Shown here: piece after piece, positions 1 through 64,000 of the stretch
Numbering within the stretch: the stretch's first letter is position 1
Layout of the letters: each line of letters starts with the position of its first letter
Source of the DNA: an uncultured Ignavibacteriota bacterium
Lineage (GTDB): Bacteria > Bacteroidota > Ignavibacteria > UBA10030 > UBA8401
Direction of reading: 5' to 3'
Length of the DNA stretch: 64,000 nt
Assembly: GCA_903861125.1 (NCBI GenBank)
Contig: CAIOTF010000023.1
Location: forward strand, 124,001-188,000
Made by a program: the position numbers and the translations under genes
Notes under the pieces: model-generated
Told to the model about the DNA's origin: nothing
Seen by the model: the letters and a program-made list of their open reading frames with translations, nothing else
The model's database searches: none

Positions 1-1
1 G

Positions 2-931
2 GTGAACTGGATACAGGATCATACGTTTTTTAATGCGGCTCAATCGCTGAATGCACGAATCGTTTTATCGTCGATCCGTTCCGCGATGAAGTCGCTGAAC
101 ATCACCGATCCGGTCATCATCAATGCGTTCAATCCGTCGTTCGGCGTACCGCTGCACGGGAAATTGGACGAGTCGCTGCTTTTGTATTACTGCTACGATA
201 ATATTTCCGCAGCCGGCTGGCTGGGAAAACACGGCGAAAATTCCGAGAAACGCTTTGCTGAGTTGGCGGACGTCATCGTCACATCGTCCGATCAGCTGGC
301 GGAACGTTTTGCACCATACCGTAATAAAACATCGGTGGTAAAAAACGGCGTTGATTTTGCTTTAATGCAGCACGGTTTTTCGGCTGTAGAAAAAAAGAAA
401 GAACATGTTGTGGGATATATCGGCAGTATTGACGAGCGTGTTGATTATGATCTGCTTGATTATGTGATCGGACGTTTGAAGGATTACCAATTCCGCTTTA
501 TCGGCCGGTCGACAAACGAACGGTTCGCAAAACGGCTGAGCATTCACCCGAATGTTGAATTACTCGGAGCGCATCCTCTTACTGCTCTTCCGGAATTTTT
601 AAGGCAGATGGACGTCTGCATTATACCGTTTGCAAAGAATGAATTTAACCGTTCCGTCTATCCTTTGAAAGTGAACGAATATTTTGCCGCCGGAAAACCG
701 GTGGTGATGACAACCTTTGCCGATCTGCCGGAATTTAAAGGCATGGCCGCAATCGCCGACACTGCCGAAGAATTCATCTCCGGCATCGTGCAATCGCTCG
801 AAGCTGATTCCGATGAACAGCGCCTGCACCGACAAAATTTTGCACAATACCAGTCGTGGACTTATCGAGCAAAAGAGCTTGCCCGGGTGATCGAGTCGGC
901 ACTGAGCGAACGGAAAGGTGTTCGATCATGA
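2..931 (+). CDS. GT4-family glycosyltransferase, 5'-truncated by the window edge
   Basis: This is the C-terminal 309 residues of a GT-B fold glycosyltransferase that would transfer a sugar from a nucleotide sugar in the cytoplasm, probably onto an exopolysaccharide repeat unit. The C-terminal half shows the GT4 donor-site pattern: GYIGSIDERVDYDLL opens the second Rossmann domain, and VNEYFAAGKPVV is the E-x7-E-like nucleotide-sugar site. Family members are usually 360-400 residues, so the GTG at base 2 is probably an internal valine and the gene begins outside the window. The stop overlaps the next start codon (ATGA), so it is translationally coupled to the flippase. The acceptor and donor sugars cannot be told. 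Confidence 0.85.
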   Translation: MNWIQDHTFFNAAQSLNARIVLSSIRSAMKSLNITDPVIINAFNPSFGVPLHGKLDESLLLYYCYDNISAAGWLGKHGENSEKRFAELADVIVTSSDQLAERFAPYRNKTSVVKNGVDFALMQHGFSAVEKKKEHVVGYIGSIDERVDYDLLDYVIGRLKDYQFRFIGRSTNERFAKRLSIHPNVELLGAHPLTALPEFLRQMDVCIIPFAKNEFNRSVYPLKVNEYFAAGKPVVMTTFADLPEFKGMAAIADTAEEFISGIVQSLEADSDEQRLHRQNFAQYQSWTYRAKELARVIESALSERKGVRS

Positions 932-2259
932 TCAAGAGAGTCGTATCCCTCGCACAGACACCAGAAGGAGTTTCCACATTCTCCAACCTTATGAGTTCCG
1001 GTTTTGGTTTGCTGAGTTTCTTTTTTATCACACGGGCATTCTCGCCGAATGCACTCGGACAATGGTTCATTTTTCTCTCCGGTTCCACGCTGGTCGATAT
1101 GCTCCGCATCGGCCTGGTCAATAAGGGATTTATTTATCTGTATTCCGGCAAAGAAGGCAGCGGCAAATCCGTTGTTATCGGAAGCGGACTGGCGCTATTC
1201 ACCGTATTCAGCGCAGTTATTGCGCTGCTCCTGTTCGTATCGACCATTATTCTTCCTTCGGTAACAGATCCAAACTCGTCGTGGAGAATGTTCTTTATCT
1301 GGTATCCTATTTTTGCCCTCTTGTCCGTTCCGAACAATGTTGCGGAGTGGATCGCGCAGGCCGAACTGCGTTTTCACCGTTCAGTCGCAACACGGATCAT
1401 TGTCCGCGGAGGATTTCTGCTCTTCACCGCAGTCAATTTTTTTCATCATATTTTTTCCATTGACGAACTTGCAATCATATTTATTGCGCTCAATGCCGGA
1501 GCATCGCTGTTAACGCTTGCAATGTCGTGGACACCTCTCTCTTCGTTGAGGTCCATCCGCATGGATACATTGAAGCAGCTTCTTCAGTTCGGAAAATTTA
1601 ATTCCATCACCCAGGTCGGATCGAATCTGCTCCGCAGTTCGGACTCATTTTTTCTCGGAAGTTTTCTCGGTCCGATAGCGGTAGCCCGGTACGGCGTGCC
1701 GGCAAAACTGCTGGAAATCGTCGAGCTTCCGCTGCGGAGTTTCGGCGCCGCCGCATATCCCGAATTTGCACGGGCGCATCATGCCGGCAATATTGAAGAA
1801 ATGAAGCGGTCGTTCGTGAAAAATGTTTTCCGGCTGACGCTGTTCGTTCTGCCGATCGTTGTGCTGAGTGCTGTGTTCGCGCAGCAGTTAACCCTTCTGT
1901 TCGGCGGAGTGCAGTACCGCAATACCGCAAACATACTCCGATTTTTTCTGGCATACTGTCTTCTTATTCCTTTCGACCGTTTCAGCGGCATCTTTATCGA
2001 TAGTATGAACATGCCGCATTATAACGCCGTAAAAGTGTGGCTAATGCTCGGGGTTAATTGTATTTCCGATATTATCGCTTTGTATTTCTTTGGAACCGTT
2101 GAAAGTGTTGCCGCTGCATCGCTTGTAACATTCTTTTTCGGGACCGTTGTGAATATTGTTATGATCAAATCGCTGACCGGCTGGAATCCGATCAGTAAAG
2201 AATCGTTCACCCATTCTGTTCGTCAGCTTGCGGTCTCAGTCAACGGGTTCAGCCGATGA
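928..2259 (+). CDS. Polysaccharide flippase (Wzx-like, MOP/MATE superfamily)
   Basis: This 443-residue integral membrane protein has about 12-14 hydrophobic segments and starts MIKRVVSLAQTPEGVST. It resembles Wzx/RfbX and related polysaccharide biosynthesis proteins, which flip lipid-linked repeat units across the inner membrane. The ATG at 928 is chosen because it sits in an ATGA overlap with the previous gene and follows GGAAAGG; the open frame goes back to 856, but that part lies inside the upstream gene. It overlaps the following polymerase gene by 4 nt. The order glycosyltransferase, flippase, polymerase is typical of Wzx/Wzy-dependent clusters. The exact substrate is unknown. Confidence 0.85.
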   Translation: MIKRVVSLAQTPEGVSTFSNLMSSGFGLLSFFFITRAFSPNALGQWFIFLSGSTLVDMLRIGLVNKGFIYLYSGKEGSGKSVVIGSGLALFTVFSAVIALLLFVSTIILPSVTDPNSSWRMFFIWYPIFALLSVPNNVAEWIAQAELRFHRSVATRIIVRGGFLLFTAVNFFHHIFSIDELAIIFIALNAGASLLTLAMSWTPLSSLRSIRMDTLKQLLQFGKFNSITQVGSNLLRSSDSFFLGSFLGPIAVARYGVPAKLLEIVELPLRSFGAAAYPEFARAHHAGNIEEMKRSFVKNVFRLTLFVLPIVVLSAVFAQQLTLLFGGVQYRNTANILRFFLAYCLLIPFDRFSGIFIDSMNMPHYNAVKVWLMLGVNCISDIIALYFFGTVESVAAASLVTFFFGTVVNIVMIKSLTGWNPISKESFTHSVRQLAVSVNGFSR

Positions 2260-3731
2260 AACAAACAGCCCCCTTTCTCGCAATCGGAGCGGATAAGATA
2301 ACCACATTCGGATATCTGTCGTTCATCGTAAGTTTCTTTGTTATCATCGGAATTACGGTCGCCCGGCTTCAGTTCATCGGCATAGGTCTGTTTCTGGTTC
2401 TTCCTTTCATTATGATCTTCCTCTTCAAATTATTCACATCTGCTCAGGTTGGATTCCTGTCGTTATTGTTCTGGGCGTTTCTGGGTATCGGTTCCGGCAA
2501 ATATGCTTCGTCGGCTCTCGGCGGATCCGTGGTCGGATTGGGAATAGATTTTCTTCTTCTGCTTATCCTGTTTGCCGCATCATTTTCCAGAATGGTGAAG
2601 AAGGAAGATCTGCAGTACCTGAAATCACCGACGATGGCATTTACCATCGTCTGGTTCGGCATCAATGTTTTGCAGATGTTCAATCCGTTAAGTCCTGGAT
2701 TCGAAGCGTGGTTCTATGCCGGACGCGGTGTTTCGTTCTATATGCTCTTCTGCATACCGCTTGCCGTGGTGCTGTTCAACAAACAAAAAAATCTTGAAAA
2801 ATTTCTGCTGGTGTGGATCATTCTATCCGTTATCGGAACGATATGGGGAATGAAACAAAAATTTCTCGGATTGGACAGAGCAGAGACCGATTGGCTGATG
2901 CGTCCTGCAAATTTAAAAACACACCTTCTGTTCGGACAGCTGCGCATCTTTTCATTCTATACCGATGCAGGACAGTTCGGCGCGGCCCAGGGCCATGCAG
3001 GTGTAACCGCATTGATCCTTGCAATGGGACCTTCGTCAAAAAGAAAAAAAATATTCTACGGTATCGCCGGAGTGCTCTGCCTATACGGGATGATTATTTC
3101 GGGAACCCGCGGCGCCATTGCCGTGCCTGCGGTAGGATTCCTGATATATCTTGTGCTGAGCAAGAACTGGAAAATTCTTTCAATTGGTATACTGCTCTTT
3201 GCCGGTGCATATGGATTTTTAAAATACACATACATCGGCCAGGACAATTACGACATTCGGCGGCTGCGGACATCGCTCGATCCGAACAATGCTTCGCTCC
3301 ACGTCCGTTTGGTGAACCAGGCGCGTCTGGCGGAATATTTAAACTCACATCCGTTCGGCGGAGGGGTCGGTGCCGGAGGTTTCTGGGGTAACAGATTCAA
3401 ACCGGGTTCATTTCTTGCCGATCTCGCGCTGGACAGCTGGTACGTGCGTATCGCATCGGATTATGGCTGGTTCGGACTCGCGTATTATCTTGTGATGATC
3501 CTGTATTTCATCTTCTCCGGATTCTTTGTGGTATTCCGTATGACCGATGAGGGCTTCCGTCAACAGCTTGCAGCAATCTATGCGGGAATGGTCGGGGTTG
3601 CCGTTGCCAGTTACGGAAACCAGGTGTGGGGACAAATGCCGACAGGGATCATTATCTATATTAGTCTCGCATTTCTATCCGTCGTGCCGATGAAATACAA
3701 GCACTTATATTCGAAGCCAAAACTGCTCTAA
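2256..3731 (+). CDS. O-antigen ligase / Wzy-type polymerase family membrane protein
   Basis: This 491-residue protein has at least 10 hydrophobic segments. A large periplasmic-type loop around residues 340-400 contains LHVRLVNQARLAEYLNSHP followed by a Gly-rich GGGVGAGGFWG stretch, as in the Wzy_C / O-antigen ligase family. Members polymerise lipid-linked repeat units or ligate glycan to lipid A, using undecaprenyl-PP-linked substrate at the outer face of the inner membrane. It follows the flippase with a 4-nt overlap, so a polymerase role is favoured. Sequence alone cannot separate polymerase from ligase. Confidence 0.8.
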   Translation: MKQTAPFLAIGADKITTFGYLSFIVSFFVIIGITVARLQFIGIGLFLVLPFIMIFLFKLFTSAQVGFLSLLFWAFLGIGSGKYASSALGGSVVGLGIDFLLLLILFAASFSRMVKKEDLQYLKSPTMAFTIVWFGINVLQMFNPLSPGFEAWFYAGRGVSFYMLFCIPLAVVLFNKQKNLEKFLLVWIILSVIGTIWGMKQKFLGLDRAETDWLMRPANLKTHLLFGQLRIFSFYTDAGQFGAAQGHAGVTALILAMGPSSKRKKIFYGIAGVLCLYGMIISGTRGAIAVPAVGFLIYLVLSKNWKILSIGILLFAGAYGFLKYTYIGQDNYDIRRLRTSLDPNNASLHVRLVNQARLAEYLNSHPFGGGVGAGGFWGNRFKPGSFLADLALDSWYVRIASDYGWFGLAYYLVMILYFIFSGFFVVFRMTDEGFRQQLAAIYAGMVGVAVASYGNQVWGQMPTGIIIYISLAFLSVVPMKYKHLYSKPKLL

Positions 3732-3739
3732 ACTGCTCC

Positions 3740-3806
3740 TTTTGTCGAAGAAATAACCCTGTTCATCGAAAATCTCTAATTTTTACAACCATAACAGCTA
3801 TTTTTG
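3740..3806 (+). promoter_or_regulatory. Putative activator-dependent promoter upstream of the 3831 glycosyltransferase
   Basis: A TATTTTTG box at 3799-3806 matches the Bacteroidetes minus-7 consensus TAnnTTTG and lies 24 nt before the ATG. No good minus-33 TTTG is present at the usual spacing. Instead CCTGTTCATCGAAA (3758-3771) begins 41 bp before the box. A weaker direct copy, TTTTGTCGAAG, starts 21 bp further upstream at 3740. The same 14-mer at the same distance from the same box lies before the epimerase gene at 41983. This looks like a tandem regulator site replacing a minus-33 element; that function is inference. Confidence 0.5.
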
Positions 3807-3830
3807 TGCATCAAAATCAGGATAAACACT

Positions 3831-4733
3831 ATGCTTAAAAACTTTGACAGATTTTTACTGCCGCGATGGGTTCAACAGTCGTGGAATATTCATGAACTGA
3901 ACAATGGTTCCGAAGACAAACTCTATGCAGAGATACGGTGGGGACTGCAAAAATTCCGCACCCAAAATCCGGTGGTCTCCATTGTCATTCCGGCGTGGAA
4001 CGAAGAAAAAACAATTGCAAGGACCTTGTACTCATTGTCGAAGATCGAGACAAAATATCCGACAGAGCTGATCATCGTCAACAACAACTCAACCGACAAT
4101 ACACAATCCATTCTTGATGTGTGCGGCGCGCAGTCCATACTTGAAACAAAACAGGGAATTGCACAGGCGCGGCAGACCGGACTTCTAGCCGCAAAAGGAA
4201 CGTACGTACTTTCCGGAGATGCCGATACATTATATCCCGTTGCATGGGTAAATATGCTGATGGAAGAATTAACAAAAGAGGGTGTCGTGGCTGTGTGGGG
4301 AAAACATTCCTTTGTTCCGGGAGATTCTACACCGCGATCGACCTTTGCTCTCTATGAAATGATAAAACAATTTCTCTACCGGTTCCGCGAATATCACCGG
4401 CCGTATCTGAATGCCATGGGTGCAAATGTGGGTTACAAAAAAGAAATTGCATACCGCGTTGGCGGATATGATACGACTGCACGGAGAGGATCGGATGGAC
4501 GGCTGGCGATGGCAATGTGGAAACACGGAACAATCGCCTCCATGCGTTCTTCCAAAGCGACCGTGTGGACCGATGCACGGCGATTCAATTTTGACAGCGG
4601 CATACTCCATTCATTGTTCCGCCGAGTTATGAAAGAAATACCGAGGATCGGCGAATATATCGGCGTAACAAAACGCGACATCACCAAGCTTTCCGGATTC
4701 ACCGGCAATGCAAAACCATTAGGACAGGAATAA
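3831..4733 (+). CDS. GT2-family glycosyltransferase
   Basis: This 300-residue GT-A fold enzyme has the N-terminal signature VSIVIPAWNEEKTIARTLYSL, then NNNSTDNT and a DxD-like metal site in SGDADTLYP. GT2 enzymes transfer a sugar from a nucleotide sugar with inversion. There are no clear membrane segments, so it is probably cytoplasmic or peripheral. The ATG at 3831 is preferred over an upstream TTG at 3804: AGGA lies 8-9 nt before it, and the TTG overlaps the promoter-like TATTTTTG box. It follows a 99-nt gap and is the first gene of a second transcription unit in this cluster, with the next gene 5 nt after its stop. Confidence 0.85.
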   Translation: MLKNFDRFLLPRWVQQSWNIHELNNGSEDKLYAEIRWGLQKFRTQNPVVSIVIPAWNEEKTIARTLYSLSKIETKYPTELIIVNNNSTDNTQSILDVCGAQSILETKQGIAQARQTGLLAAKGTYVLSGDADTLYPVAWVNMLMEELTKEGVVAVWGKHSFVPGDSTPRSTFALYEMIKQFLYRFREYHRPYLNAMGANVGYKKEIAYRVGGYDTTARRGSDGRLAMAMWKHGTIASMRSSKATVWTDARRFNFDSGILHSLFRRVMKEIPRIGEYIGVTKRDITKLSGFTGNAKPLGQE

Positions 4734-4738
4734 CGGCT

Positions 4739-5914
4739 ATGGAATTTGTCAATGCCGCTGCATACGGCTACATCGGATTTTATGTCTGCTATCTGCTTCT
4801 GTTTGCACTTGCTTCGCGAGTAACAAGAAAGAAACAGATCCCTGCATCCCAAACGCGCATCAACCGTTTCGCCGTGTTATATCCGGTGTACAAGGAAGAT
4901 CATGTTGTGCTGGAATCGGTACGGACATTTTTCAATCAAACATATCCGGACAATGCATTCGATGTTGTTGTTCTGGCGGATTCGCTTCAGCAGTCAACCC
5001 TGCAGGAACTGCAAGCATGCGGAGCCCGAACAATCATTATTGAGGGCGAGAGCAGAACAAAGGCGAAATCGCTGAATCTTGCATTACGGTCACTCGACGC
5101 ATCGAAGTACGATGCCTGCATCGTGTTCGACGCAGACAATATTGTTGGTCCGCATTTTCTTTCCGACGTCAACAAAGAATTCAATGCCGGTGCAACCGCG
5201 CTTCAATGTCACCGCGTTGCAAAAAATCTTAATACGCCGATTGCATTTCTGGATGCACTCAGCGAAGAGATTGCGAACAGCATGCTGCGCAAAGGCCACC
5301 GCGTTCTCGGCCTCTCCTCCGGTCTGATCGGTTCGGGAATGGCGTTCGATTATACCATGTTCAAACGCGTGATGTCCGGGATACACGCAACGAACGGATT
5401 TGATAAGGACCTTGAATTTGCACTATTTAAAAACAACATCGAGATCGAATATGCCGACTATATTCTTGTCTATGATGAAAAAGTACAATCGGCCGACGTT
5501 CTTCAGCATCAGCGTACCAGATGGTTCGCCGCACAATGGAAGAATATCCGCAAAGGATACAGAAGTCTGCGCGAAAACTTTACTGTGGACGGTTTCAATA
5601 AATGGCTGCAGATGATTATGCTCCCCCGCGTTTTTCTGCTGACGGCCTCTTTTCTCTGCACTCTTGCCGCCGGTCTGTCCGGCTCGTTCGCATTGGTACA
5701 GCAATGGCTTCTGCTTGACATACTGCTTGTTGCCGCATTTTTTATAGCAATACCGAACACATTATACCGTAAAGAACTGGTCAATGCGATCATTGCACTG
5801 CCGCGGGCAATACAGGCGCTGCTTGGTGCCGTTCTGAACATCAAATCGGCAAACAAAGGCTTCCTGCATACGCCGCATTCAACATCAACGATCTCTATTC
5901 CGGCGGGAAAATAA
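4739..5914 (+). CDS. Membrane GT2 glycosyltransferase (processive-type motif)
   Basis: This 391-residue protein has an N-terminal membrane segment (about 5-25), a GT-A catalytic domain and C-terminal membrane segments (about 295-350). It shows FAVLYPVYKED at the strand-1 site, VFDADN as the metal-binding DxD, and QHQRTRWFAAQW, which matches the Q/RxxRW motif of cellulose- and hyaluronan-synthase-like enzymes. It probably extends or adds a sugar at the inner membrane. The start has AGGACAGGA about 10 nt upstream. The next gene starts 2 nt after its stop, so they are co-transcribed. Whether it is truly processive cannot be decided here. Confidence 0.85.
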   Translation: MEFVNAAAYGYIGFYVCYLLLFALASRVTRKKQIPASQTRINRFAVLYPVYKEDHVVLESVRTFFNQTYPDNAFDVVVLADSLQQSTLQELQACGARTIIIEGESRTKAKSLNLALRSLDASKYDACIVFDADNIVGPHFLSDVNKEFNAGATALQCHRVAKNLNTPIAFLDALSEEIANSMLRKGHRVLGLSSGLIGSGMAFDYTMFKRVMSGIHATNGFDKDLEFALFKNNIEIEYADYILVYDEKVQSADVLQHQRTRWFAAQWKNIRKGYRSLRENFTVDGFNKWLQMIMLPRVFLLTASFLCTLAAGLSGSFALVQQWLLLDILLVAAFFIAIPNTLYRKELVNAIIALPRAIQALLGAVLNIKSANKGFLHTPHSTSTISIPAGK

Positions 5915-5916
5915 GC

Positions 5917-7110
5917 ATGCGCATCGGCATTGAAGCTCAACGGTTATTACGCAGAAACAAACACGGTATCGACATAGTGGCGCTGAATATTCTGCGCACT
6001 CTTCCTTTGGCGGACACGGTGAACGAGTACGTTCTCTTCACGAGAAACGGCGAGGATACAGCGTGCCTGTCAATGCTTTCAAATATCCGCACCGTTATTC
6101 TGCCGGCATTAACGTACGCGGACTGGGAACAGATCCGGCTTCCGCTGGCAGTTCGAAAAGAAAAGATCGATCTCCTGCTCTGCACAAGTTCAACCGCGCC
6201 GCTCTTCGTTTCCGTGCCGACCATTCTTACGGTGCACGATGTTATTTCGTTCGAGCGTCCGCTCTTTGGCGAACGGGGACAAAGCATTTATCAGCGGCTG
6301 GGGAATGCGTACCGTACGTTCGTATCGCGCCGCGCAATGGCAAATGCGGAAAAGATCGTCACTGTTTCGAATTTCGAAAAAGAACAGATCGTGTTGAGAT
6401 TTCCGCTTCTGCAGAGCAGGGTCAGCGTTATTCATAACGGCGTAGACGCACAATTTTTTTCTACCGCCGGCGAAAAGGATGTCCGCGACGTGCAGCAGCA
6501 GTACGCTCTGCCGCGCAGTTATTTTCTTCACTTCGGCAACAGCGATCCGAAAAAGAATACGGCGTTCGTCGTACGTTCATTTGTTACCTATGCACAAAAG
6601 GCAACCAACATTATTCCGCTGGTGGTAACAGATCTTCCCCGTACAACGGTTGATGCACTGCTTAAAAAATATTCGGCGGAACATCTTTCGAAACATATTC
6701 ATACGCCCGGTTACATTGCTCACGATCATCTGCCGGGAATGTATGCATCGGCTTTAGCTTTGCTCTTCCCGTCCAAACGGGAAAGTTTCGGCCTTCCGAT
6801 TTTGGAAGCAATGGCAGCGGGTGTTCCTGTTATTGCCATGAAAAATTCCGCCATTACCGAAGTGGCAGGCGATGCAGCGCTGTTTCTCCGGTCGGAACAT
6901 ACGCACGAACTTGCCTTGGCGATGAATGTTGTTCAGACAGATTCGCAGAGGGTGATCGCCCAGGTGCAGCGCGGAATAAACCGTGCGGCGGAGTTCGGCT
7001 GGAACCGGGCCGCGGAGCTTTACGCATTACAGTTTGCTTCATTCCGCCACATGATCTCCGTGCCGGTCAATCGTTCATCAAATTATACTGTTCAACCAAG
7101 TTTTCACTAA
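5917..7110 (+). CDS. GT4-family glycosyltransferase
   Basis: This is a full-length GT-B glycosyltransferase of 397 residues. The N-terminal domain starts MRIGIEAQRLLRRNKHGI, typical of the mannosyl/glucosyl GT4 enzymes of exopolysaccharide clusters. The donor site shows HFGNSDPKKN and KRESFGLPILEAMAAGVPV, the canonical E-x7-E motif (ESFGLPILE). It acts in the cytoplasm on a lipid-linked intermediate. It follows the membrane GT2 with 2 nt between them and precedes the lipoprotein gene by 19 nt, so it belongs to the same operon. The sugar is not predictable. Confidence 0.88.
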   Translation: MRIGIEAQRLLRRNKHGIDIVALNILRTLPLADTVNEYVLFTRNGEDTACLSMLSNIRTVILPALTYADWEQIRLPLAVRKEKIDLLLCTSSTAPLFVSVPTILTVHDVISFERPLFGERGQSIYQRLGNAYRTFVSRRAMANAEKIVTVSNFEKEQIVLRFPLLQSRVSVIHNGVDAQFFSTAGEKDVRDVQQQYALPRSYFLHFGNSDPKKNTAFVVRSFVTYAQKATNIIPLVVTDLPRTTVDALLKKYSAEHLSKHIHTPGYIAHDHLPGMYASALALLFPSKRESFGLPILEAMAAGVPVIAMKNSAITEVAGDAALFLRSEHTHELALAMNVVQTDSQRVIAQVQRGINRAAEFGWNRAAELYALQFASFRHMISVPVNRSSNYTVQPSFH

Positions 7111-7129
7111 CAATCACAAAAGGAACTAC

Positions 7130-9169
7130 ATGTACGCTGCAACAAAACATCTGTATTCACAATGGATCAAAGGGACACTTACTGTGCTCTTTATTTCCAT
7201 CGCTTTCACCGGCTGCGAATTGCCGCTGAAAACAACGGAACCTACGGTTTCCGCTTCACAACAAAGTACGTTTGATTATGCAACTACCAGGGAAGTAACG
7301 GCAATCGGCACGATCCGTTCCGGAAGCGGAAATGTATTGCCCGGTGTTCCGTTCGCTCTGTATTCCGAAATTCCGACTTCTGCATCACAACCTTTTGCCC
7401 ATGGTGTTAGTGACGAATCGGGAAATCTCAACGCTACGCTCAACCTTCCCACAGCATTCGATAAAATTTATCTGCGGACAAATTATGTCGGATTTCCTGC
7501 ACTGTATGAAATACCAATTATCAACAACCGTGCAAATTTTGAGGATGCCAGGATAGTTACTATCAGACCAACGTTATTGAATAAATCCGGAACGTTAGCT
7601 TCTGGCGCCGCTACATATATACCTGCGCTAAAATATCTTGGAACATGGAAAGCCGACGGAACTCCGAATTATCTTGAACCTGCGCGTGATGTTATCGACG
7701 CTGCATTGCTGGCCCGGTTGAACCAGTCGTTGCCCGAATATCAGTCGGTTGTTAAAACTCATCCTGAATATATCACACCAACCGATAAAAGCACAATTCT
7801 GACAGAAAAAGCCGATGTATGGGTTACATTTATCCATGAAGGAGCGGGATACTTAAATGTACTTGGGTTCTACACCTATCCTGTAGGCAAACCGCCGACA
7901 TCAATAACCGACATCGATTCTATCACCATCGTATTTCCGAATGTATCGTATTCCGGAAGCGGAGGAGGATTATTGTCCGGGGATAAAGTACACATCGGAC
8001 AATTCGGGGCAAATACTGCAATCGGCTGGGTAGCTTTTGCCAATGGCTTTTCCGGCGGAAAAATTTCTACGGGAAACTGGATGTTCTTCTCAAATCAATC
8101 CTTAAATCCTGAAAGTAATATATTGCTGCGTCAGCACAACGTGCTGTTAAATGATGTCGGTTACAACCACACCATTTTAGGCTTTGAAGATATCAAACGC
8201 GATGCGGGAAGTGATCAGGATTTTAACGACGTGATGTTCAGTGTCACTTCAAATCCGGTGGTGGCAATTGCCAAAGAAGGACTTGCCGTGGTAGATACGC
8301 CGCAGGATGCGGACGGCGACGGCGTTCGTGATGCTTTTGATGCATATCCAAACGATCCGAAACGAGCATTTGATTCCTACACTCCCGGATCGGGAAGTTA
8401 TAATACGCTTGTATTCGAAGATCTTTTTCCCGGACGCGGCGATGATGATTTTAACGATCTTGTGGTCGGGTACTCTTCACATCAGATATCAAATGCAAAG
8501 AACGATATCGTTTCTCTTGATATGACATTTGTGCTCCGGTCAATAGGGGCCAGCAATAAACTCGGATTCGGATTTGAATTGCCGGTCTTGTCAAATCAGG
8601 TAGCAGCGGTGAAAATAGATAAAAATAAATTTACGACGGTGCCGCTGAATGGAAACGGAACCGAGGCCGGACAGAAAAATGCAACGGTCGTTCTCTTTGA
8701 CAATGCGTTTTCTCTTATGCAGCGCAATGGCGGTGCGTATGTCAATACGGAACAAAATGTAAATTATTCACAGCCTGAAACGATACGGGTTGCAATCGAC
8801 TTTGCGTCGCCCATCAGCCCCTCTGTTCTTGGGACGGCTCCGTATAATCCGTTCATTTTTGTCAACGGCCGTTCACGAGAGGTTCATTTACCCAACAAAG
8901 CACCGACATTGCTTGCGGATGTAAAATATTTTGGAACATCCTCCGATAACAGTAAGCCGGGCATCGGCAGGTATTATGTTACGAAAGATAATAAACCGTG
9001 GGTCTTAAATATTGTAGGGGGATTTGACTATCCATTTGAAAAGTCAAATATCCAATCAGCGTATGTGAACTACCTGCCGTGGGTAGTAAGCAACGGAAAT
9101 CTCTATAAGGACTGGTACTCTACAAAATCCGGAAATAGAGACGACTCGAAAATTTGGAAGAAAAAATAA
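7130..9169 (+). CDS. LruC-domain lipoprotein with DUF4114/DUF4842-like regions
   Basis: This predicted lipoprotein of 679 residues has a signal peptide ending in FTGC (lipidated Cys29). The N-terminal third contains a carboxypeptidase-regulatory-like beta domain. DQDFNDVMFSV around residue 363 matches DUF4114-type Ca-binding repeats. DADGDGVRDAFDAYPNDP around residue 393 is a thrombospondin-3-like Ca motif, and DDDFNDLVVGY around residue 437 opens the C-terminal LruC (DUF4842) domain. Such proteins are exported and surface associated; no biochemical role is established. It ends the polysaccharide operon and has AAAGGA just before the ATG. A role at the cell surface with the glycan is inference. 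Confidence 0.8.
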   Translation: MYAATKHLYSQWIKGTLTVLFISIAFTGCELPLKTTEPTVSASQQSTFDYATTREVTAIGTIRSGSGNVLPGVPFALYSEIPTSASQPFAHGVSDESGNLNATLNLPTAFDKIYLRTNYVGFPALYEIPIINNRANFEDARIVTIRPTLLNKSGTLASGAATYIPALKYLGTWKADGTPNYLEPARDVIDAALLARLNQSLPEYQSVVKTHPEYITPTDKSTILTEKADVWVTFIHEGAGYLNVLGFYTYPVGKPPTSITDIDSITIVFPNVSYSGSGGGLLSGDKVHIGQFGANTAIGWVAFANGFSGGKISTGNWMFFSNQSLNPESNILLRQHNVLLNDVGYNHTILGFEDIKRDAGSDQDFNDVMFSVTSNPVVAIAKEGLAVVDTPQDADGDGVRDAFDAYPNDPKRAFDSYTPGSGSYNTLVFEDLFPGRGDDDFNDLVVGYSSHQISNAKNDIVSLDMTFVLRSIGASNKLGFGFELPVLSNQVAAVKIDKNKFTTVPLNGNGTEAGQKNATVVLFDNAFSLMQRNGGAYVNTEQNVNYSQPETIRVAIDFASPISPSVLGTAPYNPFIFVNGRSREVHLPNKAPTLLADVKYFGTSSDNSKPGIGRYYVTKDNKPWVLNIVGGFDYPFEKSNIQSAYVNYLPWVVSNGNLYKDWYSTKSGNRDDSKIWKKK

Positions 9170-9190
9170 CAATCGCGGCGGGGTGAAATA

Positions 9191-9222
9191 AAAACGGTCA
9201 GCAAGAGCTGACCGTTTTTTTT
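9191..9222. terminator. Bidirectional rho-independent terminator
   Basis: There is a perfect 12-bp stem, AAAACGGTCAGC (9191-9202) paired with GCTGACCGTTTT (9207-9218), with loop AAGA, flanked by an A run on the left and a T run on the right. It sits between the convergent LruC lipoprotein and LytTR genes and can stop transcription from both sides. Confidence 0.9.
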
Positions 9223-9223
9223 G

Positions 9224-9913
9224 TTACAGCATGTTCAGCCGTTTCATCAGCGTGCTGCGGTAGGAATCGCCGATGGGAATAAGCTTCTTTCCGATAATAA
9301 TGATCGTCTCTTCAATCGCCTTGATCTTTTCCACCCGGACAATGTACGACCGGTGAACTCGAAGAAAATTATCCGAAGGAAGTTTGTTCTCCATCCCTTT
9401 CATGGTTGAATGAACAATGTATTTATTCGTTTCGGTAAAGACATTCACATAATCGCCGAATGCTTCCACCCACAAAATGTCGCGGGTATTCACTTTTACG
9501 AGTTGTGAATCTACTTTCACGAACACGGCATCGTCATTCACCGGATTCTCAGCATCGGACGAGAGGCGCTCTTTCACACGGTCATATGCTTTCAAAAAAC
9601 GTTCATACGTGGCGGGCTTCACAATATAATCTGCCACATCGTATTCGAACGCTTCTACGGCATAATTCTCTTTCGCCGTTACCAGAACAATCTCGGGCTT
9701 ATGGGTGAGTGATTTGATCAGCTCTATGCCGGTCATCTCCGGCATTTCAACATCGAGGAAGACAAGATCAACATTTTCTTTGCGCAGTACATTGGAGGCT
9801 TCAACAGCATCTTTGCACACCACAACCAGTTTCAGGTCGTTCACCCTCTTCACTAACTGTTCAATATTTTTTCTGGACATTTCTTCGTCATCGACGATGG
9901 CACAACGGATCAC
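9224..9913 (-). CDS. LytTR-family response regulator (LytR/AlgR type)
   Basis: This 229-residue DNA-binding response regulator has a receiver domain at 1-120 with the acidic pair DDEE near the N-terminus, phospho-acceptor Asp54 in VFLDVEMPEMTG, the conserved Lys in VKPATYERF and a Thr/Ala switch. A LytTR domain follows at about 130-229 (ILWVEAFGDYVNVFT, FLRVHRSYIVRVEKI). It would bind direct-repeat promoters when phosphorylated. The start lies 11 nt after the upstream receiver gene, which is 18 nt after the large hybrid kinase, so the three form one operon and the kinase is the likely phosphate source. Confidence 0.93.
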   Translation of the reverse strand: MIRCAIVDDEEMSRKNIEQLVKRVNDLKLVVVCKDAVEASNVLRKENVDLVFLDVEMPEMTGIELIKSLTHKPEIVLVTAKENYAVEAFEYDVADYIVKPATYERFLKAYDRVKERLSSDAENPVNDDAVFVKVDSQLVKVNTRDILWVEAFGDYVNVFTETNKYIVHSTMKGMENKLPSDNFLRVHRSYIVRVEKIKAIEETIIIIGKKLIPIGDSYRSTLMKRLNML

Positions 9914-9924
9914 GGCAGACTCCT

Positions 9925-10293
9925 TTATACTCTTCGCAGGATCGCATCGATGCGGGCATCGAGCTCTTCCGGATTGAATGGTTTCACTACATAATCATCG
10001 GCTCCGGCCCGAAGGCACGCGATCCTGTCCGCACTGCTTTCTTTGGATGAAAGAACAATCAGCGGTGCGGCGCTGTGATGCGCGGATGCGCGCACCTTTT
10101 TGATCACCTCAAAACCGCCGATTTCCGGCATGTTCAGGTCCAGAACGATGACGGGTACGGCCGTATTCGCATCAAGCCATTCTACCGCCTGCTTTCCGCC
10201 GTCCAGCAGAATAACATTATACCGTTTCATAAAGAATTGTTTCAGAAGCAAGCGGATGGCAGGTTCGTCATCAACGATTAATAATGTTTTCAT
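9925..10293 (-). CDS. Single-domain response regulator (CheY-like receiver)
   Basis: This 122-residue stand-alone receiver has DDEPAIR near the N-terminus, phospho-acceptor Asp52 in VIVLDLNMPEIGG, a Ser switch in LIVLSSKE and the conserved Lys in YVVKPFNPEEL. There is no output domain, so it probably works as a phosphorelay intermediate or by protein contact. It lies between the hybrid kinase with its Hpt domain and the LytTR regulator in one operon, which fits a relay kinase-REC-Hpt to receiver. Confidence 0.92.
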   Translation of the reverse strand: MKTLLIVDDEPAIRLLLKQFFMKRYNVILLDGGKQAVEWLDANTAVPVIVLDLNMPEIGGFEVIKKVRASAHHSAAPLIVLSSKESSADRIACLRAGADDYVVKPFNPEELDARIDAILRRV

Positions 10294-10311
10294 ATGGCTA
10301 ATGCTATCCTA

Positions 10312-13300
10312 TTATTGTGATTTTTTCCATTGGGTAATATCGTAAAATATTTCTTCACAAAGAACCTCAACTTTTTGCAGGGCATGCCGAAGTTCGTCCG
10401 TGCCGGCCTTGCGGTCCGCCAGAGCTTCCAGCTCCGCCACGAGCGGTTTCAGATCATTGATGCCTATATAGCCCCCTGTCGGCTTCATGGTGTGGGCTGT
10501 TCTCATCAATGCGGCAAGATCGTTCTCCTCCAATGCTTTTTTCATCGCGCCGATGTACGCAGGGGTGTTTTTTTCGAACAGCAGTATCATTTCGGAGATG
10601 AATGCCGGATTATCCGATGCAATACTTTCCAGAAACCGGGTATCAAGATGTTTGAACGCTTTGGGTTTTTGAACGGCGCCGGCTGCTTCAACGGAAACAG
10701 ATCGCAGACGCACATACGGCAATATTTTGTTGTACAGTTCCTCCAGTTCGAACGGCTTCGAAACATAGCCGTTCATGCCGGCTTTGATCGCTCTGGCTTC
10801 CGGATCATACAGAACGGATGCGGTCATTGCAATAATGGGAATGGAACGCTGCGGCTCGTTCAGTTCTGTACGTATTCTTCGTGTCGTTTCAAATCCATCA
10901 ATCCCCGGCATCTGTATATCCATAAGAACAAAATCATACGCGGCCGTCTTCAATTTCGACAATGCCTCGTAGCCATCCGAAGCAACATCAACCTCGACTG
11001 CCCACATCTGCATTGTTTTCACCGCCACCATCTGATTAGCAGGATTATCTTCAACAAGCAATACTCTCCCCTCTAATTTTTTGAACGTGGTCTGACCGCT
11101 CGACCGCTGAACAATCGACTCCTTCTTGTTCAGACTGATGTTCAGCGGAAGTGTAACAATAAATGTAGAGCCTTTTTCCAGAACACTTTCAACGCGTACC
11201 TCACCCTTCATCAGCTGCACCAGCTGTTTTACAATGGTAAGCCCTAAACCTGTTCCGCCGTACCGCACCGAAATATCCTTCGACGCCTGTGAAAATGCAT
11301 CAAAAATTGACTGCAGTTTTTCCGGCGGTATTCCGATGCCGGTATCGGTAACGGAAATTTGGAACATTCCGGTTCTTCCCCGCAGCGAACCCATCTTGCA
11401 CTTAAGTACAACGCTGCCCTGCCCCGTAAACTTTATTGCGTTGGAGAGAAGATTGATGAAGATCTGACTGAGGCGGACAGAATCTCCGACGATTACTTCC
11501 GCAATACCAGGATCTATTTCGAAGAACAGGTCGATCCCTTTTTGTTTTGCCATGGGAAGCATTGCTATGCGTATATTTTCAAGCATCCCCTTCAGAACAA
11601 ATTCGTTTTGATCGATCATCAGTTTCCCCGCCTCGATCTTGGCAAGATTCAAAATGTCGTTGATGATGGCCAGCAGATTATCGCCCGATGATTTTATTCC
11701 CTGAAGCAGCGTCTGCTGTTCGTTCGATAATGGGGTGTTGAAGATCAAATTGGTAAGACCCAGAACTGCATTCATCGGTGTGCGCAATTCATGGCTCATC
11801 TTTGCCAGAAAATCCTGCTTTGCGCGCATGGATTCTTCGGCAAGCTGTTTGGCTTTCATCGTTTCCCATTCCGCTAATTTTCGTGCCGTAATATCGCGGA
11901 CATAGATATTAACGTAACCGGCTGACGAGACAGGAACAAAATGGGCGGCATAGATGGGCGTTCCTTGCTTAGCAGCGATCTCAAATTCCGCAGGTGCTCC
12001 GGTCAGCAGCGCTCTCTCGATGATCGGGCTCCATGCCGAAGGAACAATATTGCCCCGTTCGGCCCCCACTTCGTCCAGCATTTTTTCTCCGGCGGCATTC
12101 AGATACAGAATGGTAAAATTATTGCTGACGCGGAATACCGGATCCGGACTCTCATTCGGGAAACGGGCAAGCTTTTCAATCTCGATTTCATTTTGTTTCC
12201 GAACAGTTATATCATTATACAGCCAAAGATGGCCTTTGTATTCGGAGTCAATAAAAATAGGAATGTAATCGCGTGCAAAGGTTCGTCCATCAATCAACGA
12301 GAGTTCTTCATTCGTAACAATTATTTTATCGTTCAGCACCGATCCGATCCGGCTGATGAATTTTTCCGGCTCTGTGAACATATGTTTGCTCTGTTCCGCC
12401 GAATTCGAACAATCCGTTCCGAGAAGATATTCCGGCTCCACCGGAATGCCGAACATGGTGCAGAAATTTTTATTGATCAGCGTAATATGTCTGGTCTCGT
12501 CTTCCACCAGCACTCCCGCCTGAATATTCTGGATCAGTTTTTCGAGCCGAGAACTGGTCGAACGCAATTTATCGATCAGCGAAATATTGTCGATCGCCAG
12601 CGATGCATAAGTGGCGATAAAATTCGTCAGTTCAAATTCCTGGGGAGTGAATTTAATATCGGACGTCCGGTTGATGGCAAAAGCACCCCATACAACATTC
12701 CCCGCACGCAGAGGATGCACGATTATCTGCTCTTTCTTTATCGTTGCCCCTTTCGGATAGACCGTGCGGGAATCCAGATGGGCATCGGTAATTAATTCGC
12801 TTTTACCGGAAGCAACGATCGATCCGATGATACCTTCGCCGATCGAAATCGTCCAATCGTCAAGATTGGTGGCCTTCCATTCGGCTCCGTCTACGTTGAT
12901 GGGATACAATTTATGTGCGGTATGATCGGCAAGATAGATGGAGAGCGTATCATACTCCACAAGCGATTTGGTCCCTTCCGCAATGACCCTGGTAATATCC
13001 TTTTCGGACTGCACGGAGATCATTTTTTCCACGATCGATCGAAACCGTTCTTCGGACAACCGCAGCTGATTCTCCGCCTGCCGGATGTTGGTAATATCGC
13101 GGCTGATGCCGATGATGCCGAGTACGGTTTCATTGAGACCATAAAAAGGAGACTTGATCGTATCAACCAGCCTCTTGCGGCCGTCGGGATATGTGATCCA
13201 CTCCTCGTTGTGCCGCTGATGAAGCGACTTCAGCATCAGCTTATCCTGACTCCGGAAGAAATCGGCGACATCGTTGTCAAAAAAATCGTGATCGGTCTTT

Positions 13301-14748
13301 CCGACGATCTTGTCCTCCGACAAGCCTACAAACTCTGTAAATGATCGGTTACAACCCAGGTACACACCGTTCAAATCTTTATTAAAGATAATGTCGGGAA
13401 TTGAGTTAAACAGCGAGTTCATCAGACTGGTTTTTTGCGCGAAATTGTTCTGCAGCAGCTTTTGATCGGTGATATCTTCTTTTACGGCAAGATAGTTCGT
13501 CGTTATTCCCTGTTCATTTCTGATCGCCGATATTGTTGCGGACTCCCAAAAAAGTTCGCCGTTCTTTTTCTTATTATGAAATTCTCCGTGCCAGATGCCG
13601 CCGGTCGTCAGGACTTGCCACAATTTTTTATATTCTTCAAGGGGCGTTTCGCCCGATTTAAAAATGCGCGGAGTTTTTCCGATCACTTCTTCCAGACTAT
13701 ATCCGGTCACTTCGGTAAATTTTGGATTAACATACTGTATCTTACCCACAGGATCGGTAATAATAACATACGCCGGACTTTGTTCCACCGCTTGTGAAAG
13801 CTGACGGATCTTCGTCTCTTCTTTTTTCCGTGATGTAATATCCCTATCGGCTCCCCGGTATCCGGTATAATTCCCCGATTCATCGAAGAGAGGAAAACCA
13901 TTGGTCACTACACAGACAAGGTGACCGTCTTTATGCACATTCCAGTTCTCAAGGTCAACAATTGGTCCTTTTTTTTGAACAATCCTATCAAAGATCGCAC
14001 GGACACGCTTTCGTTCGACGGGAGGCATTAAATCAAAAGGGGATATGCCTAAAATCTCGGCAGGAGTAAACCCAAGAATCTGTTCAACCTTATCGGAACA
14101 ATAACAATATTTTCCATCTTCGTTTATTTCCCAGACCCAATCGGATGTGACCTCAATAATGTTCTTGTATTTCTTCTCAGCTGCTTTCAGTAACTCTTCC
14201 GTACTCTTCCGCTCGGTAATATCGACCGCGGTTAACAGACAGCGTGTTCCGTTGGAGGCTGCGCTCCCCTTCATGTGAACAACCATTGGATTCCGGCCAT
14301 CCACCGCCAGAATTACTTCACACTTTTGGACTGAATTATTGTTAAATATTTTTTCCAAAAAAAGATTGAACAATTTCTTTGTCTCGTGGGATACAAAAGA
14401 GGAAAGTTTTCTTTTCTTCAGCCCCGAACGTTCCTGACCGAGCATGGCTGCTCCGCACAGGTTCAATTCTACAATAACCCCTTGTTTTGTAAGCGTAAAA
14501 TATCCGGAAGGAGCATAGTCGTATAATTCGGCATACTTCATCGCCGCCGCTTCGGACTGCTCTTTTGCCAGCCGAAGATCTTCGTTCTGCATTGTCAATT
14601 CAATTTTGTTCACTTCAAGTTCGTGAACAAGGATCGCTGTTTGGGCTTCGGAAAGTACCGAACTTTTTTTCGGATTTTTCTTTTTCGCAGCACGCTCCGC
14701 CTTTGTACGAAGGCCCGCTAATTTTGATTGCTGATCGGTCTTTTTCAT
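10312..14748 (-). CDS. Hybrid histidine kinase: multi-PAS, GAF, HisKA, HATPase, REC, Hpt
   Basis: This 1478-residue soluble sensor kinase has no clear membrane segment. The order is an N-terminal helix, about six PAS or PAS-like domains (roughly 65-570 and 755-965), and a GAF domain (roughly 580-745, with SEERFRSIVEKMISVQSEKD at its entry). HisKA follows with phospho-acceptor His986 (KMSHELRTPMNAVLG), then HATPase (NAIKF, DTGIGIP, GTGLGL), REC with Asp1277 (VLMDIQMPGIDG), and a C-terminal Hpt with His1419 (AHTMKP). All phosphorelay residues are present, so a full His-Asp-His relay is expected, probably to one of the two receivers encoded just downstream. The ligands are unknown. A strong hairpin terminator lies immediately before its start. 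Confidence 0.92.
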   Translation of the reverse strand: MKKTDQQSKLAGLRTKAERAAKKKNPKKSSVLSEAQTAILVHELEVNKIELTMQNEDLRLAKEQSEAAAMKYAELYDYAPSGYFTLTKQGVIVELNLCGAAMLGQERSGLKKRKLSSFVSHETKKLFNLFLEKIFNNNSVQKCEVILAVDGRNPMVVHMKGSAASNGTRCLLTAVDITERKSTEELLKAAEKKYKNIIEVTSDWVWEINEDGKYCYCSDKVEQILGFTPAEILGISPFDLMPPVERKRVRAIFDRIVQKKGPIVDLENWNVHKDGHLVCVVTNGFPLFDESGNYTGYRGADRDITSRKKEETKIRQLSQAVEQSPAYVIITDPVGKIQYVNPKFTEVTGYSLEEVIGKTPRIFKSGETPLEEYKKLWQVLTTGGIWHGEFHNKKKNGELFWESATISAIRNEQGITTNYLAVKEDITDQKLLQNNFAQKTSLMNSLFNSIPDIIFNKDLNGVYLGCNRSFTEFVGLSEDKIVGKTDHDFFDNDVADFFRSQDKLMLKSLHQRHNEEWITYPDGRKRLVDTIKSPFYGLNETVLGIIGISRDITNIRQAENQLRLSEERFRSIVEKMISVQSEKDITRVIAEGTKSLVEYDTLSIYLADHTAHKLYPINVDGAEWKATNLDDWTISIGEGIIGSIVASGKSELITDAHLDSRTVYPKGATIKKEQIIVHPLRAGNVVWGAFAINRTSDIKFTPQEFELTNFIATYASLAIDNISLIDKLRSTSSRLEKLIQNIQAGVLVEDETRHITLINKNFCTMFGIPVEPEYLLGTDCSNSAEQSKHMFTEPEKFISRIGSVLNDKIIVTNEELSLIDGRTFARDYIPIFIDSEYKGHLWLYNDITVRKQNEIEIEKLARFPNESPDPVFRVSNNFTILYLNAAGEKMLDEVGAERGNIVPSAWSPIIERALLTGAPAEFEIAAKQGTPIYAAHFVPVSSAGYVNIYVRDITARKLAEWETMKAKQLAEESMRAKQDFLAKMSHELRTPMNAVLGLTNLIFNTPLSNEQQTLLQGIKSSGDNLLAIINDILNLAKIEAGKLMIDQNEFVLKGMLENIRIAMLPMAKQKGIDLFFEIDPGIAEVIVGDSVRLSQIFINLLSNAIKFTGQGSVVLKCKMGSLRGRTGMFQISVTDTGIGIPPEKLQSIFDAFSQASKDISVRYGGTGLGLTIVKQLVQLMKGEVRVESVLEKGSTFIVTLPLNISLNKKESIVQRSSGQTTFKKLEGRVLLVEDNPANQMVAVKTMQMWAVEVDVASDGYEALSKLKTAAYDFVLMDIQMPGIDGFETTRRIRTELNEPQRSIPIIAMTASVLYDPEARAIKAGMNGYVSKPFELEELYNKILPYVRLRSVSVEAAGAVQKPKAFKHLDTRFLESIASDNPAFISEMILLFEKNTPAYIGAMKKALEENDLAALMRTAHTMKPTGGYIGINDLKPLVAELEALADRKAGTDELRHALQKVEVLCEEIFYDITQWKKSQ

Positions 14749-14766
14749 GGTTGTTTTCTGCGTTAC

Positions 14767-14799
14767 AAAAAAAAACCTCTCCGGGGTGTTCGAGAGGTT
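14767..14799 (-). terminator. Intrinsic terminator in the leader of the 10312-14748 kinase (possible attenuator)
   Basis: Reading the minus strand, AACCTCTC (14799-14792) pairs with GAGAGGTT (14781-14774) over a 10-nt loop and is followed by a T run (14775-14767). The T run ends 18 nt before the kinase ATG at 14748. It can end transcripts from the upstream PAS gene. Because there is little room for a promoter between it and the ATG, kinase transcripts probably have to cross it. Confidence 0.75.
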
Positions 14800-14929
14800 A
14801 ACGTTGTTTACTATACGTCATTTTCCCCGCCGGATTGCGGTATCCGGTTCTGCAGTAAGGTAGGCAAAAGTGCGCAATGCTTCAATGCATTACCGTAAAA
14901 CACTTGGGGATAGAGTGCGGTTGATACGC

Positions 14930-15802
14930 CTATTTTTTCGGTCTATTTCGCAGTCTTTCGGCTTGTTCGGGATATATTTTTTCTATACAGTCGGGGCAAA
15001 TACCGTGGGAAAAATGAGCGTCGGTATGTTCGGAAACGTAGACCTCTACCTGATCCCAATATCCTTTATCATCCCTGATCTTTTTGCAGTTTGCACAGAT
15101 CGGGATAATGCCGGACAATGTTTTCACTTCGGTCAATGCGCTTTGCAGTTCGGTGATCAATCGTTCGCGTTCTTCTTCACCTTGTTTGCGTTTTGTGATA
15201 TCCCGTATAATTCCGGTAAAATATTTTCCGGAAGCAGCTTCCCATTCTGCCAATGACAATTCAATCGGAAATTCATTTCCGTTTTTATGTAATCCGGTTA
15301 ATTCGATTGTTTTTCCGATAACATGATGTTCGCCTCCCTGTTCTATTCGCTTCATACCGTTGATATGCTGTTCAACGAAGCGCGGCGGAATTATTGTGAT
15401 CAATTCTTTACCGGTAATCTCTTCTTTGGTATAACCAAAAATTATTTCTGCAGCACGATTCCAGCCTAAGATGATACCTTTGCCGGAAGAGGTAATAATA
15501 GCGGCGTTCGCTGATTGAGCAACTGAACGAAAATGTTCTTCGCTCTCCCGCAGCACCTCCTTTGCCAGTGTGCGCTCGGCAAGAAGAACTGTCAGCGGCT
15601 TAAACATAAAAAAATAGAGTGAAGGAAAAATTAAAGATGAGAGTAGAAATACGTCAAGCACTATAGTGCGCCACACCGGCTGCGGCGGCATCACTGCAAG
15701 AATCAACATAACAATGATCTCACTTATTGCGATTGAACCCAAGAAGATCAGGAAAAATCGAACGAGTGAATCAATCGTTGTAAAACGGATTGGGATTTTC
15801 AT
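14930..15802 (-). CDS. Membrane PAS-domain protein with C-terminal CxxC...CxxC tail, no kinase
   Basis: This 290-residue protein has two N-terminal membrane helices (about 12-35 and 45-68), a PAS domain (about 85-205, SEEHFRSVAQSANAAIITSS to GIIRDITKRKQ), a short helix and a 65-residue tail. The tail carries CANCKKIRDDKGYW and FSHGICPDC, a four-cysteine pattern that could bind zinc. A nearly identical tail ends the 709-residue protein at 35815. There is no kinase, cyclase or DNA-binding domain. The gene is 3 nt after the HDOD gene, so they are co-transcribed. The output is unknown; it may work through protein contact. Confidence 0.8.
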   Translation of the reverse strand: MKIPIRFTTIDSLVRFFLIFLGSIAISEIIVMLILAVMPPQPVWRTIVLDVFLLSSLIFPSLYFFMFKPLTVLLAERTLAKEVLRESEEHFRSVAQSANAAIITSSGKGIILGWNRAAEIIFGYTKEEITGKELITIIPPRFVEQHINGMKRIEQGGEHHVIGKTIELTGLHKNGNEFPIELSLAEWEAASGKYFTGIIRDITKRKQGEEERERLITELQSALTEVKTLSGIIPICANCKKIRDDKGYWDQVEVYVSEHTDAHFSHGICPDCIEKIYPEQAERLRNRPKK

Positions 15803-15805
15803 ACG

Positions 15806-16660
15806 TTACGGTGAATGGACAATGAAACTGTTTATGATTTCGTTGAACTGTTTGTCAATAAGTTCAATGATATTCGGGATCACGTCCATCGGCAGACCTA
15901 TCGTTGTCCACGCTTCTTCACTAATCGGCGCCACAAATAATTCACAGCTGTTTCCTAAACTCATGGCATGAACAATGGCGTTGGCAATATGAATAACTGA
16001 TGTTTCCAAACGGTGCTTAATTGCCTGTGACGGTTCATGATGGAAATGAATGATATCTTCAAAACTCTTCGGCAATTTCCAAAGCTGAATAAGTTCGCTT
16101 CCTACTTTTGCATGGTCAAAACCAAGAACCTCCCGTTCAACCATATAGAGAGGAGTTGTGCTTGCCGCCGCAATGGAAAATATTTCTTCGGCAGACTCGG
16201 GAAGTTTGCTGACAATAATCAACCGTCCGATATCGTGTAAAATACCCGCCACAAAATATCGTTCAACATTCGGCTCCTTCAAGTAACTTGCGATAATCCG
16301 GGAAGCCACTCCGCACCCAATGCTATGTCTCCAAAACGATTCCATCGAAATAAATTGCACCGGAATATTCTTAAACGAATTGATGATGGATGTTGCGAGC
16401 GCAAGATCGCGCAATTGATGGGTTCCGACAACGATTACAGCACGGGAGATGGTGTCAATTTTTTGCGGAAAACTGTAAAAGGCACTGTTGACAATTTTCA
16501 ATAAACGCAACGATAAGCTGGAATCTTGAGAGATAATGGTGCTGAACTGTTCGGCGGATGCACGTGAGCTTCGTATAGCGTCATCGAGTTGCATGTACAC
16601 ATACGGGACCGATGATAATGTCGTTGCATCGGAAAGTAAACGTTGGAGATTAGTTTTCAT
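15806..16660 (-). CDS. HDOD-domain signalling protein
   Basis: This 284-residue protein has an HDOD domain over about 15-215 (LPYVYMQL-like entry, SLSLRLLKIVNSAFY, then AGILHDIGRLII). HDOD proteins are relatives of HD phosphohydrolases that mostly act as signalling or scaffold proteins in motility, biofilm and cell-cycle control. The HD dyad of ILHDIG is kept, but catalysis is usually not retained in the family. Its start overlaps the end of the preceding small gene by 11 nt and the PAS gene follows by 3 nt, so the three form one operon. Confidence 0.88.
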   Translation of the reverse strand: MKTNLQRLLSDATTLSSVPYVYMQLDDAIRSSRASAEQFSTIISQDSSLSLRLLKIVNSAFYSFPQKIDTISRAVIVVGTHQLRDLALATSIINSFKNIPVQFISMESFWRHSIGCGVASRIIASYLKEPNVERYFVAGILHDIGRLIIVSKLPESAEEIFSIAAASTTPLYMVEREVLGFDHAKVGSELIQLWKLPKSFEDIIHFHHEPSQAIKHRLETSVIHIANAIVHAMSLGNSCELFVAPISEEAWTTIGLPMDVIPNIIELIDKQFNEIINSFIVHSP

Positions 16661-16988
16661 GAGACCTTCCTTCCGAACTCCGCAGTGCCAGCCGATGCGC
16701 GATATGACGAATCAATTCGGTAACAAATGGACCGCGCTGAGTATTATTCCGGAACAGTTCTTGAGTTTCAGCAGTAGCAAACTCTATGATCAGCGGATCG
16801 ATTGATGAGGATCCCAAGACACCCTCTCCTTCTATCGATATTTCTATAACACCCCGCGTTTTAAGAGTTTTAATGATCGTATCGGTGACGACTGTCCCTT
16901 TTTGAAAAATAACCAGTCCGTGCTGATCTTTTACCGGCTGTTCCAGGATCATTTCGGCGGTAACGTTTTCTACGAATATTTTGGCCAT
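16650..16988 (-). CDS. Small protein with HD-GYP/HDOD-accessory-like domain
   Basis: This 112-residue protein starts MAKIFVENVTAEMIL. The pattern ending in GLVIFQKGTVVTDTIIKTLKTRG resembles the small beta-alpha domain often fused N-terminally to HD-GYP and related signalling proteins. Here it is a separate gene overlapping the HDOD gene by 11 nt, which fits a split version of such a fusion. The ATG at 16988 is preferred over 17018 because AAAGGA lies 5-6 nt upstream. The function is not established; co-function with the HDOD protein is inferred from the overlap. Confidence 0.65.
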   Translation of the reverse strand: MAKIFVENVTAEMILEQPVKDQHGLVIFQKGTVVTDTIIKTLKTRGVIEISIEGEGVLGSSSIDPLIIEFATAETQELFRNNTQRGPFVTELIRHIAHRLALRSSEGRSHEN

Positions 16989-17184
16989 ACATTTCCTTTG
17001 GGGGTTGCGTTTATTCATTTTCTATAGCAAACACCTTTGATAGAACATTAATTATGCTAAGTATGTGCTCATATTATAGATTGAATTCAAAATATCGGTG
17101 AACAATGTTAAAAATATTGGCTTGCATTGATAAGGTGTATAAAATTCATTGACGGCGATCGATCGTAAGGTAATCCCGAAGTTT
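16989..17184. other. Intergenic region upstream of the 16988 gene
   Basis: This AT-rich stretch must hold the promoter of the 16988-14930 operon on the minus strand. AT-rich boxes such as TATTTTGA occur, but no clear minus-33/minus-7 pair was recognised. I see no gene or repeat here; the small open frame at 17185-17361 is listed separately. Confidence 0.4.
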
Positions 17185-17361
17185 TCATATCGCTTTTGTT
17201 CTACGACGGTTTTGGAAAAATTCCAATGCCTCAGTGAGGTTGAATAGTCGGAATTGCAACAACTTTCTCCGCAGCGTATTCTGCGAAATCGTCATCATAC
17301 CTGTATGCGTTCTGTGATGTTTGGAGAATATCATAATGAATGTATTTCTTATTAATTCCAT
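17185..17361 (-). CDS. Possible 58-residue Fis-type helix-turn-helix fragment
   Basis: This short open frame starts at ATG 17361, 10 nt after the stop of the 1706-residue kinase. The residues after the start, MELIRNTF, and the segment TISQNTLRRKLLQF resemble the two ends of a Fis-type HTH (the usual end is GIS-R-TL-RKL-x-x-L), with the middle poorly conserved. It directly follows a receiver domain, the position a Fis HTH takes in ActR/NtrC-type regulators. It could be a small DNA-binding protein, a decayed output domain or chance. There is no good ribosome-binding site. Confidence 0.25.
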   Translation of the reverse strand: MELIRNTFIMIFSKHHRTHTGMMTISQNTLRRKLLQFRLFNLTEALEFFQNRRRTKAI

Positions 17362-17371
17362 GGCATCAGGT

Positions 17372-20300
17372 TCACCGATCTTTCGAAACAATCTCCGCTA
17401 CTAACTGTATAAGTGCATCCGTTTTATACGGCTTTTGGAAATACCCTGTCGGCCTGTCAACTCCGAATTCTAACAGCGTTTCTTCTTCAGAATATCCGGA
17501 ACAAAGGAGAACTTTTACCTCCATATTGATCTGCAACAGCTTCTCAAACGCCGCCTTACCATCCATATGCGGCATTGAATAGTCTAGAATCACCAACGAT
17601 ATGTTCTGATGATGTTGGCGATAGAGCTCGATACCTTTCAACGGATCTAAGGCGCTGATTACTTTGAAGTTGACTTCGGGCAAAACATCTTCAAGCAATT
17701 CAATGACCGATGCTTCGTCATCAATGACCAATATTGTTTTCCCTTTTCCATTCACTATCGATAATTTTTCCTTTTCCGATACTTCGGTCGTTTTGGAAGG
17801 GTCAATCAACGGGAAAACAATTTCGAACGTCGTTCCTTTTCCTACTTCACTCTCAATCCGAAGTCCTCCTTTATGTCCTTTAATAATTCCAAGTACAGCC
17901 GCAAGACCGAGACCTCTGCCGGTGAATTTAGTTGTGAAGAACGGATCGAAAATGCGAGTGAGTGTCTCTTCGCTGATACCACTCCCCGTATCTTTCACCT
18001 GCAATAGTGCATAGCTGCCCGCTGCTAGCGGAACACTGGTATACTTTGAATATTCATTGGTCTCTTTTTTAATCTCAATCCTATTTGTGTAAAGGGTGAT
18101 CAATCCGGGATTAGATCCCATTGCTTCACCGGCATTTATGATGACGTTCATGATCACTTGTTGAATCTGACTGATATCACCCTTCATATGAAGTGATGGA
18201 GAACCCGGTTCGTACCGAAACTGCGTAGTTTTTGGTAACGATACTTCGAGCATTTGAACATTTTCGTTGATCAAATTATTTAGATCTATTTCAACAATAA
18301 AAAACTTTCCTCTGCCGGAATATGCGAGCAATTGCTTTGTAAGATCGGCAACTCGCTCGGAGGCTTTAATTGCTTTCTCAATGTTATCCACAGCGGGACT
18401 TTCTTTGGCGAGTTTATTAAGGGCCAACGCTGATTGCCCCAGGACGGCGTTCATGAGATTATTGAAGTCGTGCGCAATGCCGCCGGCCAGCGTTCCGATG
18501 CTTTCAAGTTTTTGCGCGTGACGTAATGCCAGTTCGGTGTTTTTGCGTTCGGTGATGTCGTTGGCAAAAACCAATTTTGCATTTTTTCCTTCAAACACCA
18601 GATCGTACCTGATAATTTCAACCTCTATGATTTCACCGTTTTTCTTTTTATGAAGATATTCACCCAGATTGACAAGCCCTTTATCAATTAATATGACCGA
18701 CTGTTTCACTCTTTCTATTTCAGAATCAGGCCTGATTTCCAAAATAGTCATTGTTGAAAATTCCTCCCGTGTGTAGCCGTATTTTTCAATAAATGCATTG
18801 TTGACGGAAAGGAATTTTAAAGTTTCAGCATCAAAAATTGCGATCGGCATTTGGTTGGATTCATAGAGCTGTTTATACTTTGCCTCGCTTTCTTTTAATG
18901 CTACTTCCGACTTCTTGCGTTCGGTGATGTCTCGAACGAACGCGCAATTATATTCTTCATCGCCTTGCCGGATATAATCTGCAACAATTTCTACCGGTAT
19001 CAACCGTCCATCTTTTGCCCGCTGCTCTGATTCAAACTTTAATGTGCCATACTTCCGAAGTGCCGGAAAATGCTGCGCCCATACTTCCGCGCTGTAATGT
19101 GCATCCACATCGTGAACCGACAACTGAAGTAATTCTTCGCGTGTATAGCCCAGTGAACGACAAGCCGCTTCATTTACGTCCACAATCTTACCATTTGGTT
19201 TCATCCAGAATAGTGAATCGGATGCAGTTTCTACACTAATGCGTGTTAAGGTCAGTGCTTCTTCTGTCTGCTTGCGTTCGGTAATATTTGCATTAAAACC
19301 GTACCAGGTTATACTGCCGTCAGACAATTTTTCAGGTGTTGATCTTGAATAAATCCATTGTATTGGCTTACCGGGTACTTGCACCCTAAATTCACACGAA
19401 AAGAAGGTTAAATGCTCCGCTGAATATTCAATGTCACTGATTAATCTTTCTGTGTCTTCTGGGTAAATTACTCTGAAGATCGGAGTGAAGTCCTCAATAA
19501 CATCTTCCGGTGAACATCCAAAAATATTTTTGATTCCTTCTGAAGCGATGGGAACAAAATATTTTCCGTCAGACCTTCTTGTAAACTGATAAATCATGTC
19601 GGATACATTTGCAGAAAGCTTTCTAAACTGGATATCTTTTCCCTGAAGTTTTTCCTCCAATAGTTTACGATCAGTAATATCTATGTTCAAACCGATCATT
19701 CGGACAGGTTTTCCATTTTCATCGCGAATGACAAGTCCGTTTGCTTTAATATGCACCACTTCCCCATTGGGATGTATGATGCGGAACTCAGTGTCAAATT
19801 CCCGTTCACCGCGTATGGCCTGCTGGCATTCTTCGAACGCCCGTAAAGCATCTTCAGGATGCAGTCCCTTTTCCCATGCATCTATTCTTCCGGAAAATAT
19901 TTCACGGGAGAGCCCATACAGTTCACACATCCTATCATCCCAGATCATTTCATTCGTCTGAAGATTCCAATCCCATACTCCGGCTTTTGCAGAAGACGAA
20001 GCAAGATGAAGGCGCTCAGTTATTGTGTGTAATTGTATTTCTGCTTGTTTCCGCTCATTAATATCGGTAAACATAACCCCCAATTGACCGGGCTTTGTTT
20101 GGAAAGCGTTAACATTATAATAAATGTTCAGAGGGCCGAACATGGCCTCAAAACTTGTCGGTTCACCGGTAATCCCGACTTTTCCATAGCGATCGATCCA
20201 GTATTGTTCCGAGGTTGGAAACAATTCGCGAAGTGTATGACCTAACGTATCTGCATTTTTTAGACCTGTTTGCCGTTCGAATGCAGGATTTGCATCGACA

Positions 20301-22492
20301 AAGCGAAGGTCAAAGGGTTTGCCGGCCGCATCGCATAGAACATCCTGAATAGAAAATCCTTCCGTCATGTTTGCAAAGAGAGATTGTAAACGTTCTTCAT
20401 TGTTCCGAAGTTTCTCTTCGGCCTGCTTACGTTCAGTGATGTCTTGCGCAATTCCCGTAAGAAAAACAGGTTTCCCTTCGGTATCAAGTATGGGATCACC
20501 TGTCTGTGAGTATATATTCCTTATGGATGTATCCGGCAGAATGATCCGGTACTCCATCGGAATATTTTTAGCAAGTTCTTCTGCATTCGACACAATATGT
20601 AAATCTTCGGGATGCATTGTTTTTATTATGACATCTTCAAGCGGTCCGGTAAACGTTTTTTTATCGATGAAAAAGATACGATACATCTCGTCCGACCAGA
20701 ATACTTTTCCCTCTTTAATGTGCCATTTCCAACTTCCAATGCGTGCTACAGATTGAGCGATTTTTAATGCCAATTCACTTTCCTTTAGCCGTTCTTCCGC
20801 CTGCTTACGCTCTGTGGATTTTTCCATGAGATTCGCAACGGTTGTGAAAAGCTCCTCTTCTTCAGGGAGAAATAGACCATCATTTTCTTCCGGTCTTTTT
20901 TCCAGGTAGCAGACTTCAATACTTCCTATCTGTTTACCTTGAACATTAATGACACGGCTTTGCGACCATTCAGTTTTTTTATAATTTGATGTACAGTACT
21001 CACGACCTTCCATAATGATACGGCAAGCGGCATTTTGATAAAACCTATACGATTGCGCGAGAAGATTGGCACACTCGAGCCACATGATTTCTTGAGAAAT
21101 ATTTTCTCGTCTGAGAAGGTCGGAAATGGTGTATAAGCAATGAAGTTCTTTTACTCGTTCGGTCAAAATACCGGTAGTTCTTTTCAACGCTTCTTCCGCC
21201 TGCTTGCGTTCGGTAATGTTTATCATTGCAGACAAAAGATACTTCGCATTGTTTTGTTTATCGCGACGTATTGATGAACTTAAATCTACCCAAATGATGG
21301 AACCGTTTTTACGAACAAACCTTTTTTCGAACCGCACGGATTCTTTCTCACCGAAGACAAGTGAAACAATATGCTTTTGCGTCAACTCAATATCGTCGGG
21401 ATAGGTAATCTCCTGCCATTTTATGTTTTGCATTTCCATAGGAGAATACCCCACCATATTGCAGAATGCAATATTTACTTTTGTCTCACCGTTTATCTGT
21501 GTGATTGATTTTCCAATCACTGAATATTCAAAAACATATTTGAATTTATCTTCGCTATCAATCAACGCTTCTACGGCTTTCTTGCGATCGGTGATGTCTC
21601 TGTGAAAGCTTTGAATATTTTTCTCGTTCCCGACAGTTATAAGATTTGCTGATACTTCCAATTGGATTGTATGACCATTTTTGTGGTAATGCTCTACTTC
21701 AAAGCATAGGGTTTCGCCGGACATCAGTCGTGATATTCTTTCTGATACTCTTCCGGATGTTTCGGGTGTATCCAAATCTTTAAGGCTCATGTTCTGCATC
21801 TCATCAACTGTGTATCCATGCATTTTTGCAAATGACTCATTAACCTTTGCAATTTCTGAATCGAGAGATAAATACATAATACCATCGGTCGCTTTTTCAA
21901 AAAGTGTTCGATAATGTGTTTCGCTCTTCTGCAACGCTTCTTCCGCCAACTTACGGTCAGTAATATTTACCGCAGTAATATAACATTGCCCTCCATTTTC
22001 GGAAGAAATACCGGTAACATGAACAGACTGTGGTCTGTTATTATTTGTAGTAAGTGTAACATCGCAGCTTTCTTTGACGTTGCTGATAAATATATTTTTG
22101 AGAAAAGCATTAAAGGATGATAGTGTGTCGTCTGAAACGAAAAATCCGAAACGTGCATTTATTAATTGTGCACGCTCTTTACCAAGCATTTGCGATGCGG
22201 CAATATTTAACTCACTAATATTTCCATCGCCGGACAGTGTAAAATAACCCGACGGAGCACAATCGTAGAGAGAAGTATATTTTTTTGCTTCAGTTTCCGC
22301 CTTCTCTTTTATCATCACCATTTCTTCGTTCTGCATTTCCAGTTCTATCTGGTACACTTTAAGTTCGTGAATAAGTTTCAGCGTATCGGATTCTGTGGTC
22401 CCCGAACCGGCATCAAATGTCCTTTTATTATGCAGTTCTTCCGCCTTTTGGTGGAAGCTCGTTGCATTGTATTTCTTGTGGGTATTTTTCAT
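17372..22492 (-). CDS. Giant hybrid histidine kinase: about nine PAS, one GAF-like, HisKA, HATPase, REC
   Basis: This 1706-residue soluble sensor kinase begins with the coiled HELKVYQIELEMQNEE segment also found in the 10312 and 35815 proteins. About nine PAS domains follow, each ending in a DITERKxAE-type linker, with a divergent GAF-like domain inserted after the third (GILTERVKELHCLYTISDLL). HisKA has His1341 in GGIAHDFNNLMN, the HATPase keeps DTGSGI and GRGLGLAAV, and the C-terminal REC has Asp1637 in VILDYSMPHMDG. The HDFNN type of H-box is shared with the 22870 kinase. The N-terminal half is an unusually long sensory stack; ligands are unknown. No cognate output regulator is adjacent apart from the doubtful small frame after its stop. 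Confidence 0.92.
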   Translation of the reverse strand: MKNTHKKYNATSFHQKAEELHNKRTFDAGSGTTESDTLKLIHELKVYQIELEMQNEEMVMIKEKAETEAKKYTSLYDCAPSGYFTLSGDGNISELNIAASQMLGKERAQLINARFGFFVSDDTLSSFNAFLKNIFISNVKESCDVTLTTNNNRPQSVHVTGISSENGGQCYITAVNITDRKLAEEALQKSETHYRTLFEKATDGIMYLSLDSEIAKVNESFAKMHGYTVDEMQNMSLKDLDTPETSGRVSERISRLMSGETLCFEVEHYHKNGHTIQLEVSANLITVGNEKNIQSFHRDITDRKKAVEALIDSEDKFKYVFEYSVIGKSITQINGETKVNIAFCNMVGYSPMEMQNIKWQEITYPDDIELTQKHIVSLVFGEKESVRFEKRFVRKNGSIIWVDLSSSIRRDKQNNAKYLLSAMINITERKQAEEALKRTTGILTERVKELHCLYTISDLLRRENISQEIMWLECANLLAQSYRFYQNAACRIIMEGREYCTSNYKKTEWSQSRVINVQGKQIGSIEVCYLEKRPEENDGLFLPEEEELFTTVANLMEKSTERKQAEERLKESELALKIAQSVARIGSWKWHIKEGKVFWSDEMYRIFFIDKKTFTGPLEDVIIKTMHPEDLHIVSNAEELAKNIPMEYRIILPDTSIRNIYSQTGDPILDTEGKPVFLTGIAQDITERKQAEEKLRNNEERLQSLFANMTEGFSIQDVLCDAAGKPFDLRFVDANPAFERQTGLKNADTLGHTLRELFPTSEQYWIDRYGKVGITGEPTSFEAMFGPLNIYYNVNAFQTKPGQLGVMFTDINERKQAEIQLHTITERLHLASSSAKAGVWDWNLQTNEMIWDDRMCELYGLSREIFSGRIDAWEKGLHPEDALRAFEECQQAIRGEREFDTEFRIIHPNGEVVHIKANGLVIRDENGKPVRMIGLNIDITDRKLLEEKLQGKDIQFRKLSANVSDMIYQFTRRSDGKYFVPIASEGIKNIFGCSPEDVIEDFTPIFRVIYPEDTERLISDIEYSAEHLTFFSCEFRVQVPGKPIQWIYSRSTPEKLSDGSITWYGFNANITERKQTEEALTLTRISVETASDSLFWMKPNGKIVDVNEAACRSLGYTREELLQLSVHDVDAHYSAEVWAQHFPALRKYGTLKFESEQRAKDGRLIPVEIVADYIRQGDEEYNCAFVRDITERKKSEVALKESEAKYKQLYESNQMPIAIFDAETLKFLSVNNAFIEKYGYTREEFSTMTILEIRPDSEIERVKQSVILIDKGLVNLGEYLHKKKNGEIIEVEIIRYDLVFEGKNAKLVFANDITERKNTELALRHAQKLESIGTLAGGIAHDFNNLMNAVLGQSALALNKLAKESPAVDNIEKAIKASERVADLTKQLLAYSGRGKFFIVEIDLNNLINENVQMLEVSLPKTTQFRYEPGSPSLHMKGDISQIQQVIMNVIINAGEAMGSNPGLITLYTNRIEIKKETNEYSKYTSVPLAAGSYALLQVKDTGSGISEETLTRIFDPFFTTKFTGRGLGLAAVLGIIKGHKGGLRIESEVGKGTTFEIVFPLIDPSKTTEVSEKEKLSIVNGKGKTILVIDDEASVIELLEDVLPEVNFKVISALDPLKGIELYRQHHQNISLVILDYSMPHMDGKAAFEKLLQINMEVKVLLCSGYSEEETLLEFGVDRPTGYFQKPYKTDALIQLVAEIVSKDR

Positions 22493-22869
22493 TACAACAT
22501 CCTTTTTACCTGTTTAAATAACATCAACCAAGCAGAGATACACATATCTGCTTATTCACTTGCGGATGAATGTTTATGGAATTGGGAAGGGTAGAATTAT
22601 TATGAAGCGCAAACTATAGTGAAGCGTAGTGCAAAATAGATTAAACACAACGGCGCCTCGATGAGGGTTGTGGTTCTACGTATGACAAGGTATTTAGAGA
22701 AGATAGTCATTAATATTTGGAATACCTACACAAATATACCGCCGTAATATTATGACGTTTTGCTGAGGGAATTGTAAAAAGAAGGGCTCACGCTCTTGTC
22801 TTAGTATCTATAAAAAAACTCTCGAAGCATGAAGCCATTCATATTCGCCTTCATGATCTCATCAGCATA
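22493..22869. other. Intergenic gap before the 22492 kinase start
   Basis: This 377-nt AT-rich gap must hold the promoter and leader of the 1706-residue kinase; AAAAGGAT lies just upstream of its start codon. Apart from the hairpin at 22812-22855 I see no gene, repeat or recognised RNA. A TATTTTGC box occurs on the minus strand near 22637 but lacks a clear partner. Confidence 0.4.
22812..22855 (-). terminator. Candidate terminator after the 22870 kinase
   Basis: On the minus strand, CATGAAG (22855-22849) pairs with CTTCATG (22834-22828) over a 14-nt loop, followed after about 9 nt by a run of seven T. It lies 15 nt after the stop of the 22870-26112 gene. The stem is short and the T run is displaced, so the call is moderate. 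Confidence 0.4.
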
Positions 22870-25800
22870 TTATGTTGCATCTGTTTTATTGCTCGCCAGC
22901 ACTGTTTGTACTGCTTCAATCAATTCTTGCGTGGAGAATGGTTTTCGTAAAAATAGGTCAAAGGCTTTATCTCCATTATCTATTTTAGATTGATCCATCA
23001 TGCCGCTCATGCCTATGATCTTAATGTTCGGTTCAATCTTCTTTATGGCAGCGCTGGCGATCTTTCCGTCCATCACCGGCATCATCATATCAATCAACGC
23101 AACTTGGAACTTCATTCGTTTCTGGATCAACGTTGTAATTCCTTCCGAGCCGTTGGTTGCAGTTACGACGCTGTAATTATAAAATTTGAGCACTTCCTCA
23201 CAAGTCGACCGGATTGGTTCTTCATCATCAATAACCAGAATAGTTTCGCTATTTCCCTGCACAATATTCACACAGGAATAATGTTCAACAGTCCCTTCAG
23301 ATTCTGTTACTGCCGGAAAATATATCTGAAACACTGTTCCTTTCCCTACAATGGATTCCATTTCGATAAATCCAGAATGCGCTTTCACAATACTATAAAC
23401 AGTGGAAAGACCAAGACCTGTCCCTTTGCCGATGTCTTTCGTAGTAAAAAATGGATCAAATATCTTTTGTTGAATCTCCGGCGGAATACCACTTCCTGTA
23501 TCTCGAACTTCGATCTCCAGGTATCGTTCTTTATTTGCGTTTTGGTGGTGGTTTCGAAATGTGTCGTCTACCTCTACATTTTTTACATTTATTTTAAGAT
23601 TACCGCCGTTCGACATAGCATCGCGGGCATTCACGCAGAGATTCATCAATACCTGATGGATCTGCGTAGGATCGGCATTAACCGTCCACAAATCTTTTGA
23701 TGCATAACTTTGAAAACTAATATTCTTTTCAAATGTCTGCTTGATAATATCCTCTACCTCTTGAACGATATGGCGGATTTGCATCAAGATAAATTTGCTT
23801 TCTACACCGCGTGCAAAACCCAACACTTGTGCAATAATATTTTTTCCCCGAATCGTCGATAACTCGATCGTATTAATAAGACTTTGTAATTCCTCTTCGT
23901 GTACTTTCATCCGTAAGATCTGAGCGGAGAGTAAGATAGGACCAAGAATATTGTTCAGATCGTGGGCAATGCCGCCGGCCAGTGTTCCGATGCTTTCCAT
24001 ACGTTGTGATCGAAACATCTGTTTCTGCATTTCCTTCTGTTCGGTGATATCTTCTTTTACCGCAAGATAATGCGTTGTTTTGCCTTGATCAACTACAATT
24101 GGCGAAATTGCGGCAGACTCCCAGTATAGTTCTCCATTCTTTTTTTTATTGTGGAATTCACCTCTCCATTCTTTCCCTGCGGTAATAGTTTCCCATAAGG
24201 TTTTATACTCGTCAACGGTGGTTTCCCCTGATTTTAATATTCTGGAATTTTTTCCAATCGCTTCATTATAAGAGTATCCTGTTACATCAATAAACTTTTT
24301 GTTGACATACTCTATGGTCCCTTCTAAGTTCGCAATAACAATCGATACAGGACTTTGTTCTACCGCCGCCGATAACCTTTGAATTTGATCTTCGGCTTTT
24401 TTACGTTCCGTAATATCTTTATCAACTCCGCGATACCCTGTAAGATTATCATCCTTGTCCAGTATGGGCACTCCGTTTGTCAAAAGACAGATTGTTTCAC
24501 CATTCTTTTTAACATACCAATTTTCAAGATCTTTGATGTATCCTTTCCGTGCTGCAATGTCAGAAAATACTTTACGTACTCTTTGTGCTTCATCGGGATT
24601 CATGAAATCGAACGGAGTTTTTCCAAGAATATCTTCCTTCGATCGTCCCAAAAGCTCAAAACCTTTCTGCGAACCATAGGTATAAACTCCATTTTTGTCC
24701 AGTTCCCAAACCCAGTCGCCGACACTGAAAATAATGTCGCCTAATCGTTTTTCGTTTTCGGTCAGCTTTTGTTCCATGTGTTTGCGCTCGCTGATATCGC
24801 GCATGCTGCCAATAATTTTTTGCACTTGGCTTTCAGCATCTCTTATTACTTTTAAAGAGATGGAACAGGTAAGAATGGAACCATCTCTGTTCGTGAATTG
24901 AACCTCGTAATCATTAATATGGCCCGTTTTCTGAAGTTGTTCGAGCATAGAAAGACGATCGTCAGGATTATAATAAAAATCATACATCGATTTCCCAATT
25001 AAATCCGTGTGATGATATTGACCTTTGGAAACTATTTCAATGGAAGGAGAGATTTCAAGTATCGTACCATTCACCATTGTTTCAAAATATACATCCTGTA
25101 CATTTTCAAAAATAGTGCGATACTTATCTTCACTTATTTTTAACTCTTTATCAGCATTATATCGGTCAGAAATGTCACGAATGATACCGGTAAAATATTG
25201 TCTTGATCCTGTCTCCCATTCAGCCAAGGATAATTCCAAAGGAAATTCTTTTCCGTTCATATGCAGCCCAAATAATTCTAATGTTTTCCCGATAACATGT
25301 CGGTCTCCACCGAGTTCCATCCGTTTAATTCCACTGTTATGTTTATCCACAATACTTTTGGGAATAATGATATTCAGATTTTTCCCGATACTTTCTGACT
25401 TAGGATAGCCGAATATTTTTTCAGCGCTTCGGTTCCAATCGACGATAATCCCTTTGCTGTCTGCCGTTATAATTGCTTCGTTTGCCGATTCTGTTACAGA
25501 CCGAAAACGCAATTCGCTTTCTTTCAACGATGCCATGACTTCTTTTTGATCTTTCAGGATTCCCAATAAAGCTTTGGCATTTCGCTTTTCTTTTTCAAGA
25601 AGAGCGTTTACTATTGCGCTGTTGTTCGATAATTCATTTTTGTCAAGACGATGTTCTTCGATTTCTTTTTGGAGAATACTCCTATTTCGTTCTTCTTCAA
25701 GTTGCAATGTTCTTATTTGTATATGAACAGCGACTCTGGCAAGAACTTCTTCCACCAGAATAGGTTTAGTAATATAGTCTACCCCGCCTGATTCAAATGC

Positions 25801-26112
25801 CTTTAATTTACTTTCGGACGATGAGTGCACGGTAATAAATATAACCGGTATTCCTTTTGTTGCATCGTCCGCTTTCAATACTTTACACAGCTCGTAACCA
25901 TCCATACCCGGTAATTGAACATCGAGCAGAATAATAAATGGGTGTTTTGCCTTTATGCTTCGTAACGCAATATTCGCATCGGTCGCTAATCGAATGTTGT
26001 AATTATTATTCTTAAGAATATCTGTGAGCAAGCTCAGATTCTCCGTCACATCATCAATAATCATAACATCAATCTGATGGTGAGCGCTATGTATTTCTTG
26101 TTCCATATTCAA
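22870..26112 (-). CDS. Hybrid histidine kinase: REC, four PAS, HisKA, HATPase, REC
   Basis: This 1080-residue protein has receiver domains at both ends. The first REC (about 14-130) has Asp64 in ILLDVQLPGMDG. A coiled coil and four PAS domains follow (about 205-700), then HisKA with His717 in GGIAHDLNNILG, HATPase (DTGSGIPPE, GTGLGLSTV) and a second REC with Asp1008 in ALIDMMMPVMDG. The N-terminal REC suggests that it receives phosphate from another kinase. It overlaps the upstream 607-residue hybrid kinase gene by 26 nt, so the two are translated from one message and that kinase is the best candidate donor. Confidence 0.92.
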   Translation of the reverse strand: MNMEQEIHSAHHQIDVMIIDDVTENLSLLTDILKNNNYNIRLATDANIALRSIKAKHPFIILLDVQLPGMDGYELCKVLKADDATKGIPVIFITVHSSSESKLKAFESGGVDYITKPILVEEVLARVAVHIQIRTLQLEEERNRSILQKEIEEHRLDKNELSNNSAIVNALLEKEKRNAKALLGILKDQKEVMASLKESELRFRSVTESANEAIITADSKGIIVDWNRSAEKIFGYPKSESIGKNLNIIIPKSIVDKHNSGIKRMELGGDRHVIGKTLELFGLHMNGKEFPLELSLAEWETGSRQYFTGIIRDISDRYNADKELKISEDKYRTIFENVQDVYFETMVNGTILEISPSIEIVSKGQYHHTDLIGKSMYDFYYNPDDRLSMLEQLQKTGHINDYEVQFTNRDGSILTCSISLKVIRDAESQVQKIIGSMRDISERKHMEQKLTENEKRLGDIIFSVGDWVWELDKNGVYTYGSQKGFELLGRSKEDILGKTPFDFMNPDEAQRVRKVFSDIAARKGYIKDLENWYVKKNGETICLLTNGVPILDKDDNLTGYRGVDKDITERKKAEDQIQRLSAAVEQSPVSIVIANLEGTIEYVNKKFIDVTGYSYNEAIGKNSRILKSGETTVDEYKTLWETITAGKEWRGEFHNKKKNGELYWESAAISPIVVDQGKTTHYLAVKEDITEQKEMQKQMFRSQRMESIGTLAGGIAHDLNNILGPILLSAQILRMKVHEEELQSLINTIELSTIRGKNIIAQVLGFARGVESKFILMQIRHIVQEVEDIIKQTFEKNISFQSYASKDLWTVNADPTQIHQVLMNLCVNARDAMSNGGNLKINVKNVEVDDTFRNHHQNANKERYLEIEVRDTGSGIPPEIQQKIFDPFFTTKDIGKGTGLGLSTVYSIVKAHSGFIEMESIVGKGTVFQIYFPAVTESEGTVEHYSCVNIVQGNSETILVIDDEEPIRSTCEEVLKFYNYSVVTATNGSEGITTLIQKRMKFQVALIDMMMPVMDGKIASAAIKKIEPNIKIIGMSGMMDQSKIDNGDKAFDLFLRKPFSTQELIEAVQTVLASNKTDAT

Positions 26113-27910
26113 ATTTCTCCATGATTGAATCTACGATACTTAAGATTTCTTTATGATGGATCTTCAAGACCATTTCCGACAGTTTTCCGCCAAGTTTCGG
26201 ATCAATCAAATTTATTTTATCGATAATACGTAACGCCAATATGTCATCAAGCATTTCAACGGCAGATTGCAATTCTTTTACAATTTCTGCAGGTATATAT
26301 TTAAACGCCTGTACATTCAATTCGGATTGCAATAAAAGATCACTTTTACTTTGTGCGGCATAACGAAATTTAACGGCAATATGTTTTGAGAGTGCTTCAT
26401 AGATTTCATGATCGCGATACGGCTTGCGAATACAATCGTCGCAGCCGGACAGCATTATCTCAATTCGTTCTTCTTCTATGGCATGAGCTGTTAGTGCAAC
26501 AATTTTCACTTCACTGCCCCCCTTTTTTTTTCTGATGATCTTTGTCGCCGCCATTCCGTCAATTTCCGGCATACGGATATCCATAAAAATGAGCGCCGGC
26601 TTCCATTCTTCATACAGATCAATTGCTTCTCTGCCATTCACGGCATCCCGTAATTCAATTCCATATGGTTCAAGCAGTGTGTGAAGTAATGCTCTATTTT
26701 CCAATTGATCGTCGGCAATAACAACACGATAATTTGTGTTCGTTTCTTCAACACCCATAATTTCACGATTATTCGATAACTCTTTATCCGTTTCTGCCGT
26801 TATTTCTGTTACCGGAATTTCAACATAAAATATTGAGCCGGTACCATAGTCTCCTTTCACACCGATATGTCCCCCCATCAGTTCAACAAATTGTTTGCTG
26901 ATAGTTAATCCCAATCCGTAGCCGATGTCGGAAGATAACCGTTCTTTCAACTGGACAAATGATAGAAAAACATTTTCCCGGTCCTCAATCTTAATTCCCG
27001 GTCCGGTATCTTCCACTTCTAAGTGCATCATTCTTTTTTCATTCTCACCGTGGGTACCTACATTAACTCTTACGGTCACACTCCCCTGTTTTGTGTATTT
27101 TATCGCATTTCCAACAAGATTATTAAGAACTTGTTTCAATTTTACACCGTCAATCAAAACAACGTGAGGAACAACCGGGTCTATTTCAACCATTAACTTT
27201 AATTTCTTTTCCACCGCTTTCACATACAGGGAAGAATTAACTTCGCTCAGTATTTGGTAGAGATCTGTTTCTTTTTCTTCCAAAACAACTTTCCCTGATT
27301 CGATCTTGGAAATATCCAGCACATTATTTATTAAATGCAAAAGATGTTCGCCGCTTCTGCTGATAATATCCAGATGTTTTTTTTGTTTAGCGCTTGTCTC
27401 TGCGGATTTATTCAGCAATTGCGAGAACCCAAGAATTGCATTTAACGGCGAACGTAATTCGTGACTCATATTCGCAAGAAAAATACTTTTGGCTTTATTG
27501 GCGGCGTCTGAAAGTTCTTGTGCCTTTTTTGCCCTTGCTTGAGCCCGACGCATTGCTTCTGCTACACCGGAAATCATAGCGCCATTTAAAAAGAAGACCG
27601 CCATTCCAAGTATGTCAAAAACATCCTTAAGGAATGGAATGGGGGATAATAGCTGCCAAAAATAATACATAATAATGCAACTGAGCAACGTGCTGAACAG
27701 CCCGACGTATACACCACCGAATAATGAGGCGATCATTACCATAGGATAGAACGTAAGCCAAGGAGCCCGCGTTTCCAAAACGCCCAACGGCCATATTCTT
27801 AATGCGGCACCAAACAGTATTAATATTAAACCAACAAGGTATCGCTCGCTGATTGTGACGCTATTGACTTTTTGATATACTGATGAGAAAATTACTTTGA
27901 ACGTATTCAT
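26087..27910 (-). CDS. Membrane hybrid histidine kinase with DUF4118-like sensor, HisKA, HATPase, REC
   Basis: This 607-residue protein has three or four membrane helices in residues 20-115, where APWLTFYPMVMIASLFGGVYVGL matches the DUF4118 (KdpD-type) membrane sensor. HisKA has His150 (NMSHELRSPLNAILG), the HATPase keeps NAIKYT, DTGPGI and GYGLGL, and the C-terminal REC has Asp444 (IFMDIRMPEIDG). About 100 residues follow the REC, with a helical region that may be a divergent Hpt-like or dimer segment, although I see no Hpt His motif. The 3' end overlaps the next kinase gene by 26 nt. Confidence 0.9.
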   Translation of the reverse strand: MNTFKVIFSSVYQKVNSVTISERYLVGLILILFGAALRIWPLGVLETRAPWLTFYPMVMIASLFGGVYVGLFSTLLSCIIMYYFWQLLSPIPFLKDVFDILGMAVFFLNGAMISGVAEAMRRAQARAKKAQELSDAANKAKSIFLANMSHELRSPLNAILGFSQLLNKSAETSAKQKKHLDIISRSGEHLLHLINNVLDISKIESGKVVLEEKETDLYQILSEVNSSLYVKAVEKKLKLMVEIDPVVPHVVLIDGVKLKQVLNNLVGNAIKYTKQGSVTVRVNVGTHGENEKRMMHLEVEDTGPGIKIEDRENVFLSFVQLKERLSSDIGYGLGLTISKQFVELMGGHIGVKGDYGTGSIFYVEIPVTEITAETDKELSNNREIMGVEETNTNYRVVIADDQLENRALLHTLLEPYGIELRDAVNGREAIDLYEEWKPALIFMDIRMPEIDGMAATKIIRKKKGGSEVKIVALTAHAIEEERIEIMLSGCDDCIRKPYRDHEIYEALSKHIAVKFRYAAQSKSDLLLQSELNVQAFKYIPAEIVKELQSAVEMLDDILALRIIDKINLIDPKLGGKLSEMVLKIHHKEILSIVDSIMEKFEYGTRNT

Positions 27911-28022
27911 TCATTCCATCCGCAGTAAAATATTGTGTCACAAGTGAAGGACGTTGTAACTTTTCAGAAATCAACGATTCCATTGTGGTAATGTTCTTAC
28001 GCCACAACGTGTATAACAAAAT

Positions 28023-29891
28023 CTATTCATCAATATCGTATTTCATTTTCTTTCCTGACGATGTAAGCAGTATATTGACCTCTCGTTTTAGTTCTATAAT
28101 TTTTTCTTCTCTGCCTACCGAAACCTCGTGCCATTCTTGTAATTCTTTTAGCTGTTGTTTTAATTCTTCTTCCGTCTTTTTGCGTTCGGTGATATCCTGG
28201 AAGAAGCCAGAGATTTTACGTTGTGCCAGATCCGCATTTCCTATGACATGAATGTTGCGAAGGTTGTTTTTCGCAGTGGTAATTTCCAACTCCATATCAA
28301 ACGACTCACCCTGTTTGATAGCGCGCTCCACGGCCCGTTCAATAATCGGTCGTGATGCGGGCGTGTAGAAATTGATGCCTTGGCCTACCGTCAGATTACA
28401 AGTGATGTCCAATTCGTGGATGTTGTAAACCGTTTCAGTCCAGGTTTGCTGCTTTGTGTCAATATCAAATTCCCAGCCACCGACTTTACCCAGCTTTTCG
28501 GCTTTGGCAAGCAAGCTTTGATTTTTCTGCAGTGCCTCCTCTGCCCACCTGCGTGCCAGAACCACTCCTATGCTAATGCCTATGCCTTCAAAGAATTCGA
28601 TGATTTCCAATGTAAAACGATTCTTATTGCGGTCGGCAAGGTGCAGCAAGCCAATGATATCAGCGCCTGCGCGAATGGGAATTAAGGCAAGTGATAAAAA
28701 GCCGACATGGATACAACGGTTACGTGGATGCAGCCTGGGATCGGCCTCCGGAGGAATATCTAAAAATGGAAGCGAGTTATTGGTCCAGGCACTTCCGCTG
28801 GAAGTAAAAAGCGGGTTGGTGAGATCATTTTTCCCGCTGAGAATCAAACCACATGTACAGTCAAGGCTTATGGTGCCGTCATCATTCCTGCAAAGCCCGC
28901 CTGAGGGGTATCGATGCGTTAAAGTGTTCTCAGCCATTAAGAACTCGTCAGAATAACCGAGGGAAGCAACAAACGGATAATCAAAACCTGACTTAAGCCG
29001 CAAACCTACCGCATCATATCCGACCGCCTGCTTGATTACTGCAACTAATTCATTTACGACTTCTGTAGCGGAAATATCGGAGGCAAGTATTTTTAGCACC
29101 TTAGTCTGTAAAGAAATTAGCTTCTCGTTACGCTTACGCTCGCTAATATCGGTCGAGATTTCTAATATACCAATCTCATCACCAGAAATGTTTCGCAAAA
29201 GAGAGCTTGAAACCTGAACAGCCAGTGTCGTTCCATCTTTTCGGTTAAACTCCATTTCCCCATTCCATACTCCGGTTTGATCTACCCGACGATGCAAATC
29301 TTTTATCAACATTTGAGAATTTATGGTCAGAAAAAAGTCTGTTGACTTTTTCCCCAGCACTTCTTCGGATGTCCAACCGTAAAGAGTCTCTGCAGCAGTG
29401 TTCCAATACATGATATTACCCTCAAGGTCAGTTGCAATTCCCGCACTCGATATCTGGTTGAGGATTAAAGCCTGGAAATGAATCTGCTCCTCAATATGTT
29501 TGTGCTCTATCCTGGTTTTCGATTCTGTTAGTTCCCGTTCAATAGCTGGTAATAACCGTTTCAGGTTTCCCTTCATCACATAATCCCGGGCTCCATGTTT
29601 CATCGCCTCAACTGCTCTCTCTTCTCCCATTGTTCCCGAGACAAATATGAACGGAATGTCATCACCCCGCTTTTTCAAGATGCTCAGCGCTTCAATACCG
29701 TTAAATGTCGGCAATTTGTAATCGCATAGAATAATGTCCCATTTCTGAGATTCGAGAGCAGAAATAAATGCAGCCTCCGTTTCGACCCGTTCAAACTGAA
29801 CATCGAAGTCACCCTTTTGTACCTGACGCATTATTAATAATGCATCATCCTGAGTATCTTCAACCATAAGAATGCGGTATAACTGTTTCAT
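28023..29891 (-). CDS. REC-PAS-GAF-PAS signalling protein without kinase domain
   Basis: This 622-residue protein has a receiver at 5-125 with Asp57 (ILCDYKLPTFNG), a PAS domain (about 145-265), a GAF-type domain (about 275-455) and a second PAS (about 465-580). It ends in a coiled tail of the form ELQEWHEVSVGREEKIIELKREV. The GAF region carries a Cys cluster (GGLCRNDDG, LDCTCG, NRCIHVG) of a type seen in many uncharacterised sensor proteins. There is no HisKA or HATPase, so it must pass its state on by contact. ATG 29891 is preferred over 29927 because GAGGTT lies just upstream and this avoids overlap with the preceding gene. Confidence 0.88.
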   Translation of the reverse strand: MKQLYRILMVEDTQDDALLIMRQVQKGDFDVQFERVETEAAFISALESQKWDIILCDYKLPTFNGIEALSILKKRGDDIPFIFVSGTMGEERAVEAMKHGARDYVMKGNLKRLLPAIERELTESKTRIEHKHIEEQIHFQALILNQISSAGIATDLEGNIMYWNTAAETLYGWTSEEVLGKKSTDFFLTINSQMLIKDLHRRVDQTGVWNGEMEFNRKDGTTLAVQVSSSLLRNISGDEIGILEISTDISERKRNEKLISLQTKVLKILASDISATEVVNELVAVIKQAVGYDAVGLRLKSGFDYPFVASLGYSDEFLMAENTLTHRYPSGGLCRNDDGTISLDCTCGLILSGKNDLTNPLFTSSGSAWTNNSLPFLDIPPEADPRLHPRNRCIHVGFLSLALIPIRAGADIIGLLHLADRNKNRFTLEIIEFFEGIGISIGVVLARRWAEEALQKNQSLLAKAEKLGKVGGWEFDIDTKQQTWTETVYNIHELDITCNLTVGQGINFYTPASRPIIERAVERAIKQGESFDMELEITTAKNNLRNIHVIGNADLAQRKISGFFQDITERKKTEEELKQQLKELQEWHEVSVGREEKIIELKREVNILLTSSGKKMKYDIDE

Positions 29892-29898
29892 AGTAACC

Positions 29899-30336
29899 TC
29901 AACTAATAGGGGGTGGTTCATTGACAATCAGCCAATAGAGTCCTAGATATTGGATTGCATCGGCAAATTGCTCAAAATCTACCGGTTTTCTTACGTAGCT
30001 GTTTGCACCGAGCTTATATCCGGAGAATATGTCCTGCTCTTCTTTGGATGAAGTGAGAATAACAACAGGGAGCAATTTCGTCTGCTCATTAGTACGAATG
30101 CGCCTGAGCACTTCCAGTCCGTCAATTTTCGGAAGTTTGATGTCGAGCAGAACAACTGTAGGCAATGTGCGCTTCATTCCTTGATACATACCGGTTTGAA
30201 AAATATAATCGAGTGCTTCGGCTCCGTCGTGCGCAACAACAACCTTGTTAAGAATTTTTTTCTTGATTAATGCGCGAATGGTCAAATCCACATCGTCGGG
30301 ATTATCTTCCACCAGAAGTATAATTTTGTTGTCCAT
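29899..30336 (-). CDS. Rcp1-type single-domain response regulator
   Basis: This stand-alone receiver of about 145 residues has the Rcp1-family pattern: ILLVEDNPDDVDLTIRAL, the insertion LDYIFQTGMYQG, phospho-acceptor Asp65 in VVLLDIKLPKIDG, LTSSKEEQD and a long C-terminal helix. Rcp1 proteins accept phosphate from phytochrome-type kinases, and the gene lies right after the phytochrome-type kinase at 30394. The start is uncertain: ATG 30336 is used, ATG 30348 is nearly as likely, and a TTG at 30387 would add 17 residues. It is followed 7 nt later by the REC-PAS-GAF-PAS gene. Confidence 0.88.
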   Translation of the reverse strand: MDNKIILLVEDNPDDVDLTIRALIKKKILNKVVVAHDGAEALDYIFQTGMYQGMKRTLPTVVLLDIKLPKIDGLEVLRRIRTNEQTKLLPVVILTSSKEEQDIFSGYKLGANSYVRKPVDFEQFADAIQYLGLYWLIVNEPPPIS

Positions 30337-30393
30337 ACTGTTTCTCATTTTGTTAGGAAAATGGATGTCGCCTTTTACGGCAAGCAATATTGT

Positions 30394-33300
30394 CTATACT
30401 AGAGTAAAATAGAATGTTGCCCCTTTCTCCACTTCGCTTTCTGCCCAGATTTTACCGCCATGGCGGCTGACGATACGCCTAACGGTAGCAAGCCCAATAC
30501 CCGTACCTGAAAAATCAACTGATGAATGCATTCGCTGAAAGGCTCCAAACATTTTTTCGGCAAACCGCATATCAAATCCGGCGCCGTCATCGCGCACAAA
30601 ATATGTTCGCGTGCCATTTTGTGCAGTCACGCCAAACTCTATCTGAGCCTTTGCATGCCGAGAAGTGAACTTGAATGCATTTTGCATAAGATTCGCCAGG
30701 GCAATGTTTAAAAGTTCTTTGTCCCCGTTCACCGTTACATCAGGAGAAATTGAAAACTCAACATCGCGGCTGGGATCGCTTTTTTGGAGTTCGTTCGCTA
30801 TCTCTTGGGCAACGCTGCTTAAATTCAAACTTTTCCGTTTCAAATCCAGCTGACTCACACGAGAAAGAGAAAGCAAATCATCGATCAAGCGCCCCATGCG
30901 CTGCGTTGCCGAACGGATTCTTTGAAGTTTGTCCTTTCCCTGATCATCGAGCTCGGGGGCATAATCCTCGAGGAGAGCCAGGCTGAAACCATCAATGGCC
31001 CGTAACGGAGCGCGCAGATCATGCGAGACGGAGTATGAGAAGGCGGTGAGTTCTTTGTTGGCTAAATCTAATTCACTCGTACGCTCAAGAACTCGCGTTT
31101 CCAATTCAGCATTGAGTTTCTTGATTCCATCCTGAGCCCGCTTGCGTTCAGTAATGTCCGTTGACATTCCACCGATGGCGTACACTTCCCCCTCGCTATT
31201 AAATAATGGATACTTGATGGTCAGGTATGTGTGCATTCCATCATGTTCCGGATTGTGCTCGTCGATGATCTTCACTTTCCCGGATTTCATTACCTCCACA
31301 TCATTCTTCCAATGCTCTTCAGCGGCCTCTTTCGGCATTACACCTTCTCTCGTTTGCCCTACGAGTTTTTCGCGAGATTTTGAGAACAACAATTCCAGTG
31401 TCTTATTCACCAGAAGGAATCTTCCTTCGGTATCGACAACATAGATCAACGATGTTGAATTATTAATAATGCTATCCAGCAGTGCTTCGTTCACCTTTAG
31501 CGTTTCTTCCGCTTTCTTTCTTTCCATTTCGGCGTGCACGCGCGAGGAGATATCTCGGATGTTACATTGGATAACGTTCTTGCCGTCCACAACATACACG
31601 TTGCTCACAAACTCCACTTCGTGCCGTTCGCCGTTGTGGGCTTCCATCGCCATGTCTTCGTATCGAACATATCCCTTCTCTTTTAATTCCTTAAAGTTAT
31701 CCTCGTTTGCAATAGCATCTTTAAGAAATCCCAATTCCCAAACTTTCCTATTGAGAAATACTTCCTTCGTTAAACCGAGCAGTTCAATCAAGAACGGATT
31801 GACATCCACAACCCTCCCTGTTTCGGCATCGAGGATCAGAATGCCGTCCTGCGCAGCCTCAAAGAGACGGCGATAACGCATCTCTGAACTCTTTACATTT
31901 TCCATCAGTTGCATCTGCCCTTTGTAAAAAAGATATTGTTGATAGCGATATAAAAAACCTATGCCTGCACCTCCGCAGAAAAATAACGCAATGGAAAAAA
32001 TAATAATCTGCCACAATTTTTCATTCAGGGATTCAAACGCTTCTTCCTTATCCGTTTTGGCAACGATGAACCAGGGTGAATTCGGAACGGAGCGCACATA
32101 ACCACACACTTCCTGACCGCGATAGTCAATGCCTTCCACATAACCCGAATAACCTGTAGCAGCTTTTACTGCAAGAACATCTTTTTTCGTTAATGGGATC
32201 GTTAAGTTCAATAATGAATTGTTGTAGAATTTGATATCATTCAAAAACGTGATACAATTACTGTCTTTACGGATAATAAGCGTTTCGGATGTCTTGCTTG
32301 GTATTGGCCATTGTTTAACGATGGGGATGAGATACCGCTCAGGACTGATTCGTAACATAAGCACTGCAATGACCCTGTTTGGAAAATGCTCTTCCAGAAT
32401 TGGGACAAGAAGTTTCAGGTAGACTTTTTGATCTTTATCGTTCCGATAAAAATCCTGAAAAACAATGTTTCCGGACAGAACTGAATCTCTCTCTTTTTGG
32501 TCAGCGACTACTCGTATTTGTCCTTCAATCTCCGGGTATTGTAATATTGAATTCAATTGTGGATCCAGCAGCAGAATCATGTTATAGGAATAAGCATTCT
32601 GTATTTGTTCCATCCACGTTAAAATCGATTTCTTTGCGTCGCGGTCATTGTTGGATTGTATGTATCGTTTCACCGATGCCGAAAATGCAAAGTTCTTATA
32701 AAATAATCGTCCATCTCCAATACGTTCATTTCGCCACAGCGTCATTTGATTTACTTTTAATTCCGAAATGGCAGAGAGTTGTTCCGATATTTCGGTGCGT
32801 AAGTTCCTCTTAAAGGATTGATACAAATTGGCACTGCCGACGATAATGATTGTCGTAAATACGATAAACATCACAATGATAAATATTGGCACAAACGAAG
32901 ATGTATCTTTTTTGAGGCTGTTGGCATGCTGAAGTTGAAGCCCCGCGCCAACGAGCATACTGAACGACAAAAATAGAAACGCCAACGAAGAAGGAAGTGA
33001 GGGCGGAATAAGGTTTGCGGTATACATCAATGGCGTTTCAAGCAGATACGCAATGAGCATAATTGAAGCGGTGAAGAATACCAGAAGAGACAATAGTAAC
33101 GTTGCCCATCCCCTTTTTACGCTTACAAGAGTTGACGAAAGAAATAATAAAAATGCCAATGCGCACAGAACAAAACAGATTGCCGTTAGCGGAGACATGT
33201 GCCCGATTATTATTTTGTCGAAGGAGTTTTCGATGGAAAAACCAAGATGCTCGATTTCCGGATGGATACCCTTAAGCGAGACGTATAATAAGAGAAGCGC

Positions 33301-33582
33301 ACACAGCCCAATTACCACACCCACGAACAGACCGATGAAATGTGTTCTACGATTTATCGAATAACGCTGGCGGAAAAAGAGAGCGGCTCCGAACAACACA
33401 AAACAAAGCGCTGTGCTTGGAGCCATTGGAATATTTGTTATTCCGTACGTGGCAAACATATGAAGCCCAAGAATCCAACCGAGAAGTGTAATCAATCCAA
33501 TACTTGCTGCCGATATGGCGCAGAGTTGGGAAAGAAGTTCCAGAATAGTATTTTTCTTTGGTTGTTCTATTGAGTGTATCAT
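30394..33582 (-). CDS. Membrane histidine kinase with phytochrome-type transmitter
   Basis: This 1062-residue kinase has seven or eight N-terminal membrane helices (about 20-245), an extracytoplasmic Cache-like sensor (about 260-500) closed by another helix, two PAS domains (about 555-805) and a coiled coil. The transmitter shows His854 in SVSHDLRAPLRAIDGFS, then NAFKFT, DDGAGFD and GTGIGLATV. This transmitter type is typical of Cph1-like phytochromes and partners Rcp1 receivers such as the next gene, but no chromophore domain is present. The ATG at 33582 is chosen over the GTG at 33594 because GGTGGAG precedes it. The stop is 58 nt before the partner start. Confidence 0.9.
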   Translation of the reverse strand: MIHSIEQPKKNTILELLSQLCAISAASIGLITLLGWILGLHMFATYGITNIPMAPSTALCFVLFGAALFFRQRYSINRRTHFIGLFVGVVIGLCALLLLYVSLKGIHPEIEHLGFSIENSFDKIIIGHMSPLTAICFVLCALAFLLFLSSTLVSVKRGWATLLLSLLVFFTASIMLIAYLLETPLMYTANLIPPSLPSSLAFLFLSFSMLVGAGLQLQHANSLKKDTSSFVPIFIIVMFIVFTTIIIVGSANLYQSFKRNLRTEISEQLSAISELKVNQMTLWRNERIGDGRLFYKNFAFSASVKRYIQSNNDRDAKKSILTWMEQIQNAYSYNMILLLDPQLNSILQYPEIEGQIRVVADQKERDSVLSGNIVFQDFYRNDKDQKVYLKLLVPILEEHFPNRVIAVLMLRISPERYLIPIVKQWPIPSKTSETLIIRKDSNCITFLNDIKFYNNSLLNLTIPLTKKDVLAVKAATGYSGYVEGIDYRGQEVCGYVRSVPNSPWFIVAKTDKEEAFESLNEKLWQIIIFSIALFFCGGAGIGFLYRYQQYLFYKGQMQLMENVKSSEMRYRRLFEAAQDGILILDAETGRVVDVNPFLIELLGLTKEVFLNRKVWELGFLKDAIANEDNFKELKEKGYVRYEDMAMEAHNGERHEVEFVSNVYVVDGKNVIQCNIRDISSRVHAEMERKKAEETLKVNEALLDSIINNSTSLIYVVDTEGRFLLVNKTLELLFSKSREKLVGQTREGVMPKEAAEEHWKNDVEVMKSGKVKIIDEHNPEHDGMHTYLTIKYPLFNSEGEVYAIGGMSTDITERKRAQDGIKKLNAELETRVLERTSELDLANKELTAFSYSVSHDLRAPLRAIDGFSLALLEDYAPELDDQGKDKLQRIRSATQRMGRLIDDLLSLSRVSQLDLKRKSLNLSSVAQEIANELQKSDPSRDVEFSISPDVTVNGDKELLNIALANLMQNAFKFTSRHAKAQIEFGVTAQNGTRTYFVRDDGAGFDMRFAEKMFGAFQRMHSSVDFSGTGIGLATVRRIVSRHGGKIWAESEVEKGATFYFTLV

Positions 33583-33707
33583 GTTTTGCTCCACCGACAG
33601 TTTATTAACTGTTGAACCTATCTGTGCCGATGATGAGAATAGTTTTCATAATACACCCCATGTGTCATCAAGAACAAATTGGCTTTGTTTTCATTGCTCA
33701 ACGCGAA

Positions 33708-34016
33708 TCACTTTCTTTTCTTTAATGAATCATTAATTCTCAACTGTTTTACTTCTAATTTTTTCCTTCCCAATTCTATATCCATCTTTTTCAACTTGAT
33801 GTTGGCCTGTTTAAGCTGTTTCACAATAATTTTGTACGCTTGTAAGAGCACTGCGGTTCCTTCTTTTGCAATTCCCTGTCGTTCCTGCAGCTTTCCCACA
33901 AGTTCCTCATTCTTGCCCATGATTGCGGAAAGTTCATCGTTCATTATTTTTCCCCAATGGCGCACTGCCTTCCCTCGGTGCTGCTTCCATTGTCCTTCCA
34001 TTCGATCCCAGTTCAT
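33708..34016 (-). CDS. CsbD-family stress protein with C-terminal coiled coil
   Basis: This 102-residue protein starts MNWDRMEGQWKQ and continues with GKAVRHWGKIMNDEL and GKLQERQGIAKEG, the CsbD signature (usual length 60-70 residues). CsbD proteins are abundant under general stress; their molecular function is unknown. Here a Lys-rich helix of about 45 residues (about 58-102) is added after the domain, which is unusual. The ATG at 34016 is chosen because the family begins MNWD and AAGGAA lies upstream. It stands alone among signalling genes. Confidence 0.8.
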   Translation of the reverse strand: MNWDRMEGQWKQHRGKAVRHWGKIMNDELSAIMGKNEELVGKLQERQGIAKEGTAVLLQAYKIIVKQLKQANIKLKKMDIELGRKKLEVKQLRINDSLKKRK

Positions 34017-34387
34017 AGTGAAAGTTCCTTTCTTCTTAACGTTCAGCATTACTATTGTACCCTTGGTCGATGGTGGGAAGATAGCTTCCACTGCACCGTG
34101 AATAAATATACTGATGGCGATATAGAGACGTAATAGTCCGAATGGAGTAAAAAGGGATTAATCCATTTTTTACGATGAAATGCTCGTCGGAGGAGTAAAA
34201 GCACGCGGGAATATGAATTGTTGAAATTGTTCGAAGGATTATGAAACAACAATACGAGGGAGTGTAAAAGATCCGTTCAAAAGGTTAGCCTCAAACATAT
34301 TTTAGTAATATCGAATATAGATTTTAGACTACACTATTTGGAAGGAAATCTATGATGGTACTTGTGAAAGGGTTGGTCCAAATGGTA
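34017..34387. other. Intergenic gap upstream of the CsbD-like gene
   Basis: This 371-nt gap must contain the leader and promoter of the CsbD-like gene on the minus strand. I see no convincing promoter pair, terminator, RNA gene or coding frame; two short open frames here lack family features and ribosome-binding sites. Confidence 0.4.
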
Positions 34388-35053
34388 TTAATTTTTCTTT
34401 TCTTCTTGGGAATGCATTGCTATCTGAAGACGGTTATGCAGTGCTAATTTTTCCAGAATATTGTGCACGTGACTTTTAACGGTAAGCCAAGCAATGTTGA
34501 GCCTGTCGGCAATTTCCTTATTGCTCAAACCATCGGCGATAAGCACCATAATTTCACGTTCCCGTTTTGTAATACTGGGTGTGCTGATATATTTTCCCTC
34601 TCCTTTTTTCAGCGCATGCTCAATCACACTTGAAAAAAGCGAGTCGGTCAATGATGGTGGAATGACTTTTCCTCCTTGCGCAACAATGCGTATGGTTCCA
34701 AGAAATTCCTTGATCGTTGCTTCTTTCAATATAAAACCCGATGCACCTGCCTCCACAAACTCAATAATTTCTGTTTGTGACGGTACAAAACCCATGCCTA
34801 TCACTTTCACGTTCGGCAAGTTTTTTCTGACCGTTGTAATAACTGAGGGTTCTTTGATATTCTTTAAACTTCCATCTAACAGGATAATATGAGGTTTTGT
34901 TTGGCGGGCTATTGGCAGAACAGTACTGCTGTTTTTCAATGTTGCCACAACGCGCATATCCTTCTCTCCATTGATTTTGGTTTGGATACCATCACACAAT
35001 ACGCGATTGTCTTCAATGATAAGTATTCTATATTTTTTTATAGAATGTGGCAT
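34388..35053 (-). CDS. NarL/LuxR-family response regulator
   Basis: This 221-residue regulator has a receiver at about 8-130 with DNRV near the start and phospho-acceptor Asp60 in IILLDGSLKN. The LuxR-type HTH spans about 150-215 (TKREREIMVLIADGLSNKEIADRL, TVKSHVHNILEKL). It should bind DNA as a dimer at an inverted repeat. The receiver lacks the usual Pro after the Asp loop (DGSLKN in place of DxxMP), and the Lys site is ILKEA. No kinase is adjacent; the nearest are the 30394 kinase and the kinase-less PAS protein at 35815. Confidence 0.9.
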   Translation of the reverse strand: MPHSIKKYRILIIEDNRVLCDGIQTKINGEKDMRVVATLKNSSTVLPIARQTKPHIILLDGSLKNIKEPSVITTVRKNLPNVKVIGMGFVPSQTEIIEFVEAGASGFILKEATIKEFLGTIRIVAQGGKVIPPSLTDSLFSSVIEHALKKGEGKYISTPSITKREREIMVLIADGLSNKEIADRLNIAWLTVKSHVHNILEKLALHNRLQIAMHSQEEKKN

Positions 35054-35814
35054 TAAATATTCTTGTTCCTGTATCAGTTTTTCATTGGTTGGCTGATATA
35101 TTGTTGGATATTAAATAATTTATTTATAATAGTCAAAATATTTGAATCGACTATTTTATCACAATTCCGTATGAGTATAAATATGAACTGTATATTGATC
35201 ACAACAATCATATTATCAAATCGGAAATAATCATTTATTCTTTACCTTTTAGAATAAGTTGATATGGATTGTCTTAAGGCGAGAGATCTTCGACTACAAT
35301 TTATCGGCTTCTAGTTATTAGCAGCGTAAATGTAATACTGAGGTCAGGACAAAAATTCAAATTGCGGTGAATATCGAGAACTAATCTTCTTATTGTTTCG
35401 ACTAGCAAAGAACAAAAGCCTTAAATGTAGGCCTCCGTTAAGGACTTAAGACCTAAATGTTGCTCTCGGACGAGGACTCAAAACGCGTATCGACTATTTA
35501 ATAAGGGCTTACAGACTGACACTTTTGTCATACTTTTTCCATCCATTTTGACTCAAAAATTATCCATTACTATGCAAAATGAGTCATTTGCAATTCATAA
35601 CTGATTAAAATTTATACAAAAATAATCCTAAAATGCTCTCAAGGAACAAAATTCAGTAGAGACCTTAAATAAAAAATTATAAAAATTCTGTAAAGCTCGC
35701 TGCGATCCAGGATCTGCGATGTCGATTGGGCTCCGTCGAGAGGCTCACGCCCGCAAGGTGTTAGGTGCCGTGTTTGGTTATGACCCATACTTGGATAGAC
35801 CGATGATGATAACT
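35054..35814. other. Long AT-rich intergenic region upstream of the NarL-type regulator
   Basis: These 761 nt have no supported gene. At 35441-35454, AGGACTTAAGACCT is a near-perfect palindrome (12 of 14), with related CTTAA-containing sites near 35273, 35420 and 35661. A GC-richer patch at 35700-35790 contains imperfect inverted repeats (GGGC...GCCC) and GTTAGGTGCC, unlike the AT-rich flanks, and may be a remnant of foreign or repeat DNA. The rest shows nothing I can name. Confidence 0.4.
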
Positions 35815-37944
35815 TTATTTTTTTGATCTATTCCGTATTCTCTCGGCTTGATCGGGATAGAGTTTGTCAACACAGTTTGGACAAATACCATGGGAAAATT
35901 GTGCGTTGGTATGCTGAGTCACATACGACTCTACCTGTTCCCAATACCCTTTATCATCCCTGACCTTTTTACAGTGCGCACAGATCGGGATAATGCCGGT
36001 CAATGTTTTCACTTCGGCCAGCACGCTTTGCAGTTCGGCAATTAAACGTTCGCGCTCTTCTTCACCTTGCTTGCGTTGAGAAATATCGGTGTGGGTGCCG
36101 AACATCATTAGCGGTTTCCCATCGGCAGATCGTGTAATAACACGGCCGCGGTCCAGGATCCAAACCCAGGTACCGTCTTTATGTTTCATCCGGCATTCGC
36201 ACGTGTAATAGAGACGTTCTCCCTTAAAGTGCTGCTCCAGAAGTATTGCAGATTTCTTCAGGTCGTCGGGATGAGTATGGACCTCCCACGTTTTAATGCT
36301 TACCGGGGACAACTCTTCGGGCATATACCCGATAATCTCAAACCATTTTTGGTTAAAGACAACCTCTCCGGTCTGGATGTTCCATTCCCATGTGCCAACA
36401 TTGGTTCCTTCAATAATGCCTTGCAACCGCATGCGTTCATTATTCAGAATCTCTTCCGATTTCTTACGTATGGTGATATCGCGGTAGTTCAGCAGTACTC
36501 CATTAATCAATGGGTCATTCACAAGATTTGCAGCGGTAAGTTCTATCTGTTTGTAATTCCCATCTTTGCATTTATATCTGTATTCCACTTTTGCCGATGC
36601 GTTATCTGTTTGTAGAAGTGTATAGAATTCTTTTTGAATCCGCTCGAGATCATCAGGGTGAACCGTTAACCAGCCATCGGTGCCGATTAAATCGTGGGGT
36701 TGCCACCCAAACCATTTTTCAATATTGGGACTCTTATATTTCATTAAACCATCAATGCCGATGACACCGATGACATCCGAGATATTGGCAATCATCTTCT
36801 TATGTCTCCCCTCACTTTCCAGTATCTCCTCTTCGGCACGTATACGGTCGGTAATGTCGTGGATGATGGAGAACAGAATGTATTTTCCCTGATGATCAAT
36901 TGGAGAAGAATGCACTTCTACGATCCGGACAGTTCCATCGGATAATTTGTGGTGAAAAATAAAATAATTATTCCGATGTTCAACAGCACTTTCCCGTTCC
37001 GCACGAACTTGATCTTCCGGCAGAATGTTAATTGCGCTGATATTCATGGAGCAGAGTGCCGATCTTTCGTATCCGTAAAATTTTGCTGCCGCAATATTTG
37101 CGTCGAATATATTGCCGGTTCTCGGGTCAACAAGCATCATCACCGCGCTGTGCTCGCGGAACATACTTCTAAAATTCTCTTCGCTTTTCCGCAGTCCCTC
37201 TTCGGCATATTTCCGCTCGGTCAGGTCCGAAACGGTAACAAAACATTTGGCGCCGTTCTCCATAACAGCGCCGGCAAGCTGAACGGTCAGCCGCTCTTTG
37301 CCGTTCCGCACCAGGATCACTTCGCAAAATTTACTGACGTTGTTGTAGAATACTTTTTCAAGAAACGTGTTGAACACCGGCTTAGTATCCTCGGAGACAA
37401 AAAAACCGAACCGTGCTTTCAGCAGCAGAGAACGCTCTTTGCCGAGCAGCGCTGCCCCGAAAACATTCAGCTGAAGTATTTCCCCTTCTTTGGAAAGGGT
37501 AAAATAACCCGCTGGGGCAAAGTCGTATAATTTCACATACTTATTTTCGGCAAATTCCGCTTCTCTCAGATGCGCGCGGTTCAGCTCTTCGTGTGTTATG
37601 AGTAATTCGGCAGCGCGTGCCTCTTTCTCAAAATTCTGGAACAGAAGTTCTTTGTTGGCGATCACCAGTTCGGCGGCGCGCGCTTCTTTCTCAGAATTCT
37701 GAAATAAAAGTTTTTTGTTCGCTATGACGAGATCGGCGGATATTACTTTTTCCTTCTCGGCATTCTCCGACAGCTGCGCATTCATCATCTCCAGCTCGAT
37801 CTGGTGCACTTCCAGTTCATGAACAAGTTTCAGTGCATCAATTTCGGATGATGGCGTACCGGTTTCCCGTTTCTTGCTTTTCAGCAGTTCTTCCGCTTGT
37901 ATGCGAAGAAGTTCGGCGTTCGTTTTGTCGTTGGTGTTGTTCAT
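35815..37944 (-). CDS. Multi-PAS protein with CxxC...CxxC tail, no kinase
   Basis: This 709-residue soluble protein has an N-terminal coiled coil with a duplicated unit (VIANK-LLFQN-EKEARAAEL, about 70-120), a PAS-like domain (about 135-250, YDFAPAGYFTLSKEG) and three more PAS domains (about 255-630). The tail has CAHCKKVRDDKGYW and FSHGICPNC. The tail is about 80% identical to that of the 14930 protein, so the two are paralogues in their output end. No catalytic or DNA-binding domain is present. AAAGGA precedes the ATG. Thirteen copies of a 5-bp repeat lie about 100 nt upstream. Confidence 0.85.
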   Translation of the reverse strand: MNNTNDKTNAELLRIQAEELLKSKKRETGTPSSEIDALKLVHELEVHQIELEMMNAQLSENAEKEKVISADLVIANKKLLFQNSEKEARAAELVIANKELLFQNFEKEARAAELLITHEELNRAHLREAEFAENKYVKLYDFAPAGYFTLSKEGEILQLNVFGAALLGKERSLLLKARFGFFVSEDTKPVFNTFLEKVFYNNVSKFCEVILVRNGKERLTVQLAGAVMENGAKCFVTVSDLTERKYAEEGLRKSEENFRSMFREHSAVMMLVDPRTGNIFDANIAAAKFYGYERSALCSMNISAINILPEDQVRAERESAVEHRNNYFIFHHKLSDGTVRIVEVHSSPIDHQGKYILFSIIHDITDRIRAEEEILESEGRHKKMIANISDVIGVIGIDGLMKYKSPNIEKWFGWQPHDLIGTDGWLTVHPDDLERIQKEFYTLLQTDNASAKVEYRYKCKDGNYKQIELTAANLVNDPLINGVLLNYRDITIRKKSEEILNNERMRLQGIIEGTNVGTWEWNIQTGEVVFNQKWFEIIGYMPEELSPVSIKTWEVHTHPDDLKKSAILLEQHFKGERLYYTCECRMKHKDGTWVWILDRGRVITRSADGKPLMMFGTHTDISQRKQGEEERERLIAELQSVLAEVKTLTGIIPICAHCKKVRDDKGYWEQVESYVTQHTNAQFSHGICPNCVDKLYPDQAERIRNRSKK

Positions 37945-38045
37945 TTCTTTTTTCCTTTAACCAAATATATTTTACATGCAGATAACAGATCTACAAATCC
38001 GGTTGTCCGCTCGGCCAGAAGAGATTATGGAATTAAAACGGTTAC

Positions 38046-38110
38046 TAGTGTAGTGTAGTGTAGTGTAGTGTAGTGTAGTGTAGTGTAGTGTAGTGTAGTG
38101 TAGTGTAGTG
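38046..38110. repeat. Pentanucleotide microsatellite, 13 perfect copies of TAGTG
   Basis: This is an uninterrupted run of TAGTG (CACTA on the minus strand), 65 bp, with a partial copy at the right end. It lies 102-166 nt upstream of the minus-strand start codon at 37944, so it is non-coding and placed to change promoter spacing if its copy number varies. Confidence 0.97.
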
Positions 38111-38134
38111 TACACACCGCAGCATTTTACGAGA

Positions 38135-38161
38135 GGGATGCTTACATGAAACGGGACGTTC
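38135..38161 (-). promoter_or_regulatory. Conserved upstream element, copy 1
   Basis: On the minus strand this 27-nt element begins GAACGT and ends AGCATCCC, with CGTTTCA in the middle. A 26-nt copy lies at 41477-41502 upstream of the CheB-CheR-PAS gene, with about 22 identical positions and one gap. It sits 25 bp upstream of the TAGTG repeat. A shared regulator or sigma-factor site is likely; its identity is unknown. Confidence 0.5.
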
Positions 38162-38162
38162 T

Positions 38163-38285
38163 TTAACGGGAGAAACATTTTTGTCTACAGCTGAAGAGCT
38201 TATTGTTATTGGGCAAAAATTGCCATCTGTTATGCCCTGCTACCTGCGAATCGCGCAGCATCCGTTCGTTTTCGTGTATGGCCGC
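38163..38285 (-). pseudogene. Decayed PAS-like continuation of the CheB-CheR-PAS gene
   Basis: In frame after the TAA at 38286-38288, 40 codons stay open to the next stop at 38163. They start AAIHENERMLRDSQ, which is the usual helix joining one PAS domain to the next (compare xAIxENExxLRxSQ), then become degenerate (VAGHNRWQF) and end. This suggests that the ancestral protein continued into another PAS and probably a kinase, and that a nonsense change plus a deletion removed them. Confidence 0.55.
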
Positions 38286-41200
38286 TTACCCTTTTTTCCC
38301 GGAGTGTTCAGCCGTAACGCGCGCGGTAATATCGCGTATCTGGCACTGGATCACCTTCAGATCGTTCACCGAATATACATTGCTGACGAATTCTACATAG
38401 ATCTTCCGTCCGTCCGATGCTTCCAGCGGCAGATCTTCGTAGCGGACAAATTCCTTTTGCTGTAATTCTACAAATTTATCCTTGTTGGCGATGATATCCT
38501 TCAGGAATCCGATCTCCCAGATTGTTTTTTCGATGAACTGTTCACGCGAATATTTCAGCATCTCTATCATGAACGGGTTCACATCGGTGATTTTTCCGGT
38601 GGCCGCATCGAGAATAAGGATGCCGTCTTTCGACATTTCAAAAAGCCGGCGGTACCGGGTTTCCGAAACGGTCATTGCCTGATTTGCTTTTTGCAATGCG
38701 AGATCAATATTTTTTGATTCCGTGATATTCGTAAATGTCATCACCAGTCCGTCAATGCGGTCATCAAGCGTGCGGTACGGCATGATCCGTACGTTGTACC
38801 ACCGCTGGTCATTGGTTTTTATCGCTGTTTCTATTGTTGAGAGCGTTCTCAACACCTGGCGTGCATGGCTGTCAATATCGGGATACTGCAGATCGCTGAC
38901 CAGGTCGGTAAACGGACGGCCGATATCGGCGCTGCGCAGTTTGATAATATTGGTGGTGGCATCGGTATAGCGGCGGATATTCAGATCTTTATCCAGAAAC
39001 AGCGTGGCGATCTCGGTGCTGTTCAGCAGATTCTTCATATCGTTGTTCGCCTGCACAAAATCGCTCACCTTGCTCTGCAGTTCAATGTTAATGGTCTGCA
39101 TCTCTTCGTTCAGACTCTGCATCTCTTCTTTGGAGGTGGTCAGTTCTTCATTGGTCGACTGCAGTTCCTCGTTGGTTGACTGAAGCTCTTCGTTGGTCGA
39201 TTTCAGTTCTTCCTGCGATGTCTGCATTTCTTCGCGGGTGCTTTGCAGGTCCTCATAACTCCGCTGCAGTTCGATCTCCAGTTCTTTCTGGCGCGACAAG
39301 GAAGCCGACTGCTTTCCGCTCTTCACTTTCACTATGTTCTGTTCCAGTACCGCAGGCATATCGGTGAAGACGATCATCACCATCCCTTTTATCGAATCCG
39401 GTTTTTCGATACGCTGAATGGTAAGATCTAAAAATTGCGTTCCTCCGTTGGTCCCCACTTTAATATTACGGACAATAACAGCGTTAAAGTTTTGCATAGC
39501 TTTGCGGAACGCTCCCGGCAAAGCCTCACGCAATCCGTCGCGCGCCATGGCATGGATATTCCAGTTCGCTTTTCCCGCGACCGGTGCAAGATATTTTCCC
39601 GTGTTGCCCGTAATGTAAATAATATCTCCGCTGCTGTTCACCAGCACACTGGCGGGCGCAAAACGCTGCAGCAGAATCTGATCTGCCAGGATCTGTATGT
39701 TCTCAACAATGTTATGCGACACTGCATCAAGAATCTTTTCTTTTTTCACGCGGTGGAAGGAACTCGGAAAATCGATTAGTTCGGTCCGCAGCGGTATTTG
39801 AGTCCGTTTGAAAAATTTTAGTTTACCGTCGAGCTCTTCAAAACCTTCCGAATAACCTCCGAGCGATTCGGCGGTGCCGAGCACCATAATTCCGCCCGGA
39901 TTAAGGCTGTAATTGAAGAGTGCAATCAATTTTTTCTGCAGTTCCGGTTCCAGATAAATCAGCATGTTGCGGCAGGTAAGAATATCCAGTTTGGTAAACG
40001 GCGGATCTTTGATCACATTCTGGGAAGCGAACACCACCATTTCGCGTATGGGATTATTAACGCGGTAATGTTCGCCATCCGCGGTAAAAAAACGGCTCAG
40101 GCGTTCGGGCGATACGTCGGTAGAAATGTTCTTAGAAAAGATCCCTTTGCGTGCCAGCTCTATGGAATCAGCATCAAGATCGGTGGCGAAGATCTGCAGC
40201 GTAAGATTTTTACGGCTTTTATTTTTTTCCAGCGCCTCTTTAAAAATAATCGCCAGAGTGTACGCTTCTTCTCCGGTGGAACAGCCCGGCACCCATGCAC
40301 GCAGTACGTATCCGTTGGGCAGTTCTTCCATCAGTTCGGGAAGAATATGTTCTTTAAGATTTTCCCATACCGCCGCATCGCGGAAAAAGTTTGTTACGCC
40401 GATCAGCAGTTCCTTAAACAGTATCTCGACCTCTTTCGGATTTTCCTGCAAGAACCGGACATAGCTCTGAATCTTTTCTATTTGGTGAATACCCTTGCGC
40501 CGTTCAATCCGGCGGAACAGGGTGTTCTTTTTGTAGAGGGAAAAGTCGTGGCCCGAATGCTCGCGAAGAAGAATGATAATTTTTTCCAGATTGCTTTTAT
40601 CTTTCCCTTCGATCACCGGATCCGTTTTTACGGAGGGAATATATTTCAGGAATGCAATCAGTCTTACGGGTAGTTGCTCTGCCGGCGCTACAATATCGGC
40701 GATCACCGATTCGATCGCACTTCGGGGCATTCCGTCAAATTTTGCTGTTCCGGGATCCTGCACCAGTACAATGCCGTTCTTTTCTTTAATGGCTTTCAGT
40801 CCCAAACTGCCGTCGCTCCCCATGCCGGAGAGAATAATGCCGATACTGTTCTCCTGCCTGTCGGCGGCCAGTGACCGGAAAAAAATATCGATCGGCAGAC
40901 GAAGTCCGCGCGATTCCACCGGATCGAACAAATGCAGAGCACCGTTAAGCAGCGAAAGACTTTTATTGGGTGGTATAACGTACACGCAGTTTTGGTACAC
41001 CGTAAGCTGGTCGGTTGCCTGATACACCTTCATTGGTGTAATGCGCTGCAGCAGTTCCGGCATAATGCCGACATGGTTCGGATCCAAGTGCTGAATGACC
41101 ACAAATGCCATTCCGTTGTCTTTCGGCATATTGCCGAAGAACAGTTCCAATGCTTCCAGTCCGCCGGCTGAAGCGCCGATTGCCACAATAGGAAAATTAT

Positions 41201-41312
41201 CCGCGACGGTACGCTTTGCGATGATATCCGATTTATTTTTTTCCGCCGGTTTTCTAACGGGTGTGCTCGGCTCCGCTTTTTTGCTTTCCGGTTTCGGTGT
41301 TTTGTTTTTCAT
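38286..41312 (-). CDS. CheB-CheR-PAS fusion protein, probably C-terminally truncated
   Basis: This 1008-residue protein has a CheB methylesterase-like domain (about 40-220) with Ser48 in AIGASAGGLEAL, His in QHLDPNH and Asp in GMGSDGSLGL. A CheR methyltransferase domain (about 235-500) follows, with SAM-site VPGCSTGEEAYTLA. A coiled coil built of STNEELQ heptads (about 650-730) and PAS domains up to the end complete it. CheB/CheR fusions of this type usually end in a kinase; here the protein stops just after a PAS, and coding-like sequence continues past the stop. The ATG at 41312 is used because AAGGAA precedes it; the frame is open to 41381. No other chemotaxis genes are nearby, so a non-chemotaxis signalling role is likely. 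Confidence 0.88.
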   Translation of the reverse strand: MKNKTPKPESKKAEPSTPVRKPAEKNKSDIIAKRTVADNFPIVAIGASAGGLEALELFFGNMPKDNGMAFVVIQHLDPNHVGIMPELLQRITPMKVYQATDQLTVYQNCVYVIPPNKSLSLLNGALHLFDPVESRGLRLPIDIFFRSLAADRQENSIGIILSGMGSDGSLGLKAIKEKNGIVLVQDPGTAKFDGMPRSAIESVIADIVAPAEQLPVRLIAFLKYIPSVKTDPVIEGKDKSNLEKIIILLREHSGHDFSLYKKNTLFRRIERRKGIHQIEKIQSYVRFLQENPKEVEILFKELLIGVTNFFRDAAVWENLKEHILPELMEELPNGYVLRAWVPGCSTGEEAYTLAIIFKEALEKNKSRKNLTLQIFATDLDADSIELARKGIFSKNISTDVSPERLSRFFTADGEHYRVNNPIREMVVFASQNVIKDPPFTKLDILTCRNMLIYLEPELQKKLIALFNYSLNPGGIMVLGTAESLGGYSEGFEELDGKLKFFKRTQIPLRTELIDFPSSFHRVKKEKILDAVSHNIVENIQILADQILLQRFAPASVLVNSSGDIIYITGNTGKYLAPVAGKANWNIHAMARDGLREALPGAFRKAMQNFNAVIVRNIKVGTNGGTQFLDLTIQRIEKPDSIKGMVMIVFTDMPAVLEQNIVKVKSGKQSASLSRQKELEIELQRSYEDLQSTREEMQTSQEELKSTNEELQSTNEELQSTNEELTTSKEEMQSLNEEMQTINIELQSKVSDFVQANNDMKNLLNSTEIATLFLDKDLNIRRYTDATTNIIKLRSADIGRPFTDLVSDLQYPDIDSHARQVLRTLSTIETAIKTNDQRWYNVRIMPYRTLDDRIDGLVMTFTNITESKNIDLALQKANQAMTVSETRYRRLFEMSKDGILILDAATGKITDVNPFMIEMLKYSREQFIEKTIWEIGFLKDIIANKDKFVELQQKEFVRYEDLPLEASDGRKIYVEFVSNVYSVNDLKVIQCQIRDITARVTAEHSGKKG

Positions 41313-41476
41313 GGGAACATTCCTTTTTCCCTGCTTTTTTTTGCAGCGGCCGGGCAGATGTGCAGACATCCGGATGGTCAATTACCGTGAGCGATCGTAA
41401 AAAAATACGTAACGGATGAGACGAGTGTGTATGGACAGGATGAAAAAATAGATGAGAATACGCCGCCGTTTTTGGT

Positions 41477-41502
41477 GGGATGCTGATGTGAAACGTACGT
41501 TC
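41477..41502 (-). promoter_or_regulatory. Conserved upstream element, copy 2
   Basis: This is the minus-strand 26-mer starting GAACGTACGTTTCA and ending AGCATCCC, 165 nt upstream of the CheB-CheR-PAS start. It is the counterpart of the element at 38135-38161 upstream of the multi-PAS gene. Confidence 0.5.
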
Positions 41503-41873
41503 TGAATCCGGAACGACCATTTCGACTGCGTATGACATGTTTTTGTTATTGTGAAACTATTGCTTGCGACACGAACCTGTTGCCCGCAGCGACAAACTGC
41601 CGGCGAATATTCCGCCGATCATCAACCGCACCAATTTCTGATTCAGTGTCTGTCAATAATATAACGAAATGAGAAGGACAATCTATAAATATCTTGTGCC
41701 GGCCGGTTTTATCGGACTTATTCATCCGTTTTTAAGCCCCGAATTGACCGAAATGAGACCTTTTTTTGTGACACGGTGAAGAGTAAACAGTCGCGGATAC
41801 CCCTTTTCTGCAAGCGTTTGCCGGTTTGGTAAAAACTCCATTTTTTGCGCAAAAATACCACAAAAATCTATCC

Positions 41874-41940
41874 GTTCATCGCCACTTTTCGCCTGTTCAT
41901 CGAAATAATCCGGAAACCGCCGCTGAAGAATGTATTTTTG
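41874..41940 (+). promoter_or_regulatory. Putative activator-dependent promoter of the epimerase operon
   Basis: TATTTTTG at 41933-41940 fits TAnnTTTG. GTTCATCG occurs twice as a direct repeat spaced 21 bp (41874 and 41895), that is two helical turns apart. The proximal copy lies inside CCTGTTCATCGAAA (41892-41905), identical to the element before the 3831 gene and at the same 41-bp distance from the box. AAAGGAAAAA upstream of ATG 41983 is the ribosome-binding site. Confidence 0.55.
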
Positions 41941-41982
41941 TAACACAATTATTCACATATCAAACGAAAAGGAAAAAATGTT

Positions 41983-43017
41983 ATGAAAAAACCAATTTCA
42001 CTGGTCACAGGCTGTTCGGGTTTCATAGGCTCGCACGTTGCGCAGGAATTAATAAAGATGGGTCACACGGTAATCGGTCTGGACGATCTCTCAGGCGGAT
42101 TTGTTGAGAACAATCCCGGCAACATGATCTTTTATAACGGATCGATCACCGATGCAACCCTCGTCAACGGATTGTTTGAACAATATCAGTTCGATTATGT
42201 GTTCCATCTTGCAGCGTATGCCGCTGAAGGACTGAGCCACTTCATCCGCCGGTACAATTACAATGATAATCTTATCGGAAGCATCAACCTTATCAACGCG
42301 GCTGTGAATGCACGCACCGTGAAGAATTTTATCTTCACCTCGTCCATCGCTGTGTATGGTTCCAACGAACCGCCGCTGCGCGAAGCAATGACGCCGAAAC
42401 CGGAAGATCCGTACGGCATTGCAAAGTTTGCCGTAGAAATGGATCTTCACTGCGCTCACAGAATGTGGGGATTGAACTACACGATCTTCAGACCGCACAA
42501 TGTGTACGGTGAGAATCAGAATATCGGCGATCCGTACCGGAACGTGATCGGCATTTTCATGAATCAGATCCTGCAGAACAAACCGATGACGATCTTCGGT
42601 GACGGCTCTCAGACACGCGCATTCAGTTATATCTCCGATGTTGCTCCGATCATCGCCAGCGCCGCAGTGCGGACAGAAGCGTACAATAAAATATTCAACG
42701 TCGGTGCCGATGTGCCCTACTCCGTTAACACGCTGGCAACAGTTGTTGCGCAGGCGATGGGAGTAAAACCGGATATTCAATATCTGGAAGCGCGGAAAGA
42801 AGCATTGCACGCATTCTCCGATCACGAAAATGTTAAAGCAGTGTTCGGCGATCTTATTAAAAATGTTCCTCTGGAAGAAGGTGTGTCACGCATGGCTGCA
42901 TGGGCAAAAGGCTTCGGTGCACGTCCCGGACAGATCTTTGAAGATATCGAAGTGTATATGAATATGCCGCCGTCCTGGAAACGCCTTATTGTTTCGCAGA
43001 CAAAGAAAGCGGCATAA
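41983..43017 (+). CDS. NAD-dependent epimerase/dehydratase (extended SDR, GalE-like)
   Basis: This 344-residue extended short-chain dehydrogenase/reductase has the NAD site TGCSGFIGSH near the N-terminus, GLDDLSGG after strand 2, a Ser in TSSIAVYG and the catalytic YGIAK (YxxxK). These match UDP-glucose/UDP-glucuronate 4-epimerase relatives that make nucleotide sugars for glycan synthesis. HNVYGENQN is typical of the substrate-binding region. It leads the operon; the split GT2 gene begins 11 nt after its stop. The exact sugar cannot be told. Confidence 0.88.
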   Translation: MKKPISLVTGCSGFIGSHVAQELIKMGHTVIGLDDLSGGFVENNPGNMIFYNGSITDATLVNGLFEQYQFDYVFHLAAYAAEGLSHFIRRYNYNDNLIGSINLINAAVNARTVKNFIFTSSIAVYGSNEPPLREAMTPKPEDPYGIAKFAVEMDLHCAHRMWGLNYTIFRPHNVYGENQNIGDPYRNVIGIFMNQILQNKPMTIFGDGSQTRAFSYISDVAPIIASAAVRTEAYNKIFNVGADVPYSVNTLATVVAQAMGVKPDIQYLEARKEALHAFSDHENVKAVFGDLIKNVPLEEGVSRMAAWAKGFGARPGQIFEDIEVYMNMPPSWKRLIVSQTKKAA

Positions 43018-43028
43018 CGGAGAATACT

Positions 43029-43160
43029 ATGGACGCACTTGAACTGTTATTCCTTTTCCTCTCTGCCGTTGTTCTCTATACGTACGTCGGATACGGAATC
43101 ATTTTGTGGACGATGGTAAAGATAAAGCAGTATAAAAAAGCTACCGCGGATTTGCACTGA
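43029..43160 (+). pseudogene. 5' fragment of a GT2 glycosyltransferase gene cut by a tandem-repeat array
   Basis: This frame of 43 codons starts at an ATG with a good GGAG site 6-7 nt upstream and lies 11 nt after the epimerase. It encodes one membrane helix, with MDALELLFLF at the start and LYTYVGYGIIL inside, matching the N-terminal membrane anchor (typically LLYTYVGYP) of membrane GT2 enzymes. Reading then enters the repeat array and ends at the first TGA (43158-43160). The catalytic part of such a protein starts right after the array at 43722. Confidence 0.75.
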
Positions 43161-43699
43161 AAGAACGGATCGTCACAGATAAAAAAACAACCACGGATTT
43201 GCACTGAAGAAAAAAGCAACCGCGGATTTGCACTGAATGAACGGATCGTCACGGATAAAAAAACAATCACGGATTTGCACTAAAAAAAGCAACCGCGGAT
43301 TTACACTGAAAGAACGGATTGTCACAGATAAAAAAAACAACCACGGTTTTGCACTGAAGAAAAAAGCAACCACGGATTTACACTGAAAGAACGGATTGTC
43401 ACAGATAAAAAAACAACCGCGGATTTACACTGAAAGAACGGATTGTCACAGATAAAAAAAACAACCACGGATTTGCATTGAAGAAAAAAGCAACCACGGA
43501 TTTATACGGAAAGAACGGATCGTCACAGATAAAAAAAGCAACCACGGATTTACACTGAAAGAACGGATCGTCACGGACAAAAAAAACCGCGGATTTACAC
43601 TGAAGAAAAAAGCAACCACGCATTTACACTGAAAGAACGGATCGTCACGGATAAAAAAAACCACGCATTTACACAGAAAGAACTGATTTGCACGGAAAA
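43144..43699. repeat. Composite tandem-repeat array, 14 units of two alternating lengths
   Basis: Every unit opens with a variant of CCRCGGATTTRCACTGAA. Long units (45-48 bp) continue AGAACGGATYGTCAC and an A-rich end; short units (26-29 bp) continue GAAAAAAGCAA. The order is L S L S L S L L S L L S L L, the last being degenerate (39 bp). Units are direct, adjacent and without spacers, so this is not CRISPR. The array contains stop codons in the gene direction and separates the two parts of a GT2 gene. Confidence 0.93.
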
Positions 43700-43721
43700 C
43701 TATAATAGAAAAAGTATCACT

Positions 43722-44774
43722 ATGTTATACGAACCTAATGTCACAATATTGATCGCCGCATTCAATGAGGCGGATTGCATCAGGGAAAAAGCGTTGAACT
43801 CCCTTGCACTTAATTATCCGCCCGATAAATATGATATCCTTTTCGTCACCGACGGTTCGACCGACGGCACGGAGAAGATTTTGCGCGAATTCATGCATGA
43901 TCCCCGGATCCGTGTTTTTCACAACGGCGACCGGCGCGGAAAACTTGCCGCCGTTGACCGCGGAATGAATTACGTTCCTTCTCCCATTGTCATCCTCACC
44001 GATGCCAATACGATCCTGAATAAGGATGCAATCCGAAATATTGTCCGCCACTATGAAGACCCAAAGGTTGGCGCAGTGGCCGGCGAAAAAAGGATCCGTA
44101 AGGATCTGCAGAACGAAGGGAGCGGCGCCGGTGAAGGCCTTTATTGGAAATACGAGTCCGCTCTGAAGCGTATGGATTCGGAATTGTATTCCGTTGTCGG
44201 CGCGGCGGGCGAACTGTTTTCCTGCAGAAAAGAATTATACCGCCCCGTTCCGCCGGATTCCATCATCGAAGATTTTCATCTTTCCATGTGCATTGCCGCC
44301 GAAGGTTTCCGGGTGATCTACGAACCGGATGCGTTTGCGGAGGAACAGCCGTCGGCTTCGTTCCGCGAAGAGATGAAACGGAAGGTCCGGATCTGTGCCG
44401 GCGGTTTTCAATCCATCGTGCGGCTTCGTCCGCTGCTGAACATGAACCGGTACGGCGTTCTCTCCTTTCAATACATTTCACATCGCGTACTGCGCTGGGC
44501 GGTAACGCCGTTTCTGCTGCCGGTACTCTTTGTTCTGAACGGCATCCTGGCGCTGTACGGAAACAGCGTGTACCAATATCTCTTGGCCGGACAGATCATG
44601 TTCTACACATCGGCGCTCATCGGATATCTGCTTGATAAAGCGCATCTGCGGTCGAAGATCTTTATAGCTCCATTATATTTCACACTTATGAATATTGCCG
44701 CCTATGCCGGTCTGGTTCGTTACCTTAAAGGAACGCAGTCCGCGGTGTGGGAAAAAGCACAACGAAAGAAATAA
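43722..44774 (+). CDS. GT2 glycosyltransferase, catalytic and C-terminal membrane part of the split gene
   Basis: This 350-residue frame starts MLYEPNVTILIAAFNEADCI, normally found about 40-60 residues into membrane GT2 enzymes. It has VTDGSTDGTEKIL, TDANTILNKDAI as the metal site, and EDFHLSMCIAAEGFRVIYEPDA, the acceptor-site signature. Two or three membrane helices follow (about 250-340). It lacks the N-terminal membrane helix, which lies before the repeat array at 43029. Translation from ATG 43722 would have only a weak ribosome-binding site. It may still make an active but less well anchored enzyme, or be a pseudogene part. Confidence 0.8.
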   Translation: MLYEPNVTILIAAFNEADCIREKALNSLALNYPPDKYDILFVTDGSTDGTEKILREFMHDPRIRVFHNGDRRGKLAAVDRGMNYVPSPIVILTDANTILNKDAIRNIVRHYEDPKVGAVAGEKRIRKDLQNEGSGAGEGLYWKYESALKRMDSELYSVVGAAGELFSCRKELYRPVPPDSIIEDFHLSMCIAAEGFRVIYEPDAFAEEQPSASFREEMKRKVRICAGGFQSIVRLRPLLNMNRYGVLSFQYISHRVLRWAVTPFLLPVLFVLNGILALYGNSVYQYLLAGQIMFYTSALIGYLLDKAHLRSKIFIAPLYFTLMNIAAYAGLVRYLKGTQSAVWEKAQRKK

Positions 44775-44777
44775 TGT

Positions 44778-45659
44778 ATGACGCACACTCCAAAAGTTTC
44801 GGTGATCCTTCTCAATTGGAATCAATATGCATTGACCGCAGCGTGCATCAATTCGCTTAAAGAATGCACCTATCCGAACATCGAAATCGTGGTGGTCGAT
44901 CAGGCATCGCACGACAATTCGGTTGCACTGCTGCAGGAATGTTATCCGGAGATTACACTGATACAAAACGCGAAGAACACCGGATTCACCGGAGGTAACA
45001 ACCAGGGAATGAGAGCGGCAACCGGAGAATATTTTCTGCTGCTGAATAACGACACCGAGGTGAATCCTTCATTTCTGGAACCGCTGGTGGAAGCACTCGA
45101 ATCCGACGCAACGGCTGCAGCCGCATCGCCGCTGATCCGTTTCTTTTTCACACCGTCGTTCATCCAATACGCCGGCGGACCGGAATCGATCGACCTTATT
45201 CGCGGACGGAATGTGTGGCGCGGCTGGAGAACACAAATGCCGCATAGTTATTCCTCCGTAGAAAAAACTACTGCTGCTCATGGCGCCGCATTTATGATCA
45301 AACGGAGCATCGTTGAAAAGATCGGCATGTTGGATGAGAAACTCTTTATCTATTATGAAGAATACGACTGGAGTCTGCGTATCCGTGAAGCAGGATTTTC
45401 AATCCTCTTTGTTCCGCGCTCCGAGATTCTGCACAAGGAATCGATGACCCTCACCAAGGACAGTCCGTTCAGAACAAAATTAATGGCCCGCAACAGATTG
45501 TGGCTGAGCAAAAAATATCTGCCGTTCTACAAACATTTTCTCTCGGTTTCGTATGTTTGGTTCTGCTCCATGCCGCTGAACATCATCCGGTATGCGGCTC
45601 GGAACAAGTTCGATCTGGCAAAAGCGCTCTTTGCCGGCTCGGTTGAAGGAACATTTTAG
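44778..45659 (+). CDS. GT2-family glycosyltransferase (rhamnosyltransferase-like)
   Basis: This 293-residue GT-A enzyme has VSVILLNWNQYALT, VDQASHDNS, GFTGGNNQGM and the metal site LLNNDTEVNPSFL, followed by IYYEEYDWSLRIREAGF. This pattern is shared with WbbL-like rhamnosyltransferases and relatives that add one sugar to a lipid-linked oligosaccharide. It lies 3 nt after the previous gene, in the same operon. There are no firm membrane segments. Sugar specificity is a family-level guess. Confidence 0.85.
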   Translation: MTHTPKVSVILLNWNQYALTAACINSLKECTYPNIEIVVVDQASHDNSVALLQECYPEITLIQNAKNTGFTGGNNQGMRAATGEYFLLLNNDTEVNPSFLEPLVEALESDATAAAASPLIRFFFTPSFIQYAGGPESIDLIRGRNVWRGWRTQMPHSYSSVEKTTAAHGAAFMIKRSIVEKIGMLDEKLFIYYEEYDWSLRIREAGFSILFVPRSEILHKESMTLTKDSPFRTKLMARNRLWLSKKYLPFYKHFLSVSYVWFCSMPLNIIRYAARNKFDLAKALFAGSVEGTF

Positions 45660-45703
45660 CAGAGTTCCGCACCGACGTATAAATTGTTCTTTCCGGCTGC
45701 TCC

Positions 45704-45736
45704 GCATTTGGATTTTGCGCAATCTGTGGATATTTT
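45704..45736 (+). promoter_or_regulatory. Possible Bacteroidetes-type promoter of the dehydrogenase gene
   Basis: TTTG at 45708-45711, a spacer of 20 nt and TATTTTAG fit the minus-33 TTTG and minus-7 TAnnTTTG arrangement with one mismatch, just upstream of ATG 45742. The resulting leader would be very short, so the call is weak. Confidence 0.3.
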
Positions 45737-45741
45737 AGACA

Positions 45742-46716
45742 ATGATGATAAGCAAAAACATCGTTGTCCTGGACGGCTATACGCTTAATCCCGGTGACCT
45801 CGACTGGTCCGATCTTCGATCGCTGGGGCAATGCACCATACATAACCGTACACTTCCGGAGGAGATTGTTCACCGCGCAAAAGAGGCGGAGATTATTCTC
45901 ACGAACAAAACGGTCCTTACCAAAAATATTCTCGAACAGCTTCCCCGTCTTAAATACATCGGCGTACTTGCAACCGGATATAATGTTGTCGATACCGCTG
46001 CTGCACAACAATTGAATATCACCGTTACCAATGTTCCGGCGTACAGTACGCACTCCGTTGCTCAAACGGTGTTTGCATTATTGCTTGAACTGACGCATCA
46101 TGCCGGACATCATTCAGCCGAGGTTCACAATGGAAGGTGGAGCGCCAATCCCGATTTTTCATTTTGGGATTTTCCGCTGGTCGAACTGAAAGGAAAAACA
46201 TTCGGCATCGTTGGTTACGGAAATATCGGGCAAGCCGTTGCAAAGATCGCCGCGGCATTCGAAATGCAATTGCTTGTTTCGTCGCGCTCCGTTCACACTT
46301 CTCACTCCGGTCAGTTCCCGCAGCCGGAATTCACCGATACCGAAACACTCCTCCGCCGTGCAGACATCGTATCGCTTCACTGCGCATTGAATGATCAGAC
46401 ACGCTTGCTCATCAACAATCAACGCCTGCGCACCATGAAATCGTCGGCGTATCTTATCAACACCGGACGCGGTCCGCTTGTGGATGAACAGGCACTTGCC
46501 GATGCGCTGAACGAAGGGCGACTTGCCGGTGCAGGTCTTGATGTTCTTTCCGCTGAACCGCCGTCAAAAGAAAATCCGCTATTGTCGGCAAAAAATTGCA
46601 TCATCACGCCGCATATTGCGTGGGCATCCCGTTCGGCAAGAGAGCGGCTGATGACAGCCGCCGTACATAATGTGCGATCGTTCATCGATGGAACTCCGGT
46701 AAACGTAGTTTCGTAA
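45742..46716 (+). CDS. D-isomer-specific 2-hydroxyacid dehydrogenase
   Basis: This 324-residue enzyme has the family order: a catalytic N-terminal part with TNKTVLTKNIL and GVLATGYNVVD, the NAD-binding motif GIVGYGNIGQAVAKIA, NTGRGPLVDE with the catalytic Arg loop, and ITPHIAWAS with the catalytic His. It most resembles glycerate/hydroxypyruvate dehydrogenases, which interconvert hydroxypyruvate and D-glycerate with NAD(P)H. A second ATG directly follows the first. It comes 82 nt after the last glycosyltransferase and may have its own promoter. Confidence 0.9.
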   Translation: MMISKNIVVLDGYTLNPGDLDWSDLRSLGQCTIHNRTLPEEIVHRAKEAEIILTNKTVLTKNILEQLPRLKYIGVLATGYNVVDTAAAQQLNITVTNVPAYSTHSVAQTVFALLLELTHHAGHHSAEVHNGRWSANPDFSFWDFPLVELKGKTFGIVGYGNIGQAVAKIAAAFEMQLLVSSRSVHTSHSGQFPQPEFTDTETLLRRADIVSLHCALNDQTRLLINNQRLRTMKSSAYLINTGRGPLVDEQALADALNEGRLAGAGLDVLSAEPPSKENPLLSAKNCIITPHIAWASRSARERLMTAAVHNVRSFIDGTPVNVVS

Positions 46717-46731
46717 CCATAAGGAAAACGT

Positions 46732-47136
46732 ATGAAAAAAATTCCCGTGCTGCTGTTCATTGCCGTTGTAAGTGCGTTCGGACAGAATCCGGACGGTAAA
46801 TTCGCGTCGCTGCATCTCACCCCTTCGTGGCAATGGGGCAACGCAAATATCGACCGCAATACGACCATCTGGCTTCCCGATGCAATGTCGTATCCGGGAC
46901 AGTTCACCACCAATCAATATTCCGGCTCCATCCGTTTTCCGTACGCCTTCGGAATCCATGCGCAGATGAAGGTGCCTGCAACATCGTATCTCACAATGAG
47001 TCTTTCGTATTCTCTCAATCAACGGTTCGAAGAGGACAGCGATTTTCGTCACTACTGGGGGTTGAACGGCAATTTTCACAAAGTGGATTTCACCGTAAGC
47101 GTGTACAATCTTTTTTCGATCTATCAGGAAGACTGA
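46732..47136 (+). CDS. Small secreted beta-strand-rich protein, family unknown
   Basis: This 134-residue protein has a signal peptide (about 1-18, MKKIPVLLFIAVVSAFG). The mature part alternates polar and hydrophobic residues with many aromatics (LHLTPSWQWG, YLTMSLSYSLNQRF, VDFTVSVYNLF), as in small outer-membrane barrels or periplasmic beta proteins. I do not recognise a family. AAGGAAAA precedes the ATG, and the NUDIX gene starts 3 nt after its stop. Confidence 0.65.
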   Translation: MKKIPVLLFIAVVSAFGQNPDGKFASLHLTPSWQWGNANIDRNTTIWLPDAMSYPGQFTTNQYSGSIRFPYAFGIHAQMKVPATSYLTMSLSYSLNQRFEEDSDFRHYWGLNGNFHKVDFTVSVYNLFSIYQED

Positions 47137-47139
47137 TCT

Positions 47140-47691
47140 ATGCATCGGAATCCTTTGCTTCATCAGCTGCGCGCATATCATCCGGCCGACCCGCATGAAA
47201 ACGAAATGCGTCTGCGCATCGTCGAATTTGTCGGCACCCATGCCGATTGTTTTGAGCGGACGCAACCGGCCGGACATATCACCGCATCCGCACTGATCGT
47301 CAACGCGCTGCGGACACATACCTTGATGACGCATCATCACAAATTGGAAAAATGGCTGCAGCTCGGCGGACATTCGGACGGTGATCCAGATCCGCTGAAC
47401 GTTGCACAGCGCGAAGCGGAAGAAGAATCCGGCGTGCAGGGAATACGGCCGGTGTCAAAGGAGATTTTTGATGTTGATGTGCACCCGATCCCGGCGCGAA
47501 AGAACGAGCCGGAACACTTCCATTATGACATACGTTTTCTGTTCGAAGCGGACGACACACACAAACTTACGATCACGTCGGAATCGAAGGATCTGGCGTG
47601 GATACCGGTGAAGGATATTGAGCAGTACAGCACCGAAGAATCTATTCTGCGGATGGTGCGTAAACTGCATGCACACCATGAAAAACAGTAA
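47140..47691 (+). CDS. NUDIX hydrolase
   Basis: This 183-residue protein has a NUDIX box around 75-97 (GGHSDGDPDP then REAEEESGV). The REAxEESG core that binds the metal is intact, while the first Glu of the classical box is not present, as in one subfamily with LQLGGH before the box. NUDIX enzymes cleave nucleoside diphosphates linked to another group. The substrate is unknown. The kinase gene that follows starts 14 nt inside its 3' end. Confidence 0.85.
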   Translation: MHRNPLLHQLRAYHPADPHENEMRLRIVEFVGTHADCFERTQPAGHITASALIVNALRTHTLMTHHHKLEKWLQLGGHSDGDPDPLNVAQREAEEESGVQGIRPVSKEIFDVDVHPIPARKNEPEHFHYDIRFLFEADDTHKLTITSESKDLAWIPVKDIEQYSTEESILRMVRKLHAHHEKQ

Positions 47692-49180
47692 AAAAATATT
47701 CATCATTCTGTTCTGCATTGTTCTGCTGCCGGCGCTCTTTTATTCCGTCTACGAGATCTCATCGCTCGATGAAACGGAAGAAATGATCGGACAGATGTAC
47801 AACCGGCAGCTGGATGCCGTTCTCTTTTCGGTCAACCAATATGTTCTGGATGTTGCATCAAGCTGGGCAACACAAATCGAGAATGGTCTGCCCAATGACC
47901 GCTTTGTGCGGCTCCTTCAAACAAATCCGTCTATTATATCGGTCGTAGTTTCCGACACGGCACTCGCATCCTGGAGATCCTATCCCGTTCGCAGTCCTGA
48001 GTATTTTCAGAAATTGCGGACTCACCGTGAGACAATCAGCCGGCTGCTCCGTTATCAGTCCGTTGCATACCGTAAACTGGAACCGGTGATCGATTCGGAT
48101 TCAGCATTCATTATTCTCTTTGCGCCGTCATCGTCGCCGTCGCAGATCGTCGGCATTGTTGTCAACAATGAGCGGTTCATCACCGACGTGATCGGCCGGA
48201 AATTGACCGACCTTGCGCAGAATGATTTTATACTTGCCGTCGGCAGGATTTCTAACACTGCGATGGTATTTTCCACCGAACCGTCAACCGGCGGACTTTT
48301 TTCACAGCAGCGTCCGCTATGGATCTATCCGGACCACGCGGTAAAGATACGGCTGCGCGGCACCACAATTGAAGAAGCGGCAAACAACCGTTATTACAGA
48401 AACTTGATTCTCCTCGTTATCCTCGATCTGGTGCTTCTGGCCGGCGCGTTCTTTGTTTACCGCCTTATCAAACGGGAGATGGAACTGGTCGCGCTGAAAT
48501 CCGATTTTATTTCCAACGTGTCGCACGAACTGCGCACTCCCTTGTCGCTCATCCGCATGTTTGCCGAAACGCTTGAAATGAAACGGGTAAAGAGCGAGAA
48601 AAAGAGACAGGAATATTATGGAATCATCCTTCATGAGACGGAACGGCTGACGCGATTGATCAACAATATTTTAAATTTCTCGCGCATGGAAGCGAACACC
48701 AGGCGGTACAATTTCAAATTGTCAAACATCAACGAGATTATTGCTTCGGTCCTGACGGTCTATTCGTACCAGTTCGAAAAACTTACATTCTCTCTTGATG
48801 TTTCGCTGGATAAAGATTTGCCGGCCGTTTCCGTTGACGAAGAAGCGATCGCGGAAGCATTGCATAATCTTGTCGACAATGCTGTAAAATACAGCGGCGA
48901 AAATAAATACCTTCGTCTCGCCTCGTTAAGATCCGGCAATACAATCCTTATTGAAATAGAAGATCACGGCATAGGGATCGCAGCGGAGTATCACTCAAAA
49001 ATATTTGAAAAATTCTTCCGGGTCTCACGCGGCCTTGTTCATACCGCCAAAGGGAGCGGACTCGGTCTTGCAATCGTTCAGCACATCGTGCAATCGCACG
49101 GCGGAACAATAACCATCAGCAGCGAAATCGGAAAGGGAAGCCGGTTCACCATCGCTCTCCCTCTCGCAACAACGGGGTAA
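47678..49180 (+). CDS. Membrane sensor histidine kinase
   Basis: This 500-residue kinase has membrane helices at about 8-28 and 245-265 flanking a periplasmic sensor domain of about 215 residues. HisKA has His283 in NVSHELRTPLSLIRM, and the HATPase shows NAVKYS, DHGIGI and GSGLGLAIV. No HAMP domain is visible. The ATG at 47678 is chosen because it gives the membrane helix at the N-terminus; the frame is open further upstream inside the NUDIX gene. The OmpR-type regulator starts 3 nt after its stop and is its partner. Confidence 0.92.
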   Translation: MKNSKKIFIILFCIVLLPALFYSVYEISSLDETEEMIGQMYNRQLDAVLFSVNQYVLDVASSWATQIENGLPNDRFVRLLQTNPSIISVVVSDTALASWRSYPVRSPEYFQKLRTHRETISRLLRYQSVAYRKLEPVIDSDSAFIILFAPSSSPSQIVGIVVNNERFITDVIGRKLTDLAQNDFILAVGRISNTAMVFSTEPSTGGLFSQQRPLWIYPDHAVKIRLRGTTIEEAANNRYYRNLILLVILDLVLLAGAFFVYRLIKREMELVALKSDFISNVSHELRTPLSLIRMFAETLEMKRVKSEKKRQEYYGIILHETERLTRLINNILNFSRMEANTRRYNFKLSNINEIIASVLTVYSYQFEKLTFSLDVSLDKDLPAVSVDEEAIAEALHNLVDNAVKYSGENKYLRLASLRSGNTILIEIEDHGIGIAAEYHSKIFEKFFRVSRGLVHTAKGSGLGLAIVQHIVQSHGGTITISSEIGKGSRFTIALPLATTG

Positions 49181-49183
49181 ATT

Positions 49184-49867
49184 ATGGCACACATACTTGT
49201 TATAGAAGACGAACCGGAAATGCAGCGCGGCCTGCGGGACAATCTGGAATTTGAAGGATACACCGTGATTGCTGTCGGCGACGGAAAAAAAGGACTGGAA
49301 ACGATCCGTGAAAAAAAATTCGATCTTATTCTGCTTGATGTGATGCTCCCCGGTATGTCCGGTTTCGATCTCTGCAAAAAAATACGCGAAGAAGGGATCC
49401 CTACGCCGGTCATCATGCTGACGGCAAAAGGAGAGGAAGTTGACAAGATTCTCGGACTGGAATTCGGCGCTGATGATTACATCACCAAGCCGTTCAGTCT
49501 GCGTGAACTGCTTGCGCGCGTAAAAGCGGTGCTTCGAAGAACGCCGAATGAAAAAATCTCCACGGCAAAAAAGATCACTATCGGCCTGCTGCAGATCGAT
49601 GTTGAGAATTATACCGCATCAAAAAAAGGAAAATCCATTTCCATGACATCGAAGGAATTCGAGATCCTCCGCTATTTATGGCAGCATCAGCAGCAAGTGA
49701 TCAGCCGCGACGATCTGCTGAAGCATGTGTGGGGATACGACGAATCGATCTCATCGCGCACCGTCGATAATTTCGTCGTGAAATTGCGCAAGAACATCGA
49801 AAAAGACCCATCGCACCCGAAACATATCGTTACCATCCACGGCGCCGGATACAAGCTTATCCCGTAA
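49184..49867 (+). CDS. OmpR/PhoB-family response regulator
   Basis: This 227-residue regulator has a receiver domain (1-118) with EDEPEMQ, phospho-acceptor Asp52 in ILLDVMLPGMSG, Thr in MLTAKG and Lys in YITKPFSLREL. A winged-helix DNA-binding domain covers about 130-227 (MTSKEFEILRYLWQH, SSRTVDNFVVKLRKNIE). It forms a classical two-component pair with the kinase just upstream. Its targets are unknown; the preceding glycan operon is the nearest candidate. Confidence 0.95.
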   Translation: MAHILVIEDEPEMQRGLRDNLEFEGYTVIAVGDGKKGLETIREKKFDLILLDVMLPGMSGFDLCKKIREEGIPTPVIMLTAKGEEVDKILGLEFGADDYITKPFSLRELLARVKAVLRRTPNEKISTAKKITIGLLQIDVENYTASKKGKSISMTSKEFEILRYLWQHQQQVISRDDLLKHVWGYDESISSRTVDNFVVKLRKNIEKDPSHPKHIVTIHGAGYKLIP

Positions 49868-50029
49868 CAACGACCTTTCCGGATGCCGGTATCCGCTCCG
49901 TGCGCGGATTTAATTCTGCGGATGGTTTATGCGTATTCTGCTTCGTGACAACTTTTTACAACTTCTGACTTCTCCGCGACACGCTTTGCACTGCTTCCCC
50001 GTATATTCATTCAACAAAAAGAGACCATT

Positions 50030-51091
50030 ATGAAAAATATTATCGCGCTGCTTTACGTTACAACGCTCCTTCTCCATGCCCAAACAAACAGCGGTAAACA
50101 AATTATCGATCTGCGCGGGAACTGGAAATTTGAGGTCGGCGACAATAAACAATATGCCGATCCGAAATACGACGACAGAAAATGGGGTGAGATTTTCGTC
50201 CCGTCTGATTGGGAGAACGAAGGATTTCCCGGTTACGACGGATATGCATGGTACCGAAAAACATTCACGCTTCCCGCTTCTTCGCAAAATAAAAAACTCT
50301 CCCTCCGTTTGGGATATGTCGATGATGTCTGCGGTGTCTACGTCAACGGAAACCTGATCGGCGAAGGAGGTTCATTTCCGCCGGACTTTGAAACCGCATA
50401 CAATCAGGAACAGGAGTTTCTCATTCCTAAAAAATTTTTAAGGCCCGATCAAACCAATGTGATTGCCGTGCGCGTGTACGACGACCGTTTGAACGGCGGC
50501 ATTGTAAAAGGAAAGATCGGTATCATTGAACAGAGCGACGAACTGGAGTACCTTGTTACGCTTCCCGAACAATGGAAATTCAAAACCGGCGATACACCTG
50601 AATGGAAGAATCCGTCGTTCGATGACGGCAAGTGGCAGGAGCTGATCGTTCCGGCAAAATGGGATTTTCAGGGTTACCGCGATTACGACGGATTCGCATG
50701 GTACCGCGTTTCGTTCGATGTACCGGCGAATCCGCCGGGCGTAGATCTTGTTATGATGCTCGGAAAGATCGACGACTTTGATGAAGCGTATTTAAACGGC
50801 GAAAAGATCGGCAGCACGGGAAGGATCAGAAGCGACGGTTCTGTCTCCAGGGTTCGGGATGAATATTTGGATTTCCGCGCATACGATATTCCTCAATCCG
50901 CAATTCAACGCGGAAAGAAAAATGTTTTGGCGGTTCGCGTCTATGATAATATGCTCATCGGAGGAATCTATGAAGGACCGGTCGGCATCGTAACGCAAAA
51001 AGAGTTCCGTAAATGGAACAGGAACAATGACCGGCAGCGAACGAACGATACACCGATCGACAGATTCTTCGAAAAGCTGTTCGAGAAGTAG
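50030..51091 (+). CDS. Secreted protein with two GH2-type sugar-binding jelly-roll domains
   Basis: This 353-residue protein has a signal peptide (about 1-18). Two copies of a domain of about 145 residues follow: each opens with W-KF-GD, has DD-KW-EI/ELIVP and W-F-GY-DYDGFAWYR, and ends with VIAVRVYD/VLAVRVYD. This is the sugar-binding N-terminal domain of family 2 glycosidases. No GH2 catalytic barrel is present, so it is probably a carbohydrate-binding or structural exported protein. A Lys/Arg-rich tail ends it. A long gap separates it from the next gene. Confidence 0.82.
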   Translation: MKNIIALLYVTTLLLHAQTNSGKQIIDLRGNWKFEVGDNKQYADPKYDDRKWGEIFVPSDWENEGFPGYDGYAWYRKTFTLPASSQNKKLSLRLGYVDDVCGVYVNGNLIGEGGSFPPDFETAYNQEQEFLIPKKFLRPDQTNVIAVRVYDDRLNGGIVKGKIGIIEQSDELEYLVTLPEQWKFKTGDTPEWKNPSFDDGKWQELIVPAKWDFQGYRDYDGFAWYRVSFDVPANPPGVDLVMMLGKIDDFDEAYLNGEKIGSTGRIRSDGSVSRVRDEYLDFRAYDIPQSAIQRGKKNVLAVRVYDNMLIGGIYEGPVGIVTQKEFRKWNRNNDRQRTNDTPIDRFFEKLFEK

Positions 51092-51516
51092 TGCCATTTC
51101 AACATAATAAGGTTGTAAATTAAATAAGCTACGTCATGGTGAGGTTCTCATCGTGACTTTATCAAGAATCATCATAAAATTGACATCAATAGGTTAGTCA
51201 CGCTGAGCAAGTCCGAGCGAAGCGAGGACGAGTCGAAGCGTGAGCGATCCTTCGACGCGCGACAAAAAACATCGCTTGCTCTGGATGACTAGAAATTATA
51301 GTGAACAAATCTAGAGTATTTATATGTGCATCTTTTTGATGTCATTAGTAGCAAGTCCCGATGACGTACAGTCGGGACGCGTCGAAGCATATCAATGTTT
51401 GGAAATCGACAACTTTAATTAATGGAAACAGAAGTAGCATTTTCGGCTGACACCGTTTGAAAAAACCGGAATATCGCTTTTCTTCTACCTGAGATTATTT
51501 ATTTGTATCTTTCCCA
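51092..51516. other. Intergenic gap with repeat-like palindromes
   Basis: This 425-nt gap contains two patches of the dispersed intergenic-repeat type. At 51197-51263 there is a GC-rich imperfect inverted repeat around GAGCAAGTCCGAGCGAAGCG. At 51355-51378 there is a hairpin GTCCCGA/TCGGGAC followed by GCGTCGAAGC. The base composition differs from the AT-rich flanks. No gene was found. The sequence just before 51517 has a TATCTTTC box but no clear promoter. Confidence 0.5.
51355..51378. repeat. Hairpin of a dispersed intergenic repeat
   Basis: A perfect 7-bp stem, GTCCCGA (51355-51361) with TCGGGAC (51372-51378), over a 10-nt loop, has no T tract on either side, so it is not an intrinsic terminator. 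It resembles small palindromic repeats scattered in many bacterial genomes. Confidence 0.5.
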
Positions 51517-52830
51517 ATGGCAAAATCAAAAATTCAAAAAGCGTGGGTTGTTTCTGCCGACATGGGATACGGCCATCAGCGGGCGGTCTTTCCGCTGAAG
51601 GATATTGCCGAAGAAGGTCTTATCACCGTTGGAAAGCATGACAATTCGACCGAAAAAGAAAAGAAACAATGGACCCGCTTATTGAATGTCTATGAATCGT
51701 TTTCCCGCGCGCGCGGTATTCCGGTCATCGGAAAACCGATCTTCGCCGTGCTCGATGCGCTGATGCATATCCCCTCCTTCTATCCTATCCGGAATCTTTC
51801 GCACAGTACATATCAGGTGGACCTGCTGGAGAATAATATCAAAGCAGGAATCTGCACCGGCATGCTGGCAAAGGTCGCAGCCAAACAGCTGCCGCTCATT
51901 ACATCGTTCTACGCCCCGGCAATCGCTGCGGATATGAAAGGATATGAGCCGACCTACTGCATCATCTGCGATGCAGATATCAACCGGGTGTGGGTTGCAA
52001 AACAGCCGTGGGACAGCCGCATTAATTATTTTGCACCGTGCGGAAAAGCGGCGCAGCGCTTGAAATCGTACGGCGTCCCCGAAGAACGGATATTTCTTAC
52101 GGGCTTTCCACTTCCGCAGGATCTGATCGGAAAGAATCTTTCCATTCTGAAACAGGACCTGGGTCAGCGATTGTTTCACCTCGATCCGCAGAACCGTTTC
52201 TGGACGATGCATAAAAAGAATGTGGAATATTTTCTCGGGAAAAAGAATTGTCTCTTCAGAAACGACAGGAAACTGACCATCACATACGCCGTCGGCGGTG
52301 CCGGTGCTCAGAAAGAGATCGCCGCAAGCATCGTTCACAGTCTGCGCCGCCGCCTTCACGCGAACGAGATATCCATCAATCTCGTCGCCGGCATTCGTCC
52401 GGAAGTTAAAACGTACTTTGAGGAAATTAAAAAAGAGGTCCGCTCGGAGAATGTCTCCATCATTTACGCCGAAACACTTCACGAATATTTTCAGCAGTTC
52501 AACACGGCCATGCGCACCACCGATATTCTCTGGACGAAACCAAGCGAGCTTTCGTTCTACGCCGGACTCGGCATTCCGGTCATCATGACCCCCACGATCG
52601 GTTCGCAGGAACGGTTCAACCGCCAGTGGCTGTTCGAAATCCACGCGGGAATGAAACAGGAGGATCCGAATTTCACGGAACAATGGCTCTACGACCTGCT
52701 CCATAACGGAACGATTGCGGATATGGCGTGGTCCGGATTTTTAAAAGCGCGCAAGCTCGGCACAGAAAAGATCATGGAGATATTGCGCACGGGCGCCATG
52801 ACACGCAGCAATTCGCCGCTGGAACGGTAG
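51517..52830 (+). CDS. Putative GT-B glycosyltransferase, divergent MGDG synthase/MurG-like
   Basis: This 437-residue protein has GYGHQRA at residues 17-23, like the GGGH-xA loop that opens MGDG synthase/MurG enzymes. The C-terminal half has TYAVGGAGAQKEI and a donor-site-like LWTKPSELSFYAGLGIPVIMTPTIGSQE, comparable with TKxGxxT/SxxE-type sites. It is probably a lipid or surface glycosyltransferase using a nucleotide sugar, but the match is weaker than for the next gene. It lies 21 nt before a clearer member of the family, so they probably act in one pathway. Confidence 0.6.
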   Translation: MAKSKIQKAWVVSADMGYGHQRAVFPLKDIAEEGLITVGKHDNSTEKEKKQWTRLLNVYESFSRARGIPVIGKPIFAVLDALMHIPSFYPIRNLSHSTYQVDLLENNIKAGICTGMLAKVAAKQLPLITSFYAPAIAADMKGYEPTYCIICDADINRVWVAKQPWDSRINYFAPCGKAAQRLKSYGVPEERIFLTGFPLPQDLIGKNLSILKQDLGQRLFHLDPQNRFWTMHKKNVEYFLGKKNCLFRNDRKLTITYAVGGAGAQKEIAASIVHSLRRRLHANEISINLVAGIRPEVKTYFEEIKKEVRSENVSIIYAETLHEYFQQFNTAMRTTDILWTKPSELSFYAGLGIPVIMTPTIGSQERFNRQWLFEIHAGMKQEDPNFTEQWLYDLLHNGTIADMAWSGFLKARKLGTEKIMEILRTGAMTRSNSPLER

Positions 52831-52851
52831 CAGAACGGACGGACGACACCT

Positions 52852-53997
52852 ATGAACGTTCAAAAACAAAAATATTTTTTCCTCTATCTTCGAACCGGCG
52901 GCGGCCATCTCGCCCCGGCCCGTTCCGTTGCCCGGTATATTTCCGAGCAGCACGGTGAAACGATAGAGTCCGTTCTGGTCGATGGACTGGCAGAAGCAAA
53001 ACATTTCGCGCGGTACATTATTGAGGACGGTTACCGCCTGCTTCAGGCGAAGGCAAAATGGTATTATGAGTTTCTCTATGCAACAAACAAATTTCCGCCG
53101 ATCGGTTATTTTAATGTTGCCATGGCGAATTTTTATATCAAACCGTACATTAAAAAAATAATTGCGGCAGAACGTCCGGCAAAGATCGTTGTCTTTCATT
53201 TCTTTCTTATCGCACCGGTGTATCAGGTATTGAAAGAACTGGGACTGGATATTCCCGTCATCACCGTCATCACCGATCCGTTCACCGCGCATCCGTTGTG
53301 GTTTCAGAGGAATGAACAGCAATTTGTGGTGTTCAGCGAACGGCTGAAAAAATATTGTCTGAAACGCGGAATTCCTGAAAAATTTGTACGTGTGTTTCCG
53401 TTCATTATTGACGAGAAATTCACCAAAACTCTTCTTTCGGACAAAATCTCCGAAATCAAAACCCGATTCGGATTTGATGAGAAGAAGAAATTGGTGCTGA
53501 TCATCGGCGGCGGCGACGGAATTCCTCACGGGAAATTGATCATGCAGCACCTACTTTCCGCTTCGCTTCCGGTGCAGGTGGCAATAGTCTGCGGGAAGAA
53601 CAAGGAACTGTACGCCGACGCCATGAATGTGAAACAGCAGTATCCGGAACTGGCCGTGTTCGGCTTTGTCGACTTTGTGTATGAATTATTGAATGCCGCT
53701 GATATCGTCATCACCAAATGCGGCGCATCAACGATCATGGAAATACTGATGCTGAATAAAATTCCGGTCATTATTGATTATCTTTGGGAGCAGGAACTGG
53801 GGAACATGGAATTCGTGCGGGACAATCAGCTGGGAATTTTTGAAAGGGATATTGCAAAACTTCCTTCCATCGTCCGCGATCTTATTTCTGATGGAGGAAA
53901 AAGCGCACTCTTTCATCGCAACATAGAACAGCAGCAATTGCGGAACGGCACGCGTGATGTCGGCGAGCATTTGGTTACGGACGTCGCGCAGAAATAA
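52852..53997 (+). CDS. MGDG synthase/UgtP/MurG-like glycosyltransferase (GT28)
   Basis: This 381-residue GT-B enzyme has the N-terminal loop RTGGGHLAPA (GGGH at 16-19), TVITDPFTAHPLWF, the second Rossmann opening LVLIIGGGDGIPHGK and the donor site TKCGASTIMEILMLNKIPVII. This fits diacylglycerol glycosyltransferases that move a sugar from UDP-sugar to a membrane lipid. It follows the 51517 gene by 21 nt. The product could be a glycolipid of the envelope. Donor and acceptor are inferred from family only. Confidence 0.82.
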   Translation: MNVQKQKYFFLYLRTGGGHLAPARSVARYISEQHGETIESVLVDGLAEAKHFARYIIEDGYRLLQAKAKWYYEFLYATNKFPPIGYFNVAMANFYIKPYIKKIIAAERPAKIVVFHFFLIAPVYQVLKELGLDIPVITVITDPFTAHPLWFQRNEQQFVVFSERLKKYCLKRGIPEKFVRVFPFIIDEKFTKTLLSDKISEIKTRFGFDEKKKLVLIIGGGDGIPHGKLIMQHLLSASLPVQVAIVCGKNKELYADAMNVKQQYPELAVFGFVDFVYELLNAADIVITKCGASTIMEILMLNKIPVIIDYLWEQELGNMEFVRDNQLGIFERDIAKLPSIVRDLISDGGKSALFHRNIEQQQLRNGTRDVGEHLVTDVAQK

Positions 53998-54081
53998 AAT
54001 AAATACGATATCTGAAAAATAGATTGATGTCAGATTTTTCAGATGCCTCATGTTTCCAATCATTCATCACAGCATACACAT

Positions 54082-54453
54082 ATGAACTTACCGGAAAAAA
54101 ATCTTTATCAGCAGATCCACCCTGCACGGCTTATCGCGGACTGGGCGACCGGCCTGTATGCCTGTTACTTATTGTGGCAGCAGGAACTGGTAACGGCAAT
54201 GATCGTTGCATTCATTCCTTCCCTCATTATTTCGCTGATCATCGTGCGGTTCGGTGATCTTGAAAAGATCAAGAACTCACCCTTCGGCCGGTACTATAAA
54301 CGGACATATAACAAGAGTATTGATATTATCCGCTTCGGCGGATTCGTCATCATGGCCGGCGGTTCTTGGGGCCAGTCGTACCAGGCTGTCGGAGCCGGAC
54401 TGATTATTATCATCGGAACCTGGACGTACGGATTGTTCAGTTCAAAAAAATAG
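54082..54453 (+). CDS. Small integral membrane protein, family unknown
   Basis: This protein of about 123 residues has three or four membrane helices: TGLYACYLLWQ, TAMIVAFIPSLIISLIIV, FGGFVIMAGGSW and AGLIIIIGTWTYGLF. It begins MNLPEKNLYQQIHPARLIADW. ATG 54082 is preferred; ATG 54043 would add 13 polar residues that look non-coding. Neither has a good ribosome-binding site. No function is recognised. It follows the glycosyltransferase pair by 84 nt. Confidence 0.6.
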   Translation: MNLPEKNLYQQIHPARLIADWATGLYACYLLWQQELVTAMIVAFIPSLIISLIIVRFGDLEKIKNSPFGRYYKRTYNKSIDIIRFGGFVIMAGGSWGQSYQAVGAGLIIIIGTWTYGLFSSKK

Positions 54454-54498
54454 ATGCGCGTCACTCCCCGTTTACATTACCATCTATAGGGAAGAACG

Positions 54499-55755
54499 AT
54501 GAAACATTTCATAGAAAAGGTTCTTCCGGTAATTATTTTCACTTCGTTTTTGCCTGCCCAATGGACAAAACTATCCTTCCCCACAACCGAATATTTATGG
54601 AAAGTGCGCTTTGCCGGCGAACAAACCGGCTGGATAGCAGCACAAAATTATATTTATAAAACAACAAATGGCGGAAGCATCTGGTCAAAACAAGATTCGT
54701 CGATCGGTTCGTGCGATGCGATGTTTGCTTTGAATGATCAAGTCGCAATGTTTTCAAACTGGACCGGTGTCGGAGAGAATACCAGAGGTATTCGCCGCAC
54801 TACAGACGGCGGCGCCACATGGACAACGGCGAATGCCGAAAAAAATTATTACACCGATATTGATTTCGGTTCTGCCGTCGTCGGTTTTGCAAGCAGCGGC
54901 GGGACAACGGGAAATAAACCTCTGGTGAAGAAAACCACCGACGCCGGAGCAACATGGACGACAGTTTCGCAGAATTTTCCCAAGGCAAAATATGAACTGA
55001 CCGGAATTTCGTTTGTTGACGAAAACACCGGATGGACAGTTTCCTACGACGGATTTGTTTATAAGACGACAAACGGCGGCATTGATTGGTCCTCACCGGA
55101 TTCGCTCGGATTCGAAAGTTTCCGGGATATTGAATTCTTCAATAAAGATACCGGTTGGGCTGTCGGCGGCATTGGCGGAGAGATGGTGATTGTCCGGACG
55201 ACGAACGGCGGCACACTGTGGACAAAAACAAAACTGCCGGGCGGAAGTTTGCGTGAAGCAGAGGCCCTCACCTCGAAGATTGTTTGGTGCGCTGCAATGT
55301 CCGGTCAGATCATTGCTACGGCCGGCGCCGGCGAGACTTGGTTCAAACAAACAAACGACATCAATGGATTTGAGTCACTCGATATGGTGAATATCGCTAC
55401 CGGTTATGCTGTCGGAAGTTCCGGAAAACTGTGTAAAACATCAAATGGCGGCGTAGTATCAGCCGGAGATCGGATACTGTCTGCCGTTCCGCGTTCATAT
55501 ACTCTTGAGCAGAATTATCCGAATCCGTTCAATCCTTCAACAACCATTCAATTCACTCTTCCCGGGAAAAGTGTTGTTTCATTGAAGATTTTTTCGGTCA
55601 CAGGGGAATTGATCGAGGATCTGCTGCACCGGTCCATGGATGCCGGAACGTATTCTGTCACTTGGAACGCCGGAACGCATCCCAGCGGTCTCTATTACTA
55701 TACTCTCTCTGCCGGAAATTTTTTCGGGACAAAAAAACTGACGCTGTTAAAATAA
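54499..55755 (+). CDS. Ycf48-like beta-propeller protein with T9SS sorting domain
   Basis: This 418-residue secreted protein has a signal peptide (about 1-18) and repeated blades with TTNGG-W or TTDGGATW and GW-V-G patterns (about 20-325), as in Ycf48/BNR-type propellers. The C-terminal sorting domain (about 340-418) has LEQNYPNPFNPSTTIQF, then VSLKIFSVTGE, W-AGTHPSGLYYYTL and KKLTLLK. T9SS cargo crosses the outer membrane and is released or attached at the surface. The gene is followed by a strong terminator. The binding partner is unknown. Confidence 0.88.
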   Translation: MKHFIEKVLPVIIFTSFLPAQWTKLSFPTTEYLWKVRFAGEQTGWIAAQNYIYKTTNGGSIWSKQDSSIGSCDAMFALNDQVAMFSNWTGVGENTRGIRRTTDGGATWTTANAEKNYYTDIDFGSAVVGFASSGGTTGNKPLVKKTTDAGATWTTVSQNFPKAKYELTGISFVDENTGWTVSYDGFVYKTTNGGIDWSSPDSLGFESFRDIEFFNKDTGWAVGGIGGEMVIVRTTNGGTLWTKTKLPGGSLREAEALTSKIVWCAAMSGQIIATAGAGETWFKQTNDINGFESLDMVNIATGYAVGSSGKLCKTSNGGVVSAGDRILSAVPRSYTLEQNYPNPFNPSTTIQFTLPGKSVVSLKIFSVTGELIEDLLHRSMDAGTYSVTWNAGTHPSGLYYYTLSAGNFFGTKKLTLLK

Positions 55756-55783
55756 ATAACCGCATCCTTTGCAAAGATGGTAA

Positions 55784-55810
55784 AAGCCGGTCTCAGAGAT
55801 TGGCTTTTTT
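55784..55810 (+). terminator. Rho-independent terminator
   Basis: A ten-pair stem, AAGCCGGTCT (55784-55793) with AGATTGGCTT (55797-55806), including two G-T pairs, has a 3-nt loop and is followed by TTTT. It lies 29 nt after the stop of the T9SS cargo gene and 42 nt before apaG. Confidence 0.85.
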
Positions 55811-55851
55811 GTTTGTTGCAGAGTCACTCTTTTCTCCTTACCTTTTTCTCA

Positions 55852-56235
55852 ATGTATCCCTTCAGCGAAATCACCGAAAATATCAAAGTCTCCGTCCGGC
55901 CCCTGTATCTTGAGTCGGAATCGAATGTTCTTTCCCGCAAATTTGTCTTCGCGTATTTTATTACCATCGAGAATCTCGGCTCCGGCACCGTGCAGTTGCT
56001 TCGCCGCCACTGGTTCATCACGCATGATACCGGAAAAGTGGAAGAGGTTGAAGGCGAAGGTGTCATCGGAAAACAACCGTTCATTGCTCCCGGAAGCAAA
56101 CATGATTACAATAGTTTCTGCATCATAGAATCGATGGAAGGGTTTATGGAGGGAACATATCTGATGAAACGGGCGGACAATACAACATTCACCATCACCA
56201 TTCCGCGGTTTATTCTTCGCGCAATGGCAAACTGA
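55852..56235 (+). CDS. apaG: ApaG-family protein
   Basis: This 127-residue protein has the ApaG signature over its whole length: ITENIKVSVRPLYLESES, YFITIENLGSGTVQLLRRHWFITH, GVIGKQPFIAPGSKHDYNSF and EGTYLMK. ApaG is a small fibronectin-III-like protein linked to Co/Mg resistance and nucleotide metabolism; its biochemical role is not settled. ATG 55852 gives the usual length (about 125). The frame is open to 55777, but that part covers the terminator of the previous gene. Confidence 0.93.
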   Translation: MYPFSEITENIKVSVRPLYLESESNVLSRKFVFAYFITIENLGSGTVQLLRRHWFITHDTGKVEEVEGEGVIGKQPFIAPGSKHDYNSFCIIESMEGFMEGTYLMKRADNTTFTITIPRFILRAMAN

Positions 56236-56269
56236 CGCAACCGAATACAACACGATTGGATAATTGAAC

Positions 56270-57346
56270 ATGAAACATTCGCTGATTCTTTTTGCCGCAT
56301 GTATGCTTATGGTATTGCCGTCATGCAGTTCAACCTCTGCGTTGACTGCGGAACAATCCATTGATACCATCATGTCGGATTTTTCCTCGCCGATCGGACC
56401 GGGGGCCGCTGTTGTGGTGATGAGAAATGACAGTGTTATTTTCAGAAAGGGATACGGATCGGCATCACTCAATCAGAATGTTCCGGTAACACCCTTCACA
56501 AATTTCCGGCTCGCATCCATCACCAAGCAATTCACTGCAATGTGTATTATGATGCTGGAAGAACAGGGAAAACTTTCTTTCAACGATACAATCGTCAAAT
56601 TCTTTCCCGATTTTCCGGTATATGGAAAAAATATCACGGTCCGCAATCTGCTCAACCACACATCCGGACTCCCCGACTATGAATCGCTCATGCCCGATTC
56701 GCAGACCGTTCAGGTGCTCGATGCGGATTGCTTGCAGCTGCTGTACCGCGCCAATTCGCTTTACTTCCCGGCCGGCACAAAATATCAGTACAGCAATACC
56801 GGTTATGCTATGCTTGCGCTGATCGTCGAAAAAGTTTCCGGAAAACGATTCGCTGATTTTTTAAAGGAAAATATTTTCAACAAGACCGGCATGGCTACAA
56901 CCGTCGCATACGAGAAGGGGATCTCAACGGTTGCCAATCGCGCATACGGTTATTCGCTGCTCGGCGGAAAATGGACCGAGACCGATCAAAGCAGCACAAG
57001 TGCCGTGCTGGGAGACGGCGGTATCTATTCCAACGTGGAAGAGATGGCACGATGGATATCGTCGCTTTGGAGTTTCAAACTTATTTCCGAAAAGAGCCAG
57101 CGCCTGGCGTGGTCCGATGCTGCGCTGAACGACGGTACACCAATCGACTACGGCATGGGCTGGCACACAGAAACATATCGAAGCGTTAAACATCCGCATC
57201 ATGGCGGCAGTTCGCTCGGTTTCAGGAATCATATTCTTGTGTTCCCCAACGGCAAATCCATGGTCATTATTCTCACAAACCGTAATCAAGGCGATCCGAT
57301 CATTGAAGCAAAGAAGATTGCCGAACTGCTGCTGACAACCCATTGA
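56270..57346 (+). CDS. Serine hydrolase, class C beta-lactamase/penicillin-binding-protein fold, lipoprotein
   Basis: This 358-residue protein has a lipoprotein signal (LMVLPSC). The active-site Ser-x-x-Lys is SITK (FRLASITKQFTA), the Tyr motif is YSNTGY, and HHGGS takes the place of the KTG/HxG box. RNLLNHTSGLPDY is the usual family segment. Members are D-alanyl-D-alanine peptidases, esterases or beta-lactamase-like hydrolases in the envelope; sequence does not tell which. The ATG at 56270 is used; a TTG lies 6 nt upstream. Confidence 0.88.
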   Translation: MKHSLILFAACMLMVLPSCSSTSALTAEQSIDTIMSDFSSPIGPGAAVVVMRNDSVIFRKGYGSASLNQNVPVTPFTNFRLASITKQFTAMCIMMLEEQGKLSFNDTIVKFFPDFPVYGKNITVRNLLNHTSGLPDYESLMPDSQTVQVLDADCLQLLYRANSLYFPAGTKYQYSNTGYAMLALIVEKVSGKRFADFLKENIFNKTGMATTVAYEKGISTVANRAYGYSLLGGKWTETDQSSTSAVLGDGGIYSNVEEMARWISSLWSFKLISEKSQRLAWSDAALNDGTPIDYGMGWHTETYRSVKHPHHGGSSLGFRNHILVFPNGKSMVIILTNRNQGDPIIEAKKIAELLLTTH

Positions 57347-57435
57347 CCGCTGCCGTCCGGATTTTTGCATGGATGTGAAGATTTTTACGGTTTTGGCTGA
57401 ACAAATCGACAAAGATTTTCTTATCTTGGCGGGTA

Positions 57436-57885
57436 ATGAAACCTATAGTAATAATACTGCTGCTGTGTGCGGCGATACATCCGGCGTTCGCACAAACACC
57501 GTTGGATAGTGCTGCTGTCAAACAGCAAATCATCTCCGTTCTCCATCGCCAGACAGAGGGTTGGAACAGCGGCAATATCGAGTCGTTCATGCAGGGATAT
57601 GCACAATCAGATTCGCTGCGCTTTGCATCCGGAGGAACCGTCACGTATGGCTGGAACAGCATGCTTGAACGATATAAAAAAAGTTATCCGACGAAAGAAA
57701 AAATGGGACTCTTAACGTTCGCCGATATTACGGTTGATATTATATCAAACGATGCCGCCATAGTCTTCGGCAAATGGAGTCTCAAACGTGAAAAGGATGA
57801 GCCGTGGGGATTGTTTACGCTATTATTTAAAAATAAATCCGGTGTGTGGCGTATTGTTCACGACCATACATCATCAGGAAATTAA
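57436..57885 (+). CDS. Secreted SnoaL/NTF2-fold protein (DUF4440-like)
   Basis: This 149-residue protein has a signal peptide (about 1-19, ending AFAQ) and an NTF2-like domain: VLHRQTEGWNSGNIESFMQGYAQSD, VTYGWNSMLERYKKSYP, IVFGKWSLKRE and GVWRIVHDHTS, which match DUF4440. The fold holds small ligands or has unassigned enzyme activity. GGCGGG precedes the ATG. The pseudokinase gene follows 8 nt after the stop. Confidence 0.82.
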   Translation: MKPIVIILLLCAAIHPAFAQTPLDSAAVKQQIISVLHRQTEGWNSGNIESFMQGYAQSDSLRFASGGTVTYGWNSMLERYKKSYPTKEKMGLLTFADITVDIISNDAAIVFGKWSLKREKDEPWGLFTLLFKNKSGVWRIVHDHTSSGN

Positions 57886-57893
57886 CCGCATCA

Positions 57894-60227
57894 ATGGACA
57901 TTATTATCTATTCTTTTTTTATCGTTGCAGGGCTTTCGGGACTGTCGTACTACGCCGTTAAAAAACGTTTCGCACGGATGTTGAAAGAGGAACAGGAAAA
58001 AACATTTTCAATCCGGAACAGCGTAATGCAGCTTGCTGCAGAAAAACAGCGGCTGGAATCAGCACTGAAGGAAAAAACGCAGCAGATCGCCTCCATCGAG
58101 TCGCACATCTCTTCGGAAGAATCAATGGCTACCTCGCTCAGTACGGAAGTGCTGACGAAAGACAAGCAGATCCAATCGCTCTCTGCGCAATTGCATCACG
58201 AAACACAGCAGCGGACGAATCTGGAACAGGAACTTGCCGCAATAGAACACCGTCTGTCGGAATTCAAATCGAAGATCACAACGGAAGAATCAAAGACAAT
58301 GTCATTACACAGCGATGTCTCTGCCAAAGAACAACAGATCCGCTCCCTTTCGGAACAGCTGCAGCAGGAAACCGCGCAGCGTACAGAACTTGAGCAGGAA
58401 CTCGTGACGATCGAACGCACGCTGACGGAATTCAAGTCGCTGGTGTCCGAGGAGGAAACAAAAGCTTCGTCGTTAAGCAGCGACGTTTCAAGTAAAGAAC
58501 AGGAGATCCGGTCGCTCTCCGCAGAACTCCGGCAACAGTTGGATGAGCGGACAAATATTGAACGCATTCTTTCTGAAAAAGAACGGGATGCGGCGCAGCT
58601 TGCATCACAGATCAGTCAGGAAGAAGCGCAGCGGTCCGCACTGGCAAATGAACTATCGGCAAAAGAACAGCAGTTTCAGTCCACGCTAAACCAACAGACT
58701 ATGGAACTTCAACAGGTCAACGACAAACTGCAGCATGAGATCGGATTGCGCACAACGATTGAACAACGGTCGCAGGAGAGCATTCGCGAACTGCAGCACC
58801 AGATAGAGCAGCTTCAGAGCGAATTAAGTTCCACCCGCAGCATGAACGAATCATTGAACAGTTCCCGCGAAATGCTGACTGAAGAATTCCGTGTAAAAGA
58901 GGGGCAATACCGGCAAAAACTTTCGGAGGCCGAATTGTACCTTTCCGCAACAAAACATGATCTGGAAACAACCGCCGCACTGCTTCAGGAGCAGACAAAT
59001 GAACGCGTGGCAACGGAACATGCGCTGCAGGAAAGCAAACAAAAACTGTACGCTGTTATCTGCGATCTTGAACAGAAGGTCAACGGCCAGTCGAATGCAA
59101 TATCGGCGCTGCAGTCCGAACTTACCCAAAAATCGAATGAACTGAACCTGGCGGAACAGAGCATCTATAATGTTCTGCGCCTTGTGCCGATTCCTGTGTT
59201 TGTCGTGAATGAGAACGGCATCTGCGAATACTGCAATGCGCCTCTCGAAGAACTTGTCGGCTACGGAATGAATGAGCTCAGCGACAAACATTTTGCGCGG
59301 CTCTTCCCGGCCGATGAACGGGCTTTTTATGAGGAACAGTGGAATAATACGGACAACCGCTCGGAGCAGTTCCGCGGCGAAACGCGGATTGTCGCTGCAA
59401 CCAACGATACGATCTCCGCATCGGTGAATTTCGTTGATATCCAAACGAACGGCGACGCAAAAAAATATGTCGGTTTTATTCTTGACCGGACAACGGAAAA
59501 GGATGCAAAGAAACACTACGCCACAGCGAAAGAGCGTGAACAGGAACTGCTCGATCTGAAATCACGGTTCATCGGAATGGTCAGCAATCAGCTGCGCACC
59601 TCGCTCGTCACGATTGCTACGAATACCGAATTGCTGGAGCGTTTCGTTGAAAAATGGGGCGCTGAACGGCGGTACCATTCATTCCTTCGCATCAACGAAT
59701 CGATCCGTCAGATGCTTGAACTGGTGCGTGATGTTGCGTTTACCACGCAGGCAACCACGGAGCAATACACTCTTAACATTTCCGCCGTTAATCTTGAATC
59801 AATGCTCCAAAAGTCCGCCGCCGAATTGACGGCCGATCTTGAATCGCACCATCACTTCATCCTTTCCGTTCAGGGAAATATTTCTTCCGTTCCGTGCGAT
59901 GAAAAACTACTGCAAACCATCGTCAGTCAGCTGCTCTCCAACGCATTCAAATATTCGCGGGACAACACCGAGGTGAACGTGCACATCGAGCACAGCAATG
60001 CTTCCTGCATCATGAAGATCGCCGACCAGGGAATCGGTATTCCTGCCGCAGAACAAAAACATCTGTTCTCCACTTTCTTCCGCGCTTCAAATGTCAGCAA
60101 TATCTATGGAACAGGTCTCGGCCTTACCATCGCTCAGCAATGTGTGCAGATGCACGGCGGAAGCATCTCGATCGAAAGCGAATTGCACAAAGGAACTACC
60201 GTCACCGTTACACTGCCGGTTCGCTAA
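57894..60227 (+). CDS. Membrane coiled-coil PAS histidine-kinase-like protein lacking the phospho-acceptor His
   Basis: This 777-residue protein has one N-terminal helix (about 3-20), a coiled coil of about 400 residues with a 56-residue repeat (ISSEES, ITTEES, VSEEET starts), a PAS domain (about 430-540) and a HisKA-like region. There the H-box reads MVSNQLRTSL, so Asn565 replaces the usual His. The HATPase (about 665-777) is intact: NAFKYS, DQGIGIP, GTGLGLTIA. It can probably bind ATP but not autophosphorylate at the normal site, so it may act as an allosteric or scaffold pseudokinase. The ATG at 57894 places the membrane helix at the N-terminus. It follows the DUF4440-like gene by 8 nt. 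Confidence 0.85.
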   Translation: MDIIIYSFFIVAGLSGLSYYAVKKRFARMLKEEQEKTFSIRNSVMQLAAEKQRLESALKEKTQQIASIESHISSEESMATSLSTEVLTKDKQIQSLSAQLHHETQQRTNLEQELAAIEHRLSEFKSKITTEESKTMSLHSDVSAKEQQIRSLSEQLQQETAQRTELEQELVTIERTLTEFKSLVSEEETKASSLSSDVSSKEQEIRSLSAELRQQLDERTNIERILSEKERDAAQLASQISQEEAQRSALANELSAKEQQFQSTLNQQTMELQQVNDKLQHEIGLRTTIEQRSQESIRELQHQIEQLQSELSSTRSMNESLNSSREMLTEEFRVKEGQYRQKLSEAELYLSATKHDLETTAALLQEQTNERVATEHALQESKQKLYAVICDLEQKVNGQSNAISALQSELTQKSNELNLAEQSIYNVLRLVPIPVFVVNENGICEYCNAPLEELVGYGMNELSDKHFARLFPADERAFYEEQWNNTDNRSEQFRGETRIVAATNDTISASVNFVDIQTNGDAKKYVGFILDRTTEKDAKKHYATAKEREQELLDLKSRFIGMVSNQLRTSLVTIATNTELLERFVEKWGAERRYHSFLRINESIRQMLELVRDVAFTTQATTEQYTLNISAVNLESMLQKSAAELTADLESHHHFILSVQGNISSVPCDEKLLQTIVSQLLSNAFKYSRDNTEVNVHIEHSNASCIMKIADQGIGIPAAEQKHLFSTFFRASNVSNIYGTGLGLTIAQQCVQMHGGSISIESELHKGTTVTVTLPVR

Positions 60228-60244
60228 CCCCGAAAGGAATTATC

Positions 60245-60958
60245 ATGCTCAAAGAATTTGACGAACTGCAGTTTCCCCCATTCGAAGGATTCCCCGCGGA
60301 GAGTATCGCCTTTCTGAAAAAACTGAAAAAAAACAACGACCGCGATTGGTTCAAGGCACACAAGGATGATTACGAACAGTTTGTAAAATTACCCATGCAG
60401 AGTTTTATCGCATCACTGCAGCCGCTCTTCGGCGACTTTGCTCCGCAGTTCGACGTTCATCCGAAACGCTCGATGTTCCGGATCTACCGAGATACACGCT
60501 TCAGCAGCGATAAAACGCCTTACAAAACGCACATGGCGGCGCATTTCGTGCTCAAGGGTAAACCGAAAGGATTTGAAGGTTCGGGCTATTATCTTCACAT
60601 CGCACCGGGCGAGGTTTTTATCGGCGGCGGCATCTACATGCCGGACAACGACCAATTGAAAAAAATCAGAAAAACACTCGCTGATAACTCGAAGGAATTT
60701 CTGTCCATCGTGAACAAGCCGTCGTTCAAAAAAATATTCCCCGCCATCAACGGTGATAAACTTATCCGTCCCCCAAAAGGGTACGCTCCGGATCATCCGA
60801 TGATCGAATGGCTGAAGATGAAACAATTCTTCACCGGACTCGATCTGAAAGAAGAGATTTGTTTTAAGAAAAACTTTCCGACCGTTATTGCGTCGTACTG
60901 CCGCGAACTTACTCCGCTGGTAGATTTTCTGAACAGGGCAATGGGATTGCACCGGTAA
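60245..60958 (+). CDS. DUF2461 family protein
   Basis: This 237-residue protein matches the DUF2461 / TIGR02453 family: FLKKLKKNNDRDWFKAHKDDYE, RIYRDTRFSSDKTPYKTHMAAHF, GYYLHIAPGEVFIGGGIYMP and LKMKQFFTGLDL. The family is widespread in bacteria and has no known function. The ATG at 60245 is chosen because AAGGAATT precedes it and the family starts shortly before this FLKKL segment. It lies 17 nt after the pseudokinase gene. Confidence 0.88.
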   Translation: MLKEFDELQFPPFEGFPAESIAFLKKLKKNNDRDWFKAHKDDYEQFVKLPMQSFIASLQPLFGDFAPQFDVHPKRSMFRIYRDTRFSSDKTPYKTHMAAHFVLKGKPKGFEGSGYYLHIAPGEVFIGGGIYMPDNDQLKKIRKTLADNSKEFLSIVNKPSFKKIFPAINGDKLIRPPKGYAPDHPMIEWLKMKQFFTGLDLKEEICFKKNFPTVIASYCRELTPLVDFLNRAMGLHR

Positions 60959-61014
60959 CAGAAATGCCGGGATCGCACCGGCACCACCCTGCAGCAATTT
61001 CATGATCTTGAAAA

Positions 61015-61572
61015 ATGAGATATATCATATTCTACAAACCATATGCCGTCCTTTCGCAATTCTCCCCCGAACCGGGGAAACGAACGCTGAAAGATTTTCT
61101 CACGCTCCCGAAGGATATCTATCCTGTCGGCAGACTGGATTATGACAGCGAGGGGCTGCTTCTTCTGACGAATGACAATGCAATAAAGAATACGCTCACC
61201 GATCCAAAATTCGAGCATCCAAAAACTTATCTGGCGCAAGTGGAACGGATTCCTGATGCCAACGCACTGCAAAAACTCCGGCAGGGAGTCGTCATTGAAA
61301 AAATAAAAACAAAACCTGCCGAAGCGGAAGTGCTGAAAGAAGAGCCGGCGCTTCCGCCCCGTTCTGTTCCAATCCGATTCCGCAAAAATGTGCCGACGTC
61401 GTGGATAAAATTAGTTTTACGCGAAGGACGAAACCGTCAGGTGCGTAAAATGACCGCTGCTGTCGGGCATCCTACGCTGCGGCTGGTGCGCGTAAAGATC
61501 GGCACTCTTGACATCGGCGAACTGAATCCGGGAGAGTGGAAAGAAATATCGTTGGAACAAATTTCGCTCTGA
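61015..61572 (+). CDS. rRNA pseudouridine synthase, RluE/RsuA family
   Basis: This 185-residue enzyme has the RsuA/RluE active site GRLDYDSEGLLLLTND with the catalytic Asp, an N-terminal KPYAVLSQF, and the C-terminal GRNRQVRKMTAAVGHPTLRLVRVKIG. There is no N-terminal S4 RNA-binding domain, which is the arrangement of RluE (23S rRNA uridine near 2457). It converts uridine to pseudouridine in rRNA. The ribosome-binding site is weak. The gene stands alone between DUF2461 and a small secreted protein. Confidence 0.9.
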   Translation: MRYIIFYKPYAVLSQFSPEPGKRTLKDFLTLPKDIYPVGRLDYDSEGLLLLTNDNAIKNTLTDPKFEHPKTYLAQVERIPDANALQKLRQGVVIEKIKTKPAEAEVLKEEPALPPRSVPIRFRKNVPTSWIKLVLREGRNRQVRKMTAAVGHPTLRLVRVKIGTLDIGELNPGEWKEISLEQISL

Positions 61573-61735
61573 TGCTGCCAATAGTTTATCCGTCTCTCCG
61601 TAACGTTTCTTTATCACGGCAGCACACCCATTCATCACAATCCCGCATTTTTGCAGCAACTTTTTGCGGATAATTCCGTTCCTCTAATTACCCACCGGGA
61701 AAATACTTTCCATATCACCATCCATAGGAGGAGTC

Positions 61736-62128
61736 ATGAAAAAGTTACATGCACTGCTTGCCGTATTGCTCGGTGTTTCATTCCTCGCTGCTTCCGCACC
61801 GAAAAACAGTTCAAACGATACCGTCGATTGGACAAAAGCCGAAGAGGCGTACAAAGCCAACCTAAAATCGGAGAATAACGGAGTGGCTGCCAGTGCGGCC
61901 GGTTTCATCCGAAAATACAAACTGACGGGAGCAGTGGAAGAACTGAAAACATTGCTGACAAAAGATAATGCGGATAATGTAAAGATGGCTGCGGCGCTTT
62001 CGCTGGTAAGCATCGGCGGAACAGAGGGACGAACGGCAGTGGAAAACGCTATGAAAAAAGAAGAAACTGAAATCGTTACGGAATTTTACCGGTCCATCCT
62101 GCACACTTCGGAAACTACTGAACAGTGA
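61736..62128 (+). CDS. Small secreted HEAT-repeat-like protein
   Basis: This 130-residue protein has a signal peptide (about 1-20) and paired helices typical of HEAT repeats (ASAAGFIRKYKLTGAVEELKTLL, NVKMAAALSLVSIGGTEGRTAVENAM). Such folds serve protein binding. A very good ribosome-binding site, AGGAGGAG, precedes the ATG, suggesting strong expression. No specific family or partner is recognised. Confidence 0.75.
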   Translation: MKKLHALLAVLLGVSFLAASAPKNSSNDTVDWTKAEEAYKANLKSENNGVAASAAGFIRKYKLTGAVEELKTLLTKDNADNVKMAAALSLVSIGGTEGRTAVENAMKKEETEIVTEFYRSILHTSETTEQ

Positions 62129-62151
62129 CATCTGAAAAATAATTTTTTATC

Positions 62152-62182
62152 AACGGACCGTCCTGCGTACCGGCGGTCCGTT
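62152..62182. terminator. Bidirectional terminator-like hairpin
   Basis: A nine-pair perfect stem, AACGGACCG (62152-62160) with CGGTCCGTT (62174-62182), lies between two convergent genes. The plus side has TTTCATTT and the minus side a T run beyond a short AT stretch. The T tracts are imperfect but the stem is strong. Confidence 0.6.
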
Positions 62183-63922
62183 TCATTTCATCTCCATTAT
62201 TCTGGAGATGGTCGTTTCTCCCCCCTTCAAGCGGCATTCGACCGTTCCCGGCGGAAATTTCTTTGTATCAATTGCAACGATATGGATCCCCGCATCTTTT
62301 TTTTGCTCCAGAATAACTGTTTCCCGCTGAGCTGTCGCAAATCTCAGCGTGAGCGTTACAAACATGCGCTGAGGCAGTTCAAATGAAATATATGTTCTTC
62401 CGTTCGCAGGATTCTGAACGTGCTGCATCAACCGCAGCTGTTTTTCCGGCGCAGCATAACGGGAGAACAGTGTTTTTAATTCAGTCGGTCTTTTCCCCGC
62501 TGAACTGCTTTCGTTTCCGGCGCGGTCAACGGCGGTAATGGTATAGTAATATTCTTTCCCGTTTGCTGCCTCGTCACGATATGTTAATCGAGAGGCGGGA
62601 ATCACCGCCAGTATCTGTTCCGCTTTTCGTGTATCGATGTTCCCGGCGGAGGAACGATAGACAACATACCAAAACGGCTTCTCCGACGACGCATCCGGCG
62701 CTTTCCATGTAATCGAAGGAATACCGTTAAGCATCGTAACAGTGACATCTTGCGGAGCGGGGGGAGGAATGGAATCCTTCCAGGGCATTGCAGGTACCAG
62801 TGCGGGATAATTGTAGACTTCGCCCAACGAGCGCAAAATAGTGCTCAGATTTTCATACCGGAAAAATGCCTGTCCCTGCGCTCCTTCTATTCTTGTCATC
62901 TTCACCTGTTCCCTGATCTCTCCCTGAATATTTTCGCGGTAGGCACCGATGCCGATGTACACATGACGCCGGTTGTTTTCCTGCACCCAGTCGTTGCTCA
63001 GCAGAAAAAAATCAGGGTCGTTCGGATTATTCTGTTCACCGATCGACCAATACACCTGAGGCGCAACATAATCGTGGATCCCTTCCCGCAGCCACCGCCG
63101 TGAATCCTGGAAGACACCCGAATATCCGTTGAACGTGGAGTGTCCGCCGTTGATGGACTGATAGATACCCAGCGGCGCCGAACCGACCTTGATCCACGGT
63201 TTTATTTTTTTTATGTCATCATAACAATTCCGTACAAAGGCTGTAATATTATTTCTTCTCCACTCGGCACGCTCCACTCCATCACTCCATTTTGAAAAAG
63301 ATCCCCAATCATCGAACGTAATAGAAGGATAGCGGAGATAGTCAAAATGAATTCCGTCGATGTCGTACGCCGAGACCAATTCCTTCACAAGATCTTCCGC
63401 GTACTCCCGTGCAGCCGGAATTCCCATATCAACCCACCATTCGTTCTCATACCGCCTCACCCATTCGCGGTGCGCACGGGTAATATGCTGCCGATGCTGC
63501 GGAAGAATATCCGTTCCCCAAACTTTTACAACATTGAACCAGGCGTGCAGTTCCAATCCGCGTTGATGCGCTTCTTCAACGGCAAATGCCAGCGGATCGT
63601 ATCCCGGATCCTTTCCCAGCTCGCCGGTCAACTGGGATGCCCACGGTTCAAGTGCCGAACGATACAAAACATTGCCGCGTGGACGAACCTGAAAGAATAC
63701 CGTGTTGAAATTATTTTTTTTCAGAACATCGAATATTTCGATAAGCGTACGCTTCTGTTCTGCAGCATCGGTCGATTTCGGCCAATCACCGCTTGCGGCG
63801 GAGATCCACACTGCGCGAAGTTCATATTTGGGAGATTGAGAATAGGTAAGAGAAGAAAGGAATAGCGTGAACACCAGTGCCGTGATACACAACTTCGTTT
63901 GCAGGATTAAAATATGCTTCAA
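62183..63922 (-). CDS. GHL10/DUF187-family glycoside hydrolase-like protein with FnIII and T9SS-type C-terminus
   Basis: This 579-residue protein has a signal peptide (about 1-28) and a family-10-like TIM barrel (about 32-350): ELRAVWISAASGDWP, NFNTVFFQVRPRGNVLYRS, ELHAWFNVVKVWG, YDIDGIHFDYLRYPS and HDYVAPQVYWSIG. This is the GHL10 (DUF187, YngK-like) family, thought to cleave cell-wall or other polysaccharides. A fibronectin-III domain (about 385-470) and a T9SS-like C-terminal domain (about 500-579) follow. The start is TTG at 63922, overlapping the stop of an upstream gene; no in-frame ATG fits the signal peptide. Confidence 0.85.
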   Translation of the reverse strand: MKHILILQTKLCITALVFTLFLSSLTYSQSPKYELRAVWISAASGDWPKSTDAAEQKRTLIEIFDVLKKNNFNTVFFQVRPRGNVLYRSALEPWASQLTGELGKDPGYDPLAFAVEEAHQRGLELHAWFNVVKVWGTDILPQHRQHITRAHREWVRRYENEWWVDMGIPAAREYAEDLVKELVSAYDIDGIHFDYLRYPSITFDDWGSFSKWSDGVERAEWRRNNITAFVRNCYDDIKKIKPWIKVGSAPLGIYQSINGGHSTFNGYSGVFQDSRRWLREGIHDYVAPQVYWSIGEQNNPNDPDFFLLSNDWVQENNRRHVYIGIGAYRENIQGEIREQVKMTRIEGAQGQAFFRYENLSTILRSLGEVYNYPALVPAMPWKDSIPPPAPQDVTVTMLNGIPSITWKAPDASSEKPFWYVVYRSSAGNIDTRKAEQILAVIPASRLTYRDEAANGKEYYYTITAVDRAGNESSSAGKRPTELKTLFSRYAAPEKQLRLMQHVQNPANGRTYISFELPQRMFVTLTLRFATAQRETVILEQKKDAGIHIVAIDTKKFPPGTVECRLKGGETTISRIMEMK

Positions 63923-64000
63923 CTCTTCACCGCTTTCGTTTCATACATTTCAACGGACGCTCCCTTGTCCTTCATGGCGAAGAGTAGAATGGTAATTTCG
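63919..64000 (-). CDS. 3' end of a gene cut by the window edge
   Basis: A minus-strand open frame from the right edge ends at TGA 63921-63919, overlapping the TTG start of the GHL10 gene. It gives the last 26 residues, beginning EITILLFAMKDKGASV and ending ETKAVKS. The overlap suggests translational coupling with the glycosidase gene. Too little is present to name it. Confidence 0.5.
   Translation of the reverse strand, partial: EITILLFAMKDKGASVEMYETKAVKS

Follow-up and report, generated by a model that had tools for sequence, protein, structure and literature searches.

The DNA sites of LytTR proteins consist of two imperfect direct repeats, each 8-13 bp long, with about 12 bp between them (PMC4064291). 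AlgR, the LytTR-type response regulator of the alginate genes of Pseudomonas aeruginosa, binds CCGTTCGTC, and its site at rhlI is CCGTTCATC (PMC4064291). At the P2 and P3 promoters of Staphylococcus aureus, the promoter-proximal AgrA repeats form a direct-repeat pair centred near -60, in promoters with poor core spacing and suboptimal core elements (PMC4227749). RcoM and CoxC, which are not response regulators, use direct repeats spaced evenly at about two helical turns, and CoxC, with an N-terminal CO-sensing MHYT domain, is a repressor whose operator overlaps the -35 box (PMC11347149).

The locus described here lies in a 64,000-nucleotide stretch of an Ignavibacteriota genome (hereafter the window; C23:124001-188000 of genome G000), where a first-pass annotation had reported two identical promoters. 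We consider it probable (about 0.8), on the strength of the sequence comparisons below, that one linked relay of a hybrid kinase and a LytTR protein activates a dispersed exopolysaccharide (EPS) regulon through shared operators and core promoters. With AlgR this system would share a LytTR-type response regulator, polysaccharide target genes and the site core CCGTTC(G/A)TC, of which CCGTTCATC at rhlI is itself an instance (PMC4064291); we claim a functional likeness only. AlgR sites are often single and far upstream and are not 12-bp spaced repeats, whereas here a strict 21-bp direct repeat keeps a constant distance to the -7 element, with a hybrid HPt kinase nearby and in another phylum. The resemblance to AgrA P2/P3 lies in the direct-repeat pair centred near -60 and the suboptimal core, the differences in the quorum sensing targets, the half-site sequence and the core promoter type; that to RcoM/CoxC lies in the even spacing of the repeats, of which there may be a weak third here. 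The kind of circuit is thus already known in bacteria; this instance is new, and exceeds the first proposal in both size and support, a limited literature search having found no paper describing this regulator or regulon, nor any EPS regulator in this lineage.

A shared architecture in five genomes

The 14-mer CCTGTTCATCGAAA occurs at 3758-3771 (site A) and 41892-41905 (site B), with no other mismatch-free copy in the window, and in each case begins 41 bp before the start of TATTTTTG, a -7 element of the TANNTTTG type (3799-3806 and 41933-41940, plus strand, as are all elements of both sites), just as first reported. Each 14-mer contains a downstream half-site GTTCATCG (3761-3768 and 41895-41902), whose first base lies 38 bp before that of TATTTTTG, and exactly 21 bp before it stands the upstream partner that had also been described: the degenerate TTTTGTCG at 3740-3747 in site A, and GTTCATCG (as CCGTTCATCG) at 41874-41881 in site B, where the half-site is exactly CCGTTCATC. 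The site A partner, with three mismatches, is the weakest of the set; its counterparts in the promoter alignment are TTTTATCG in relative G004 and TTTCATCG in G007. Taken alone and with up to three mismatches, the 14-mer does not stand out in the window (15 occurrences against 9.5 expected), so its significance rests on the whole architecture.

We searched the 4.19-Mb genome for this full architecture, GTTCATCG, 13 nt, GTTCATCG, 30 nt, TANNTTTG, allowing at most three mismatches in the 22 fixed bases. Five sites were found against none for the reversed pattern, with about 0.02 matches expected by chance (our own estimate, assuming equal base frequencies). The three beyond sites A and B lie outside the window, two just upstream on the same contig (C23:115174 and C23:120787) and one on the minus strand of another contig (C16:27019). 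Four of the five immediately precede the opening gene of an EPS unit, and the fifth precedes a lone methyltransferase gene. A weight matrix trained only on the sites of the relatives G007, G012 and G002 recovers exactly these five in a scan of about 440 kb, with scores of 27.4 to 59.3, the next best match scoring 6.8.

The architecture recurs before orthologous genes at eleven sites in four relatives (G002, G004, G007 and G012), and the register of the -7 element of site A is kept in the orthologs. In other genomes the first pattern gave a few isolated three-mismatch matches, all of which disappear with a refined pattern; the latter is present in 5 of the 98 genomes of the order, namely G000 and the four relatives, with no match among the reversed controls; reversed-pattern controls likewise gave 0 in 41 relatives. 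Two conserved columns extend beyond the first search pattern, CC before and AAA after the second half-site, and conservation is therefore not merely an effect of the search. It should be noted that many of the 16 aligned promoters are orthologous and hence non-independent samples. Site B is lost from G004 because the contig carrying its epimerase gene begins inside that gene.

The EPS units behind the sites

The site at C23:115174 is followed by genes for a bacterial sugar transferase (the EPS priming enzyme), then for an epimerase and a UDP-glucose dehydrogenase-type enzyme, and finally for a methyltransferase and another dehydrogenase. Beside this site and divergent from its unit lies a gene for a stand-alone receiver protein (L043:10640-11038, on C23 of G000), conserved in G004 and G007. 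After C23:120787 come an outer-membrane efflux-type protein (OEP) and a Wzc/chain-length-like protein, and then the GT4, Wzx-type flippase and Wzy-type polymerase genes that open the window (2-3731, plus strand) and end this unit, whose site lies about 3.1 kb before the window.

Site A precedes a plus-strand unit of two GT2-type glycosyltransferases (3832-4733, PF00535, 9e-26; 4739-5914, GT2-like, PF13641), a GT4-type glycosyltransferase (5917-7110, PF00534 and PF13439) and, as its last gene, a LruC-domain/DUF4842 and DUF4114 protein (7130-9169, PF16130, 9e-56; TIGR04456). The first GT2 gene probably starts at ATG 3832, which we prefer because the upstream TTG at 3804 falls inside the -7 element of site A. 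Site B precedes, on the same strand, an NAD-dependent epimerase/dehydratase (41983-43017, PF01370) and two GT2 glycosyltransferases (43722-44774 and 44778-45659, both PF00535). Within the family, matches to the epimerase at E <= 1e-60 are restricted to the five motif-bearing genomes. A tandem-repeat array (43134-43688; unit like AAAAAAACAACCACGGATTTACACTGAAAGAACGGATCGTCACAGAT, with several nested periods) takes up most of the 704 bp that separate the epimerase gene from the first of these GT2 genes; in G007 and G012 this gap measures only about 90-150 bp.

The remaining site, at C16:27019-27085, is the only one found outside the EPS region, and the single methyltransferase gene downstream (L044:6316-6960, on C16) is kept together with its site in G004, at 97%; any role of the enzyme in EPS would be putative. 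Each unit of one predicted Wzx/Wzy-type EPS pathway thus bears the same putative control element. The first-pass annotation had spoken of an identical promoter linking two clusters 38 kb apart: the shared promoter stands, and the two clusters turn out to belong to a single EPS regulon, which has five sites or more.

The candidate regulator

The regulator had been sought among three response regulators in or near the region, of the LytTR (9224), NarL (34388) and OmpR (49184) types, and site type, linkage and co-distribution all favour the first. It is encoded at 9224-9913 on the minus strand, with receiver (PF00072, 1.3e-21) and LytTR (PF04397, 1.5e-21) domains both above cut-off; its best NCBIfam matches, the BtsR and LytR models, fall below cut-off. 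Its DNA-binding domain carries FLRVHRS, invariant in four orthologs, an instance of the FxRxHrS motif that a reference title in PMC4227749 names for VirR. Orthologs at 62-87% identity are found only in G002, G007 and G012, the next best match in the order being 39% identical, and no motif was found near more distant LytTR homologs (33-47% identity). The four genomes with the gene, G000 included, are all among the 5 motif-bearing genomes of 22 (p ~7e-4 by counting, with relatedness ignored). The fifth, G004, lacks it in the assembly, which probably reflects a contig end: its contig C150 stops inside the adjoining LruC gene, the remainder of which is nowhere in that assembly. NarL has no ortholog in any other motif-bearing genome, and OmpR is found in genus mates that have no motif but not in motif-bearing G012.

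It is unlikely that the EPS regulon is real and answers to some other protein, such as a second LytTR regulator (for example C43:5063, 38% identical) or an unlinked one. G000 encodes several other similar response regulators, some with LytTR domains, and LytTR gene, sites and EPS genes are passed down together as a module, which confounds co-distribution: the EPS epimerase and the motif share one distribution, so co-distribution marks the linked module rather than LytTR binding and cannot separate the linked LytTR protein from the rest of it. Against this, no motif site lies near C43, no match of C43-like identity is found in G002 or G004, NarL and OmpR fail the distribution test, and it is the LytTR gene at 9224 that sits beside or inside the EPS module in G000, G007 and G012. 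We therefore favour this LytTR protein as the predicted regulator of the sites. Pattern and matrix scans found no paired site before its own gene, and autoregulation is not supported.

Next to the LytTR gene, also on the minus strand, lie genes for a stand-alone receiver protein (9925-10293, PF00072; 72% in L049), kept beside the LytTR gene in G007, and for the proposed cognate kinase, a hybrid histidine kinase with PAS, GAF, HisKA, HATPase, REC and HPt domains (10312-14748). Homologs of this kinase directly precede the LytTR gene in G002 and the receiver and LytTR genes in G007; in G012 the homolog lies beside the motif-bearing priming-transferase unit. Between the LytTR gene and site B, the window holds about 31 kb of mostly minus-strand signalling genes (10312-41381), among them several very large PAS/hybrid histidine kinases, a CheB-CheR-PAS protein, an HDOD protein and NarL; in G012 the LytTR gene adjoins the site B unit without this stretch.

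G012 belongs to another genus, yet its LytTR protein is 82% identical to that of G000, as against 62% in the genus mate G002, and its module is compact, with the LytTR gene between its only two motif units, in a different gene neighbourhood. A tentative reading, which we lean slightly against, is that EPS genes, 21-bp-repeat operators and LytTR regulator move between genera as one self-regulated module, with AlgR-like CCGTTCATC specificity kept across phyla.

Operator, core promoter and proposed circuit

The half-sites recur with a 21-bp period in 16 of 16 aligned promoters, and their length and spacing agree with the published description of LytTR repeats (8-13 bp, about 12 bp apart), making this a predicted LytTR-type operator. 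Its centre lies 52 nt before the end of TANNTTTG, which corresponds to about -58 to -61 for the predicted transcription start 5-8 nt after TANNTTTG; on that start, the operator stands upstream of and near the core promoter, centred near -60 as for AgrA. The -7 element is of the Bacteroidota housekeeping type TANNTTTG, with TA invariant and TTTG mostly kept in the 16 promoters. Exceptions include TACGTTGG in G002 and, before the OEP gene, the poorly matching TATTTTCA (C23:120787 in G000, C38:5240 in G004; TATTTTGA in G007), perhaps a weaker promoter of the exporter unit. The lack of a normal -33 TTTG, first noticed at sites A and B, extends to all 16 promoters: read from the alignment, none has the Bacteroidota housekeeping TTTG at the usual -33 spacing. 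Together with a pair centred near -60, this absence fits an activator-dependent promoter. There is a hint of a weak third half-site another 21 bp upstream: among 101 offsets, 21 has the highest summed match (50, the mean being 27). Offset 12 comes close behind (47), the aligned rows are related to one another, and the extra half-site is visible only in the priming-transferase, OEP and methyltransferase promoters. Sigma-70 and Rfam scans returned nothing useful.

That the LytTR protein is a repressor, or combines repression with activation, instead of being a plain activator has the precedent of CoxC, a LytTR protein that is a repressor on direct repeats (PMC11347149). We think it rather improbable: the CoxC operator overlaps the -35 box, whereas the present pair stops 30 nt short of the -7 element, an upstream placement as described for RcoM1 and most LytTR activators (PMC11347149), and without a good -33 box the promoters would not be strong alone. 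The fixed spacing in all sites and the strong conservation of the 67-nt block could also point to an alternative sigma factor that recognizes an upstream element plus TANNTTTG, with no activator site, and this we regard as very unlikely: the upstream element consists of direct repeats with a 21-bp period and lies too far from the -7 element (30 nt) to serve as a -33 element, its half-site agrees with LytTR sites, and the -7 element itself is of the ordinary Bacteroidota type. A chance likeness of two intergenic sequences, to which the lack of enrichment of the 14-mer with mismatches might lend some colour, is ruled out for practical purposes by the five full-architecture sites with zero controls genome-wide, the conservation before the same genes in relatives and the matrix scan.

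Under the favoured activator reading, the hybrid histidine kinase with its HPt domain (10312-14748) would phosphorylate the LytTR protein (9224-9913), perhaps by way of the receiver at 9925. A phosphorylated LytTR pair would then bind the two half-sites CCNGTTCATCG, a direct repeat of 21-bp period on one helix face, centred at about -58 to -61, and recruit RNA polymerase to a TANNTTTG -7 element without a proper -33 box. The expected outcome would be co-activation of the priming-transferase and UDP-sugar genes, the exporter/Wzc/Wzx/Wzy genes, the GT2-GT2-GT4-LruC and epimerase-GT2-GT2 units and the distant methyltransferase. The initial proposal of activator-type direct repeats common to glycan units is strongly supported by the three additional G000 sites and the eleven before orthologs in four relatives.

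What emerges is a testable predicted EPS regulon, comprising regulator, operator code, five promoters and kinase, in an uncultured lineage labelled Ignavibacteriae/Bacteroidota. Its operator rule is sharp enough to find regulon members from sequence alone, and the predicted circuit would take AlgR-like control of polysaccharides by LytTR proteins into another phylum.

Follow-up and report, generated by a model that had tools for sequence, protein, structure and literature searches.

Does the perfect TAGTG microsatellite in front of a multi-PAS gene of an uncultured Ignavibacteria bacterium control that gene, or is it mostly a passive product of replication slippage? The tract sits in a 341 bp gap between two minus-strand genes (Table 1) of the window, by which we mean the whole stretch of 64,000 nucleotides that was analysed. 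Both the sequence itself and Tandem Repeats Finder give 13.4 copies with 100% matches and no indels; 13 full copies reach position 38110 and two more bases extend the run to 38112. This bears out a preliminary description, which had placed the run at 38046–38110, with a conserved stretch on one side and the PAS start codon (37944, minus strand) on the other. Among the properties looked for in a contingency locus are a long uninterrupted tract of a short unit and a position in the coding, promoter or leader region. The run has the first, and it lies between genes, 101 nt ahead of the PAS start codon; it is possibly a locus of this kind. The genome that contains the window (G000) comprises 4.19 Mb in 54 contigs. 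Among its named relatives in our collection the nearest is an uncultured Ignavibacteriae MAG (contig CAJBTU010000047.1), which we take to be the same genome as the congener G007.

Table 1. Features in and around the gap that holds the pentanucleotide tract (window coordinates).
Feature	Coordinates	Strand	Remarks
Multi-PAS protein, 709 aa	35815..37944	−	Several PAS domains; orthologue in G007
Spacer, tract to start codon	37945..38045	−	AAAGGA ribosome-binding-like site 8 nt before start
Hypothetical upstream reading frame, 68 aa, reading through the tract	37972..38178	−	Doubtful
Pentanucleotide microsatellite	38046..38112	−	TAGTG on the plus strand, ACACT when read in the direction of the PAS gene
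Conserved noncoding block, about 125 bp, adjoining the tract	38113..38237	−	Three copies in 391 genomes
CheB-CheR-PAS fusion protein, 1031 aa, upstream gene	38286..41381	−	G007 homologue on another contig, C240

Pfam identified no kinase or cyclase domain in the PAS protein. Its gene contains a 63 bp tandem repeat (window 37606–37739) that encodes repeated 21-residue N-terminal segments and is present in equal number in the G007 orthologue. The upstream gene has a second copy in the same genome (C17:200507–203158, 77% identical). Its G007 homologue (C240:12495–15576) carries one TGA and one TAA within the match and may be broken or misassembled. A search of the genus returned 101 PAS-protein matches in G000 and 88 in G007, compared with 23–39 in six congeners, among them 26 in the complete genome G004; the expansion of PAS sensors in G000 and G007 is lineage-specific.

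The tract stands apart from its genomic background. Under dinucleotide-preserving shuffling two adjacent TAGTG units are expected 0.05 times per window; 12 matches to such a pair are observed, a number reached in none of 100 shuffles. A search for further TAGTG runs, as the preliminary description had proposed, located at least four units at no second place in G000 and in none of the 21 other genomes of the family. We also took a census of perfect tracts in 864,000 bases, about one fifth of the genome, made up of the window plus 40 stretches of 20 kb that were chosen by hand from twelve contigs and are not a random sample. The TAGTG run was the sole tract of period 4–6 with at least 15 bp and at least three copies, and beside it just two perfect tracts reached 20 bp and 2.5 copies, a 12-mer in 2.9 copies and a 7-mer in 3.4. 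An earlier census of 485,503 bases, which also took in three smaller stretches, one overlapping another, had the same outcome.

On the side away from the PAS gene, the tract adjoins the conserved noncoding block. In a DNA search with a stricter limit the block was found in two of the 391 genomes of the class, once in G000 and twice in G007. A family-level DNA search with the region flanking the tract gave matches in four of 22 genomes, our own included, and beyond the G000 copy and the two G007 copies these were only two weak matches (E values of 0.005 and 0.009). Identity between the block and its two G007 copies is 80% (94/117) and 83% (98/118), which makes the block more conserved than the fourfold degenerate sites of the orthologous PAS genes, of which 69% (162/236) are identical (Fisher p values of 0.023 and 0.0048, from two tests that share data since the G007 copies are duplicates with 93% identity). 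The comparison suggests that the block is under constraint, by a modest margin. A 27 bp element at 38135–38161 had previously been singled out as conserved. It does lie within the stretch retained at 80–83% in the congener; as a repeat within the window it has no counterpart, there being no second copy at 65% identity or better. At gathering thresholds no Rfam family was detected in the window. The possibility that the block came from a phage or mobile element was considered and rejected: its core has no match in viral contigs and the intergenic region has no plasmid match. Homology between the two G007 copies extends over about 450 bp, which makes duplication of a larger stretch likelier than such an origin.

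The two copies in G007 are informative about the history of the tract. On contig C47 the block stands in front of the PAS orthologue, whose product has 81% residue identity to ours across 709 aligned positions and is 261 residues longer. The copy on contig C332 is found downstream of a PAS paralogue, and there the contig breaks off 24 bases past the matched stretch. All three block copies end in nearly identical letters and pass directly into five-base units. On C332 these units form a perfect (ATACT)6.2 that runs to the contig end, as contigs often do at hard-to-assemble repeats; on C47 there are about four imperfect units, a short and broken tract in the equivalent position. At least five units of AYACT occur in two of the 391 genomes, at one place each and both beside the block; with the limit lowered to at least four units, those two places are still the only ones among the 22 genomes of the family. 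Chance placement of the tracts beside the block was set aside, the block itself being so rare. On this comparison the position of the tract is evidently inherited, predating the split from G007. As a separate observation, contig C47 ends in a tandem repeat of a 16 bp unit (L047 1–135), and pieces related to this repeat are scattered across many G007 contigs.

Tract unit and length differ between the two species, each represented by one genome. Every unit in the window carries C where the units on C332 carry T (ACACT versus ATACT), and a difference so uniform implies that at least one lineage rebuilt its tract from a single unit or a few. We infer that this wholesale replacement of units is a signature of slippage since the split. 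The preliminary description had gone further, proposing that slippage could tune expression of the PAS gene by shifting the upstream element half a helical turn with each unit gained or lost. The arithmetic of the half turn is correct, and past slippage is favoured by a homologous tract with a different homogeneous unit in G007. The tuning itself is unsupported, for reasons that are best considered together with the possible routes by which the tract might act.

One such route is promoter spacing. Copy number would alter the distance or helix face between a regulator site in the block and the core promoter, to give several levels of PAS expression. The geometry is appropriate, with block, tract and gene in that order, and there are precedents in nadA, with a repeat demonstrated between distal operators and the promoter (PMC2791445), and in sabA of Helicobacter pylori, a demonstrated rheostat (PMC4081817). 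However, the tract before the orthologous gene is short and broken, and the GCGGTG with which the shared part of the block ends is 170 nt from the start codon here but 362 nt from it in that orthologue, because unrelated sequence lies between. The spacer from tract to gene cannot be aligned with the congener; a two-sequence comparison returned short matches only (best E value 0.055). No promoter was located, a scan that covers the sigma-70 type alone having found none against 0.8 expected in shuffles, and the conserved block occupies one side of the tract only, where nadA-type regulator sites would flank it. An exact-spacing mechanism is not kept by the orthologue and could operate in the window species alone; we consider it unlikely. 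Part of the changed spacing is accounted for by a GCAGAGTTCGCTGAGGACGCTGAGAAGG segment in the longer G007 gap (L047 ~700–740), which resembles dispersed intergenic repeats.

The tract might alternatively be transcribed and tune translation of the PAS gene by altering the length of the 5′ leader or a small upstream frame, a possibility that we rate somewhat lower than spacing. The UspA2 repeat is a known case in a 5′ untranslated region, as cited in PMC4679880. On the gene strand our tract contains no G and no stop in any frame. The frame from ATG 38178 stops 27 nt before the PAS start; with one unit less or more, its stop would fall 100 or 80 nt ahead of that start. The frame is also open at both G007 block copies; on C47, however, it stops about 225 nt before the PAS start. 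Other observations count against this route. Mismatches fall at third positions in 3/5, 3/7 and 2/6 cases, no third-position bias, with the difference classes assigned to codon positions by hand. ATG 38178 is not preceded by a clear ribosome-binding site, and the leader folds no better than shuffled sequences (z = 1.06). When 32 residues of the frame were searched against the 391 genomes, only the three block copies had E values below 0.02. Matches at E values up to 1 extended to 113 genomes; apart from the three block copies the best of them has 0.021, and we therefore take the rest to be noise. Translation of the upstream frame is accordingly doubtful on sequence grounds. Taken together, a regulatory role through either spacing or the leader has, in our estimate, about one chance in three. 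More remote is the idea of a recombination or rearrangement site, or of a protein-binding array, by which intergenic repeats help to reshuffle arrays of PAS genes. In its favour, the two species have different genes upstream of the block, G007 carries the block twice, and both genomes exceed the six congeners in PAS homologues; a rearrangement role has been proposed for the heptamer arrays of Bacteroidetes (PMC4679880). Nevertheless, the unit is not conserved as a binding array would require, and homology breaks on the far side of the block, not within the tract. We regard this explanation as improbable.

The likeliest single reading, to which we give slightly better than even chances, is that of a microsatellite driven by slippage at an inherited position beside the conserved block and the PAS gene, and mostly passive. 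Starting from a short pentameric seed bordering the block, replication slippage would form the tract and renew it; the tract would have occupied that position since before the window species and G007 separated. Copy number would probably differ between cells, and the tract would serve mostly as a passive spacer within the promoter or leader, affecting expression mildly if at all. For the passive role we note the broken tract before the orthologous gene, the unkept spacing and the region past the tract that defies alignment. That both species still have a pentanucleotide tract, although about 31% of fourfold degenerate sites have changed, could mean selection, in a comparison that has few independent events behind it, with the block in two species only and the G007 copies mutual duplicates. 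In addition, the tract is singular in a tract-poor genome, which a general bias towards slippage leaves unexplained. An inherited and selected contingency locus, at which slippage would set the dose of PAS protein per cell through promoter spacing or a frame-counting leader, is a tentative alternative and one that we believe to be rather unlikely.

Most known examples of phase variation through slipped repeats concern host-adapted pathogens and surface antigens. In Neisseria, the opa genes carry tracts of the unit CTCTT. These share with our tract a five-base unit, and their slippage changes the reading frame, but they lie inside the coding sequence that they control (PMC7157529), whereas the present tract is outside the PAS gene. 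Also comparable are the TAAA tract of nadA in Neisseria meningitidis, whose short units precede a gene and have sequence elements on the side away from it, and the AGAT tract of uspA2 in Moraxella catarrhalis, a short-unit tract upstream of a start codon. They differ from ours, which is known from sequence alone: the nadA unit is a tetranucleotide with a proven effect of copy number, operators and a regulator, in front of an adhesin gene of a host-adapted pathogen, and the uspA2 tract is transcribed and varies from 6 to 23 copies among strains (quoted in PMC4679880). The T-tract of sabA in H. pylori is likewise an intergenic repeat upstream of a gene; it differs in being a mononucleotide tract beside the core promoter and in belonging to a genome with many tracts of that sort. 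The TAACTGA heptamers of Beggiatoaceae and some Bacteroidetes are intergenic direct repeats in non-pathogens, with contigs that end inside the repeats, and differ in often forming many sets per genome, close to start codons (PMC4679880). Assignment to that type was rejected, our tract having a TAGTG unit at one locus in the genome and lying 101 nt from the start codon.

A term search of a review of phase variation (PMC11868660) returned `two-component' once, in a reference on Bordetella pertussis, and did not return the word `sensor'. That reference indicates that frameshift phase variation of a two-component gene is already known. Our literature searches found no paper that joins simple sequence repeats, Ignavibacteri and phase variation and no match on environmental Bacteroidetes, and queries with the names of repeat units returned plant papers only. 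An inherited tract upstream of a signalling gene in Ignavibacteria would extend phase variation to the sensory genes of environmental bacteria, the host in this case being an apparently free-living bacterium. If the tract were a selected contingency locus, the population would hold cells of differing sensory gain. With a single clear locus, copy number should be readable directly from metagenomic reads.

A second repetitive region of the window is of a different character. Positions 43134–43688 hold 555 bp of nested tandem repeats, with units of 29, 47, 76, 124 and 150 bp built on AACCACGGATTTACACTGAAAGAACGGAT. The complex occupies the interval from an epimerase gene to a neighbour that, judged by eye, is glycosyltransferase-like.
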